Positions 1 through 51,255 of a stretch of 51,255 bases of DNA are shown one piece after another. Under the pieces are notes generated by a model. It searched no databases, was not told the origin of the DNA, and saw only the letters and a program-made list of their open reading frames with translations. Every line of letters begins with the position of its first letter. Position 1 is the stretch's first letter. Made by a program: the position numbers and the translations under genes. Source of the stretch: Acidobacteriota bacterium. GTDB lineage: Bacteria > Acidobacteriota > Holophagae > Acanthopleuribacterales > Acanthopleuribacteraceae. The stretch spans positions 1 to 51,255 of the forward strand of contig JAGQSC010000052.1 of NCBI GenBank assembly GCA_020439745.1. The letters are read 5' to 3'.

Positions 1-102
1 GAACGCCTTGAGACGATCACCTTCCTCAGAGAGTGTTTCTATGGCGATCAAGCAACTACCGGACGACTTTCGCGAGTTTATCGAATCATTAAACGAGAAT
101 AG
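1..102 (+). CDS. C-terminal end of a small unknown protein (5' end outside window)
   Basis: The first forward frame is open from the window edge to a TAG at 100-102 and encodes 33 residues, beginning ERLETITFLREC and ending VYRIIKRE. The residue pattern looks like genuine protein (amphipathic, Arg/Glu-rich, with FYGDQATTGRLSRVYRI). It resembles, from memory only, the C-terminus of small proteins encoded just upstream of nucleotidyltransferase genes. It overlaps the following nucleotidyltransferase remnant by about 60 bases in another frame. Function unknown. Confidence is limited because only the tail is visible and no search could be run. Confidence 0.4.
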   Translation, partial: ERLETITFLRECFYGDQATTGRLSRVYRIIKRE

Positions 103-131
103 GATACTTGTTAATCGGCGGTTGGGCATAG
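41..131 (+). pseudogene. Frameshifted, truncated N-terminus of a nucleotidyltransferase-fold protein
   Basis: ATG at 41 opens a frame reading MAIKQLPDDFREFIESLNEN, the typical opening of a family of small nucleotidyltransferase-fold proteins (DUF6036/MNT-like), which normally continues into a hydrophobic strand and a GG motif. That continuation is present but in a different frame: codons from 105 read YLLIGGWA and then hit a TAG at 129-131. The two halves are therefore separated by a net frameshift near 101-105, and the catalytic Asp-x-Asp part is absent. The sequence then runs into the antisense of the next gene. I read this as a decayed gene whose remainder was lost. A sequencing error could explain the frameshift but not the missing catalytic part. 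Confidence 0.6.
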
Positions 132-171
132 GAAGGAACTTTTATGGTGCTGGAAATATCTTGTTCGTTCA

Positions 172-513
172 TCAAACCGGTTCTAGCCATTCAGCGGCGT
201 GGAAAAGCGGTAAGCCAATCCCAACCGACATCATGGCCAACAGCATCAGCGCAATCAATCCCCAGGGCACGAGAATCCAAAGAAATACCCGCCGCGGTCT
301 GATCGTCCAAACCCACAGCGTGATGAAAAAGGCGTACACGATGATCCAGAAAATCCAACCTTGTTGTACAAGCTGGGTCAAAGCTGGAAGTCGGCGTCCA
401 ACATCACGTAGCTGTACACCGATGGCCGGCACAAAGATAACGGAATAACAAAGTAGAAAAGTTGTCCAAAGTGCCAGAATCGCTGTTATGAATCGGACGG
501 ACCGTTTGATCAA
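172..513 (-). CDS. Small three-helix membrane protein, unknown function
   Basis: This 113-residue protein starts with TTG (511-513), preceded by a reasonable Shine-Dalgarno (AGAGGTG on the minus strand). It has three predicted membrane segments at about residues 8-28, 53-71 and 75-101. Short charged loops lie between them, including a basic RPRR stretch before the third helix, which suggests the usual positive-inside orientation. I recognise no family. It lies downstream of the surface-sugar operon on the same strand, with a 73-base gap, and could be a late member of that transcript. The forward frame across it carries no recognisable motif beyond the nucleotidyltransferase remnant. Confidence 0.6.
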   Translation of the reverse strand: MIKRSVRFITAILALWTTFLLCYSVIFVPAIGVQLRDVGRRLPALTQLVQQGWIFWIIVYAFFITLWVWTIRPRRVFLWILVPWGLIALMLLAMMSVGIGLPLFHAAEWLEPV

Positions 514-586
514 GCAACACCTCTAGCCCTCAATCTCCAGGGCCATGTGATATTCCTGGAAAATAGCACCAATGCCGCAATGCGGT

Positions 587-2812
587 TCAGTGTTTCTTGC
601 GGCGGCGGCGTCTTTTCTTGATAGGATCGCTGGGTGGAATGTCGGCCGCCAGGGGCCCTGGATCATCGTTAATCTCAGCGACTGGCGCGCCAGTGTCCTG
701 TAGACCAGATGGAATTGGATTCGGATTCACGGGAGTTCTTCTCGAGCGGATGGCGATTAGCAGACCTATCGCCATCAGCCACAGCAGGGCGAAAGTGAGC
801 GACACATAGCTGGCTTGACGTAGGTAGGGTGTGCGAAAGGTCAAATTGAATTGGTAGTTACCGGCGGGCAGGCGCCAGCTCCTCAGTGCCTTTAAGACCC
901 GTTCCGGCTCGACCGTGATGTTCTCGCCAACGGGGTTTTCGATTTCACCGGTCCAACCTTCAAAGAAGATCTCGTTCTCCAGTAGAACCATGGCCTGGTT
1001 AAGGTTCACCTTGTAACTAATACGATTGGTTCCGTACAAAATGGGTTCAACGAACCCGCGATAATCGGCGGGTTGATCAATGACAGTTCGCAATTCGGTA
1101 CCCACGGGCACGACAATCGGATGCAAAGGTTGTTGCATGTATTTCTTGATCTGAGGATCTGCCATGATCTTCACGTAGTTGGTCATTTTCTGGCCGCAAC
1201 TGTAGTCATGCATCTGATACTCGCCTGTCAGGTAACCGCGGATGGAGACCAGCAAGGGTTGGATGGTGTCATCTCTCCCAGGTCGCGAGGCTTTTGGTTC
1301 CGTCAACACAGATGCCAACGAATCGCCCAGTTGCGTGACAGGAAAGCCCAGGGAATCATGGTAATGGGCCGAGAGGTTCCGGTAGAACCACGTCCTAAGT
1401 TCCGGCTGAAGGATACGCGTGGCGTCCAGAGGTACCAAGGTGACAAGCGCCGTGACAAGCGCAACAATACGCCACCTGGCAGCGGTCAGGCGGATGATTA
1501 CCAGCACAAAATCGGTGGCCAACAAGACGTAGATCAAGGCGATGGCTTTGATGTTGTAGGCCTTGTACATATGTTGTGCCGCGTAGATCACCAGAGCGTT
1601 GACCACGATGAGTTTGACGAAAAAAGGCAGGTATCTGATTCGATCGAGACGAGCCAATTGCTCCAGCGAAAACATGCCAATCATGATGGCTGTGATGGCA
1701 ATGGCGATGCGGAAATCGGATGCGGGAAAACGAGAAAGTGAAAGCACAGGAATTAAAGCCGTCACCCATTTGAATAAAAAGGTACCACTGATCATTAATC
1801 CCGAAATGATGCCAGTGACTAGTAACGGCCAATGGCGTTTCAATGTGTGCATGTCCATCAAAAACAGGCCAACGACAGCCGGCACACCCACAAAACCTGA
1901 ACACATGGATACGTCCAGTTTCAGGTGTGGCAGAGAATAGTTTGTGAACAGGGTGAAGAAATATCTCGGCTGCCAGAAGGACATTTCGTTGAATGGTATA
2001 TAGCTGCGAACCAGTTCATGTCTCATGGCAAATGGAGTGATCAGAAACGCTGCAGCCATGCCCACACCGATGGCCGCCAGAATTCCCACCAAAATTGCAA
2101 GTCGGACATGTGCCCAATCTTGCCAAAACTTGACAGACACCAATTGGAAGAACCAATAGAGCGCTGCCAAGAATAAATTGGCCATCATGCCGCCCGGATA
2201 GGATGCCGTAATAAATCCGTAAACGATCACGGGTATCAGAGCCAGATCCACACGACTGGGTTTGCGGACGAAGGTGAAGGCTGCAAAGAGGTAAGGTGCC
2301 CATGCATACATGCGGATGATGTCAACGTGCTGGGCATTGCTGTAGAAGCCGCCGAAAAACAAAAAAGCCAGACCGCACAAGAACGCGGCAGATTTTGAGG
2401 CTCCCCGTTTTGCGGCTAGGTAGACCATGCCGAACATGCCGAATAATACGTGGAGGCATTGGGTAACGATGGCAGTCTTCATGGTGTAGGTGAAGTCGCA
2501 AGCTGCTAGCAGCCAATTCACGGGGTAGAAGAGACCTGATTGAACGTTCATGGGTAGGGGATAACCCATGGCTTGAAACGGGACCCATTGCGGGAACTCG
2601 CCTGATTTCAGCGATTCTATGACGTAGAACGTGGATGCGTGGTACCCCAACATGAAATCCCATGGGAAACCGACATCTTCGAGCAAATGATCGCCAAATA
2701 CCAGGAACCAGGCCAGCACCAATCCCACCGGCGTGGCCAGCACAGAGACCCAACGCCATAACTTGGATGAGGATTTCACCGAATGTAAGAGCGCGGTGAG
2801 TTTAGGGCTCAT
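587..2812 (-). CDS. YfhO-like polytopic membrane protein (putative lipid-linked sugar transferase)
   Basis: About 741 residues if translation starts at the ATG at 2810-2812. That ATG overlaps the stop of the upstream gene by 11 bases, whereas the longer frame would run deep into it. The protein has many hydrophobic segments. The first is at about residues 21-39, followed by an extracytoplasmic loop with P-W-x-P-F-x-x-x-G-Y-P and FYPVNWLL, the pattern typical of YfhO/GT-C-like membrane proteins. A long C-terminal extracytoplasmic domain carries RSWRLPAGNYQFNLTFRTP, also characteristic of YfhO, then a final membrane helix. YfhO-type proteins are linked to glycosylation of cell-wall polymers using lipid-linked sugars. 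The context supports transfer of the sugar made by the neighbouring genes. The cytoplasmic tail ends in an unusually basic run (KKRRRRRKKH). Confidence 0.75.
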   Translation of the reverse strand: MSPKLTALLHSVKSSSKLWRWVSVLATPVGLVLAWFLVFGDHLLEDVGFPWDFMLGYHASTFYVIESLKSGEFPQWVPFQAMGYPLPMNVQSGLFYPVNWLLAACDFTYTMKTAIVTQCLHVLFGMFGMVYLAAKRGASKSAAFLCGLAFLFFGGFYSNAQHVDIIRMYAWAPYLFAAFTFVRKPSRVDLALIPVIVYGFITASYPGGMMANLFLAALYWFFQLVSVKFWQDWAHVRLAILVGILAAIGVGMAAAFLITPFAMRHELVRSYIPFNEMSFWQPRYFFTLFTNYSLPHLKLDVSMCSGFVGVPAVVGLFLMDMHTLKRHWPLLVTGIISGLMISGTFLFKWVTALIPVLSLSRFPASDFRIAIAITAIMIGMFSLEQLARLDRIRYLPFFVKLIVVNALVIYAAQHMYKAYNIKAIALIYVLLATDFVLVIIRLTAARWRIVALVTALVTLVPLDATRILQPELRTWFYRNLSAHYHDSLGFPVTQLGDSLASVLTEPKASRPGRDDTIQPLLVSIRGYLTGEYQMHDYSCGQKMTNYVKIMADPQIKKYMQQPLHPIVVPVGTELRTVIDQPADYRGFVEPILYGTNRISYKVNLNQAMVLLENEIFFEGWTGEIENPVGENITVEPERVLKALRSWRLPAGNYQFNLTFRTPYLRQASYVSLTFALLWLMAIGLLIAIRSRRTPVNPNPIPSGLQDTGAPVAEINDDPGPLAADIPPSDPIKKRRRRRKKH

Positions 2813-3743
2813 GGGCGCGCTTGGCACGGGCGAACGTATCGTAGTCGCGTATATAGTCGGCCGCGTCGTAGGATTCAGACGCCAATACCAGTAGACAGGC
2901 GTCCTCGCTGAACTTGTATTGCTGTGCCCAAACCATAGCTGGTACGTGTAGTCCAATGGAGGGCGAATCGAGCAAAAACTCCTCCCGATTCACAGCATCG
3001 TCGACGACAATCGAAACCGATCCGTGCGTGCATATGAGGAATTGGTGGCAAGCATAGTGGGCATGTTCGCCACGTACTTTCGCGCTGGGAACGCCGTACA
3101 CTTGAAACATGCGTTTGGGAAGAAAGGGGAGGTCCTTTTCAAATTCTATGGCGCTGAGGTCACCACGCATGTCTGTATGTTGGCGGAAGTGATTGAGAAA
3201 GACCCCTGTCACAATGGATTCAAGGCGAGCTTCACCGTCCATGTCCAGTTGATGTGTCCTCGCTCTGGATTTCTTCGAATTGACGTAGCCCACGATGGTG
3301 GCAGGATTACCGACGACCACGGCATAGGGTGGCACCGATTTGGTGACCACCGCGCCCGCACCCACCATGGCGTGTTGGCCAACTTCAATCCCAGGCAACA
3401 CGACGGCACCCGCACCGATGGATGCGTTGTTCCGAATAAGAGTGATAAGTGGCTGATCCAAATACTGTTTGCTGCGTGGCATCTTGTCATTGGTAAACGT
3501 GGCGTTGGGGCCAATGAACACATCGTCCTCTACGCGCAGGCCGTCCCATAGCTGAACGCCACATTTCACGGTGACTCGGTTCCCTAGCACCACATCGTTT
3601 TCTATGAACACATGGTCACATATGTTGCAATCGCTTCCGATCCGAGCCTTGGGAAGCACGTGAGCAAAGGCCCAAATGCGTGTGCCGGCACCTACATGCG
3701 TCGACTCGCAGAGCCCCTGATCATGCACAAAATAGTCAGTCAT
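2802..3743 (-). CDS. Bifunctional sugar N-acetyltransferase / dTDP-4-keto-6-deoxyhexose 3,4-ketoisomerase (WxcM-like)
   Basis: Start ATG at 3741-3743 overlaps the stop of the glycosyltransferase gene by 8 bases, giving 313 residues. Residues 1-155 form a left-handed beta-helix of hexapeptide repeats (GAGTRIWAF, IGAGAVVLPGIEVG, MVGAGAVVTKSVPP, VVVGNPA), as in the FdtC/QdtC and WxcM N-terminal acetyltransferases. After a linker, residues 179-313 form a cupin matching FdtA/QdtA/WxcM ketoisomerases, with the signature RGEHAHYACHQFLI. The two activities act on either side of the aminotransferase encoded upstream: isomerisation of dTDP-4-keto-6-deoxyglucose to the 3-keto sugar, then acetylation of the 3-amino product. 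Such fusions are known in WxcM-type proteins. Whether the product is the galacto (Fuc3NAc) or gluco (Qui3NAc) form cannot be told from sequence. Confidence 0.85.
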   Translation of the reverse strand: MTDYFVHDQGLCESTHVGAGTRIWAFAHVLPKARIGSDCNICDHVFIENDVVLGNRVTVKCGVQLWDGLRVEDDVFIGPNATFTNDKMPRSKQYLDQPLITLIRNNASIGAGAVVLPGIEVGQHAMVGAGAVVTKSVPPYAVVVGNPATIVGYVNSKKSRARTHQLDMDGEARLESIVTGVFLNHFRQHTDMRGDLSAIEFEKDLPFLPKRMFQVYGVPSAKVRGEHAHYACHQFLICTHGSVSIVVDDAVNREEFLLDSPSIGLHVPAMVWAQQYKFSEDACLLVLASESYDAADYIRDYDTFARAKRAHEP

Positions 3744-4680
3744 GGGTCTCGGGATCCTCCGGGTATTGCGCAATTGATTGGATAACGGTGTGTGGGCGTG
3801 CCTTCGTGTTCTCAAACGCCCGCCATACATAATGACCCACAATACCAAAACCTAGAGAATTAATGCCGGCAAACATGGATACGACAATAATGATGGTTGT
3901 GTATCCCGGGACTTGGATCTGTCCAGACAATTTGGCAACCAGCACAAGGAGCGCAAAAAACAGTGCAATCAGAAATCCTAAACAGCCGATGAACAACAGG
4001 AACTTAATGGGTAAATCTGAAAACGCAAAGAAGCTATCTGATAGGTACCGTATCTTCTTGCGCAATGTCCATGCGCTTTTTCCGCTGGACCTCACTTGTC
4101 GGTCGTAGGGAATACAAAGGCGCCTGAATCCCAGCCAGAACAGTTGACCGATCAGTGAACTGTGCGATTCGTTCAGTTGCAGCAGATGGTCGCGAAATTG
4201 TTGGTTACACCCAAAAACATCCACGCCGCCCGGGGGTACTTCGGGCTGGATCAATCGTCGATACAGGCTCCAGAAAATCCCACTACTCCATCTTGAGGTG
4301 AGTGGATCACTGCGCGTGATGCGGGTGCCAATGACCACATCGCATGCATCACTCTGTAAGGCGTCGAAAAACTTGACGATGAGATCAGGTGGCTCCTGAC
4401 AGTCGGCTGCCATGACCGCGAAATAGGGTCCCATGGCCTGATCCAGACCGGCCTTGATGGCAGCAAAGGAACCAAAGTTACGCGACAACTGGACGATCTT
4501 TCCCCTCAATCCGTGTTTTTTGATCTCGATTTCAATCAGTGCGCCCGACTCATCGGGACTGCCGTCAATAACAAAAACCAGCTCGAGATCAGCAATTGAG
4601 GCGTGAATGATCTGGATCTGCTTGAACAGGGCGGAGATCGTCGACTCGTTCTTGTATACAGGGATGATTAGTGAATTCAT
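3736..4680 (-). CDS. GT2-family glycosyltransferase with two C-terminal membrane helices (GtrB/DPM1-like)
   Basis: 314 residues. The N-terminal GT-A fold opens [18 protein letters not shown] and carries the nucleotide-sugar motifs [12 protein letters not shown] and [12 protein letters not shown] (the D-x-Q-x-P form seen in undecaprenyl-phosphate glycosyltransferases of the GtrB/ArnC type). Two hydrophobic hairpin helices lie at about residues 230-255 and 262-285, again as in GtrB/ArnC. Such enzymes move a sugar from a nucleotide donor to undecaprenyl phosphate on the cytoplasmic face. The start overlaps the aminotransferase stop by 4 bases (ATGA), so the two are probably translationally coupled. 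Together with the YfhO-like protein it would form a two-step route: charging the lipid carrier, then transfer outside. Confidence 0.85.
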
Positions 4681-5783
4681 GGCGCGGAAAACTCGTTGAC
4701 GTGGTTGGCAACCTCAATGGCATCCTGTTCTGTGTGGATGGTCGAAATGGGAAGGCTGAGCACCGTGTTGTGCAACTCATCTGAAATCGGGTAAGTCCCC
4801 GGGAACACTCCTTTTAGTGCGTTCTGTCGATGGGGTGGGAGGGGGTAATGGATCTCGGTTTTGATCTGGTGTTGGAGCAGGTATTCGCGTAGGTCATCGC
4901 GTCGTTTATGTCGAATGGCAAACACGTGAAACACATCGTGGAATCCTGGCTGGTGAAGCGGCTTGATGACCTGATCTTTGAGATGCTTGAAATAGACGTC
5001 GGCTAACATTCTCTTGTGAGCGTTGATGGCATCTAGATATGCCAGTTTCTGAGACAGGAATGCAGCCTGCAATTCGTCCAAGCGTGAATTGTGGCCCAAA
5101 AGGTCAAATACGTTCTTGGCACTGGAACCATAGTTACGCAGTTGCCAAACCCGGTTTGCCAAAACCGGGTCGTCGGTGACCACAGCGCCGCCATCACCTA
5201 AGGCACCCAAATTCTTCGTAGGGTAAAAGCTGAATCCGGCAATATCTCCAAAGGTCCCGGCCTTTCGGCCGTTGATCGATGCCCCGTGTGCCTGAGCGCA
5301 ATCTTCGATGACTTTGAGCCCATGTTGTCGGGCGATGTGGTTGATGGGCTGCATGTCGCAGCATTTGCCGTACAAGTGCACGGCCATGATGGCGACCGTG
5401 TTGGGGGTGATCTTGGATTCGATTAGATGGGGATCTATGTTGTAGGTTTTGGCATCGGGTTCTACCAAGACCGGCTTCAATCCTGCTCGAATAATGGCAA
5501 GGATACAGGCGTAATAAGCGTTAGATGCCACCAAGACTTCTTTTCCTGAGGGGAAGTTGAAGGCCTGGAGGCCAATGATCAACGCGTCGAGTCCAGATGC
5601 TACACCTACACAGTGTCGGGCGCCGCAATAGGTGGCAAAGGCCTTTTCAAACCGTTCCACTTGTTGTCCAAGAATGAACCAACCACTGTCGGCGACTCGG
5701 GCAAATGCCTGCTCATAAGCTTCGCGAAAGGGTTCATTGAGCCGATTTAGGTTCTCGTACTCGATCAGCCGGGCCTCCCCCAT
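4677..5783 (-). CDS. DegT/DnrJ/EryC1/StrS aminotransferase (FdtB/QdtB-like)
   Basis: 368 residues from the ATG at 5781-5783; a TTG six bases upstream is an alternative start. This is a PLP-dependent sugar aminotransferase. The PLP-binding lysine is probably K190 in [20 protein letters not shown], and the [10 protein letters not shown] motif that contacts the cofactor is present at about 159-168. Length and motifs are typical of the family. Beside an FdtA/QdtA-type ketoisomerase and a hexapeptide acetyltransferase, the likely reaction is 3-transamination of a dTDP-3-keto-6-deoxyhexose using glutamate. First gene of a four-gene operon. No RmlA/RmlB homologues are present, so dTDP-4-keto-6-deoxyglucose must come from elsewhere. 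No clear Shine-Dalgarno is visible. Confidence 0.88.
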
Positions 5784-5937
5784 GGACAAAGTCAGTCCAA
5801 CCTAGCAGAAGATCAAAGAGCGACGCAAGAATTGTGGCAGGAAAAGCGAAAATCTACTGCTATTCCGCTTGTGTCTTTTTGATGGGAAGCTTTTTGTGAC
5901 GTTGTGGAACCTTGGCATGAACGGGAATCTAATTTAT

Positions 5938-6450
5938 TCATTTCATTTGGATCCAATCTACAAGTTGGGGCCATCCTGGTTTGTGCCCGTGTTTTTTGAT
6001 CAAGTCGGGCCAGAGATGTCGTAGCGATTCAACCTCGACTTCTTCGGGGAACCTTTGTGCATAGGCAATGATGTCGTGTGCATCTGTAACAGATAGGCGC
6101 TCGAGTTTCATTCGTAAATAGAGATCGAAATGCGGCCTATAGACCGTGGATTTCGCGCCCTTTACCAGTGGAACGAGCCAGCCATCAAAAGTTTGTCGAT
6201 GAAGGTAGATATTAGCCGCCTGATTGATCGCTTCGATGGGAATGCCCAATGACTCGGCGATCCCGATTAATCCTGCGGGTGTGAAGAGATCGGCCATATC
6301 GGCGCGACCCAAGTCGATATCGAAGGTGGCTCGGTGGGTTGCGTTGACGGCCAAACCCAGTGAACCGCCCAACAATACCCATTCGCCCGGTTCTTGGTCA
6401 GCCAGTTTCTCGATGACGGCACACACCAGGTCCTTGGTCATCGCTATCAT
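5938..6450 (-). CDS. Nucleotidyltransferase-fold protein, AbiEii/DUF6036-like
   Basis: 170 residues. The signature is near the N-terminus: WVLLGGSLGLAV followed by ATFDIDLGR, i.e. the GG-S and D-x-D elements of the nucleotidyltransferase superfamily. Later segments (FDLYLRMKLERLSVTDAHDI) match the helical region seen in small nucleotidyltransferases of the AbiEii/DUF6036 type, where a Lys-Leu-x-Ala/Glu-Arg then a D-x-x-D-I occur. Members of this group are often toxins or defence proteins, but many are uncharacterised. The gene overlaps its upstream partner by 4 bases (ATGA). The downstream 150 bases to the sugar operon hold nothing I can name. Confidence 0.6.
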   Translation of the reverse strand: MIAMTKDLVCAVIEKLADQEPGEWVLLGGSLGLAVNATHRATFDIDLGRADMADLFTPAGLIGIAESLGIPIEAINQAANIYLHRQTFDGWLVPLVKGAKSTVYRPHFDLYLRMKLERLSVTDAHDIIAYAQRFPEEVEVESLRHLWPDLIKKHGHKPGWPQLVDWIQMK

Positions 6451-6755
6451 GGGTAGGAAGCCAACTGTGCTTTTGCGATTCGGTAAAGCTTGTGGACGCG
6501 GTTGGGCATAGCCGCGATGTCCAAATCAAAGTCGAGTTGGGACCAGACTGGTGGGTAGTGGGTTTTCAAGGCAAGACACATGGCCCAAAATACATCGCGT
6601 TTGCGCTCAAAATCTGGCTGCAGGGGATCTTTGAGGCTGCGATTCGCCTTTTTGAGACACGCCAAAAGCGCATCCCAACTGGGTTTGCCATCCAACTTGA
6701 TCGAAGTCGTGAGTGGTGCGCCCAAATGCGCAAGCGTGTCCCAGCAATCTTGCAT
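6447..6755 (-). CDS. Small unknown protein coupled to the nucleotidyltransferase-like gene
   Basis: 102 residues, start ATG at 6753-6755, stop overlapping the next gene's start (ATGA). Mostly helical by composition, rich in Lys, Leu and Trp (MQDCWDTLAHLG, SWDALLACLKKANRSLKDP, RDVFWAMCLALKTHYPPVWS). I see no HEPN motif (R-x4-6-H) and no DNA-binding helix-turn-helix. In this position it could be the partner (antitoxin-like or adaptor) of the nucleotidyltransferase-like protein. That role is inferred only from the coupling and small size. Confidence 0.5.
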   Translation of the reverse strand: MQDCWDTLAHLGAPLTTSIKLDGKPSWDALLACLKKANRSLKDPLQPDFERKRDVFWAMCLALKTHYPPVWSQLDFDLDIAAMPNRVHKLYRIAKAQLASYP

Positions 6756-7112
6756 GAGGATTATGTTATCAGTATTCAGGTTCCAGCATCCAGCCAGCAG
6801 ATAGATGGAGTACGTCGGTCGGATTGGTTGTAGCTGGATTCGCGAAGCTCACGGCGTGTCGCGCCGCTCGATGGAGGGGTTCGGCTTGGTCGCTTAGGTC
6901 TCAAAGCGGTAGCCCAATCGCTGCGCTCATGTCGTGACCGCACGCCACAGCCTTTGGCCTTTGTTTTGGGCTTAGTGGATTGGATCCTCTTTATTCGATT
7001 TTTGGCGTCATGTTTTCGTAACATTCGCGGTTAACTCAATGACTCTTTGGCGCGGCGTACTATTCTGCGGCCCCAGGGCTGGCTGCTGGCAGCTGGATGC
7101 TGGAATCTGGGC
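6756..7112. repeat. Gene-free stretch bounded by an imperfect inverted repeat
   Basis: No convincing gene lies here. A 20-base sequence at 6781-6800 (ttccagcatccagccagcag) recurs inverted at 7083-7105 with a 3-base insertion (CAG), framing about 280 bases. The interior is GC-rich on the left, with small hairpins such as cggcg...cgccg near 6851-6865, and AT-richer on the right. The one open frame across it (6776-7024, minus) gives an Arg/Ser-rich, low-information translation, so I treat it as spurious. The layout is compatible with a small non-coding mobile or dispersed intergenic element, but copies elsewhere would be needed to prove this. Confidence 0.4.
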
Positions 7113-9671
7113 TCAATAACGGAAGGTGACGCCGAAAGAAGGGATGAGTGGCATCCAATCATCCACATCGCGATCGATGACCACCTCACCCGACTCATCG
7201 ATGCCGAATTGGTAGCTCACACAACAGGGATTGTTCTCGTTGAGCAGGTTGGCCACTTCAAGGAAGAAATTCAATGTGCCGTGTGGGTAGATGGTGGCGT
7301 AGGAGAGGCGCATGTCGATGCGTTTGAAGTCGGGGAGTCGTTGCGCATTGCGGGGTTCCAATTCAGGCAAGGGTTTCAATCCATCATCCGTGGGTTCGGC
7401 AGTGGCACGGACGCCGGTGGTAGGCCAGCCCGTGTGGTATTCGCCCGAAAGCGTGAGGTCCCATCGGGCATTGATGGCGAAGTTCAAGCCAAAATGGGCC
7501 GCTTGGCGCTGGTCCCAGTTTCTGGCGATGTCTTGCCCATCCACGATGTCGTAAGTCTCCGCGTAGGCATAACCCAACCACCCGCTCAAACCTCGGCCCG
7601 GCAGATCGCCTTTCACATGCAATTCGACACCCTCTGAACGAGCCCCATCTGCCCGAATCAACCAGCGGTCCGGCTCCGATTCGGGAAACAGTGCGACCGG
7701 GTTCAGACCATTCTCGTAGCGGGATGCACCTTGATCCACCTGTCGTTGATAAAAGTCCAAGCGCAGTTCAGGTCCGCTGGCGAAGCGGTGTTCCAGGGCG
7801 ATCACCCGGTGTTCCGAAGCCTGCGGTGCTTGCCGTTGCGTCATGCCGTCTTCCACTTGAAGATGTTCAAAACCTTGGGACTGATGGTATTGGCCCCATG
7901 CCGTTCGTACGGCTGTCCGGTCGCTGGCCTGCCATAGCAGCATCCAGCGTGGACTCCATTGGTGGTCGGTCCGTCCAGACTCGCGTTGCTGGTCCCAACG
8001 CAGGCCCGCCTCCATGATGATTTGGTGGGCCAACCGCAAACGGTAAGCCATATAGGCATGCGATTGGCGCAAATCAGGCGAAAGGTGGATGCTCCTTTGC
8101 GTGATCTGAGGTTCTGCTAGCCCAATTACCAAAGGTGATGTTTGAAATAGGTCGTTTTTGTAGTGGATACTGCCATCAAATCGGCGGCCACCCACGCCCC
8201 ATTTCACCCATTGATGGTCACTTGCGGTCCATGTACCTGAAAGCTTCAATTCCTGAACCTTGTAATCACGCTGATCGTCCACATGGAAGGTGGTCAAATC
8301 GTCGCGCAACTGAGAGCCCGTTCGTTGTCGATTCAAAGTTACGTTGGACAGCTGTAACTCCATGCTTAGGTCATCGCTCGGTTGAAACTGGAGCCGCGTC
8401 CACAGATAGAGATCTTCTGCATCGAACTGGGCATCTTGAATGTCGCGTTTGAACATCAAAGGTTGATCTGAAAACTTGATTTCATCGGTCACTTTCAGGG
8501 CATTGAGCGCGAATGACCAGGCACTATTGAAATGAAACTGAAACTTGGCCTGGGCATCCATGAACCTGAACGACTCGTCTTCAGCGTCTTGGCGAATGAG
8601 TCCGTTTGGGTTTGATACTGCCCGTAAGAGATCCAAGAATCCCTCGCGAATGGAAATGAACCAGGCCCCTCGACCGTCAGCGAACCCATCGGTCACCATG
8701 CCTCGTTTATGAAAGAAACTGGAGCCTGCTTCGGCCGATAGCTTTTCTTGCGGCTGAACGGTGTGCATTTCGACCACGCCACCCAGGCGATCTCCGTAAT
8801 TCACCGAGTATCCCGACGCCAACAAATTGACCTCTCCGATGGTTCGTGAATCAAAAACGCTGAACACACTCAACAGATCCCGCAAATGATAAGGCTCGTA
8901 GATTTCTTGGTCGTCAAGCAAGACCAAGACTTCGTTGGGTAGCCCTCCTCGAACGCTGAACTTGGCTGAAATGTCACCACCTGCCGTTCCGGGCAAGCGA
9001 CTCAGAGCGCGATACAGATCATCGGCAATACGCGGAAGTACGTCTATTTCTTCGCTGGATAGTAGCGGCGGAGGAGCATTTTCCCGATCCAGCAGAGCCA
9101 CCTGGCTGGGCATGACCACGATCTCCTCAATCAACGTCGGAATGGGCGTCATGGACAGGTCAATGTGTTGGTCTTGGCTCACCGCAAATTCGGAACGCAT
9201 GAGGTAGTAGCCTTCCAACTGAGCCATCAACGTGACGTAGCTGCCTTCCGGCAGGCGCAAGATAAACGAACCCCGTTCATCGCTAACCGATGTATCTCCA
9301 TCGAGTGTGGTGATTCGGACACGGTTCAGCGGCGTACCGTTCACGTCTTTCACCTGGCCTGAAAGCTCGATCCAATTCGGCTCAGCTTCCCTGACCACCA
9401 TCAAGGCGCCGCCCGGACCTACCTGCACCCGTAAGCCATGAGCTTGCAGCACAAGGTCAAGAATCTGACGATCGGTCAGATTCCCGAAATCGAAGGCTAC
9501 CCTCATCTTCTTTGAAACCAGTCGACTGCTGAACATCACAGGCAAGCCCCGCGACTGTAGCCAACGCAACACTTCCAGCAAAGGCTGGTCGGCGGCCGCC
9601 ACCGTCTCAGGCGGATCGGTAAAGGGCACCGATGAAGGCGCATGCCACATGCATATCAAAAGGAGGATCAA
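7113..9671 (-). CDS. TonB-dependent outer-membrane transducer with N-terminal STN signalling domain
   Basis: About 852 residues from a TTG that overlaps the FecR stop (TTGA); there is no nearby in-frame ATG upstream. A short hydrophobic leader is followed by an STN (secretin/TonB short N-terminus) domain at roughly 25-95. Next come a carboxypeptidase-regulatory-like domain (IELSGQVKDVNGTPLNRVRI) at about 115-170 and a TonB plug (FSVRGGLPNEVLVLLDDQ; YGDRLGGVVEM). The rest is a beta-barrel ending in an aromatic C-terminus (SFGVTFRY). The STN domain plus upstream FecR and ECF sigma genes is the classic cell-surface signalling arrangement: ligand binding at the barrel is passed to FecR and then to the sigma factor. 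The ligand is not identifiable from sequence. Confidence 0.88.
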   Translation of the reverse strand: MILLLICMWHAPSSVPFTDPPETVAAADQPLLEVLRWLQSRGLPVMFSSRLVSKKMRVAFDFGNLTDRQILDLVLQAHGLRVQVGPGGALMVVREAEPNWIELSGQVKDVNGTPLNRVRITTLDGDTSVSDERGSFILRLPEGSYVTLMAQLEGYYLMRSEFAVSQDQHIDLSMTPIPTLIEEIVVMPSQVALLDRENAPPPLLSSEEIDVLPRIADDLYRALSRLPGTAGGDISAKFSVRGGLPNEVLVLLDDQEIYEPYHLRDLLSVFSVFDSRTIGEVNLLASGYSVNYGDRLGGVVEMHTVQPQEKLSAEAGSSFFHKRGMVTDGFADGRGAWFISIREGFLDLLRAVSNPNGLIRQDAEDESFRFMDAQAKFQFHFNSAWSFALNALKVTDEIKFSDQPLMFKRDIQDAQFDAEDLYLWTRLQFQPSDDLSMELQLSNVTLNRQRTGSQLRDDLTTFHVDDQRDYKVQELKLSGTWTASDHQWVKWGVGGRRFDGSIHYKNDLFQTSPLVIGLAEPQITQRSIHLSPDLRQSHAYMAYRLRLAHQIIMEAGLRWDQQRESGRTDHQWSPRWMLLWQASDRTAVRTAWGQYHQSQGFEHLQVEDGMTQRQAPQASEHRVIALEHRFASGPELRLDFYQRQVDQGASRYENGLNPVALFPESEPDRWLIRADGARSEGVELHVKGDLPGRGLSGWLGYAYAETYDIVDGQDIARNWDQRQAAHFGLNFAINARWDLTLSGEYHTGWPTTGVRATAEPTDDGLKPLPELEPRNAQRLPDFKRIDMRLSYATIYPHGTLNFFLEVANLLNENNPCCVSYQFGIDESGEVVIDRDVDDWMPLIPSFGVTFRY

Positions 9672-10666
9672 ATAGTTTTGCCATCCATTCGAGAAATGAC
9701 CAGATATTCGTCGTCCGAAGTCAAAGCAAGGCTGGCGATTGCCAAAACCGCATCCCTGGTTTGGTACGCATCAAGTGAGGGGATGGTTCCCTCAATGGTG
9801 GCTTCTTTTAATTCCTCCCGAAGCGCAGAGTCATCAAATCGCAGTTCCTGACCCTTTTCACGGGCATACCACAGGAGGAACTCATAGACCGTTAACTCAC
9901 GGAGCTCTGGGAGTTTGGCAACAGAAGTGACCCAATCCCATTCAGTATCGTAAGGGGAAATTTGACGTTGTTGAACATCGCCATTTTGGTTGGCAGACAT
10001 TTCTTGGCCAGCCAGAATCTGCAAGTTCTGCGTTGAACGATCGATCTGGACGGCTCCTTCCCGAACCCTCACTCGTGTCGCTGCCGGCAACAACCGCACT
10101 TCGAATTGGGTGCCGATTTCGGTGACGGCCAACTTTTGCGACATCACCGTGATCGGTGTGCTTTTGGGTCGGCCGTCTATATATACTGCGCCCGATGACA
10201 GAGTGCATTCGTTGGGAGAAACCAACGTCAACTGCGATGCTCGGTCCAGCCGAAGTGATGTGCCTCCTGGAAACTCGATCGACATACGTGAGTCAGGGCC
10301 CGTCCGCAAAACGTCACCTGAAAAAAACGGTGTCGCCTCGTCCAAAACAAGTGCTTCGTTGACCCATATTTCCGTGCCATTTAGTCGAGCAAGATGAGCT
10401 AATGCGGGTACCGTTTCCATGGATTCAGTGCTTGTTGTCAGCGGTCCAGCGAGCCAAACCAGGGTAGCGGCGGCTGCAACCATAGACGTGGAAAACGCCC
10501 AGCGTCTTCGTCGGCGTGCTTTGAGAGTTCGCAGCCATGTTTCGTGTACGGTCTCGCGAACTCGTTCGCTGATTTCGGCTGCCGGGTCTTGGGGCCTCTT
10601 TGCCAAGCGGAACAGCGCCTCGATGCCATCATCGGGATCATGGGGCCGATTCTTCAGTTCACTCAT
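9668..10666 (-). CDS. FecR-family anti-sigma / sigma regulator
   Basis: 332 residues from the ATG at 10664-10666, chosen because a strong Shine-Dalgarno (GGGAGGT) precedes it; the longer frame only reads back into the sigma gene. It has a cytoplasmic N-terminus with helices and a basic RRRRR stretch (51-55), one membrane helix at about 57-74, and a periplasmic FecR domain. Recognisable pieces of that domain include GDVLRTGPDSRMSIEFPGG, LRLDRASQLTL and VTEIGTQFEVR. The C-terminal part continues with a helical STN-contacting-type region. FecR proteins hold and activate their partner ECF sigma factor on a signal from the TonB transducer. Its start overlaps the sigma gene by 8 bases and its stop overlaps the receptor start. 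Confidence 0.87.
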   Translation of the reverse strand: MSELKNRPHDPDDGIEALFRLAKRPQDPAAEISERVRETVHETWLRTLKARRRRRWAFSTSMVAAAATLVWLAGPLTTSTESMETVPALAHLARLNGTEIWVNEALVLDEATPFFSGDVLRTGPDSRMSIEFPGGTSLRLDRASQLTLVSPNECTLSSGAVYIDGRPKSTPITVMSQKLAVTEIGTQFEVRLLPAATRVRVREGAVQIDRSTQNLQILAGQEMSANQNGDVQQRQISPYDTEWDWVTSVAKLPELRELTVYEFLLWYAREKGQELRFDDSALREELKEATIEGTIPSLDAYQTRDAVLAIASLALTSDDEYLVISRMDGKTI

Positions 10667-11201
10667 GGACGTACCTCCCAGAGGCGCTCGGATTGAGCAG
10701 TGATGAAAAGCCGTCGCGAAACGAGTTTCTCGCACGGGTCAATGTAGACTCCACCGACTTTGGGCCAGCTTCCAGGCGCATGGCAATCTCATTCACCGAA
10801 AGGCCATCCAAGTATTTCCATGTAAGTACTTCGCGATATTTTGGATTGAGATGGTCAAGTGCCACATAGACCAACCGACTGAGTTCATTTTGCTCCAGCT
10901 CGGCATCTGGCGCCGTGGACGCAAGCGACTCAAGGGCGGCCCTTATTTCAGGCGAGTCTTCGGTTAACGAAACAGATGCGCGACCGTGTTTTTTCATGTG
11001 GTGACTGATTTCGTGGCGGGCAAACGTGCAGATCCAGGTGAACAGCGATGCTTCTCCTCGATAACTGGACAGTTTCTGAACGACGGCGCACAAGGTGGCT
11101 TGGGCAATCTCCTCAGCGGTTGATTCCAGGCCATTCACGCGCACTAAGACAAACCGATAAAGCCGTGGAAACATGTCGTCGAAGAAGGTCTTGAACGACA
11201 T
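10659..11201 (-). CDS. ECF RNA polymerase sigma factor (FecI-like role)
   Basis: About 180 residues from the ATG at 11199-11201 (MSFKTFFDDMFPRLYRFVLV); in-frame starts at 11219 (ATG) and 11276 (GTG) are possible but would add an atypical leader. Sigma region 2 covers the first 75 residues, including the core/-10-binding segment ESTAEEIAQATLCAVVQKL and SLFTWICTFARHEI. Region 4 is a helix-turn-helix near the C-terminus (LNPKYREVLTWKYLDGLSVNEIAMRLEAG). No region 3 is present, as expected for ECF factors. With the FecR and transducer genes immediately downstream, it most likely directs their expression or that of linked transport genes. Confidence 0.88.
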   Translation of the reverse strand: MSFKTFFDDMFPRLYRFVLVRVNGLESTAEEIAQATLCAVVQKLSSYRGEASLFTWICTFARHEISHHMKKHGRASVSLTEDSPEIRAALESLASTAPDAELEQNELSRLVYVALDHLNPKYREVLTWKYLDGLSVNEIAMRLEAGPKSVESTLTRARNSFRDGFSSLLNPSASGRYVHE

Positions 11202-11413
11202 TTCATTGCCGAACAACATGCCCCGCGTGAGATTGAGATCTTGCTGATGCACCGTCAAAAAGAAAGTCCCCCACACAGCCTATACGGTGTTAGAGGGCAT
11301 TGTTCATGAAAATCCTTCTAAAAAAATTTTGTGCGAAGGATTTTATCGCGAGGGGGCCTCATACAGGGTGGCGGTCGATAGATCGCAGATCGAATCAATT
11401 GGGAGATGAAACC

Positions 11414-12118
11414 TTGAGTGCAATCACAACAAAAATAGGGAAAGCAATCGCTATGCTGCTGATGACCAGTATGACCGCATGGGGTCAACATCATGAAGAA
11501 GATGATGTGGATTGGACATTGCGGTGGTTTGGCACTGTGATGGACGTTGAATTTGACACCTATCGCGATGCTGGCGGCGATGGTTACTACCAACGGACGG
11601 ATGACCAGGGTGGGGGATTGGGATTCGCAGCTGAGGTGAGATTTTCGCGCTTGGTTGGCTTGGAATTCACACAAATTCTAGCAGCCGCGGACGATATTAG
11701 CGTCTATTATCGCGATGACGATGATGAAGTGAATGTGGACTATGATGCTGAGGGCGTGTTCACGGGCTTAATTGGTGTCAATTTCCACCTCATTCGTACG
11801 CCCAGTTTTGATTTTCACCTAGGGCCAATGATTGGATTTGCCGTAACCGGTTTTGGGGACTGTGATGACGACTGGTATGACTGGGAAAATGATCATTGGA
11901 ACGACGACTGTGAGCACGATGGTGAAGGATCTGCGGTAGCAGGTTTGAACCTGGGGTTTGAGTTCTCGTTCGGCGCAAACAAAGACTGGGCGTTGTATAT
12001 GTCTTTGAAGTCCATTAATGGGCTAGGAGATGATGATCACCGTCATGGCGATAGGCGTTTTGAAGTCGATGAAGCGGACTTTGACTTCTTCGCTATTGGC
12101 GCCAGCTACACGTTCTAA
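11414..12118 (+). CDS. Secreted Asp-rich outer-membrane beta-barrel protein
   Basis: I prefer the TTG at 11414, giving 234 residues: a GGGAGA Shine-Dalgarno lies 7 bases upstream and it yields a clean signal peptide ending TSMTAWGQ. The frame is open back to 11300. The mature protein alternates amphipathic strands (WTLRWFGTVMDVEFDTY, LGFAAEVRFSRLVGLEFTQI) and ends in an aromatic strand (FFAIGASYTF), typical of an 8-10 strand outer-membrane barrel. Its predicted loops are extraordinarily acidic: YYRDDDDEVNVDYDAEG and, near the middle, CDDDWYDWENDHWNDD, with His, Trp and Cys interspersed. The loops could bind cations; that is inference. It diverges from the ECF/FecR/transducer operon and may belong to the same response. 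Confidence 0.65.
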   Translation: MSAITTKIGKAIAMLLMTSMTAWGQHHEEDDVDWTLRWFGTVMDVEFDTYRDAGGDGYYQRTDDQGGGLGFAAEVRFSRLVGLEFTQILAAADDISVYYRDDDDEVNVDYDAEGVFTGLIGVNFHLIRTPSFDFHLGPMIGFAVTGFGDCDDDWYDWENDHWNDDCEHDGEGSAVAGLNLGFEFSFGANKDWALYMSLKSINGLGDDDHRHGDRRFEVDEADFDFFAIGASYTF

Positions 12119-12152
12119 AGAGCATGTCGTTGGGTATTCCTGAAAATGGATA

Positions 12153-12174
12153 GGGAGGGCGTTGCGGCCCTCCC
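12153..12174. terminator. Bidirectional hairpin between convergent genes
   Basis: A perfect 8-bp stem (gggagggc / gccctccc) with a 6-base loop sits between the stop of the barrel gene (12118) and the stop of the convergent membrane protein gene (12183). The flanking T/A runs are short, so termination efficiency cannot be judged, but position and GC-rich stem are typical. Confidence 0.7.
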
Positions 12175-12182
12175 TTCGTCGA

Positions 12183-14312
12183 CTAAGGCACACGAGGTCG
12201 AACGATAAGCGAGGCCAGGTACCACAATGTGACCAATAACAGCAGGGCTTTGGTACCTACGAGAAAGCTAATCGCTTGGGTCAGACCTCCGATAAGACTG
12301 CCAAACAAATTGGCACCCAAGGCCACGTCCTTGCGGGCTTCGTGGCGGAACGACTCGATAAATATGATGCCACTGAAAAAGATGGGTAAGGTCGTGATCA
12401 GACCGGCCAACACACATTTGGTTGCAAAAGAGTAAGCGCCAATGACAGATAAATCAAAAAAGTAGAGAAACACACATGAAGCAATGAGGCCTGCATAGAC
12501 AGGACGCAGTTTAATGGTCTGAAGTTTGGCGACAACCAGATTGGACAGTAAGATCATGGCGAGTATCCCCGAGATGATGACCGCGTTAACCAGCCAAGTG
12601 CTTCCGAGGATGATGACTGCTCGGCTTATGTTTTGTACTTCAAGCAGTAGGAAGCCGGCACCCAAAAAGAAAAAATGCCAATGAGACTTAGTCCAGGCAC
12701 GAAAGTCGATCGGTGTCTGATTGAGTTTTGAAAAGACGAAGAAGAGAATCAGAAGCGCTAAGGAGAAGATGTAATACAGGTTTGGAATCGTAGGGCGTTC
12801 GAGGTAGAGATAAGGCCAGTCGTCGGTCGTGGTTGGCGTTTCGCCTGTGATCTCCAAAGGAAATCTAGCTTGCCAATCAGCGATCAGAGCACGGAGCTTG
12901 GGGTTGTTTGCCAACGATTCTTGAATGCGGTCATTGTCTCCCGTAATAAACATAACGCCTCCCCATCCGCTGGGGCTGGCGGGGACGCGAAATGCTATTG
13001 GCGCTTGATGGAATGCCTTGGTGAGCATGGTCATGATTCGGTCAGCAATGTATGGCTTTTCTGCTTCAAAACTCAGCACCATGACGCCGTTGTTCGCGAG
13101 CAACTTTTTCGCCTTAATTAAGCTCTCCTCGGTGTACACATAGTGATCTAGACGTGCATTCGTCATTGATCCAGTGGTATGCGAATCGAGCAATCCGAAA
13201 ATGATCAGGTCGAACGTATCTGTAGCTCGCGAAAAATAGGCACGTGCATCATCCACAACCACATCTACGTTTGGATGAGCGTAGGGATTCTCGGGATGGA
13301 ACTGTTTCCCCATGCTGACGATCACATCGTCAATTTCAACGGCAACAACGTGTTTTGCACCACCTCGAATCGCACCGGCGACATCGTTCCCGCTTCCTGC
13401 GCCCACGATGAGTACGCGGTTGGCTTCCGGCACGATGAGCGTGGGTAAGTCGTATTGGCTGTACCCATGCCATTCCTGCGGGAAGATATCCGGTCTTGCC
13501 TTTAGGTTGTCGGGGCTCAGATCGATCATGGCCTGGTAGCCCACATTATTGACGGTGACTAGGTATTTACCCGGCCAGATTCTTCCCTTTTGATCGTGTT
13601 TATACAGCACAAGTTTTTGGTAATTGGACCAAGTGGAACGGATGGATGAAGGATTCCAGCTGGTGGGGTACGCAAGTAACAATGTCACCACAAATGCCAG
13701 AGCCGAATAGGTCCTGTTTTTTTCTTCAGAAAACAAGAAACCGAGGCTTGCCAACGCAATGAGCACCCAGAGAAAGGGTGGCCAATGAGCCGCACATGCC
13801 AAAACAAAGACCCATATACCTGCAAGGCTACCGGCAATGTTGATTGAATAGGCCACGATGGTATTTGGGTGCTGGTCTAACCATAGCCCCAGCCAGCGAC
13901 CCGGTGGAATGAACACACTAACCATCAACGCCATGACCGCCAGGATGGACAAGAAACCCAATATCAATTGGCCTGTCGAAGTGAAGTCGCTTCCTGTGGG
14001 GATACCCCAAATCACCATATTACTGATCGAACCCAAATGCTGTGTCCATTTGTCGAGTAGGTTCCGGGTAAATGGACTTGCAAAAAGTGTAATGACGATG
14101 GCCATAGGAATGAGCATCTTGAGTAGTGAAGATCTGCGATTGCTGGTGAAGCAACCCAGTCCCAGACCGAGAAAGCAGGAAATCAAAACCGTATTCTGCA
14201 CATAGGCAAACACCCTGATTTCTGTCGAAATCCACCGAATAAACATGATCTCTATAAAGAGACTCGAGAAGCTGATGAGAAAAATCTTGAGTCCCAACTT
14301 GTCCTTAAACAA
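12183..14312 (-). CDS. Membrane-embedded spermidine-synthase-like protein
   Basis: 709 residues in three parts. Residues 1 to about 225 hold a series of hydrophobic helices (FLISFSSLFIEIMFIRWI, LISCFLGLGLGCF and others). A soluble Rossmann domain follows with the polyamine-synthase SAM-type motif RVLIVGAGSGNDVAGAI, then AVEIDDVIVSMG, VDDARAYF and DLIIFGLLD (about 295-390). The C-terminus is a second block of about five membrane helices. This architecture matches the predicted membrane-bound spermidine/polyamine synthase-like proteins common in Acidobacteriota and Proteobacteria; their substrate is mostly unknown. The usual polyamine-site acidic residues cannot be verified by eye. It stands alone, convergent with the barrel gene and divergent from the deacetylase gene. 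Confidence 0.75.
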   Translation of the reverse strand: MFKDKLGLKIFLISFSSLFIEIMFIRWISTEIRVFAYVQNTVLISCFLGLGLGCFTSNRRSSLLKMLIPMAIVITLFASPFTRNLLDKWTQHLGSISNMVIWGIPTGSDFTSTGQLILGFLSILAVMALMVSVFIPPGRWLGLWLDQHPNTIVAYSINIAGSLAGIWVFVLACAAHWPPFLWVLIALASLGFLFSEEKNRTYSALAFVVTLLLAYPTSWNPSSIRSTWSNYQKLVLYKHDQKGRIWPGKYLVTVNNVGYQAMIDLSPDNLKARPDIFPQEWHGYSQYDLPTLIVPEANRVLIVGAGSGNDVAGAIRGGAKHVVAVEIDDVIVSMGKQFHPENPYAHPNVDVVVDDARAYFSRATDTFDLIIFGLLDSHTTGSMTNARLDHYVYTEESLIKAKKLLANNGVMVLSFEAEKPYIADRIMTMLTKAFHQAPIAFRVPASPSGWGGVMFITGDNDRIQESLANNPKLRALIADWQARFPLEITGETPTTTDDWPYLYLERPTIPNLYYIFSLALLILFFVFSKLNQTPIDFRAWTKSHWHFFFLGAGFLLLEVQNISRAVIILGSTWLVNAVIISGILAMILLSNLVVAKLQTIKLRPVYAGLIASCVFLYFFDLSVIGAYSFATKCVLAGLITTLPIFFSGIIFIESFRHEARKDVALGANLFGSLIGGLTQAISFLVGTKALLLLVTLWYLASLIVRPRVP

Positions 14313-14418
14313 TAGTGTCCCTCGATGTTAGATAGGTTGATTCACTGGTATCCTATCAAAATGAAGCGGTCATGAGTCAGCCAGCAAATAGTTGAGAATA
14401 CGGGAACGGCCCAGGCTT

Positions 14419-14427
14419 AAGGAGGGG
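14419..14427 (+). promoter_or_regulatory. Strong Shine-Dalgarno that selects a TTG start
   Basis: AAGGAGGGG lies 7 bases before the TTG at 14435. No ATG is available at suitable spacing, so this site fixes the start of the deacetylase gene. Confidence 0.75.
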
Positions 14428-14434
14428 TGCGACG

Positions 14435-15349
14435 TTGCAAGTGATTTTGTGGTTCATCTTCAGCCAAATTAACATGATGTCGGTGACTGTAGATGATCTA
14501 CCCGGCGCTGGTCTGCGCATAGAAACACAAGATTATGCTGAGATTCTGCAGGGGATTCAGAACCAACTGAAATCATTTGATGCGCCTGCCATAGGTTTTG
14601 TGAATGAGACCAAGTTATATCGCGATGAAAAACTGCAGGTAGAGCGATTGGCCTTGTTGCGGGCGTGGATGAAGGCGGGATATGAACTAGGTAACCACAC
14701 CTTTTCCCACCACAGCCTCCATCGGACGGAATTGACGGACTATCTGGTTGACATCAAAAAGGGTGAAACCTTGTTGCGGCCGTTATTGGCCGAGTTTGGC
14801 CAGGTGCCTCGCTACTTCAGACACCCCATGTTACACACGGGTCAGACCATGGAAACCAAGGCCAAAGTTCATTCGTTCTTGAAGGAGTTGGGTTATCAAA
14901 TAGCGCCCGTGACCATAGACAGCAGTGAGTGGATCTATGCGCGTGCCTACGATCGTGCGTTGCTCGATCGTGAACAGGATTTGGCCTCTCGCATCGCCAA
15001 TGACTATGTCCGCTACATGCTGGACAAGACGGCTTACTTTGAGCGTCAAAGCGAGGTGTTGCTAGGTCGCAACATGGCTCAGACCCTATTAATCCACGCC
15101 AATCGATTGAATCGAGACCATCTCAATCGTCTACTGGGGGATTTGAAGGATCGAGGCTATCGGTTTGTAACACTTGAAGAAGCGTTGAAAGACCCTGCCT
15201 ATCAAATGGAAGACAGGTTTACAGGACGTGGAGGCATCACCTGGCTGCATCGATGGTGCATTGGGGAGGGCAAACGGGACCTGATTCTGCCCAATGAGCC
15301 CGAAGCATCACCGTTCGTGATGGACGCATCTGGTTTGGCGTCGGAATGA
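14435..15349 (+). CDS. NodB-type polysaccharide deacetylase, exported
   Basis: 304 residues, TTG start with a strong ribosome-binding site. A short hydrophobic leader (MQVILWFIFSQINMM) is followed at once by the catalytic motif TVDDLPG (catalytic-base and metal Asp pair at D20-D21). The metal-binding motif GNHTFSHHSL follows, then motif 3 (YFRHPML) and the late His motif TLLIHANRL. These are the canonical elements of carbohydrate esterase family 4, which removes N- or O-acetyl groups from polysaccharides such as peptidoglycan or chitin-like polymers. About 60 C-terminal residues beyond the barrel (EDRFTGRGGITWLHRWC) are unusual and unassigned. The target is not determinable here. Confidence 0.85.
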   Translation: MQVILWFIFSQINMMSVTVDDLPGAGLRIETQDYAEILQGIQNQLKSFDAPAIGFVNETKLYRDEKLQVERLALLRAWMKAGYELGNHTFSHHSLHRTELTDYLVDIKKGETLLRPLLAEFGQVPRYFRHPMLHTGQTMETKAKVHSFLKELGYQIAPVTIDSSEWIYARAYDRALLDREQDLASRIANDYVRYMLDKTAYFERQSEVLLGRNMAQTLLIHANRLNRDHLNRLLGDLKDRGYRFVTLEEALKDPAYQMEDRFTGRGGITWLHRWCIGEGKRDLILPNEPEASPFVMDASGLASE

Positions 15350-15435
15350 AATTCAACCTTTGATTCATTTTGAGGTCTCGGCTAAACTGCCACGGACGTA
15401 ATGACCGTTTGAATCAATGGGGATTGTGGGGAGTT

Positions 15436-17415
15436 ATGAAATACCTTTTGTTTTTGTTGCCTATTTGCGCCTTTGCGCAAACATCTCTAAATGAACGTGG
15501 TTTTGATCCTCGTGTTGATTACGAGCAACTGTACGATGATACGGTGTCCTTAGGCATTCCCTGGGATGATCGGAATCTCGACTTGACACTCGAAGATCTG
15601 GCGATTCTTCCCCCAACTGAGTTCGAGGATCGTCAAGCGATTCCCGTCTATTTTAGGGTGGGTTTGCGGCGGAACCTGCCACAATTGAGAAAAAGTGGCT
15701 CCGTCCAATATCCCCATTCAGCCGTGGAAGTGGTGCGCGTATTTTATGGAGGTCTCTATCGCGACGGCGTCTTTTCTGCTGACAAGGGCACTGGCATTAC
15801 AGTAAATAGCGAAGTGAACATCACCATGAACGCCGATTCCGCCGAGTCGGCAATCGCTATTAACCCTGTGGACCCAAGCAAGGTCATCGCGGGCGTCAAT
15901 GGACCGGGCGGCCAGAACATGTATTACTCTAATGACGGCGGCGCAACCTGGCAATTCGCACAAGTTCTGAGCGGCTCATGCTGCGATCCTACTGTGGACT
16001 GGTCTCCAGATGGAACCATTGCCTATGTGTCAACCTTGGGTAATTGTGGATTCTTCACGCTCTGCAACATTGAAATCTATACATCTACAAACAACGGCCA
16101 GAGTTGGGGGAACCAGGTATCCATCACCAACACCCAGGTTAGCGACAAACAATACCTGCACGTGGATCACGTACCTACCTCGCCTCATTTCGGCAATCTC
16201 TATGTGAGCTGGCATGATAACAACGTGCTCAAATTCGCGCGTTCAACCAACAACGGCGTCAGTTTTGATCCCATCGTTACCATGACGGGACCCCTGGGCA
16301 TTGGTAGCGATATTGCCTCGGACAGATCTGGCAACGTCTTCCACATATGGTCAAGCTATGCTAGCCAAACGGTTCGATTTGCGGTGTCCACGGATGGAGG
16401 CCAAACTTTCTCAAATGACGCGGTGATCACCACCGAGAACTCAGAGTTCAACTATCCCATACCGTGCTTTGATCAGAGACAAGTGCCGATCATTGTCAAT
16501 GCGACAGCTGACACAAGCACAGGCTCGTTTCAAGACAGAGTCTATGCCTGCTGGAATGACACACGTGATCCAGAAAGTACCACGCCCTCACAAAACCACA
16601 GCCAGATATGGGTGGCCTACAGTGATGATCTGGGCATGAATTGGAACCTCGTGAATCCACATCCCACCGCCGATGTGGGTACGGTAGACCGCTTTAATCC
16701 ATGGCTCGAGGTGGATCAGGACGGAACCGTTCATGTCATCTTCTATAGCACGCAAAACAACCCTAATCGTCTTGAGGCAGATATCTACCATGTTGCCTCC
16801 ACGGATGGTGGGCAGAATTGGAGTGTCCCACAGCGGGTTACGGCCACCAGCAGCAACTACATCAACGACAGCTTCCAGTTTGGCGACTACACAGGCATGT
16901 CTATCGTGGGAAATCAGATGCGACCCATTTGGACAGACAACCGCGCTTCAGTTGACGTTTTCACGGCCGAAATCACGACGAGCGGTGGCGGCGGAGACTA
17001 TGTACTAGTGGGACCAGCTACAACCACTGCAGGCTGCAAAAATGAGTCTCTGCCTGATATTGAGATTCAGGTTAACGCTGTTGGTGGATTCACAACGCCA
17101 GTATCGCTGACTTTGGGAACGCTTCCGTCGGGAATCACTGGCTCGATTGTTGGATCGCCAGTAACGCCGCCTGGAATGGCCATGGTTCAATTGACGACCG
17201 ATGGAACGGTTGCTGGTGGCATGCACGCAGTTAGTGTGCAGGGCGACGCGTTCGGCCTCATGCACGATGTCAATGTAGCGGTTTACGTGAGAGAAACGCC
17301 ATTGACAGACTTGTTGCCTGACTGGCTGGCTAACTTTGACCCGAACTACGACTTCAACGGAGACGGTGCACTGGACCTGATCGATTTCGCGTCGTTGATT
17401 AATTGTTACGAATAG
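15436..17415 (+). CDS. Secreted Asp-box (BNR/sialidase-fold) protein with C-terminal dockerin-like segment
   Basis: 659 residues from the ATG at 15436 (GGGGAG upstream); the longer frame lacks a good start. A clear signal peptide (MKYLLFLLPICAFAQ) leads to a pro-like region, then a beta-propeller with at least six Asp-box motifs: YSNDGGATW, STNNGQSW, STNNGVSF, STDGGQTF, SDDLGMNW, STDGGQNW. The sialidase catalytic Arg triad and FRIP motif are not obvious, so hydrolase activity should not be assumed. A beta-sandwich-like segment follows (about 535-620). The protein ends with a single dockerin-like calcium loop (DFNGDGALDLIDF) near the C-terminus. Such tails can mark secretion or cell-surface attachment. 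Confidence 0.75.
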   Translation: MKYLLFLLPICAFAQTSLNERGFDPRVDYEQLYDDTVSLGIPWDDRNLDLTLEDLAILPPTEFEDRQAIPVYFRVGLRRNLPQLRKSGSVQYPHSAVEVVRVFYGGLYRDGVFSADKGTGITVNSEVNITMNADSAESAIAINPVDPSKVIAGVNGPGGQNMYYSNDGGATWQFAQVLSGSCCDPTVDWSPDGTIAYVSTLGNCGFFTLCNIEIYTSTNNGQSWGNQVSITNTQVSDKQYLHVDHVPTSPHFGNLYVSWHDNNVLKFARSTNNGVSFDPIVTMTGPLGIGSDIASDRSGNVFHIWSSYASQTVRFAVSTDGGQTFSNDAVITTENSEFNYPIPCFDQRQVPIIVNATADTSTGSFQDRVYACWNDTRDPESTTPSQNHSQIWVAYSDDLGMNWNLVNPHPTADVGTVDRFNPWLEVDQDGTVHVIFYSTQNNPNRLEADIYHVASTDGGQNWSVPQRVTATSSNYINDSFQFGDYTGMSIVGNQMRPIWTDNRASVDVFTAEITTSGGGGDYVLVGPATTTAGCKNESLPDIEIQVNAVGGFTTPVSLTLGTLPSGITGSIVGSPVTPPGMAMVQLTTDGTVAGGMHAVSVQGDAFGLMHDVNVAVYVRETPLTDLLPDWLANFDPNYDFNGDGALDLIDFASLINCYE

Positions 17416-17778
17416 CTAGGTAGCCGCGGGTTCCGTCCGCCTGACGATTAGGAGCGCCTTCATCAATCCACGAGCTTCAAGAAACATATAAATAGCCTGA
17501 TACGTCTGATGCAGCCACCTTTCATCCAACCCCATGACTCGAAATCGAGCCCTGAGCGTTGGATCCGTGAGGTCGGGCGTGGATGCGACGTAAGTCGACG
17601 CCAGCGGAATGGCTCGAAGCACGGTCGTGTATTCATGAGTCGTGACGCGTTGACGGGTCCACTTGAGAATCAAACCTATCCCCATACGAGCCTGGGTCTC
17701 ATCAATGCCGATGCGGGCAGTAGTTTGCTCGATGAGGTCAGATTCCAGTGACAGCCAACAGGCAAAACAGATCAGCAA
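17416..17778 (-). CDS. Small DUF2780-like (VcgC/VcgE-type) protein
   Basis: 120 residues, TTG start at 17776-17778 only 3 bases after the stop of the large Asp-box gene; a CTGGAG ribosome-binding site overlaps that gene's end. A short hydrophobic leader (MLICFACWLSL) suggests export. The helical body (DLIEQTTARIGIDETQARMGIGLILKW ... LRAIPLASTYV ... LDERWLHQTYQAIYMFLEARG), quoted here in shortened form, resembles the DUF2780 pattern of a glycine-flanked helix, an Ala-Ile-Pro segment and a final helix-turn-helix pair. Family assignment is from pattern memory. Function unknown; probably cotranscribed with the upstream gene. Confidence 0.55.
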   Translation of the reverse strand: MLICFACWLSLESDLIEQTTARIGIDETQARMGIGLILKWTRQRVTTHEYTTVLRAIPLASTYVASTPDLTDPTLRARFRVMGLDERWLHQTYQAIYMFLEARGLMKALLIVRRTEPAAT

Positions 17779-17781
17779 GGT

Positions 17782-20700
17782 TCACTCCAGTGGAATGGCG
17801 TTTCCGATGGCTGGTTCTGCATAATCGTTAAAGACAAATGCCACGCCAACAAGGGGCGCATCTGATTCGGCGATTACGTAGACATCGCGGGCACTTGCTG
17901 GGAGAAGGCTGTTCACGACGGCAGCGAAAGGCCTCAAAGGCTCTAACGAAGACAGGGTGGTCTGATCTTTTAGGATCAATGCACCTTCTTGACTGAAAAA
18001 CGACAGCGTGACGGACGCAGATGCCGTGTCGGTCTGAACCACAACGGGAGCTGAAGTCATCCCTCCAAAAGTGGGCAGAAAAGGGAATAGCAGTCGCTTT
18101 CGAGCTTGGCTTTGAGGTCCAATGGCTACGGCCACACCTTGGGAAGGTGATTGGCCGGTCCCCGTTTGCAGATTGTAAGTTATCCACCTGCCAGCTAATT
18201 CAAGATTGGATTCCACCTCCACAGAGAATCCCAGACCATCGCCCAGCTCGGAAAACAACGCTCCGGCTGAGGCTTCCAGAAATCCATGTGCTGGGACCGA
18301 GGCTTGAGTCATGGCACTGTCGCCGTTGCTACGGCGGGCCGTTAACGAGATTATTGCTTCTTCTGCGTTGGGGTTATTAACGACCAAAATGGACTCAAAT
18401 TGGTTATTTTTTGAGATCCATGGATACAAGAGACGGGTGTCGCGAAATGCTGTGGCATTACCAATGGCCGGTTCTGCTCCGGCGTTGAAGGTAAATGTGA
18501 GGCCGGTCAGCGGCTGGTTTCCGCGCGCAATTACACTCAGATTTTCGGATGCATCCACCAAATCGCTCACAACGGCCGCAAAGGGCCTTAGAGGTGAAAG
18601 TTGTGTTACTGCGGCTTGATCTTCCAGCACAAGTTGTCCTGAAGCATTGTAGAACGACAGTGCAATGGCAGTTGGTTGATCCCCCAAATTCACGATGACC
18701 GGTGCCGATGTCCAGCCATCGACGGTGGGCAAATATCCCAATAGTAAGGACTGGTCTACAAAATCAGGATCCTGCCGAACAACCGCAACCCCTTGGGAAG
18801 GTGAAGCACCGGAAGCAGCATCCAGGTTCTGGGTGACCCAGTTCCCATATATGAGATCCTCGTAGGATGCCAAGGACACAGTGAACCCCGGTCCCTCACC
18901 TAAAGCCTCGAAAAGGGATGTCGTGGACTCTCGCAAAAAACCGTTGGGTGCGATGGTTCGCTTGATGGCGACCTCATCGCCGCTAGCGCGTCGCGCTGTC
19001 AAATTCACCAGCGCTTCTCTTTCGGACAAATTGTTGGCGACCAGGATGCTGTTGAACTGCTGATTGCTGGAAACCCATGGATAAATGAGTTCGCGCGTGG
19101 GCGCCGGCACCTGCCCTGACCCATTGACCGAGACCTGATCGATCGCCCAACCCCAACCCGCTACGGCCGGATCTGAGTAAAGCCGGAAGCGGACAAAAAC
19201 AACCTCACCAGGCATGAACGTCTGATTGATGTCGATTTCGTGAAGTTGATACATGGACTCGTCAGGGGAGGTGCCGGAATTGTAAGCATTGAGCCAGTTA
19301 CTGTTGGCACGTGAATCGTAGCCATCTGCCAGAGGAACCCAATCAATGCCGTTATTGCTAGCTTCTACGATGACGTAATCCCAGAACTGAGGATCACCAA
19401 ACACACCAGATCCTGTACCGGGTTCCACCAAGACCACATCCCGATATGCAATCAGGGTTTGCCCTGACTGAACTTGAATGGGTTTTTTCAACCAAAGCAC
19501 GTAATCCTGGCCTGTCGCGTAGGGGTGAGCGGTGTGTGCGGCACCATTTGAAAATCCATTGGGTACGGATCTTTGAAATCCTGCCGCTTGGAAATCTGTG
19601 AACTGAGTATCGGTGTCTAAGTTATTAGAATATTGAAGGACCGGTTCTGTGATGAATACCGCTATGCTGCGAGCGGCCGATTTGTATATTTGACCCGACT
19701 TATGAGCCGCCAGTGAAACCGTAAAAGTCCCATTTTGGACGACAGGCAGCCACAATTGTCTCTTTTCCAGTTCCGAATTCGCCGCCAGATCCAGTGCCAG
19801 TTGGCTATTGACAAAGACTTGGGTTCGTTCGTACTTGTCCCGCAGATCTATTTCTAGCAACACATCGCCTGTAGGGTGCATGGCCAGTTTGGCGATGCGT
19901 GGATTGATCACAGCCGTTGGCTTCTGGACCTCTAAGAGCTCGGGTATGGTGACAGACCAGATGCCAAGTCCTTGCGTGGCCGCGACGATCTGGTCCTCGA
20001 TAATGTTCAACTGAAAGATGGCTACATGTGGCAGTCCGTTGTCGGCATAGCTCCATGAAGTGCCGCTGTCAGTAGAGACAAAAAGGCCGATTTCGGTGCC
20101 GGCCCATAGTTCTGCGGGCCTGTGGGGCATGACGAGCAACGAAAAAACGGCTACATTGGGAAATCCATTCGAACTGATGCCCGCGTTCCCAGCAAATCCG
20201 GACAAGTCCTGCCAGGATTGTCCCAGGTCGTCGGTCATTAGGACTTTTTCTGCGCCGGGAGCCGAAAAGAGCAGGTAGGCTGTATCCCGGTCCAGCGGAT
20301 GCGTGGCCACACCAGATGATTCATCAACCGTGTTGGGAAGTGACGTAACCTCTCGGAACGTGAGCCCACTGTCTTCTGAAACATAGATGCCGCCACGCAA
20401 GCCACTGGGCGGGTCGATGGAGCGACGAGACGTCGCCCACACCACTTGCGGCGCGATGGAGGAGATTTCAACATTGTCAAAAGGCCGGTACCCAATCCAG
20501 CCACCGGGAAGTGTTGACAAGGTCCAGTCCATACCGAAATTGTCCGAGCGACCAATGCCATTGGAACCCACGGCGAATACCAAGTCTGGGTCTGGACTGC
20601 CGGATGCGATTTTGGTGATAAATGGCTGAAACCCCAGTGCTGGAACTGAAAACGACTGCCAGGTTTGACCTGCATCCAGAGAGCGCGCAAAGCCTCCACT

Positions 20701-22446
20701 TTGAGACCCTCCCAAAAGCCAGTTGGGGTTGGCATCATTCCAGACTGCTTCAAATCCGTCTCCGCCAATTACGTGACGCCATATGGATTGTGGATTGGGG
20801 TCAGCACCCGAGAGCCATGTTCCGTTGTCTTGCGTGCCGCCTATATAGCTGTTGCTTCCCGGCTGCTTATCCACACCGTAGAATTGGGTGGTTTGCATGC
20901 CGGTCAACTGTACCCAGTTCAGTCCACCATCCTGAGAGAATCCCACGCCGCCATCATTGCCGTCCAAAATCCAGAATTGCTGGCTTGCGGGATTGATGGG
21001 CACACATACCAACGCGTGGTGGTCGGCATGCACGAAGGGAAGGCCAACACTCACAAGCCAGTTGCTGATCTGTGAGGCCCGTCGGGTGTTGTTGTTGGCG
21101 TTAACGTCAATACGAAATAGGTTCACACCTCCTACGAACACTACGTTGGGGTCAAAAGGGTGAACCGCAAGGGTGTTGTCAAACCAACCCGCTGTATAGG
21201 CGCCGGTGGCGCCTGATTGACTGAACGCGTTGAACCAGTTGGGGTCGTTGCCCGTGTCGGGTAAAAGAAGCCAGGTATCGCCCCCATTGCGCGACATATA
21301 GAGATCCGCAATACCTCGAGGGCGTTCGACAGCTGCGTACAGACGGTCTGGATCGGTGGGTGCAATCGCCATCTCAATTCGTACGGAAATGCCCGCTAGC
21401 CCGAATCCATTTCCAGAAGGGTTGCCAATGTCGGCAGGAAGAGCCATGTTATTTGCGACCACTTGCCATGTCTCTCCCGCGTCGTTGGATCGGATCACGC
21501 CCACCTCATTGACGGTAGCGAATAGACGCGAGAAGTTGTTGGGGTGGTGGACAAGCTGCTGAACGCGATTGTCGGTTTGGGTTCCAAATGTGGCATCGGA
21601 ATCAAAAACCACCCGCCACGAGAGACCTCCATCAGTACTCTTAAAAATGGCGGATTTCCGATTACCTCCCTTGGTACCAAGATGGCTGAAACTGTCATTC
21701 GTGCAGGCCAGCAAAACGTTGGCATTGGAGGGGTCGACGACAATTCGGTTTACGGCTTCGAGCAAAGCGCCTCCGGCCGTACTTTCCAATTGAAACCAAG
21801 TTTCGCCATGATCGATGGACTTCCAGATTCCGGATCCAGCTAGCTCCACTACGCGACCATAGCCCATCCCTGTGGCTGCATAAAAAATGTTGGGCGCGGA
21901 CGGTGCTTGAACAAGCCAGGTAGTTGAGAGCGCGGCGAGCTCTGGCGATTGGAAGGACCAATTGGACCCAGCGTCGGTAGTCTTCCAGATGCCGCCGCCT
22001 ATGCTGGCGACAAACCATGTTCGGTGGGTGGTGTCACTTGCATCAACCACCACACAACGGACTCTTCCACTTACATTTCCGGGTCCGCGCCAGGTCCAAG
22101 GTAACATTTCTGATGGACCCTTTTTGCGGTGTTCCGCCAAGCGGCGTTCATGGACCAGGTAATTGGAAGCGTAGGTTTCACCATTGGGGCCCGTTTTGAT
22201 TTGTGCAAACGCTTCCATGAGCTGATCAGGGTAATCCTGGGTGATTTTGGCTCTTACCTTGGCTGTCTCCATGCGGATGAGCGCTCCGCGTTTTGAGTCC
22301 GGCTCGACTTGGAAATAGGCGTCGGCCAGTTGTTTGAGGATCCCTTGAGGCGACGTGTCTTGAGGTCTTCGCGAATGAGATGGCCAGAACAACACAAGCA
22401 CCGAAAAGATGATCACGACAATGGATCGTAACGTGGTGCGGCGCAT
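17782..22446 (-). CDS. Large secreted Asp-box propeller protein with duplicated C-terminal beta modules
   Basis: 1554 residues with an N-terminal signal anchor (residues 7-24). Residues about 110-860 form one or two beta-propellers with roughly eleven Asp-box motifs (for example TTDAGSNW, SIDHGETW, STDGGLSW, SNDAGETW, STDSGTSW), as in Vps10/sortilin-like and xyloglucanase-like folds. A jelly-roll segment at about 960-1115 (WDYVIVEASNNGIDWVPLAD; WGWAIDQVSV) resembles the accessory domain of immune-inhibitor-A-type proteins. Residues about 1122-1338 and 1339-1554 are a tandem duplication of a 216-residue module. No LPxTG, PEP-CTERM or Por tail is visible. It may bind or hydrolyse polysaccharide, but no catalytic site can be named. 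It lies 100 bases downstream of the response regulator gene. Confidence 0.8.
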   Translation of the reverse strand: MRRTTLRSIVVIIFSVLVLFWPSHSRRPQDTSPQGILKQLADAYFQVEPDSKRGALIRMETAKVRAKITQDYPDQLMEAFAQIKTGPNGETYASNYLVHERRLAEHRKKGPSEMLPWTWRGPGNVSGRVRCVVVDASDTTHRTWFVASIGGGIWKTTDAGSNWSFQSPELAALSTTWLVQAPSAPNIFYAATGMGYGRVVELAGSGIWKSIDHGETWFQLESTAGGALLEAVNRIVVDPSNANVLLACTNDSFSHLGTKGGNRKSAIFKSTDGGLSWRVVFDSDATFGTQTDNRVQQLVHHPNNFSRLFATVNEVGVIRSNDAGETWQVVANNMALPADIGNPSGNGFGLAGISVRIEMAIAPTDPDRLYAAVERPRGIADLYMSRNGGDTWLLLPDTGNDPNWFNAFSQSGATGAYTAGWFDNTLAVHPFDPNVVFVGGVNLFRIDVNANNNTRRASQISNWLVSVGLPFVHADHHALVCVPINPASQQFWILDGNDGGVGFSQDGGLNWVQLTGMQTTQFYGVDKQPGSNSYIGGTQDNGTWLSGADPNPQSIWRHVIGGDGFEAVWNDANPNWLLGGSQSGGFARSLDAGQTWQSFSVPALGFQPFITKIASGSPDPDLVFAVGSNGIGRSDNFGMDWTLSTLPGGWIGYRPFDNVEISSIAPQVVWATSRRSIDPPSGLRGGIYVSEDSGLTFREVTSLPNTVDESSGVATHPLDRDTAYLLFSAPGAEKVLMTDDLGQSWQDLSGFAGNAGISSNGFPNVAVFSLLVMPHRPAELWAGTEIGLFVSTDSGTSWSYADNGLPHVAIFQLNIIEDQIVAATQGLGIWSVTIPELLEVQKPTAVINPRIAKLAMHPTGDVLLEIDLRDKYERTQVFVNSQLALDLAANSELEKRQLWLPVVQNGTFTVSLAAHKSGQIYKSAARSIAVFITEPVLQYSNNLDTDTQFTDFQAAGFQRSVPNGFSNGAAHTAHPYATGQDYVLWLKKPIQVQSGQTLIAYRDVVLVEPGTGSGVFGDPQFWDYVIVEASNNGIDWVPLADGYDSRANSNWLNAYNSGTSPDESMYQLHEIDINQTFMPGEVVFVRFRLYSDPAVAGWGWAIDQVSVNGSGQVPAPTRELIYPWVSSNQQFNSILVANNLSEREALVNLTARRASGDEVAIKRTIAPNGFLRESTTSLFEALGEGPGFTVSLASYEDLIYGNWVTQNLDAASGASPSQGVAVVRQDPDFVDQSLLLGYLPTVDGWTSAPVIVNLGDQPTAIALSFYNASGQLVLEDQAAVTQLSPLRPFAAVVSDLVDASENLSVIARGNQPLTGLTFTFNAGAEPAIGNATAFRDTRLLYPWISKNNQFESILVVNNPNAEEAIISLTARRSNGDSAMTQASVPAHGFLEASAGALFSELGDGLGFSVEVESNLELAGRWITYNLQTGTGQSPSQGVAVAIGPQSQARKRLLFPFLPTFGGMTSAPVVVQTDTASASVTLSFFSQEGALILKDQTTLSSLEPLRPFAAVVNSLLPASARDVYVIAESDAPLVGVAFVFNDYAEPAIGNAIPLE

Positions 22447-22546
22447 GGGTTCCTCCGACTGATTGGCTTGTTTTAAGCTTAGGCCGAGCGACGAGGTTTT
22501 GCCATGGGTCCGGGTACTTAATTCATTGAGTACTGTTGCTCATGAG

Positions 22547-23173
22547 TCAGACGTCAACGAGGTCTGACCTGTGGAACAAGGCATATTCAAGGAGTTTGTT
22601 GTAGCCTCGTATCTCTAACTTGCGGCACATATTCGCCCGGTGATTTTGCACCGTTCGCAAGCTCAGATCGAGTTCATCGGCGATTTCGCGGCTGGTGTAG
22701 TTTTCGGAAATCAGACGCAAGACCTTCAGTTCGCTTTGGGTGAGTAAGTTCAATTCGTTGCTTTTTCGGCCGTTCCTAACCAACAGGTCCGTTAATGATG
22801 GGCTGACAAACCGTTTTCCTTTGACGACCTGTCGGATACATCGCACCAGTTCATCCACGGCGCATTCCTTCAACAAATAACCCCAGGCGCCTTGATTCAT
22901 GGCCTCTTTGAAAAACGCGTCGTCGTCATACATGGTGAGCATGATGACGCGTACGTTGTCACCCTGCAGGTGCCTCAAGGCCTCTATCCCATTGAAATGG
23001 GGCATAGATACGTCGAGTACAGCTATTTCCGGTTTTAACTCATGAATCAATTCCACAGCTTGCGCCCCATCACTGGCTTCTCCCACCACGACCATATCGG
23101 AGTTGTCAGCAATGACATTGACGAAGCCTCGACGAACAATTGGGTGGTCGTCTGCGATCACGATACGAATCAT
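22547..23173 (-). CDS. NarL/LuxR-type response regulator
   Basis: 208 residues. The receiver domain has the acidic pocket IADDHP, the phospho-acceptor D54 in AVLDVSMP, the switch Thr in VIMLTMYDDD and the conserved Lys in YLLKE. The C-terminal LuxR helix-turn-helix is at about 145-190 (LTQSELKVLRLISENYTSREIADELDLS, shown split: LTQSELKVLRLIS, YTSREIADELDLS, RTVQNHRANM). The start codon overlaps the histidine kinase stop by 4 bases (ATGA), so the two form a cognate pair. Likely targets include the adjacent propeller-protein genes, by position only. Confidence 0.93.
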   Translation of the reverse strand: MIRIVIADDHPIVRRGFVNVIADNSDMVVVGEASDGAQAVELIHELKPEIAVLDVSMPHFNGIEALRHLQGDNVRVIMLTMYDDDAFFKEAMNQGAWGYLLKECAVDELVRCIRQVVKGKRFVSPSLTDLLVRNGRKSNELNLLTQSELKVLRLISENYTSREIADELDLSLRTVQNHRANMCRKLEIRGYNKLLEYALFHRSDLVDV

Positions 23174-26100
23174 CGAGAACCTTCTAGCGGCATGCTGATC
23201 TTAATGCGCGTGCCTTGATTGGGTGCTGAATGGATGGAGAACGTCCCTCCTGAAAGGCGCATACGCTCGGCCATCCCTGTCAAGCCCAGACCATTTGACG
23301 CATGGGCGCGATTGAATCCACATCCATCATCCCATATTTCCAGTTCAAAGCGATTTCCGCCGTGGCGGGAATAAACGCCAGCCTGTTTGGCTTTGGCGTG
23401 ACGGCAAATATTGGTGATCGCCTCTTGAACCAGTCGGTATACATGAATCTCAAATTCCTTGTTGAGTTGGGGCCATTCAGATAGATCACAACTGAACTCG
23501 GTGTCCGCAATATGTCTCGCTTTTTCAAGAACGGCTTCAATAGCTTTGACACAACCCAGGCGATCGAGCACGTGCGGGTGCAACTGATGTGAGATATTGC
23601 GAGACTCCTCAATGGCGTGTAACACGTACTCAGGCAGTTCACCAATGGCATCCTTGGCTTCCGGCTGTTTTTGGAGAAAGCGAAGGAGGTCGGTTCTGAT
23701 AGCCATCAACGTTTGACTGAGCCCGTCATGGAGTTCAATGGCGAGACGACGACGTTCACGTTCCCGTGAATCAATGAGCTCCTTGGAAAACGCATCCCGC
23801 ACAGCCTGTAATCGTTTTCGGTTGAGGAACCTGTGTCGCCACCACAGTCCCAGTGTCGTGCCAATCAGAGAGACAAATATCAAGCGGAACCACCAAGTGC
23901 CCCAAAACGGTGGCAAAACGTGGATGGTCAGGGAACGACCCACGGAATCCCAAACACCGTCACTGTTGCTGGATACTACGTCTAGTTGATAGGTCCCGGC
24001 AGGCAGGTGAGGATAGCTGACAAATCTGCGATGAGACGGATCACTCCACTGGTTATCCAGGTGACGCAGGCGGTAGCGGAACTTATTCAAGGATGGGTTG
24101 GTAAAGTCCATGGCTGCGAATTCAACCGAGAACACCGAGTCTTTGTGACTCAAAGTGATGTCATCAATCTCGTTAAATGAAGTCGTGGATTGGTAGGGGA
24201 GTCCGGAAACGAGGAGTGATGTGAAGACGGTTTTCGGGGGGATCTCATTGCGACGAATGGTGGTGGGATCGAAATAGGTAAACCCTGAAACCCCTCCGAA
24301 TAGCAGTTTCCCATTTGGTAACGAGGTATATGCGCCGGTGTTGAATTCATTGCTTTGCAGGCCGTCGGAAACGGTGTAGTGCAACATCTCCTTGGTATCC
24401 GTGTGCAGCCGTGTTAGGCCGCGATTAGTACTCATCCAAAGATACACACCGTCAGACAACAATCCATAAACCACATTGTTCGCTAGGCCATCGTAGGTGG
24501 TGAGCGATTCAAAGGTGTCACTGGATGGATGGAAAAGGTTTAGGCCCGCTCCGTACGTGCCAACCCAAATTCGGTCCTTATAGTCTTTCAGAACAGAGGT
24601 GACAATGGGACTGCTCAGACCGCGAGAAGCATCCAACACGTGAACCGTGCTACCGACCAGGTGAAACAGGCCCTGCCCTGCGCTACCGACCCATAAGGAG
24701 CCATCGTCGTCAGGCATGATGCAGCTGACCGAAGTCATATCACTTGTCACCTGTCGCACCTCGTTTTTTTCAGAGACAAGCCACAACCCAAATCCCAGCG
24801 TACCAGCCAGGACACCTTCCTTGGTAGCAAGGAGAGCGGAAATATGCGGGCGCAGGGCTTGTTCGCCGCGCTTGAGTGAGACGTCTTGGATGTCGGTGAT
24901 TTCTATATGGTCGGAGTGGTCATGTGTGTCCATGCGGAGTAGCCCATTGCGCGAACCCACCCACAACACGTTGCTGGGATGCTCGAGCAGGCACCCGATA
25001 TGGTCGTTGGGACATGGTCCGTCGTCGCATGGCCAAGCTAGATCGACAAAGTCGGATATGAGTGGGTCGTAAAGGTAGACGCCCTGGTTGGAACCGACCC
25101 AGAATCTCCCATCAGATCGGGGCGCAAAGCTGTAGGTGAGAGCTGTACGCATGGCGTCAATAGATGGCGTGATGGTTTTGAACGATTGTTTGAGATGCGT
25201 GACTTTGTGGATGCCACCCAGTACGGTGCCAATCCAGAGATTACCCGCGTGGTCATCCAGGAGCGCGACGACATTGTTGGAAAGAAGGCTATTGCTGTCT
25301 TGTGGGTTGTGTCGGGACGTGTTGTAGGAGACGCCATCGAATGCAGTGACACCGCCGGTTGTACCGATCCATAGCCTGCCGTTTGGCTCGCGTTCAAAGG
25401 CGTTCACGACCGGAGAAGGTAGGGGTGGGAGGACAACTTGGTTGAGCAGTTTACGCCATGTGTCGGCCTGATCTTGGGTAAGCGTGTGTATTTGGATGCC
25501 GTAAAACCAACGTGCATCCGGTGGTACGGCATTCCATGCAGCGGGGTCATGGCTCTCATCTGATACCACGTTCGCGACATAACTACCTTTTTCAAGCCGG
25601 ATGACCTCTCGATGAACTCGATTCTTGAGAGACCCTCCAGCGTGTCGTCCCTGTCCCATCTCCCAAATACGGCGATGCCCGTTTTGGATCCATGCGGTAT
25701 CCGCGCGTTGCCCCAGCCCCTCGCCAACGGCTGTCACCAACACGTCTGTTTCATGGTCGAGATAGAACAGCTCACTTGAGTGCTGGTGCTTTTGAACGAT
25801 GGGTACTGACGCCACAAGTTGACCCTCGTTTGGATCTGCTGCAGCCTTGTCCGAATATTGTTGATAAGTAGGCCCCTCACCCCAACCCATGTATGACACA
25901 GGTATGTGATCTTTGAGCTGGGTCGCACCTCCGTTGGTCCCTATCCACACACTGCCATTTGGCTCCGTAAAGATTGTATTGATGGACGAGGCCGAGAGTT
26001 GATCTGGCAATTCCTGGGTTGCGGTCCATTCTTTTAGCTGTTGAGGGTGGTCCACCTCCCAGATGGTGATGCCCCAGTTTTGCGACCAAGGTGAGGTGGG

Positions 26101-27081
26101 CGGGGCTGCGTTGAATGATCCTGGGTGGTGGGAGTCGTCTGCATGCCACGTGATTTGATAAGAACCTGGATCAAGGCGAAGGACATCGGCTTGGACTCGG
26201 TTCTTGGCCGAACCGCCGGCGTGACGGGCGAGCTGTGGCTGCATGCTCCAGCGCAGGCTGGGTCCTGAGATCTCGCCCCAGTCAAAGCGGTCGTTGAGTG
26301 CCTCGCCCACACAGACCACCAACACATCCGTCGTTTTCGCGATCTCAAAAGAGGCCGTTTCATCAAGGCCCGTGCGCAAACCTATGATCGGTGGTTGTGC
26401 GGCGAGATCCATGGGTAGCGGCGCGTACTTCAGCGATAATGGATAGGGAATCCTACCAAGCCAGCTGGTGTGTGTGCGGTTGGGATCGAAGATGTGTAGG
26501 CCGGTGGTTGTTCCGATATAGAGGGTTCCATCGTCAGCCTCAGCGAGTGCGCGAACTGGGGCGGCACACACTAATGGCGCATTCCAATCGGAAGTAACTG
26601 AACGAAACTGATCCTCGGATTTGATTTTGCGGTATAGGCCCGCACTGGTTCCTGCCCAAACGGTTCCTTCGTGATCCACAAGTACCGCTGTGACTTGACT
26701 TTCCAAGTATCTCTCAAAGCGTTGGGTGCCACGGTCCAGACGGTTAATGCCGTTACGAGTGCCGATCCAAAGGTGGCCGTGATGATCTTCGTCCAGAGCA
26801 AAGATCCAGTCATTGGAAATAGAGTCTGGCACCTTGGGGTCGTGGGTGAAGATCTGGAATTGGTAACCGTCGTACTTATTGAGCCCGTTGGCAGTTCCAA
26901 ACCAAAGGAACCCGAATCTGTCCTCCATGGCACAAAACACACTGCTCTGCGATAAGCCCTCGGCCAGGCCAATGCGTTCCATTCTTATGGGCGGTTTCTG
27001 CCCCCAACTGTGAGCCGCAGCCAAGATGATGCAAAGAGCGCGCATGCTCGAGCATATCTCGAATGGGATCGAAACCGCCAT
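23170..27081 (-). CDS. Hybrid-architecture sensor histidine kinase: two-component propeller, Y_Y_Y, HisKA_3
   Basis: About 1303 residues from the ATG at 27079-27081; a GTG at 27087 and an ATG at 27045 are alternatives. An export signal (ALCIILAAAHSWG) leads to Reg_prop repeats with the hallmark LWFGTANGLNKYDG, LWIGTRNGINRLD and LWIGTTGGVTAFDG motifs. Two copies of an unrelated about 100-residue domain are inserted among them. A Y_Y_Y domain (FRYRLRHLDNQWSD), one membrane helix (about 1055-1075), a HisKA_3 dimerisation domain with phospho-His (RRRLAIELHDGLSQTL) and a HATPase domain (DDGCGFN, GLGLTGMAERM) complete it. The periplasmic propeller probably senses an extracellular carbohydrate or related ligand, as in homologous Bacteroidetes systems; that is inference. 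Partner: the LuxR-type regulator downstream. Confidence 0.9.
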   Translation of the reverse strand: MAVSIPFEICSSMRALCIILAAAHSWGQKPPIRMERIGLAEGLSQSSVFCAMEDRFGFLWFGTANGLNKYDGYQFQIFTHDPKVPDSISNDWIFALDEDHHGHLWIGTRNGINRLDRGTQRFERYLESQVTAVLVDHEGTVWAGTSAGLYRKIKSEDQFRSVTSDWNAPLVCAAPVRALAEADDGTLYIGTTTGLHIFDPNRTHTSWLGRIPYPLSLKYAPLPMDLAAQPPIIGLRTGLDETASFEIAKTTDVLVVCVGEALNDRFDWGEISGPSLRWSMQPQLARHAGGSAKNRVQADVLRLDPGSYQITWHADDSHHPGSFNAAPPTSPWSQNWGITIWEVDHPQQLKEWTATQELPDQLSASSINTIFTEPNGSVWIGTNGGATQLKDHIPVSYMGWGEGPTYQQYSDKAAADPNEGQLVASVPIVQKHQHSSELFYLDHETDVLVTAVGEGLGQRADTAWIQNGHRRIWEMGQGRHAGGSLKNRVHREVIRLEKGSYVANVVSDESHDPAAWNAVPPDARWFYGIQIHTLTQDQADTWRKLLNQVVLPPLPSPVVNAFEREPNGRLWIGTTGGVTAFDGVSYNTSRHNPQDSNSLLSNNVVALLDDHAGNLWIGTVLGGIHKVTHLKQSFKTITPSIDAMRTALTYSFAPRSDGRFWVGSNQGVYLYDPLISDFVDLAWPCDDGPCPNDHIGCLLEHPSNVLWVGSRNGLLRMDTHDHSDHIEITDIQDVSLKRGEQALRPHISALLATKEGVLAGTLGFGLWLVSEKNEVRQVTSDMTSVSCIMPDDDGSLWVGSAGQGLFHLVGSTVHVLDASRGLSSPIVTSVLKDYKDRIWVGTYGAGLNLFHPSSDTFESLTTYDGLANNVVYGLLSDGVYLWMSTNRGLTRLHTDTKEMLHYTVSDGLQSNEFNTGAYTSLPNGKLLFGGVSGFTYFDPTTIRRNEIPPKTVFTSLLVSGLPYQSTTSFNEIDDITLSHKDSVFSVEFAAMDFTNPSLNKFRYRLRHLDNQWSDPSHRRFVSYPHLPAGTYQLDVVSSNSDGVWDSVGRSLTIHVLPPFWGTWWFRLIFVSLIGTTLGLWWRHRFLNRKRLQAVRDAFSKELIDSRERERRRLAIELHDGLSQTLMAIRTDLLRFLQKQPEAKDAIGELPEYVLHAIEESRNISHQLHPHVLDRLGCVKAIEAVLEKARHIADTEFSCDLSEWPQLNKEFEIHVYRLVQEAITNICRHAKAKQAGVYSRHGGNRFELEIWDDGCGFNRAHASNGLGLTGMAERMRLSGGTFSIHSAPNQGTRIKISMPLEGSR

Positions 27082-27124
27082 AAGCACAGGTACTCGGTGT
27101 GGCGAAGTACCCCGTCTTTTATGT

Positions 27125-30100
27125 TCAAGGCATCGAACAATCCAAAGGATCTGACAGGTTGATATACATCAGATCAAGCACGGTGATTATGCCGTCATCG
27201 TCGGGATCGCCGGGGTATAGGTCCCGCCATTCGGCGCCCAATTCCCACAGATCGTATTGATTGTTACAGCCGTCGCCGTTGATGTCTTCATAGCCGGAAT
27301 TGATGGCGACGAGCACCACCGCTGTATCAGAAACCGTCAACATCGTTGCTGAATCCGTCACAGAGACTTCAAAAACAGTGGTCTCAACTGGGGGTGGATC
27401 CAGCAGGATGCCATAACCTACGGCGGTCATCGGTGTGGGAGGATCGGCATCCCAAGTGACCATGGCTGATCCATCCAGGCATCCAATATCCACACCAATC
27501 TGTGGTGGGTTCAGGCCTAAGGCTTGGGCCGATGGATTGGTGGTGGCCGAAAGGGTACCGCCAACTGTTAATAGGGCGCCATCAGTCATTGCAGAACCAC
27601 ATGTCCCCAACACGTTACAGGTATAAAGGCCTTCATCGGAGACATTCGCAGATGTGATAACCAGGGTAGCCGAGGTGGCTCCGATAAGGTCGATTCCGTC
27701 TTTACGCCATTGATATGTAAAGGGTCCGGGACCGGAGGGGACCACCGTAAATGTGGCATCCAGGCCAGAGCAGATCGACTGATTATCTGGATGCGAGAAA
27801 ATTATCGGTGGCCCTTCCACTTCGAGCAGGGCAGGAAGCGTGGTGACTGAGCCACAACTATTTGTGATGCGGCATGCATAGAATCCTGCATCAGCAAAAG
27901 TGATGTCGCTGACGTGATAGGAAGCCATGGTTGCGCCCGGAATATCAGCGCCGCCAAAGGTCCATTGGAATCCCGTAGCCGTGCCAGTGGTTTCCACGAT
28001 GGAGAATGTAACCGATCCACCTGTGCAGCGGAACTGTGAGGACGGGTGAGCACTGAATAGGGGTAGTGGCGTCACATCAAGGGTCGCTGCGGCGGACTCC
28101 ACAGAACCACAACCATTGCTGACGACGCAGGTATAGGAACCGATGTCCGAAACAGAAACGTCGGTCAACATCAGCATGGCACTGGTTTCTCCGGCTATCT
28201 CGACCCCGTCCAGGCGCCATTGGAATGATTCGGCATTGCTCGCGGTAACCGAGAAACTGACCGTATCGCCTGCGCAAACAGACTGACTGATGGGTTGCCA
28301 ATCAATGACGATCATTTGTGTCACGGTCACAGTGGCTGGAACGGAAACGGTCTCCAGACATCCATTTGAAACCACACAAGTGTAGTCGCCTGCATCGGCA
28401 ACGGCAACGGGATCCAGGACCAGCGTACTACTATTGGCACTGGGTATCGGCGATCCATTTTTGTGCCATTGGTAAAGCACATCTCCACCATTGATTGCAG
28501 TCACCGAAAGCATGATGCCGTCGCCCACGCAGGCCGTCGTACTTTCGGACTGGGCTACAATCTCGGGTTCCAAACAAGGTGTCATGCGAGCTACGAAGGC
28601 ATCCGTGGAACCGTTAGGTGTGACATCGTAGGCCATTGGGGTGGTCGGGAACGCGTTTGATGTAGTGCCGGTCAGGTAAAGATCGCCGGTATTATCAATG
28701 GCGATGCCTAAACCATCATCGCGACTTTCACCGCCCAAAAAGGAGCTGTACTCCAAAGCATCGCCTGTTTTGGATACTTTGCTGACGAACGCATCGGCCG
28801 ACCCGTTGAATGTCACATCGAACGATCCTGCCCGTGTTGGGAATCCTGTGGATGTCGTCGTTCCAGTAATGCAAGCCCGTTCGTGCCAAAGTGTAATGTC
28901 TCGACCGGAATCCGAACTTTCACCGCCTAAGAAAGAGCTGAACACAAGATCGCTCCCCGTTTGATTTAATTTTGCAATGAACGAGTCGGTATATCCGCCG
29001 TTATAACTGGTATCAAAGGCACCCATTGTGGTGGGGAAGTCCATCGAACGGGTATCTCCAGTGATGTAGAGTTCACCGGCCGTGTCAACTGCGGCCGCAC
29101 GAGCGACTTCATAACTCGTTCCACCAATGTATGTGGCATAAAGCAGATCGGTTCCTGTCTCACTGAGTTTCACGGCAAAAGCATCTCCCGATCCAGAGTT
29201 GGTACCGGAGTAGGCACCCATGGTGGCCGGGAAATCGGTGGAATAGGTCTCGCCCACCACATACACGTTCTCCAATTCATCGACGGCCAAACCATAAGCG
29301 CGTTCCGTTGACGATCCGCCGACGAAGGTAGAAAAGACGAGGCCTGTTCCGGCACTATTCAGGCGTACGGCGAATAGGTCTGCACTTCCATTATGGGTGG
29401 TGTCAAAACCGCTTGCTGGCATCGGGAAGTCGCTGGAGCTTGTGTATCCAATGACGATCGCCTCGCCTGATGATGTGCCAACGACGCCATGACCATCGTC
29501 ATCCGTTGAACCGCCCAAGTAGGTGCTGTAATTTAGGGCTGACCCGGTGTTATTCAAGGACACGACAAAGGCATCCTTGGTCCCTGCAAGTGATGCTTGA
29601 AAGCAGCCACTGCTTACTGGGAAATCGGTGGACCAGGTGGTGCCCGTTATCCATGCGTTACCGCTACCATCGACAGATATATCTGCACCTTCGTCGGAAC
29701 CGCTTCCGCCGACAAAGGTTGCATAGGTCAAAGCATCGCCCGAAGCCGGCATTTTTGCGACAAACACATCCTTGTCACCAGAAAAGGCCGTGCTGAAGGC
29801 GCCGACCGTGGTTGGAAATCCGGCCGACGAAGTAGTACCAGTGATGTAGACGTTGCCAGAGCTGTCCAGGTCTACCGCAACACCACTCTCCCCGCCAGAA
29901 CCTCCTAAAAAGGTGGAAAAGATGAGGCTCGAGCCATCCGTACTGAACTGGGTTATGAAACCATCCGTGGCTCCATTATGGCTCGTGTCGTAGGCGCCAG
30001 GCGTGGAGGGAAATCCAACTCTGCAGGAACCCGAAATGGTTGGATTTCCAGAAGGTCCAAGCGCAATACACGCACTGCGGTCTTCGTCTGGGCCTCCCAA

Positions 30101-32053
30101 AAATGAGCCGTAGATAAGTGTGGAGCCGTCATCGTTCAATTTGACGATAAACCCATCTCCTTGACCGTTTATTGTTTGATCGTAAGCACCCATCGTGGAC
30201 GGGAAGTCGCTGGAGTACGTCTCACCGGTGACATAGGCATTACCACCTGCATCAAGGGCTAAACCGGTGGCTAGATCAAAGGAGAATCCTCCAATCCAGG
30301 TGGCATAGATCAAGGCAGACCCCAAGGCATTAATTTTTGCCACGAAGACATCTTCATTGCCGTTATGGCTGGTGTCATAGGCACCTGGTGTCACAGGGAA
30401 GTCTGATGAAAGTGATTCACCGGTCACGAATACCTGTCCCGAGGTGTCGACAGCAAGACCGTTGAGCCATTCCTCGTCGCTGCCACCTAAGAAGGTGCCA
30501 TAGATAAGAGAGGACAAGCTGGCGTTGAGCTTCAACACAAAACCGTCCTGATAGCCAGCAAAACTGACCTGCAAAGAGCCGACTGTTGCCGGGAAATCGG
30601 TTGATGTGGTGAATCCTCCCACATAGACGTTGCCGGCAACATCCTGAGCCAAACCGGTCGTGTATTCGCTTGCTGCACCTCCGACCAGGGTGGACTGTAG
30701 GAGGTCAGAACCCGTGTTGTTGATACGGCTGACAAAGACGTCGTATCCGCCATTGTGGGTCACATCGTAAGCCGATGGTGTTGTCGGGTAGTCTGAGGAA
30801 TAGGTCTGTCCGGTTACAAGAATGTTACCGGTGGTTTCCAGGACGAGATCAGTTGCAAATTCTGTGGATGTCCCTCCTAGTAGGGTAGAGAAGTCAAGTG
30901 CTGTGCCGGTTGGATTGATTTTGCATAAAAAGGCATCCCCAAATGAGTCATTGGTCGTGTCATAGGCGCCCGGGGTGGTGGGAAAATCAGTTGACCCGGT
31001 GGCGCCGACAACGTAAACGTGACCCGTGGCATCGACCGCTAACCCGTATGCAAGGTCATTGTGCGTGCCACCCAAATAAGTGGCGTAGCCTAGGCTGCTT
31101 CCGTCAAAGGCTAGTTTGCAGACAAAGATGTCGTAATAACCGCCGTTCCAACTGGCGTCAAGTGCACCTGGCGTGGTGGGGAAATCAGCGGATGGGGTGC
31201 TTCCTGTGACGAAAATATGGCCACTACCGTCAATCGCCAGCGCTTCAACCGATTCTTCCAGATCGCCACCGGGCCCGCCAAGAAACGTGCTCCAAGAGAG
31301 TTGAGGGTCGACAATCAACGGAAATGAGGCATTGTATGAGTCACATTCGATGCCAATCGCACCATCATCCAAGATGAGATAATTGGCGCTCACCACCTGT
31401 TTTGTTCCATTGATGATCTGATATGCGTGCGGCTTGCCCAGAGTCATCTGGGCATCGTTGAGTTGTATTTCGAGGGCACCGTCCCGTCCGCTCCAAATGT
31501 CGCGAGCACCAGTCTCCAAGCGGATATCTTGCACCTTTGCCCCTGGAAGAATCTCCATCTCCAACCCGAGTTGGCTCATGGAACTGCGGTAAGTGATTGA
31601 GATCCCAGGCCATATGTCTTCATAAACCAGTGCTTCATACGCATCCACGTCGATTTGCCAATCGGAGGCGGGACCACGAAGAAAATTCAAATGTGTCTCT
31701 ACGGGTTGACTTAGTTTGGGCTGCAATGTCTCATTGAAACCCATTCTTAGGACCGTCCCGATTTGATGATTATGATTGAGTGTTTTCGCTGCATTTTGGG
31801 CCGAATTGGGCGCGCCTACCTGGTTGGGGATGTACATGAAGGCACCTTCGCCAGTAAATAGCACTCGGCCCATTGGTGTTTGGGCAAAGGCGACGACGTC
31901 GTCGTTGTCGATCAGACGGGACCCGCTCTTCGCTGTAGCTTGATTGGAGACAAAGTAGCTCGGTGTGGTCTGGATTCTGGAAATGGGTGATTCTGTCTGA
32001 CCTAGGACAGGAATGTGGGCCACCGCTAAGGTCAATAAGACGCGCAAGTTCAT
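27125..32053 (-). CDS. Giant secreted SBBP-repeat protein with four Ig-like domains and dockerin-like tail
   Basis: 1642 residues, ATG at 32051-32053 with a GGAG ribosome-binding site; signal peptide MNLRVLLTLAVAHIPVLGQ. Residues about 25-260 match the N-terminal domain common in SBBP proteins (ending near SFPLIVDPQLSW). Fourteen SBBP repeats of about 60 residues follow, each starting with a variant of YSTFLGGxxxD/E and containing the GNxYVTGxTxSxDFPTT pattern. About four Ig-like domains come next, each with paired Cys and YTCVVSNGC-like strands. The tail has two dockerin-like calcium loops (DINGDGCNNQYDL, DPDDDGIITVLDL). Such proteins are usually surface-exposed; ligand unknown. The histidine kinase gene follows after 43 bases or less, so both may share a transcript. 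Confidence 0.88.
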   Translation of the reverse strand: MNLRVLLTLAVAHIPVLGQTESPISRIQTTPSYFVSNQATAKSGSRLIDNDDVVAFAQTPMGRVLFTGEGAFMYIPNQVGAPNSAQNAAKTLNHNHQIGTVLRMGFNETLQPKLSQPVETHLNFLRGPASDWQIDVDAYEALVYEDIWPGISITYRSSMSQLGLEMEILPGAKVQDIRLETGARDIWSGRDGALEIQLNDAQMTLGKPHAYQIINGTKQVVSANYLILDDGAIGIECDSYNASFPLIVDPQLSWSTFLGGPGGDLEESVEALAIDGSGHIFVTGSTPSADFPTTPGALDASWNGGYYDIFVCKLAFDGSSLGYATYLGGTHNDLAYGLAVDATGHVYVVGATGSTDFPTTPGAYDTTNDSFGDAFLCKINPTGTALDFSTLLGGTSTEFATDLVLETTGNILVTGQTYSSDYPTTPSAYDVTHNGGYDVFVSRINNTGSDLLQSTLVGGAASEYTTGLAQDVAGNVYVGGFTTSTDFPATVGSLQVSFAGYQDGFVLKLNASLSSLIYGTFLGGSDEEWLNGLAVDTSGQVFVTGESLSSDFPVTPGAYDTSHNGNEDVFVAKINALGSALIYATWIGGFSFDLATGLALDAGGNAYVTGETYSSDFPSTMGAYDQTINGQGDGFIVKLNDDGSTLIYGSFLGGPDEDRSACIALGPSGNPTISGSCRVGFPSTPGAYDTSHNGATDGFITQFSTDGSSLIFSTFLGGSGGESGVAVDLDSSGNVYITGTTSSAGFPTTVGAFSTAFSGDKDVFVAKMPASGDALTYATFVGGSGSDEGADISVDGSGNAWITGTTWSTDFPVSSGCFQASLAGTKDAFVVSLNNTGSALNYSTYLGGSTDDDGHGVVGTSSGEAIVIGYTSSSDFPMPASGFDTTHNGSADLFAVRLNSAGTGLVFSTFVGGSSTERAYGLAVDELENVYVVGETYSTDFPATMGAYSGTNSGSGDAFAVKLSETGTDLLYATYIGGTSYEVARAAAVDTAGELYITGDTRSMDFPTTMGAFDTSYNGGYTDSFIAKLNQTGSDLVFSSFLGGESSDSGRDITLWHERACITGTTTSTGFPTRAGSFDVTFNGSADAFVSKVSKTGDALEYSSFLGGESRDDGLGIAIDNTGDLYLTGTTSNAFPTTPMAYDVTPNGSTDAFVARMTPCLEPEIVAQSESTTACVGDGIMLSVTAINGGDVLYQWHKNGSPIPSANSSTLVLDPVAVADAGDYTCVVSNGCLETVSVPATVTVTQMIVIDWQPISQSVCAGDTVSFSVTASNAESFQWRLDGVEIAGETSAMLMLTDVSVSDIGSYTCVVSNGCGSVESAAATLDVTPLPLFSAHPSSQFRCTGGSVTFSIVETTGTATGFQWTFGGADIPGATMASYHVSDITFADAGFYACRITNSCGSVTTLPALLEVEGPPIIFSHPDNQSICSGLDATFTVVPSGPGPFTYQWRKDGIDLIGATSATLVITSANVSDEGLYTCNVLGTCGSAMTDGALLTVGGTLSATTNPSAQALGLNPPQIGVDIGCLDGSAMVTWDADPPTPMTAVGYGILLDPPPVETTVFEVSVTDSATMLTVSDTAVVLVAINSGYEDINGDGCNNQYDLWELGAEWRDLYPGDPDDDGIITVLDLMYINLSDPLDCSMP

Positions 32054-32110
32054 GTTGTGCTCCGTTCGGCGTGATGTGTTCGCTCAACTCATCAACCGAA
32101 ATTCGGCGCT

Positions 32111-32156
32111 AAAAACGGACAAGGTTTTTAAATCTTTTTTTTGGCTTAGGTCCGTT
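32111..32156 (-). terminator. Possible terminator after the kinase-TPR gene
   Basis: On the minus strand a 7-bp stem (AACGGAC / GTCCGTT) closes an A-rich loop of about 29 bases and is followed by a short T run (GTTTTTAG). The left arm overlaps the kinase stop codon. The long loop makes this a weak candidate, and read-through into the SBBP gene is plausible. Confidence 0.35.
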
Positions 32157-34668
32157 ATTTCTGCTTTGTATGAAGCATTTCCTGAGCTGCTTGCACGTTT
32201 TTTTGATCGGGAGACCCTGATGCAATCAGTGATTCCAGCAGGGACTTAGCCTCCTGAACTCGGCCCTGCTGCCACAGAATCCGAGCCCACAGCAGATGGC
32301 TGTTTTGAGTATTTTCATGGTCTGGTCCCAGGACTCGGGTCTTGGTTTGAAAGGTATCCTGAGCTAAGCGTTCCGCTTCGCCAAAATCACCTAATTGGAA
32401 CAAGATAAACGCTAATTTGTGTTTGGCTGCCAGTGTAAATCGATGTTCAGTGCCGTGGACTTGTGTTCGCCGGGATAGCAATTTCTCGGTGGAAACTCTT
32501 GACGTCTTCAAGTGGCCTTTTTGTAACTGAGTGGCGGCCAGCTGCTCGAGCATTGTGAGCGTGATGGGTGCGTTTTCGCCGTATTTGGTTTCAGCAATCT
32601 CAAGTGATTGCAACAACAGTGCTTCGGATTGGTTGAGTTTGCCAGCATGGCGCAGCGTGTAACTGTAATTGATGACATGATTGAGGGTCGTCTCATGGTC
32701 AGTGCCAAGTGTGGTTGTGTAATTGGTCAACAAGTCAGACTCAATTTCAAGGGCGCGTTCATAATCTCCTTTGTCGGAAAGGATGGTTGCAAGATTGGCC
32801 ATTTTTGTGAGCGTTTTAGGGTGGTTCGATCCTAACAACGTTTCTGATTCAGCCACGAGTTGCGACTGAATCTCAAGCGCGTCGTCGAATCTGCCTAGAC
32901 CCCAAAATGCAGAAGCCTGCAGCGCCCGCCAGTCCGCGTCCGCCTGGGGATCTGAATTCAATTCGTCCGCAAAGGTTCTTCTTGCGTTCAGGATCGTATC
33001 TGCCGCTTCATCGTATCGACCTTCATACATCAGGACATTGGTCTGCACATTCGCCGATTTCATGCGCTGAATCCTGGTGACGTCGGGAAGCATTTCAACT
33101 TGGTCGAATAGGTCCATGGCGGCATTGAATTCGCCAAGCCGTGACAATACTTCAGCCTTCACCAATAACGCATCACACAAAGTGTCTTCAGAGAGATGAC
33201 CTGCCAAAAGGTCTATGGCTTGATCAGTCCATTGAAGCGCTTTGTCGTAGTCACCCAAGCCAAAATAGGTTGCGCCTATGGTTTGGCAGATTTCCGCTCG
33301 ATTAAGGGGTTGATCGGCAAAGCGTTCACTCAACTCGCGGTTGGCAAACTCCAGAACTTCTCTAACCTGGATATCACGTTGACCACCGCCCCATGGATCC
33401 GGTGCCTTGAGAACTTCTTTTAGGAATTCCTTGATGGCTACCGCGCGACCTTGCGCTTCGAGTGCCTCACTTTCTGCGATCAAAGCCAAGCTACGTGATT
33501 CGATTGCCTTTTGACGTTCAATCATCGCGATGATTGCGAACAGGCTGACGACGGTTAGCGAAACAATCAGGAAATACTGAATCTTGCGTCTGCGCGGCAT
33601 TTCCAATAGTGATCGTATGGATTCTGTGGTGTCCCAAGCCGTTGGACGCAATTCAGGGTCTATATTTGTAAGTCGGTCAATGAGGCGCTGTAGATTTTTG
33701 TTCTTCAGCGTGAACGGCAGTTTTTCGCCTATAGCTGCCTGTTGTAAGAGATCTGCAACCGGACCCGACCGGTAGGGACTTTCGCCTGTAAACATCCATT
33801 GCAAAATGAGGCCCAAACTGTACATGTCACTGGACGTGTGTAGTTCCTCGCCGCGCGCCTGTTCGGGACTCATGTACATGGGCGTTCCCATTAATGAACC
33901 CACTTGCGTGAGGTGGTCGTCTTTCGTTGGCTTCGAGGTTGAGAGTAATTCATCGTCAGAGTACACGGAACGAGCCAAGCCGAAATCCAATACCTTGGCC
34001 ACACCATCTGACGTGATCATGATGTTGTCCGGTTTGAGATCTCGATGGATGATGCGCCGTTCGTGGGCAAGATCCAGTGCGGCACTAATCTGCGCGCTCC
34101 ATTCCAGGAGTCGCCGTTCGCTGGGCCCGGTCTTCAACATCTGACGCAGGGTCCGTCCGTCGATGAACTCCATGACCAACACATCAAATTCTTCGCCCTC
34201 GACAAACTCATAGACACGACAAACATGCGGATGTTCCAACTGGGAGAGTAAGCGCGCCTCGTTGCGAAAACGTATTCGCGATTCCCTCGCACGCCCATGT
34301 TTGTCGTGAATGACCTTGACGGCTACGGTTCGTTCCAATTTCTGGTCGATGGCCCTGTAGACTTCGCCCATTCCCCCAGCGCCCAACAACTCAACCATAT
34401 TCAGATGGCCGAGCGTTTTGCCAATCAGGTTTTGCGGAGATTGCACATGAAACGGCAGTGCATGCGTGCGCTCTCCTCCAAATCGTTCCATGGGACCTAC
34501 TCGCTCAAAGAACAAATCGGCTTCGGTTTCCTGCATCACGAATCGTTCCAAGGCGCGTCCCAAGTCAGCATCTCTTTGGAGTAGGTCTGCTAAATACGCT
34601 GCCGGATCGGGGCTGTCTTCGTACTCAGAAAAGACCCGTTCCAGAGCTTCAAACGAAGGATCCACCAT
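32155..34668 (-). CDS. Membrane Ser/Thr protein kinase with C-terminal TPR domain
   Basis: 837 residues; the ATG directly follows the stop of the ECF sigma gene (TGA then ATG). A short N-terminal helical segment precedes the kinase domain. That domain has the glycine loop GAGGMG (96-101), catalytic K118 in VAVKV, the HRDLKPDN loop (208-215), DFGLA (228-232) and SPEQARG in the activation segment, so it looks active. A single membrane helix lies at about 364-382. The rest (about 400-837) is tetratricopeptide repeats of the kinesin-light-chain-like type with recurrent D-H-P/E-x-T-L motifs. The usual model is a cytoplasmic kinase with an extracytoplasmic TPR sensor. It is paralogous to the divergent gene at 35310. 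Confidence 0.92.
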   Translation of the reverse strand: MVDPSFEALERVFSEYEDSPDPAAYLADLLQRDADLGRALERFVMQETEADLFFERVGPMERFGGERTHALPFHVQSPQNLIGKTLGHLNMVELLGAGGMGEVYRAIDQKLERTVAVKVIHDKHGRARESRIRFRNEARLLSQLEHPHVCRVYEFVEGEEFDVLVMEFIDGRTLRQMLKTGPSERRLLEWSAQISAALDLAHERRIIHRDLKPDNIMITSDGVAKVLDFGLARSVYSDDELLSTSKPTKDDHLTQVGSLMGTPMYMSPEQARGEELHTSSDMYSLGLILQWMFTGESPYRSGPVADLLQQAAIGEKLPFTLKNKNLQRLIDRLTNIDPELRPTAWDTTESIRSLLEMPRRRKIQYFLIVSLTVVSLFAIIAMIERQKAIESRSLALIAESEALEAQGRAVAIKEFLKEVLKAPDPWGGGQRDIQVREVLEFANRELSERFADQPLNRAEICQTIGATYFGLGDYDKALQWTDQAIDLLAGHLSEDTLCDALLVKAEVLSRLGEFNAAMDLFDQVEMLPDVTRIQRMKSANVQTNVLMYEGRYDEAADTILNARRTFADELNSDPQADADWRALQASAFWGLGRFDDALEIQSQLVAESETLLGSNHPKTLTKMANLATILSDKGDYERALEIESDLLTNYTTTLGTDHETTLNHVINYSYTLRHAGKLNQSEALLLQSLEIAETKYGENAPITLTMLEQLAATQLQKGHLKTSRVSTEKLLSRRTQVHGTEHRFTLAAKHKLAFILFQLGDFGEAERLAQDTFQTKTRVLGPDHENTQNSHLLWARILWQQGRVQEAKSLLESLIASGSPDQKNVQAAQEMLHTKQK

Positions 34669-35238
34669 TCAGTCCTTTTGACGCAATCGTTGGAACAACC
34701 AGTTTTTAGAAAAATGCCAATCCCGTTGTACCGTCTTTTCCGTAACGCCCAATATGCTGGCCATTTCGCTCATGGTCATGCCGGCAAAAACCTTCATCTC
34801 CACTATTTTTGCCTTGCGTACGTCGTGTTGCTCAAGTTCCTGCAGGACGCTGTCGACCCCCAGAATATCATCGAGAAGGACCGAGCCTCCAGAGTCATTT
34901 TCGTCGAGGGTTCTGAGCGACTCCTGGCCACCTCGCTTTATCGCCTGCTTCTGACGAGCCAGATCCACAAGAATATGCCGCATGATTTGACCGGCCAGGG
35001 CAAAGAACTGGAGTCGATTCTGAAAAACGAGTTCCTTGCCTTCCGCTAATCTGAGATACGCCTCGTTAATGAGTTCGGTGACCTGAATAGACTGAGGGCT
35101 CGATCTGTTTTTCGCAGATCGAGCCAGTATCTTAAGCTCACTGTGGACCAGAGAAAACATCTGGTCTCGAGCCGTACTGTCGCCCGCTTGCCACGCAGCC
35201 AGTAAATGGGTGATATCCGGCTGTACCATGCACGACAT
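34669..35238 (-). CDS. ECF sigma factor of the type commonly linked to Ser/Thr kinases
   Basis: 189 residues from the ATG at 35236-35238 (GGTGG upstream); an internal ATG at 35229 is equally usable, and the longer frame is a read-back. Region 2 motifs include DITHLLAAWQAGD near the start, VTELINEAYLRLAE and FFALAGQIMRHILVDLARQK. Region 4 is an HTH at the C-terminus (MTMSEMASILGVTEKTVQRD, then WHFSKNWLFQRL). This pattern matches the ECF subgroup abundant in Acidobacteriota and Planctomycetes that is often cotranscribed with a kinase (TIGR02999-like). No anti-sigma gene is visible, which fits regulation through the adjacent kinase. Confidence 0.9.
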   Translation of the reverse strand: MSCMVQPDITHLLAAWQAGDSTARDQMFSLVHSELKILARSAKNRSSPQSIQVTELINEAYLRLAEGKELVFQNRLQFFALAGQIMRHILVDLARQKQAIKRGGQESLRTLDENDSGGSVLLDDILGVDSVLQELEQHDVRKAKIVEMKVFAGMTMSEMASILGVTEKTVQRDWHFSKNWLFQRLRQKD

Positions 35239-35309
35239 TGTACCACCGCAGGCTACCGAGGGCTTCGCCGGCTCATGTGGTAAGCATCGATGACCGATAA
35301 TGGAGATCG

Positions 35310-38300
35310 GTGCTACCATCAAAAAAAGGTGCTCAGGTTTCCATGGAATTGATCGGCCAGACTTTTGGACATGTGAAGATACTCGAGATGATCGGTGAGG
35401 GGGGGATGGGCGACGTTTACCTGGGCGTTGACTTGACGCTGGATCGAAAGGTAGCGGTAAAAGTCGTTCGCGGCGAAACCAGGTTACGCCAAGTGTATCG
35501 AGACCGATTGGCAAATGAAGCCAAGATTCTGTCTCAATTGGAACATCCAAACATCTGTCGGATTTATGAGTTCATAGCGGGTGATGCCTTCGATCTTTTG
35601 GTGATGGAACTGATTCAAGGGCAAGACCTAATGAGATTTCTGGACACAAAGCCCAGCCTTCAGGTATGCCTGCAGATCGCGATTCAAATAGCTGAGGTCT
35701 TGGTAGTTACGCATGAACAGGACATTGTCCACCGTGATCTAAAGCCACAGAACATCATGGTTATGCCCAATCAAAGCATCAAGGTATTGGATTTTGGGAT
35801 TGCCCGCGCCTTATCGGTCATCCCTGATACGAATGGCATCGAACAGCTCGAAGAAAGGCGGCCAGCCAGACCCGTGACGGGTGGAATTCTCACAAGGTAT
35901 GGCTTGGTGATTGGCACGCCCATGTACATGAGCCCAGAACAAGCCATGGGTCAAGAAGTCTCGGCATCCAGTGATCTGTATTCGTTTGGGTTGGTGATGC
36001 AGTGGCTATTTACCGGCCAGTTACCTTACGGTGAATGTAACTCCCTGGAGTTAGTTGACAAGGTAACTCGAGGCGAGTCGCGTGAGGTCACAGGAATCGA
36101 TAGCGAGTTAATGGTTCTAATCAACAGGCTGAAATCGCATTCGCCCGAACTGCGTCCCACGGCACGAGACGCTTTGATCCAATTAAAGTGGTTCGCCGAA
36201 AAACCAAAACGTCGTTTGAAGCGTATGGCGGTGGCCGGCTTTGTGGCTGTGTTGTTGTCAGGCACGATTCTTTCCACGGTGGGGTTTATCCGTGCGAGAA
36301 AAGCTGAGACAACAGCGTTGGCAGCGCGCAATCAGGCACAAGCAGTGAATCGGTTCCTTGAAGACATGTTGGCTGCCGCTGATCCCGAAAACAAGGGAAT
36401 CGACGTTAAGGTGGTTGATGTTCTTGAAGATGCACGACAGCGTGTGGACCACGAATTCAAAGACAACCCCTTAGAGCAGGCCGCCGTGATGCACACGCTC
36501 GCCAAAACCTACTATGCGTTGGGAAATTATGAGGCGTCTCAAGACCTGGCTGAGCGATCACTTGAAGCCAGGTCTCGGCTGTTGGGCGAGACCCACGAGG
36601 ACGTGATTGAGGCGAAGCTGACGTTGGTTGCAATCTTGAATGATGGGGGCAAGCTGGAAGAAGCGACGGACTTGAATAGCGATCTATTGCGATCGCTAAA
36701 GGGTGCGCACGGCGAGCGCGAGAAGGCCATGCTCAAAGCTCAAAAACTGAGCGCCTATATCAACATGAATCGCGGTGACTACCCACAGAGTGAGAAACAG
36801 TTTTTTGAAGTTCTGGCGCGATCCAAAGAACTCTTAGGGCTCAAAGACCGAGAAACACTGATCGCCATGAATGGGTATGCGGCCGTACTTTTGTATGAGG
36901 GTCGGTATCGTGAAGCCCAAACTGCGTTTCAAGACTATATTGATGTGAGCCGTGAAGTTATGGGTCCCGACCATTTGTTGACATTGACCGCAGAAATGAA
37001 TTTGGCCTCGGTATTCATGTACCAACATCAAAACGCGGAAGCCGAATCGTTGTATCAAGATGTGCGTGAGCGCATGCGGAAGTACTTGGGCGAAAAACAT
37101 CCCAAGACGATCATGGCTTATCAAAACATGGGCGCGCTTTATTTACGTCGCAATATGAATGCTCAAGCAGAACAGGTGCTCAGTGAGGCATTAGCGCTCG
37201 AGTTGGAGGTTTTTGGCGAGGAACACCCCACAACCCTCATGACGATGCAGAACTTGATTGCCGCAAACGTTGGATTGAACAGGTCCGATAAAGCCGAAAA
37301 ACAGGCCCGGAAAGTGATTGCGATTCAGGAGCGGGTACTTGGCATCGACCATCCCACCACGCTCATTGCCAAAATCAATCTGGGAGAGGTCCTCCGGAAC
37401 CAGGGCCGATATGAGGAGGGCGTGGACTGGTTGCAACAAGTGGTCAAGTTGGCAGAAAACAAATTGGGGTCAGATCATCCCAATACATTACAAGCACTGC
37501 TGGTATTGTGTTTCATGTACGAAGACATGCATCAATACGAAAAGGCGGTCGAAGTGGCACATAAGGTGTTATTGGGTCGGGCACGCGGGCTTGGTGAAAA
37601 ACATGTTGATACGCTGCAAGCGGAATACTCGGTGGGTTGGAATTACTCCAAATTGCGCGATCACGAGCCTGCAATTAAGCACTTGCGGCGGGCGTATGAA
37701 GGCCGGCGAGAGGTGCTCGGTCCCAATGACAGCTCGGCTTTAGCCAGTCAGTCTCAACTTGCGTGGATTCTTCGCGACCATGGAGATTGGGCAGAATCTC
37801 GGGATCTGTATGCGGATATCGTTGAAAGGAAAGCCGCAAAATTGGACCGTTTAGACGCCGACCTTTTGGTGTCGTTGGATCAACTTGCCTACACCAAAAT
37901 GCTGTTGAAAGAGGAAGGCACAGTGGAGATGTATCGCGACATATACAGCCGATCCCTGGAAGCATTTGGGCCTGAACACGAGAAAACGGAGTTGGCGGAA
38001 TCACGGCTGGCTCGCGGCCTCAATGCATATGGCTTTGAAGAAGAGGCTGCGGTAATCAGGCGAAAACACATTCAACGAAGTAGGCAACAGCAGGGGCTCT
38101 CGACACATACCCTAACGTTGATGAACGATGCGGCCTGGGATTTTGCCAGTAGTGACCGTATCGAACTCGCGGCCGAAGCAGAAGCATTGTCCCGTGAAGC
38201 CTTAGACGGTGTGCTGAAGTTAGATGGGGATGATACCGTGTTACAGCGCAACCTGATGGACACGCTCGCATTGAGCCTCGAAAAACAAGGCCAAACCGAA

Positions 38301-38390
38301 GAGGCGATCAATTGGTATCGCAAAGCATACGCCATGGGGTGTAAGGAGTCGGGGGAAGCCTTGATCAGACTGGGTGTGAGTGGTATTTAG
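35310..38390 (+). CDS. Membrane Ser/Thr protein kinase with long TPR array
   Basis: 1026 residues from a GTG with GGAG four bases upstream; an ATG at 35343 is an alternative. The kinase domain is complete: GEGGMG (29-34), K51, HRDLKPQN (141-148), DFGIA (161-165), MSPEQAMG. A membrane helix lies at about 307-327. The remaining roughly 690 residues are kinesin-light-chain-like TPRs with recurrent G-x-x-H-P/E-x-T-L motifs (for example LGEKHPKTIM, FGEEHPTTLM, LGIDHPTTLI, LGSDHPNTLQ). It shares domain order and many kinase residues with the divergent kinase at 32155-34668. The intervening 70 bases must hold both promoters. It heads a long plus-strand gene series. Confidence 0.92.
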   Translation: MLPSKKGAQVSMELIGQTFGHVKILEMIGEGGMGDVYLGVDLTLDRKVAVKVVRGETRLRQVYRDRLANEAKILSQLEHPNICRIYEFIAGDAFDLLVMELIQGQDLMRFLDTKPSLQVCLQIAIQIAEVLVVTHEQDIVHRDLKPQNIMVMPNQSIKVLDFGIARALSVIPDTNGIEQLEERRPARPVTGGILTRYGLVIGTPMYMSPEQAMGQEVSASSDLYSFGLVMQWLFTGQLPYGECNSLELVDKVTRGESREVTGIDSELMVLINRLKSHSPELRPTARDALIQLKWFAEKPKRRLKRMAVAGFVAVLLSGTILSTVGFIRARKAETTALAARNQAQAVNRFLEDMLAAADPENKGIDVKVVDVLEDARQRVDHEFKDNPLEQAAVMHTLAKTYYALGNYEASQDLAERSLEARSRLLGETHEDVIEAKLTLVAILNDGGKLEEATDLNSDLLRSLKGAHGEREKAMLKAQKLSAYINMNRGDYPQSEKQFFEVLARSKELLGLKDRETLIAMNGYAAVLLYEGRYREAQTAFQDYIDVSREVMGPDHLLTLTAEMNLASVFMYQHQNAEAESLYQDVRERMRKYLGEKHPKTIMAYQNMGALYLRRNMNAQAEQVLSEALALELEVFGEEHPTTLMTMQNLIAANVGLNRSDKAEKQARKVIAIQERVLGIDHPTTLIAKINLGEVLRNQGRYEEGVDWLQQVVKLAENKLGSDHPNTLQALLVLCFMYEDMHQYEKAVEVAHKVLLGRARGLGEKHVDTLQAEYSVGWNYSKLRDHEPAIKHLRRAYEGRREVLGPNDSSALASQSQLAWILRDHGDWAESRDLYADIVERKAAKLDRLDADLLVSLDQLAYTKMLLKEEGTVEMYRDIYSRSLEAFGPEHEKTELAESRLARGLNAYGFEEEAAVIRRKHIQRSRQQQGLSTHTLTLMNDAAWDFASSDRIELAAEAEALSREALDGVLKLDGDDTVLQRNLMDTLALSLEKQGQTEEAINWYRKAYAMGCKESGEALIRLGVSGI

Positions 38391-38419
38391 GGACAGCGAA
38401 TTAAAAAAGGTTCTTGGCC

Positions 38420-38425
38420 AGGAGG
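38420..38425 (+). promoter_or_regulatory. AGGAGG ribosome-binding site selecting a GTG start
   Basis: A perfect AGGAGG sits 5 bases before the GTG at 38431. It argues for that start over the upstream one at 38380, which would overlap the kinase gene. Confidence 0.75.
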
Positions 38426-38430
38426 ATTGC

Positions 38431-39186
38431 GTGTTTTTCATCTGTTTGTTGGTTTTTCAAGATTCGGCGGCGAAGCAGAAAGTCGTGCAAATGATTGAAG
38501 CCTGCGGTGGAAGGGATAGTTTCTACGCGATGCGCGATGTTTCCTTTACCTATACCTATCTGAACACCGCGACCGGAGCACGAGACGTTTCCGAAGAACG
38601 GTATATCTTTGACGGCGAACGTTCTTATGCCGAGTTCAGCCACACTGAAAACGTCCTTCCTGACCTGAATGGAAAACTCGTGCAGGGATTTGATGGCCAA
38701 CAAGCATGGGCCACGGTTAATGGACAGTTGGTTGACGACCCGAAAATGATGGGCATGACCATGTTCTTACGCAAGACGAATTATTATTGGTTCACGATGA
38801 TGTTTAAGCTGGCCGACCCGGGTCTCATCTACACGGACAAAGGCGTGCGACAGGTGGAAGGGATAGCCTACGACATGGTTGAGATTGGCTTTGAACAAGG
38901 CGTGGGAAATGTACAGGACACCTACCTGCTATACATCAATCCGTACACCCATTTGGTGGATCAGTTTCTCTTTACGGTTCGTGATTTCGGCGTAGAGACA
39001 CCCCTGTTGATGAAGGTGAACTACGTGTCTATAGATGGGCTTATGATCCCCACTGTCCGAAGATTCGTACAATCAGATTGGGATGGGACCATACAGGGTG
39101 ATTCCTGGAATTTGGAAATCACCGAAAATGTGAAATTTAATCAGGGTCTCAATCCGAGTATGTTCATGGCGCCAGACACGCATTGA
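38431..39186 (+). CDS. Exported LolA/DUF6503-like beta-barrel-fold protein
   Basis: 251 residues from the GTG supported by the AGGAGG site. A short hydrophobic start (FFICLLVFQ) suggests export. The body begins with a helix ending in a Gly-Gly turn (VVQMIEACGGRDSF) followed by alternating strands (VSFTYTYLNTATGARD, ERYIFDGERSYAEF, KLVQGFDGQQAWATVNG), and a late NPYTHLVDQFLFTVRDFG. This is the layout of LolA/LppX-like or DUF6503 proteins, which bind hydrophobic molecules. The exact family is not certain. It lies 40 bases after the kinase gene and 34 bases before the chorismate-lyase-like gene. Confidence 0.6.
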   Translation: MFFICLLVFQDSAAKQKVVQMIEACGGRDSFYAMRDVSFTYTYLNTATGARDVSEERYIFDGERSYAEFSHTENVLPDLNGKLVQGFDGQQAWATVNGQLVDDPKMMGMTMFLRKTNYYWFTMMFKLADPGLIYTDKGVRQVEGIAYDMVEIGFEQGVGNVQDTYLLYINPYTHLVDQFLFTVRDFGVETPLLMKVNYVSIDGLMIPTVRRFVQSDWDGTIQGDSWNLEITENVKFNQGLNPSMFMAPDTH

Positions 39187-39220
39187 AACCCTTAAACCAT
39201 TAGGACCGTAGTTCAACTGC

Positions 39221-39760
39221 ATGAATCCTCTTACCCTACCCCAGACGCTCGCTCTTTTTCGTGAGGAGATGCATATTCACCTTCCTGAACTTGAAGCAGT
39301 GGATGCCGATCAATTGCCTGAAAGTGTGCGTGGCTTGCTCAGTCATGACATGGATATGACGGGTGTTCTGGAAGCCAGGCACAAAAGTGTGATTCACCTT
39401 GAAGTATTGCAAAAACAGGTACTTGATCGTGAAATGCGCCGTGAAGTCGTGTTGCGCACCGAGCGTGGCGAGGCGGCCGAGTATGGTGCTATTCGCATCT
39501 ATCTCGAAGAGTTCCCGCCGAACGCTCAAAGCGAAATCGTCGACGGCGAGCGACCTTTGGGCACCATTATGAAGCAACATGCTGTGCGGTTTGTGAGTCG
39601 CCCTGTGGTCTTCTTTAAACTTCAGGCAGACGACTTACTGTCAAAACTGTTTACACAACCACTTGACGCGCCTCTGTTTGGCCGACTGAATCGGCTGTCT
39701 CATCGCACAGGGGGCGTGCTTGCCGATGTGGTTGAGATTCTTCCCTTGGAGTTCACGTGA
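39221..39760 (+). CDS. Chorismate-lyase-like protein (UbiC / PF01947 fold)
   Basis: 179 residues. The central REVVLRTERGEAAEYGAIRI strand pair, the following acidic stretch, GERPLGTIM, and the C-terminal LADVVEILPLEF match the chorismate lyase-like fold. In UbiC an Arg in the RREV-type strand and a C-terminal Glu hold chorismate; candidate residues are present here. The expected reaction is chorismate to 4-hydroxybenzoate plus pyruvate, though some relatives make 3-hydroxybenzoate. The stop overlaps the next gene's GTG (GTGA), so it is translationally coupled to the flavin enzyme. The rest of a ubiquinone pathway is not nearby, which points to secondary or cell-envelope chemistry. Confidence 0.7.
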   Translation: MNPLTLPQTLALFREEMHIHLPELEAVDADQLPESVRGLLSHDMDMTGVLEARHKSVIHLEVLQKQVLDREMRREVVLRTERGEAAEYGAIRIYLEEFPPNAQSEIVDGERPLGTIMKQHAVRFVSRPVVFFKLQADDLLSKLFTQPLDAPLFGRLNRLSHRTGGVLADVVEILPLEFT

Positions 39761-41001
39761 TTGATGTTGCCATTATTGGGGGCGGTCCCGCCGGCGCAAC
39801 TGCAGCCTGTGCTCTGGCACAGCGCGGTCGCAGTGTGCTGATTCTGGAGAAAGATCATTTTCCCCGTTACCACATTGGCGAGTCCATGATTCCATTTTGT
39901 TATTTCCCGCTTGAAAGAATTGGTTTCATAGACAAACTAAAAACGTCCAGATTTCCCAAGAAGTACAGCGTGCAATTTGTGTCGGTGGAAGGTAAGGTCT
40001 CCAAACCATTCTATTTTTTCAAACATATGAACCACGATGCGTCGACTACCTGGCAAGTGGTTCGATCAGAGTTTGACGAATTGTTATTGCAGCATGCCGT
40101 GGAACAGGGTGCTCGGTTGGAGATAGGCGCCAAAGTGAAAGACTTCATCATGGATGGGGATCGAGTGGCAGGCGTCATCGCCGAAAAAGCGGACGGCACC
40201 TTGTTTGATGTGCCCGCGCGTGCTGTCATCGATGCCAGCGGCCGCAACGCGTTCAGTATTCGAAAATTTCAATGGCAGGAACGCGACCCTGAATTGCGAA
40301 AAGTCGTCATTTGGACATATTACGAAGGGGCCAAACGCGATGAAGGAATTGACGAAGCCGCGACTACGGTTGCCTACGTACCTGAGAAAGGCTGGTTTTG
40401 GTACATCCCTTTGCCAGACAACAAGGTATCGGTGGGCATTGTGGCTGAAAAAGACTACCTGTATCGGGATGGATCAGATCCAGAACAGGTTTTTGAGCGG
40501 GAGATCGAACAAAATCCCTGGGTGCAAGATCACCTCAGCTGCGGTCGGCGCTGTGCGCCTTACAGTGTCACGGCCGACTTTTCATACCGTTCACGGTACT
40601 GTTCCCGCGAAGGATTGCTGCTGACAGGCGATGCGTTTTCATTCTTGGACCCGGTTTTTTCGTCAGGGTTATTCCTGGCTTTCTGGGGCGGGGAAAAAGC
40701 TGCAATCGCACTGGATCGTGTTCTTTCTGGTGGAAACGATCCCGCAGATGTTTACACCCAGTATGCGACTGAACTCAGGGCAGGGCTGGAGGCCATGCGC
40801 AAGTTAGTCTATGCTTTCTACGACAGCGACTTTCATTTTGGCAAGTTGGTCAAGGCGCATCCTGACTTGGAAGGGGATCTCACCGATTGTTTGATAGGCA
40901 ATGTGGAAAAAGATTTTGGTCCCTTGTTTCAAGCGATCAGTTCCATGGCCCGAATACCCGATTCCCTGAGTTATGGCACACCGCTTCTGACTTCCGGATA
41001 G
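39757..41001 (+). CDS. FAD-dependent halogenase-like monooxygenase
   Basis: 414 residues, GTG start coupled to the preceding gene. The N-terminal FAD site is GGGPAGATAA (8-17) with the acidic turn LILEKD, followed by FPRYHIGESMIP, a signature of flavin-dependent halogenases and relatives. A lysine pair at K68-K69 (RFPKKYSVQF) sits where the catalytic Lys of halogenases is found. The halogenase motif WxWxIP is intact as WFWYIP (213-218). The late FAD motif is GDAFSFLDPVFSSGLFLAF. Together these favour the PltA/Bmp2-like branch, which acts on carrier-bound or phenolic substrates. Some relatives with these motifs are not halogenases (for example in aryl-polyene clusters), so activity is unproven. 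Context suggests a hydroxybenzoyl substrate. Confidence 0.75.
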   Translation: MIDVAIIGGGPAGATAACALAQRGRSVLILEKDHFPRYHIGESMIPFCYFPLERIGFIDKLKTSRFPKKYSVQFVSVEGKVSKPFYFFKHMNHDASTTWQVVRSEFDELLLQHAVEQGARLEIGAKVKDFIMDGDRVAGVIAEKADGTLFDVPARAVIDASGRNAFSIRKFQWQERDPELRKVVIWTYYEGAKRDEGIDEAATTVAYVPEKGWFWYIPLPDNKVSVGIVAEKDYLYRDGSDPEQVFEREIEQNPWVQDHLSCGRRCAPYSVTADFSYRSRYCSREGLLLTGDAFSFLDPVFSSGLFLAFWGGEKAAIALDRVLSGGNDPADVYTQYATELRAGLEAMRKLVYAFYDSDFHFGKLVKAHPDLEGDLTDCLIGNVEKDFGPLFQAISSMARIPDSLSYGTPLLTSG

Positions 41002-41011
41002 GTGTAGGAGC

Positions 41012-41443
41012 GTGGGTTCCGTGAAACCATTCCACTACCGCAAACGCATCGAGTTCTTTGAAACCGATGCAGTAGGTATTGTTCATTTTTCTAACTATTT
41101 CCGCATTATGGAGATGGCCGAACATGCATGGTTTCGGTCCTTGGGCACGTCCGTCGTCCATCTGGGTGAAGACATGCACATTAGTTGGCCTCGAGTGAAA
41201 GCGGATTGCACGTTTTATGGACCGCTGAAGTTTGAGGATGAAGTGGATGTGGCCGTGTCCATGGCTGAAATGCGCCACAAGAGCATGGTGTTTCACCACA
41301 CGCTGAAACGCGTCTCCGACGGTGTGGTTGTGGCTCAAGGTGAGATTGTGGTGGTTTGTGTTGAGATGACCCATGAGGGCATGAAATCCATGCCAATTCC
41401 AGATTTCATGAGAGCGCTGATACAAGATCGGGAGGATTCATGA
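41012..41443 (+). CDS. 4HBT-family acyl-CoA thioesterase (YbgC/4-hydroxybenzoyl-CoA type)
   Basis: 143 residues, GTG at 41012 preceded by TAGGAG. The hot-dog fold starts FHYRKRIEFFETDAVGIVHFSNYFRIME; in shortened form, ETDAVGIVHFSNY contains the Asp that is catalytic in 4-hydroxybenzoyl-CoA thioesterase and YbgC. Length is normal. In this operon the natural substrate would be the thioester formed by the AMP-ligase encoded two genes downstream. It overlaps the next gene by 4 bases (ATGA). Confidence 0.85.
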   Translation: MGSVKPFHYRKRIEFFETDAVGIVHFSNYFRIMEMAEHAWFRSLGTSVVHLGEDMHISWPRVKADCTFYGPLKFEDEVDVAVSMAEMRHKSMVFHHTLKRVSDGVVVAQGEIVVVCVEMTHEGMKSMPIPDFMRALIQDREDS

Positions 41444-41964
41444 CGAATTCGTCAATCGGTTACACCTGGCTTATTTTTGCCCTTGTCACAGTCGTTTCCT
41501 GGGGGCTGTACGGTATTGCGCTGCACACAGGACAGATCGGCATGAACGATCCGGTCAATGGCCGCTACAAGGCATTTTTTGTCGTCGGCATCGCCTATTT
41601 TTTGACCGCCATGTTGGGATCGGCACTCGTGCTTTGGCTCAACGGTGCTCATTGGGACTTTCCTATGAAAGGCATGGTTTGGTCTCTTGTTGCCGGATTG
41701 GTCGGTTCTATTGGTGCCTTTTTCGTATTGTTGGCCTTTGGGGCTAAAGGATCACCTGCTGTGGTTATGTCCATCGTGTTTGCGGGGGCTCCGATTGTCA
41801 ACGCGATTACGGCTATTTCTCTGCACCCGCCTGCTGGAGGCTGGACGTCGCTTCGATGGCAGTTCGTTTTGGGCATTCTCTTGGCGGCCGCTGGTGGCTG
41901 CCTGGTATCGTTATACAAGCCCAACCCCGCACCTCCACCTCAAGTGCAAAGTTCCAGTGAGTGA
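41440..41964 (+). CDS. EamA/DMT-like small membrane protein (half-size transporter)
   Basis: 174 residues with five hydrophobic segments (about 9-26, 45-67, 80-103, 107-128, 141-160) and a Pro-rich tail. The first segment (FALVTVVSWGLYGIALHTG) and the fourth and fifth (VVMSIVFAGAPIVNAITA; FVLGILLAAAGGCLVSL) look like one EamA repeat, half of a typical ten-helix exporter, so it would have to dimerise. Its position between thioesterase and ligase genes suggests export of the pathway product, by inference. ATGA coupling at the start and an 8-base overlap at the end. Confidence 0.7.
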   Translation: MTNSSIGYTWLIFALVTVVSWGLYGIALHTGQIGMNDPVNGRYKAFFVVGIAYFLTAMLGSALVLWLNGAHWDFPMKGMVWSLVAGLVGSIGAFFVLLAFGAKGSPAVVMSIVFAGAPIVNAITAISLHPPAGGWTSLRWQFVLGILLAAAGGCLVSLYKPNPAPPPQVQSSSE

Positions 41965-43228
41965 AGCGGTCCGGTCAGGCGAGGAGTTTCGCGGGTATCA
42001 TGATCGAGCATTGCGTGAGCTGATCCGTACGGTTACTTCAAGCAACGAGTTTTACCGCGAGAAAATGCGCCAAGTTGACACAAAAACACGGGACTTGGAC
42101 GGGCTTCTCAAGCAAATCCCTTTCACGATCAAAAGCGAACTAATTAACGACCAACGCACGAATCCGCCTTATGGCACCAATCTCACGTATCCCTTAGCTC
42201 ACTACAACCGCTACCATCAAACGAGTGCGACGTCTGGAACGCCGATGCGGTGGCTGGATACGCCGCGGAGCTGGCAAGAAATCCTCAATCAATGGGAAAC
42301 GCTCTTTCGGATTTGGGGCGTCAATCAGGATGACCGAGCTCTGTTCTGCTTTTCGTTTGGACCATTCCTGGGTTTCTGGTCGGCCTTTGAATCGGCTTCA
42401 CACCTTGGGTGCCTGTGCCTGCCCGGTGGTGGTCTAGACACAGTCAGCCGCATTAAGATGATCGAAGACCATCGTGTCACAGTGATTTGTTGCACACCTA
42501 CCTACGCGCTGCGAATGGGAAAACAGGCAGCTGCGTCGCGTGCGAACACCTCGTCGGTGAGGCGCATATTTGTGGCGGGTGAGCCCGGTGGGAGTACCGA
42601 TGGGGTCCGCAAGCAACTTCAAACGCTTTGGTCCAAAGCCGTCATTGTGGATCATCACGGTATGACAGAGGTCGGTCCAGTTTCATACGCTTGGCCAAAA
42701 GACCCAAACTTTTTGCGAGTGATTGACACGGCATTTCTGGCAGAAGTTGTCGATCCTCAAACCGGTGAAGATGTAGCGATCGGGGAGAGAGGTGAATTGG
42801 TGTTGACGACTTTGAAACGTTCGGCCATGCCCCTCATCCGGTACCGAACTGGAGACCTGGTCGAACGCGCGGACGCGGAACCTGTTTCCGGCGTGTCATC
42901 GAGGCTGGCCCTTCGGGGTGGTATTTTGGGAAGGCTGGACGATATGGTGGTGATTCGTGGCGTCAATATATATCCATCGGCCATTGACGACATTGTCTGG
43001 TCTATCGACGGCATTGAAGAATACCGGGTGAAGCAGAGCCGTCAAAACGCGATGAATGAGTTGTCTTTAGAAATTGAAGTTCAGCCTCGACATGAGCCAA
43101 ACCAGATCATTCATGATCTGGAACAGGCGTTCAGGTCGGCGTTCTCGATGCGCATTCCTGTGGTTTCTGTGCCTCAAGGAGTGCTGCCCCGGTTCGAACT
43201 GAAAGCTCGCAGGTGGGTCAAGCAATGA
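41957..43228 (+). CDS. Phenylacetate-CoA-ligase-like AMP-forming acyl/aryl ligase
   Basis: 423 residues from the GTG at 41957, which overlaps the EamA-like stop by 8 bases; the open frame runs further upstream but only as antiphase of that gene. Adenylation motifs: HQTSATSGTPMRW (phosphate loop, in the PaaK-type Ser/Thr-Gly form), DHHGMTEVGPV (A5), YRTGDLVE (A7), GRLDDMVVIRGVNIYPSAI (A8), and the C-terminal LPRFELKARRWV with the catalytic Lys. Similar to the PaaK family that activates aromatic acids as CoA thioesters. With a chorismate-lyase-like gene in the operon, 4-hydroxybenzoate or a derivative is the natural candidate. Confidence 0.82.
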   Translation: MSEAVRSGEEFRGYHDRALRELIRTVTSSNEFYREKMRQVDTKTRDLDGLLKQIPFTIKSELINDQRTNPPYGTNLTYPLAHYNRYHQTSATSGTPMRWLDTPRSWQEILNQWETLFRIWGVNQDDRALFCFSFGPFLGFWSAFESASHLGCLCLPGGGLDTVSRIKMIEDHRVTVICCTPTYALRMGKQAAASRANTSSVRRIFVAGEPGGSTDGVRKQLQTLWSKAVIVDHHGMTEVGPVSYAWPKDPNFLRVIDTAFLAEVVDPQTGEDVAIGERGELVLTTLKRSAMPLIRYRTGDLVERADAEPVSGVSSRLALRGGILGRLDDMVVIRGVNIYPSAIDDIVWSIDGIEEYRVKQSRQNAMNELSLEIEVQPRHEPNQIIHDLEQAFRSAFSMRIPVVSVPQGVLPRFELKARRWVKQ

Positions 43229-46200
43229 TGCGTTCCATACGACATTATTGGCGTGCCTATCTCGCTCTGATGATTGCGACTGTTCTCACAACTGCGGTGC
43301 TCACAGGATCAGGGCTCGTGGGCGATGCCATGCGTCACAGTTTGACCAAACGGGCGCTGGACCGTTTGGGTCCAGTCACTGCATCCATGGTTAAGCCGGA
43401 TTTCTTCCCGGTAGAAGTCGCGCTTCACTTACACCAGTCGGGACTGAACGTAGCGGGTGGCATTGTTGTTGATGGTTCGGTGAGAAGCGCACAGACAAGT
43501 GCTACTGCGGGTTCCGTTCGTTTGATGGGTCTGGAGCCCGGCGTGTTCCCAGACCTGGATCAAATGCTAGCTGAAGACAAAGGTGGGTTCATCGGTTTGG
43601 CTGCAGTCAATCAGACACTGGCACATGAGTTGGGCGTGGTCACCGGCAGTGAAATCATCGCTTCTGCAGCGTTTGTCGACGAAATTGCACAGGAGACCCT
43701 TTTTGGAGAACGTGATCTGGATAACCGTCTCAACTTTATGCGGCTAAGAGTCGCCGGAATTGTGGCAGATAGCGGATGGGGTGGCTTTGATCCACAAAAC
43801 CCAGGCGGCGGCGGAAAATCCCTCTTTATAACACTCGAACGCCTTCAATCAGCCATTCATGCAAATGGGGTGTTGAACCTCGCATTGCTTTTGGGTGGAC
43901 CCGCACGCGACATGGACAGAACGTTACTTGAGGTGATTCGACTGGAGGACCTAGGATTCTCGCAAACGGTGATAGGGCAGCAAACGCGTATCTATCACAA
44001 GGGTTTTCTAATCCCACCTATGGCTGAAGAAGCCTTGTCGCGCCATGCATCAAGTGCAGCGTTGGCTTATCTGGCCAACGAAATATCGTTCGGAGATAAA
44101 AGCGTTGCCTATGCTGCGACCGCAGCTGTGAGTTACGCGCCCAATGAATTGGACCCTCATGCACCCAGTGAATGGACTGCTGATGGAGCAGTGGTGAATC
44201 AATGGTTGGCAGATGCCTTAGGATTGCAAGTGGGCGACGCAGTGGAGGTCACTTATTTCGACCCTGAAAACCACGATTATGAAACCAAGGTAACGTCCCT
44301 GAAGATCATTGGTGTGGCGCCCATGGAGGGTCTGGCTAAGGATCGCGATCTCGCGCCACCTGTCAGTGGCATGTCCGATGCCGATGATATGCGTGCTTGG
44401 GATGCGCCATTTCCATTGGACCTGCGTCTCATCAATCGCGAAGATGAAGTCTATTGGGACGCATTTGGTGCAACTCCGAAATTGTTTGTCGGTTTGAACC
44501 TGGGGCAATCCCTTTGGGGTAGCCGATTTGGCAAATTGACCTCCGTCACTCTCGAGACTGAAACTGAGCTAAATACCCGTGATTTTGATTTGGGTGCGTT
44601 TGGTTTTCGTTCCAGTGACCTACATGGTGATGCTGCGCAAGTGGCGCAAGGAAATACCGACTTTGGTCAGCTGTTCACCGCGTTCAGTTTCTTTTTGGCC
44701 ATTGCGTCCCTGATTTTGACAGCCATGTTCTTTCGTTTGGGCATGGAACAGCGAACGGTGGAAATAGGCGTTTTTCACGCCCTAGGATTTCCTCGGCGCC
44801 AGTTGATTTGGCGTTATCTAGGAGAAGTACTGCCCGTGGTGCTGTTAGGGGTTGGATCAGGCGCCTTGGTGGCAGGTTGGTACACCCAGTCCGTGATTCA
44901 ATTAATGAAGAGGTACTGGTTTGTCGGATTTGACATGGGTTTTCTGGAACCCGTTTGGACGCCAGTAACGATTCTCGGCGGCGTGTTGATCACGCTACTG
45001 CTCTCTTTGGCGACGGTTTTGGTGAGTCTCGTACGCATGCTCAAGAAGACCCCGCTTGCATTGTTGGCCGGAAAAGAGGTTCAAAAGAACCCTGGAGGTT
45101 GGACTAGGTGGGGTTGGGTGCTGGTGGGCGCTGGTTTGGGCTTGGCAGGCTATGCAGTATCATCGGATACGCTCAATCCAGGTTGGTTTTTTGCCTCGGG
45201 CAGCTTGGTGTTGATCGGTGGATTGATGCTGTTAGGCTCCTTGCTGAAAGGACATCTCCAGCGCAAGCCCATCAAAGGTTGGGTGATGTTGGGCATACGC
45301 AGCGCAGGGCGTCAGCGTGGCCGATTCCTGATGGCTTCCAGCTTGGTAAGCTGTGCCGTGTTCATTCTTGTATCTGTCGGCTTGAACCGAAAAACAGAAG
45401 TCATCGAAACCTCAAGCCCCGATTCAGGGGCAGGTGGATTTACGGTGATGGCTACGACGGCACAACCCTACATCGGCGATATCAGTAAAGCTATTGACGC
45501 CGCAGAAGGCGTCAATACAAGAACTTTGGGTTTCAAAGTGGCCAAGGGTGAAGACGCCAGTTGCTTGAACCTCTATCAACCCTTACAGCCCAACTTAATA
45601 GCGCCTGTCCAATTGCCGGCGCTTCATGGAAGGTTCAATTTTAATGCCAAGATGGAATCCTCGGTGTCAGATCCGTGGATGCTGCTTGATAAGGTCTTTG
45701 AAGACGGTGCGATTCCCGCGATTGGTGATACCAATACAGTTATGTGGATCCTGCATTCCGGATTGGGACAGGACCTTACTATTCAAGCCGAGGACGGCAG
45801 CGAGCAGGTGCTTAGGTTTGTGGCGCTGGTGGGCCACAGCCTGTTTCAGAGCGATGTGATTATTTCCCAAACAGCCATGAATCACTATTTTCCCACACGC
45901 GCCAAACAGACTCTTTTCCTTATCGAGTCAGGGGACCCAGACGAGACCATCCGTCGTTTGGAAACTTCGTTTGGTGACTATGGTATGGATGCTCTGGCAA
46001 CCAGCGATAGACTGGCAGAATTCCAAGCGATCGAAAATACCTACATGTCCATCTTCCTCAGTCTGGGTGGGCTAGGATTGCTACTTGGATCCCTGGGACT
46101 GGCGGTGGTGATGTATCGAAACGTGCAGGAACGACGGTCAGAGCTGGCTGCTATGCAATCCATGGGATTTTCGCATACGGCAATTATGAGGACCCTGCTC

Positions 46201-46416
46201 GTAGAAAACCTGATGATGGTCGTTTCCGGTCTCGGTTTGGGATTGGTATCGGCCCTTATCGCTGCTTATCCCGCAATCCAAATTCGAGGCACTTCAGGAT
46301 TAGTGGTTCCTCTGGCCACTTGCACGTCTGTTCTGTTCATCGGGTTGATTGCCGGGTTCCTCGCGATCCGTAATGCGTTGAATTTCGACATCCTGGCTGC
46401 ACTGAGAGGGGGCTGA
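43225..46416 (+). CDS. Long FtsX-like (MacB-type) ABC-transporter permease
   Basis: 1063 residues; the ATG at 43225 overlaps the ligase stop (ATGA). A first membrane helix (about 10-30) leads to a long extracytoplasmic domain. Two FtsX modules follow: at about 485-620 (FSFFLAIASLILTAMFF; EIGVFHALGFPRRQLIWRYL) and at the C-terminus (SIFLSLGGLGLLLGSLGLAV; ELAAMQSMGFSHTAIMRTLL), with further helices between. The conserved charged element after the helices (VEIGVFHALGF, ELAAMQSMGF) matches the coupling region of FtsX/MacB-type proteins. No ATPase subunit is encoded in the window, so the partner lies elsewhere. The substrate is unknown; lipoprotein or peptide export are typical of the family. Confidence 0.85.
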   Translation: MMRSIRHYWRAYLALMIATVLTTAVLTGSGLVGDAMRHSLTKRALDRLGPVTASMVKPDFFPVEVALHLHQSGLNVAGGIVVDGSVRSAQTSATAGSVRLMGLEPGVFPDLDQMLAEDKGGFIGLAAVNQTLAHELGVVTGSEIIASAAFVDEIAQETLFGERDLDNRLNFMRLRVAGIVADSGWGGFDPQNPGGGGKSLFITLERLQSAIHANGVLNLALLLGGPARDMDRTLLEVIRLEDLGFSQTVIGQQTRIYHKGFLIPPMAEEALSRHASSAALAYLANEISFGDKSVAYAATAAVSYAPNELDPHAPSEWTADGAVVNQWLADALGLQVGDAVEVTYFDPENHDYETKVTSLKIIGVAPMEGLAKDRDLAPPVSGMSDADDMRAWDAPFPLDLRLINREDEVYWDAFGATPKLFVGLNLGQSLWGSRFGKLTSVTLETETELNTRDFDLGAFGFRSSDLHGDAAQVAQGNTDFGQLFTAFSFFLAIASLILTAMFFRLGMEQRTVEIGVFHALGFPRRQLIWRYLGEVLPVVLLGVGSGALVAGWYTQSVIQLMKRYWFVGFDMGFLEPVWTPVTILGGVLITLLLSLATVLVSLVRMLKKTPLALLAGKEVQKNPGGWTRWGWVLVGAGLGLAGYAVSSDTLNPGWFFASGSLVLIGGLMLLGSLLKGHLQRKPIKGWVMLGIRSAGRQRGRFLMASSLVSCAVFILVSVGLNRKTEVIETSSPDSGAGGFTVMATTAQPYIGDISKAIDAAEGVNTRTLGFKVAKGEDASCLNLYQPLQPNLIAPVQLPALHGRFNFNAKMESSVSDPWMLLDKVFEDGAIPAIGDTNTVMWILHSGLGQDLTIQAEDGSEQVLRFVALVGHSLFQSDVIISQTAMNHYFPTRAKQTLFLIESGDPDETIRRLETSFGDYGMDALATSDRLAEFQAIENTYMSIFLSLGGLGLLLGSLGLAVVMYRNVQERRSELAAMQSMGFSHTAIMRTLLVENLMMVVSGLGLGLVSALIAAYPAIQIRGTSGLVVPLATCTSVLFIGLIAGFLAIRNALNFDILAALRGG

Positions 46417-46418
46417 GT

Positions 46419-47087
46419 ATGTGTGGACGATTCACTGTGGTCTCACCGTCGGACGTCCTGTCGCACTTTCTTCAGGTACCGGTTCCATCTCTAGCACCGC
46501 GCTACAACATTGCACCTACACAGGACGTACTTGCCGTCGTGCATGACCCGGAACCCCAAGCTCGCGCACTGCGTTGGGGACTCATTCCCAGTTGGGCTAA
46601 AGACACCAAGCATGCAAGTAGAACCATTAATGCCCGCGGCGAGTCACTTTCCGAAAAACCATCCTTTCGCCAAGCCTTTAAGAAACGACGCTGTCTGATT
46701 CCAGCCAATGGATTCTATGAATGGGTAAGAAATGAAAAACGGCCCTTTCTGTTTCGCATGTCCGACTTTTCGCCCTTTGCCATGGCAGGTTTGTGGGAAG
46801 TATGGCGGTCCGAAAGCAGCGAGATCCACTCATGTACCATCATCACCACGCAGGCCAACGACGTTCTTAAACCTTATCACGATCGTATGCCTGTCATTCT
46901 GGATCCTGCTCAATGGGCAATATGGTTCAACCCCACTACCTCGACAGATGTGTTGCAGGCAATGATGGCACCTTACGACGCCCATGCCATGGACGCCTAC
47001 GAAGTGAGTCGTTTGGTGAACTCAGTGAGCAATGACGTGCCTGAGTGTTTGGCACCAGTTTCAAAACAAGGCGAGCTTTTTGCTTAG
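46419..47087 (+). CDS. SRAP-domain protein (YedK/HMCES family)
   Basis: 222 residues, starting MCGRFTVV with the catalytic Cys2 that becomes the N-terminus after Met removal and forms the covalent DNA-protein link to abasic sites. The other family residues are visible: RYNIAPTQ, RTINARGES, GFYEW (catalytic Glu) and the late YHDRMPVIL (His). It should shield abasic sites in single-stranded DNA. The gene starts 2 bases after the permease stop, so it is probably cotranscribed, though a functional link to the neighbours is not obvious. Confidence 0.92.
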   Translation: MCGRFTVVSPSDVLSHFLQVPVPSLAPRYNIAPTQDVLAVVHDPEPQARALRWGLIPSWAKDTKHASRTINARGESLSEKPSFRQAFKKRRCLIPANGFYEWVRNEKRPFLFRMSDFSPFAMAGLWEVWRSESSEIHSCTIITTQANDVLKPYHDRMPVILDPAQWAIWFNPTTSTDVLQAMMAPYDAHAMDAYEVSRLVNSVSNDVPECLAPVSKQGELFA

Positions 47088-47184
47088 ATTGGTCTCACGA
47101 GCAAACAATCTAGGCTTTGCTCCGTTGAATGAAGGGAACGTGCTAAACTTCGCGGTCGCTTTTTGGGTTTCAGGAGGTTATTTG

Positions 47185-48435
47185 ATGACAAGTACATTAA
47201 TCGCATTGATGCTGTGGACTGCGCCGGCAGACAGCAATAATGTACAACTTCAATCATTCGAACGGGTTTGGCAAATCATCAATGAGAAACATTGGGATCT
47301 TGCAGGAACGGGTGTGGACTGGCAACAAGTGCACGAAACCTACCTCCCCAAGGCGATGAAGGCCAAGAACCGCACAGAAATGCGGGCGGTCATTCGAGAC
47401 ATGATCCATGAACTGGGTCAGACACATTTTGGCATTCTGGGTGCCGAACGATACGACAAACTGGATGAATTGAAACAGGGGCTTCCCTGGGGTTCAGGGG
47501 ACCCTGGATTTGAGGTTCGTGCCGTAGAAGGACGGGTGTTTGTCGTCAAGAGTTGGGGCAATGTGCCGGTAGGTACCGAGCTTAAAACGATTAACAAGAA
47601 AGACCTTAAAGAGGCGGTGGCAACCACGGAAAAGGCATTTGAAGATGCACCGCAACGGGCACTGTATGTCAACATGACACTCAATGAACTGTTCAGTGGA
47701 CCCGAAGGGGACACATTTGAATTGAGTGCGCGAAAGCCGGGAGCGGAAAGTGATGAGTTGCTGACGGTGGCCTGGCATGCACCACGGGGGCAGATTGAGC
47801 AGATGGGGAACTTACCCCCTGTTAGTTTCGAATACCGAACGGAAATCTTGGAGCAAAACATCGGTTATGTGGAATTCAACGTGTGGCTTATGCCCCTGGT
47901 GCAACACTTTGCGACATTTATGCCGACCCTGAAAGATACACAAGGACTGATCATTGATATTCGAGGTAACGGTGGTGGCGTTGGCTTTTTGGCCAATTCG
48001 TTGGCAGGTTATCTGGTGCAGGAGAAGGGCAAAAAACTAGGCACCATGAAGTCATTGGATAGCACGGTGAATTTCTTCATTGTGCCGCGCTTGGATCAAC
48101 GCTATCAAAAACCAGTTGTGGTTTTGATCGACGGTGGAAGCGCCAGTACGAGCGAGATATTCGCGGCCGGTCTTCGCGACTTGGGACGGGCCAAGCTGAT
48201 CGGTTCGCGATCTGCCGGTGCCGCATTGCCATCCGTGGTTGAGACCTTGCCCAACGGTGACCGGTTCCAGTACGCCATCGCGGATTATGTCAGCCTGGGT
48301 GGGTTGAAGATTGAAGGCACCGGTGTGGAACCCGACATCAACGCGCCACATACGTTAGCCAGTTTGGGTCAAGGCAAAGATGCAGCCATGGAGGCCGCCA
48401 TAGAATGGATTGTGAAACAAGGAGTAGTGCAATGA
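47185..48435 (+). CDS. S41-family (C-terminal processing-type) serine protease, exported
   Basis: 416 residues from the ATG at 47185 with a perfect AGGAGG upstream; the longer frame overlapping the SRAP gene is not needed. A short hydrophobic N-terminus (MTSTLIALMLWTAPA) suggests export. An N-terminal helical domain, a PDZ-like segment (about 95-190) and an S41 catalytic core follow. The core has GLIIDIRGNGGGVGFLA, the nucleophile Ser in DGGSASTSEIFAAGLRD, and a Lys shortly after in GRAKLIGSRSAGAALP, as in tail-specific proteases with a Ser/Lys dyad. The ATGA overlap with the next gene couples them. Confidence 0.87.
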   Translation: MTSTLIALMLWTAPADSNNVQLQSFERVWQIINEKHWDLAGTGVDWQQVHETYLPKAMKAKNRTEMRAVIRDMIHELGQTHFGILGAERYDKLDELKQGLPWGSGDPGFEVRAVEGRVFVVKSWGNVPVGTELKTINKKDLKEAVATTEKAFEDAPQRALYVNMTLNELFSGPEGDTFELSARKPGAESDELLTVAWHAPRGQIEQMGNLPPVSFEYRTEILEQNIGYVEFNVWLMPLVQHFATFMPTLKDTQGLIIDIRGNGGGVGFLANSLAGYLVQEKGKKLGTMKSLDSTVNFFIVPRLDQRYQKPVVVLIDGGSASTSEIFAAGLRDLGRAKLIGSRSAGAALPSVVETLPNGDRFQYAIADYVSLGGLKIEGTGVEPDINAPHTLASLGQGKDAAMEAAIEWIVKQGVVQ

Positions 48436-49154
48436 AGAAAATGTTGATTCTGATGCTGGCTAGCACGTTGGTGTTTGCTGGCTCAGCGGAAGAGATCATG
48501 GACAAAGCGACAGCGGCAGTGCTGGGCAACAATGGGAACAAAGTTATTGATTCGTTGGTTTTTGAGGCGACCATGTCGGCCCCCAACGGGTTGAACGCTA
48601 AGATTATGGGCATTCAGGCCAAAGGCGGCAAGCTGTACGTGAAGACCAACATCAACATGGGCAGCCAAGAAATGGAACAGGTCCAAGGCTGTGATGGTGT
48701 TGATTGTTATGAGATGAACACCATGATGGGAGCACGCATGCTTGAGGGCGGCGAGAAGTCGCTGTTGCTATCGCAACATAACCTGGATGGCATGGCCGAT
48801 TGGAGAAACACTTACACTTCAGCTGAATTGCTGGGTGAAGAGGACGTCAATGGGGAACCATGTTACAAAATTAAGTTAGTGATGGATGGCGATCAGCATT
48901 TGGTTCAATACGTCAGTAAAAAGGACTACCTCGTGAAACGAATCGACATCACGGTTACCTCCGTCATGGGCGAGATGGCTATGTCTACCTATCAGACCGA
49001 ATATGCAGACTTCTCCGGGTATACGTTGCCCACGAAAGTCACCATGGAAGTGATGCAACAGCAAATGACTACCACCTTCACCAACTACGAATTCAACAGC
49101 AAGGTCGACGACGCCAAGTTCCAAATTCCGGAACAATTGAAAGTTGCCCAATAA
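48432..49154 (+). CDS. Exported LolA-like (lipoprotein-sorting/DUF4292-like) protein
   Basis: 240 residues from the ATG at 48432 (GGAG upstream), overlapping the protease stop. A clear signal peptide (MKKMLILMLASTLVFAGSA) is followed by a helix and then a run of antiparallel strands, typical of the LolA/LppX/YoeB fold: SLVFEATMSAPNGL, KLYVKTNINMGSQEMEQ, CYEMNTMMGARM, CYKIKLVMDGDQHLVQYV, KVTMEVMQQQMTTTFTNYEF. Two Cys (CDGVDC) could form a disulfide. These proteins carry hydrophobic ligands or lipoproteins in the periplasm; its exact role is unknown. It is the second such protein in the window (compare 38431). Confidence 0.7.
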   Translation: MKKMLILMLASTLVFAGSAEEIMDKATAAVLGNNGNKVIDSLVFEATMSAPNGLNAKIMGIQAKGGKLYVKTNINMGSQEMEQVQGCDGVDCYEMNTMMGARMLEGGEKSLLLSQHNLDGMADWRNTYTSAELLGEEDVNGEPCYKIKLVMDGDQHLVQYVSKKDYLVKRIDITVTSVMGEMAMSTYQTEYADFSGYTLPTKVTMEVMQQQMTTTFTNYEFNSKVDDAKFQIPEQLKVAQ

Positions 49155-50154
49155 GACGATCAATCGTGCACTCAGCGTAGCGCCCATGATGGCCTACACC
49201 GACCGTCACTTTCGACGGTTGGTGAGGTTCTATTCCCGGCGCACGCTGTTGTACACCGAAATGGTCGTGACAGGAACCATCCTTAATCACAAAGGTGAGA
49301 CCTACTTGGATGACCTGCTGGGATTGGATGAGCTTGCGAATCCGGTTGCTGCGCAATTGGGTGGTGATGATCCTGCCGAATTGGCGGAGTGCGCCCAGAT
49401 CTGCGAGCAATACGGCTACGACGAAATCAATCTGAATGTGGGTTGTCCCTCGCCGCGCGTGCAAAAAGGCCAGTTTGGCGTCTGTCTGATGGGTAATCCA
49501 AAACGCGTGGCGAATGCGATTCGTGCCATGAGTGCCGCCGTGCGGATTCCAGTGACTGTGAAACACCGCATTGGTTTTGACGATCAAGATAGCTACGTGT
49601 TTATGGCCGACTTTGTGAAGGCCTGCGAGGATGCGGGTGCTCAGACTTTCATCGTACATGCGCGCAAAGCATGGCTCAAAGGTCTGAATCCCGCGCAGAA
49701 TCGCAGTGTACCACCGCTTCGATATGAGGAGGTCTATCGTCTCAAGCACGAAAATCCCCACCTCGAAGTGATCATTAACGGAGGCATTGAGTCGTTAGAT
49801 CAAGCAGAAGCGCAGTTGGCACATGTGGACGGCGTGATGATTGGCCGGGCCGCGTATCACAACCCCGAGATGTTCGGTAACGCCGATTCCCGCTTTTTCA
49901 ATGCCGCAGATCCAGAACCTATGACCGAGATGGAAACGCTGGCAAGAGTGGATAATTACTTGACGGACCAGGTTGAGAAAGGGGTACGACCAAGCGCCGT
50001 CCTTAAGCATTGCCTTGGGTTGTTTAAGGGGAGAAAGGGCTCGCGTTTATGGCGACAACACATATCGGCCAAGATTCAAGGAATAGAACCTGAACGCTCA
50101 TTGGCTGAAATATATGGCACCAGTATCGGTGCTGAATCTGGGAGTTATTTATGA
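49144..50154 (+). CDS. dusA: tRNA-dihydrouridine synthase A
   Basis: 336 residues starting with TTG, overlapping the LolA-like stop by 11 bases. DusA is an FMN enzyme that reduces U20/U20a in tRNA. Family signatures: APMMAYTDRHFRRL at the N-terminus, the catalytic Cys in NVGCPSPRVQKGQFG (about C101), TVKHRIG, FIVHARKAWLKGL and INGGI. The DusA-specific version of the catalytic loop (NVGCPSxRVQxGxFGxCLM) is present. Length is normal. Confidence 0.93.
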   Translation: MPNKTINRALSVAPMMAYTDRHFRRLVRFYSRRTLLYTEMVVTGTILNHKGETYLDDLLGLDELANPVAAQLGGDDPAELAECAQICEQYGYDEINLNVGCPSPRVQKGQFGVCLMGNPKRVANAIRAMSAAVRIPVTVKHRIGFDDQDSYVFMADFVKACEDAGAQTFIVHARKAWLKGLNPAQNRSVPPLRYEEVYRLKHENPHLEVIINGGIESLDQAEAQLAHVDGVMIGRAAYHNPEMFGNADSRFFNAADPEPMTEMETLARVDNYLTDQVEKGVRPSAVLKHCLGLFKGRKGSRLWRQHISAKIQGIEPERSLAEIYGTSIGAESGSYL

Positions 50155-50777
50155 AAAGAGTAGTATTAGGGTTGGTTCTAGCCAGCACTTTAGTTTTGGC
50201 GGGGGATAACCCGCTGATGCAGCCGGAAAAGGCAAATGAGAAAGCACCTGACCAGTTTCAAGTGGAAATGGTCACCACCAAAGGGACGGTGGTCTTAGAT
50301 GTTCATCGAGATTGGGCACCCCTGGGCGTGGACCGATTCTACAATCTTGTCAAAATTGGGTACTACAACGATGTAGCTTTCTTTCGTGTGATCAGCGGGT
50401 TCATGGCTCAGTTTGGCATGCACGGTGACCCAGGTGTGACCGCCGCTTGGAAAGCTGCCAAAATCATGGATGATCCTGTCACGCGTTCCAACACCCGTGG
50501 CATGGTGAGTTTTGCCAATGCCGGCAAGAACACAAGAACCACTCAGTTATTCATTAACTATGGCAATAACGGCAACTTGGACGGCATGGGTTTTGCCCCT
50601 TTCGCCGAAGTGAGCGAAGGTATGGAAGTCGTCGATGCCTTGTACAGCGGGTACGGCGAGGGAGCGCCACGTGGTCGTGGCCCCAGTCAAAGTCTGATCA
50701 CTAAAGACGGCAACTCCTATCTGAAGGCAAGTTTCCCGAAATTGGATTACATCATCACCATGAGCATCAAACAGTAG
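50151..50777 (+). CDS. Secreted cyclophilin-type peptidyl-prolyl isomerase
   Basis: 208 residues, ATG overlapping the dusA stop (ATGA). A signal peptide (MKRVVLGLVLASTLVLAG) precedes a single cyclophilin domain: VDRFYNLVKIGYYNDVAFFRV, SGFMAQFGMHGDP, MVSFANAGKNTRTTQLFINYG and MGFAPFAEVSEGMEVVD. The active-site Arg (FFRV), Phe-Met and Gln (SGFMAQFG, TTQLFIN) positions are conserved; the usual QGGD is changed to QFGM. It would act on periplasmic or outer-membrane proteins. Last gene of the operon, followed by a strong terminator. Confidence 0.93.
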   Translation: MKRVVLGLVLASTLVLAGDNPLMQPEKANEKAPDQFQVEMVTTKGTVVLDVHRDWAPLGVDRFYNLVKIGYYNDVAFFRVISGFMAQFGMHGDPGVTAAWKAAKIMDDPVTRSNTRGMVSFANAGKNTRTTQLFINYGNNGNLDGMGFAPFAEVSEGMEVVDALYSGYGEGAPRGRGPSQSLITKDGNSYLKASFPKLDYIITMSIKQ

Positions 50778-50785
50778 ATCTGTGG

Positions 50786-50813
50786 AAGATGCGGTGACTA
50801 GTCACCGCATCTT
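50786..50813. terminator. Strong palindromic terminator
   Basis: A perfect 28-base palindrome has 14-bp arms (aagatgcggtgact / agtcaccgcatctt) and is followed by a T-rich tract (tttgctgttt). It lies 9 bases after the cyclophilin stop and ends the long plus-strand gene series. Confidence 0.8.
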
Positions 50814-51255
50814 TGCTGTTTCTACGCTCATACGCTCTTTTCCCAAAAATAACGGGGATCGCAGCGCAGGTGTCGTTATTTCCGTCGGTTGGAAGGGGTG
50901 TTGCGATTCTTGACCATGGCGCTGCGTGCGACGTCTACCCGGAAGGGAAATTGTGATGACAAGTAATGCGGTGCGACTGACAAGTTAATACTGACGAGTT
51001 AATAAAGTCAAATCTGGGGTAGCAATAGACCACCCCGCCGCTGCGCGGCACCCCTCCGGAGGAGGGGAATTTTGAAGAAGTCCCATTCCAGATACTGTTT
51101 CGTGTTTTTTCGCCATCTGTAGTGACATGCAAACACCATAATCCCAAAACAAAGGCGCAGCCAGACGGGTGTCTTATTCCCCTCCTCCGGAGATAGTGTG
51201 GTTAAAGACAAGGGTTTTTTGAGTGTTTTTTCAACAGGCCTCCAAGATTTCTCCA
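50814..51255. repeat. Non-coding tail with an inverted repeat (possible small mobile element)
   Basis: No convincing gene is present. The 17-base sequence ctccggaggaggggaat at 51054-51070 occurs exactly inverted at 51176-51192, enclosing about 105 bases. The left copy is itself part of a local hairpin (cccctcc-gga-ggagggg, 51051-51067). The small open frames here (50935-51147 and 51008-51211, minus) translate to Ser/Gly/Pro-rich runs of the kind produced by GC-rich hairpin repeats and share no recognisable motif. Interpretation as a dispersed intergenic repeat is inference. Confidence 0.45.

Follow-up and report, generated by a model that had tools for sequence, protein, structure and literature searches.

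A conserved, probably single-target two-component unit within a partly fortuitous cluster of beta-propeller genes in an Acidobacteriota bacterium

The window analysed here is an entire contig (51,255 bp) from the 5.1-Mb draft genome of an Acidobacteriota bacterium (G000), and it contains a histidine kinase (HK) and a response regulator (RR) which, on balance, appear to form a two-component system whose main, and possibly only, promoter target is predicted to be the gene for a secreted 11-Asp-box protein (17782–22446), with a DUF2780 gene behind it. The genes are conserved among relatives, they are linked in two genera, and the putative regulatory site in front of the target is conserved as well, including in genomes where the target is unlinked from the regulators. 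The unit is thus a conserved and probably single-target one, inside a cluster of propeller genes that is probably in part fortuitous. Comparisons were made with family genomes G001 (same genus), G002, G003, G004, and G005 and G006 (second genus); one of the family's genomes consists of a single 11,786,365-bp contig.

Locus organisation and domain content

The original prediction placed four classes of propeller protein around one two-component system, and this description is borne out by motif counts and Pfam, the classes found being BNR, Sortilin-Vps10, Reg_prop with Y_Y_Y, HisKA_3 and HATPase, Response_reg with GerE, and SBBP with Ig_3 and DUF7948. The HK (23170–27087, minus strand; 1305 aa) has Reg_prop (155.6 bits) and Y_Y_Y (55.4 bits) matches that both exceed the cut-off, HisKA_3 and HATPase domains, and a phospho-acceptor at His1120, and the RR (22547–23173, minus strand; 208 aa) is a LuxR/NarL-type regulator with Response_reg (94.8 bits) and GerE (50.6 bits) domains and the phospho-acceptor Asp54 in place. 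The proposed target (minus strand) encodes a secreted protein of 1554 aa with a Vps10-like double propeller, in which 11 Asp-boxes lie in the propeller part (~720 aa) and one Asp-box-like match in a later domain; its Sortilin-Vps10 match scores 68.2 bits against a cut-off of 33. Across its family, parts of the HADHH and GNDGG motifs show little or no variation. No PDB sequence match was found for this protein, and the NCBIfam family glycosyl_F510_1955 fell below cut-off. Its two C-terminal repeats (residues ~1118–1551) are also seen at the ends of numerous further family proteins and are a possible sorting or anchoring tail; a DUF5719 match to them is weak.

On either side lie two further propeller genes, one encoding an SBBP/Ig secreted protein with 14 SBBP anchor motifs (27125–32053, minus strand) and the other a secreted protein of 681 aa with six Asp-boxes (15436–17415, plus strand). 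Both had been credited with dockerin-like tails, but these are weak: Dockerin_1 matches the 681-aa protein with E = 0.094 (13.4 bits vs a cut-off of 22.9), and at E ≤ 0.1 it is not among the Pfam matches of the SBBP protein. The latter has an Ig/tail end (residues ~1424–1640) that many otherwise different secreted proteins of the family genomes have in common.

Four genes were correctly described as sharing a strand with gaps of 100 bases or fewer. The SBBP gene and HK are separated by 37 bp, HK and RR overlap by 4 bp, and RR and the Asp-box gene are 100 bp apart; the DUF2780 gene (17416–17778, minus strand; 120 aa, DUF2780 E = 2e-6) follows 3 bp after the Asp-box gene as a fifth. The short gaps would permit transcription to read through from the SBBP gene. 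A consensus scan for promoters and terminators gave matches no more numerous than in shuffled sequence, and a plasmid search returned distant Reg_prop proteins only.

Elsewhere in the window, an ECF sigma factor, a FecR and a TonB-dependent receptor lie in a row at 7113–11276, as a FecIRA-like cell-surface signalling set, and at 32155–38390 another ECF sigma factor (34669–35550) adjoins two divergent Ser/Thr kinase-TPR genes. A similar ECF/kinase-TPR pair, of low identity, precedes the HK in G001. The two upstream ECF/STPK pairs were considered as counterparts and rejected; their layout is similar and their likeness no greater than that of other pairs.

Conservation of the neighbourhood

Both families concerned are abundant, with about 25 Reg_prop/Y_Y_Y sensors and seven long Asp-box genes in this genome, and across three genomes the Asp-box genes with a Y_Y_Y sensor no more than 8 kb away number six, where 2.3 are expected (P = 0.026). 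As the enrichment is mild and the families are common, adjacency of this kind is by itself weak evidence, and conservation across relatives, rather than adjacency, is the real test of the cluster. Part of the enrichment is contributed by a second, separate Asp-box and Reg_prop pair kept in G003, G005 and G006 (L153 6755–15436; L155 4624–13116; L156 7425–15854), in which the Asp-box proteins are 55% identical and to which G004 has a diverged counterpart. Two more Asp-box genes of the present genome directly adjoin Reg_prop genes (loci L162 and L163).

Orthologues of the 1554-aa Asp-box protein occur in five other family genomes at 45–64% identity, and the RR has one clear orthologue in each of G001, G003, G004, G005 and G006 (47–68%), the next matches being at most 39%. 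For the HK, the sensor parts of the six proteins are not united in a tree. The kinase part resolves the orthology: the kinase domains of the six group together, apart from four class-level kinases, with 100/100 support. Other Reg_prop proteins fetched from the family are without a comparable kinase domain. The gene order in G001 is HK–RR–Asp-box–DUF2780, with identities of 45, 67, 65 and 41%, respectively, the DUF2780 orthologue having the same position as here, while in G005 and G006 the order is Asp-box–HK–RR. Linkage is looser in the remaining genomes, and this counts against the circuit proposed below. In G003 the Asp-box orthologue lies ~90 kb from an adjoining RR (832,686–833,321) and HK (from 833,644), and in G004 the three genes are on separate contigs, with no HK among the neighbours of the RR. 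In G002 the RR orthologue, a full-length Asp-box orthologue and the exact palindrome described below are all absent.

The SBBP and six-Asp-box genes behave differently, as their homologues are scattered in the relatives, away from the HK, RR and Asp-box genes, and the SBBP position in G001 is taken by an unrelated ECF/STPK pair. The conserved linkage, together with the position of these homologues elsewhere, therefore confines the unit to three, perhaps four, genes: judged from sequence comparison, it comprises the HK, the RR, the 11-Asp-box protein and perhaps DUF2780, and the SBBP and six-Asp-box genes look like bystanders. Accordingly, the neighbourhood check proposed with the original prediction upholds only part of the cluster, that is the HK, the RR and the large Asp-box protein, whose orthologues are neighbours in two genera (G001, and G005 and G006) and dispersed in G003 and G004. 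A polysaccharide deacetylase gene that adjoins the six-Asp-box gene here was not seen beside the six-Asp-box orthologues, and was dropped as a clue to a polymer for that reason.

A palindrome upstream of the Asp-box gene

Comparison of the DNA before the Asp-box orthologues yielded the pattern TGAGYA-N4-TACTCA, which in the window takes the form TGAGCAACAGTACTCA (22527–22542, minus strand), 80 bp upstream of the start codon of the Asp-box gene, and is proposed as a binding site for the RR. An extra direct half-site, TAAGTA (22515–22520, minus strand), read from the aligned contexts, follows 6 bp after the palindrome. The exact palindrome occurs as a single copy in its own 5.1-Mb genome, and it is also found before the Asp-box orthologues of G001, G004 and G005, including the G004 gene that is unlinked from the HK and RR; G001 and G004 each have one extra exact match elsewhere. 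No exact match was found in G003, where a genome scan run after the pattern had been fixed located a one-mismatch copy 352 bp before the unlinked Asp-box gene; there are ten or so such places genome-wide, and by our arithmetic the chance of one falling within 400 bp is ~3e-4. The palindrome is thus exact or has one mismatch before the Asp-box gene in five of six genomes, and in the sixth, G006, its copy is degenerate. The third half-site has the form TRRGTA and lies at +6 in three genomes (G000, G001 and G003) and at about +17, one helical turn further, in G005 and G006.

As the pattern was scored partly on its own sources (four sites), only the G003 copy and a leave-one-out test are independent; in the leave-one-out scans the expected site was the best every time, with 3–42 of 4321 background windows equal or better, true sites included. 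Inverted repeats accompanied by a further half-site are a usual arrangement for regulators of the NarL/LuxR type. We infer that TGAGYA-N4-TACTCA is most naturally bound by the RR. A motif search had been suggested upstream of both 22446 and 32053, and it succeeded for the first of these only: no comparable site was found before the SBBP gene, the HK, the RR or the six-Asp-box gene, nor before a second Asp-box copy in G004. A larger regulon was considered and rejected, one-mismatch sites being no commoner than with a reversed-pattern control.

Inserted beta-sandwich domains in the kinase sensor

The HK was originally described as a Reg_prop sensor, and Reg_prop and Y_Y_Y domains are indeed present, but the sensor is not propeller only: it also contains two copies of an inserted domain of ~120 aa, here termed the 'KNR/DDSH' domain. 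Copy 1 spans HK residues 233–347 (26047–26391, minus strand; HMM E = 1e-27) and copy 2 residues 422–538 (25474–25824, minus strand; HMM E = 3e-30). The domain is present in the kinases of G001, G003 and G004 and absent from those of G005 and G006. For the window copies Pfam gave nothing at E ≤ 10, and there was no match in NCBIfam or among PDB sequences; relatives of the domain give weak GOLD and DUF5013 matches.

A single scan, with one genome per species, found 77 loci that carry the domain (L076–L152), in Acidobacteriota, Calditrichota, Ignavibacteria, Bacteroidota/Rhodothermota, Gemmatimonadota, Zixibacteria, Planctomycetes and others. It occurs as four tandem copies in secreted proteins of ~580 aa, at the C-termini of beta-lactamase-like hydrolases, one of them with CBM9, and, in other phyla, as a single domain within Reg_prop sensors with HisKA or SpoIIE outputs, where it aligns with copy 2 of the HK. 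The AGGxxKNR and DDSH...WN motifs are conserved and define a new family, and their conservation may suggest a binding site.

An AlphaFold2 model of copy 2 is an all-beta sandwich (pLDDT 90.2, pTM 0.84), while a model of the whole sensor (pLDDT 63, pTM 0.39) had the first insert misaligned and was set aside. Foldseek with the domain model returned nothing at E ≤ 0.001. The nearest folds by VIA-align were PPC/collagen-binding 5sv5 (Z 8.0, 2.8 Å over 89 residues), the GOLD structure 5azy (Z 7.0) and CUB, with Z at a level common among unrelated beta-sandwiches and ~10% identity; the inserted domain is like the PPC/collagen-binding and GOLD beta-sandwiches in fold and differs from them by this low identity and by its two motifs. 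A tentative reading, which we would hold with some reserve, is that it represents an undescribed extracytoplasmic ligand-binding family of many phyla, found in Reg_prop sensors, secreted tandems and serine hydrolases, and that it might give the HK a second input besides the propeller.

Comparison with known systems

The closest known parallel is with the hybrid two-component sensors (HTCS) of Bacteroides polysaccharide utilisation loci (PMC3243724; PDB 4a2l, 3v9f), which likewise place Reg_prop propellers and a Y_Y_Y domain before a histidine kinase; the sequence match of the HK to 4a2l has E = 2e-86. The Bacteroides HTCS usually control an adjacent locus, as appears to be the case here. They are, however, single hybrid polypeptides with AraC output, whereas this HK ends after HATPase_c and the RR is separate, with GerE; the HK also differs in its two inserted domains. 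The predicted target is one Asp-box protein, and no SusC/SusD pair was seen next to it or elsewhere among the window proteins scanned (a subset of the ORFs); a TonB receptor that has an ECF sigma factor and a FecR of its own lies ~13 kb from the RR. The target shares 11 S-x-D-x-G-x-T-W motifs and a Sortilin-Vps10 match above the Pfam cut-off with Asp-box/Vps10-type propellers (PMC2716378), but differs in being bacterial and secreted, with lineage-specific C-terminal repeats and no assigned enzyme family.

Alternative explanations

The original prediction was that all four propeller proteins are co-regulated and belong to one surface machine that senses and captures a polymer. Every protein is predicted to be secreted or membrane-bound, and the short same-strand gaps would allow the genes from SBBP through DUF2780 to be transcribed together, yet the SBBP and six-Asp-box homologues sit apart from the unit in relatives, on which ground this four-propeller unit was rejected, and neither gene has the upstream site. 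The ECF/STPK pair at the SBBP position in G001 tells against it also, and the genome has a single cohesin match (35.5 bits), which gives little sign of a dockerin scaffold; we regard a machine of this extent as very unlikely. The opposite view, that abundant families have been juxtaposed by chance with no functional link, draws on the numbers of sensors and Asp-box genes and on the modest enrichment for proximity, but it is hard to reconcile with orthologous linkage in two genera, with a near-unique conserved palindrome, and with the joint absence from G002 of the RR, the target and the exact site, and we give it equally little credence.

It is a little easier to imagine, if still unlikely, that the palindrome belongs to another regulator and that the RR acts on other genes. 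The palindrome also precedes the unlinked Asp-box genes of G003 and G004, neither the HK nor the RR was found to have a site of its own, and the pair could act elsewhere. Set against this, RR and target co-occur in six genomes, with five good sites and one degenerate, all of them missing in G002, and the inverted repeat with its extra half-site is a form common among NarL/LuxR-type regulators.

Proposed circuit and significance

In the circuit that we favour, in which the RR acts on the Asp-box gene, the membrane HK would use its Reg_prop/Y_Y_Y propellers and the two inserted beta-sandwich domains to read an extracytoplasmic ligand and would phosphorylate the RR, which may then bind TGAGYA-N4-TACTCA and the third half-site and presumably switch the Asp-box gene on. 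The ligand may be an oligosaccharide. Bacteroides Reg_prop/YYY sensors control the locus for a polymer and bind oligosaccharides derived from it (PMC3243724), and a glycan is plausible here by analogy with these relatives of the sensor. A polymer substrate, capture at the surface and the sensing of products by the kinase propeller, as the original prediction has them, would likewise be drawn from this analogy only. Sensor and ligand may differ among the relatives, since the G005 and G006 kinases are without the inserts and the sensor tree splits the HKs.

The analysis separates a conserved unit from bystanders within a striking gene cluster, and it brings to light a secreted domain, widespread and unnamed, in the sensors of several phyla. 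If the proposed circuit holds, it would be a one-target system, with a predicted binding site, for a Reg_prop sensor outside Bacteroidota, the ligand of which could be found by reporter screening.
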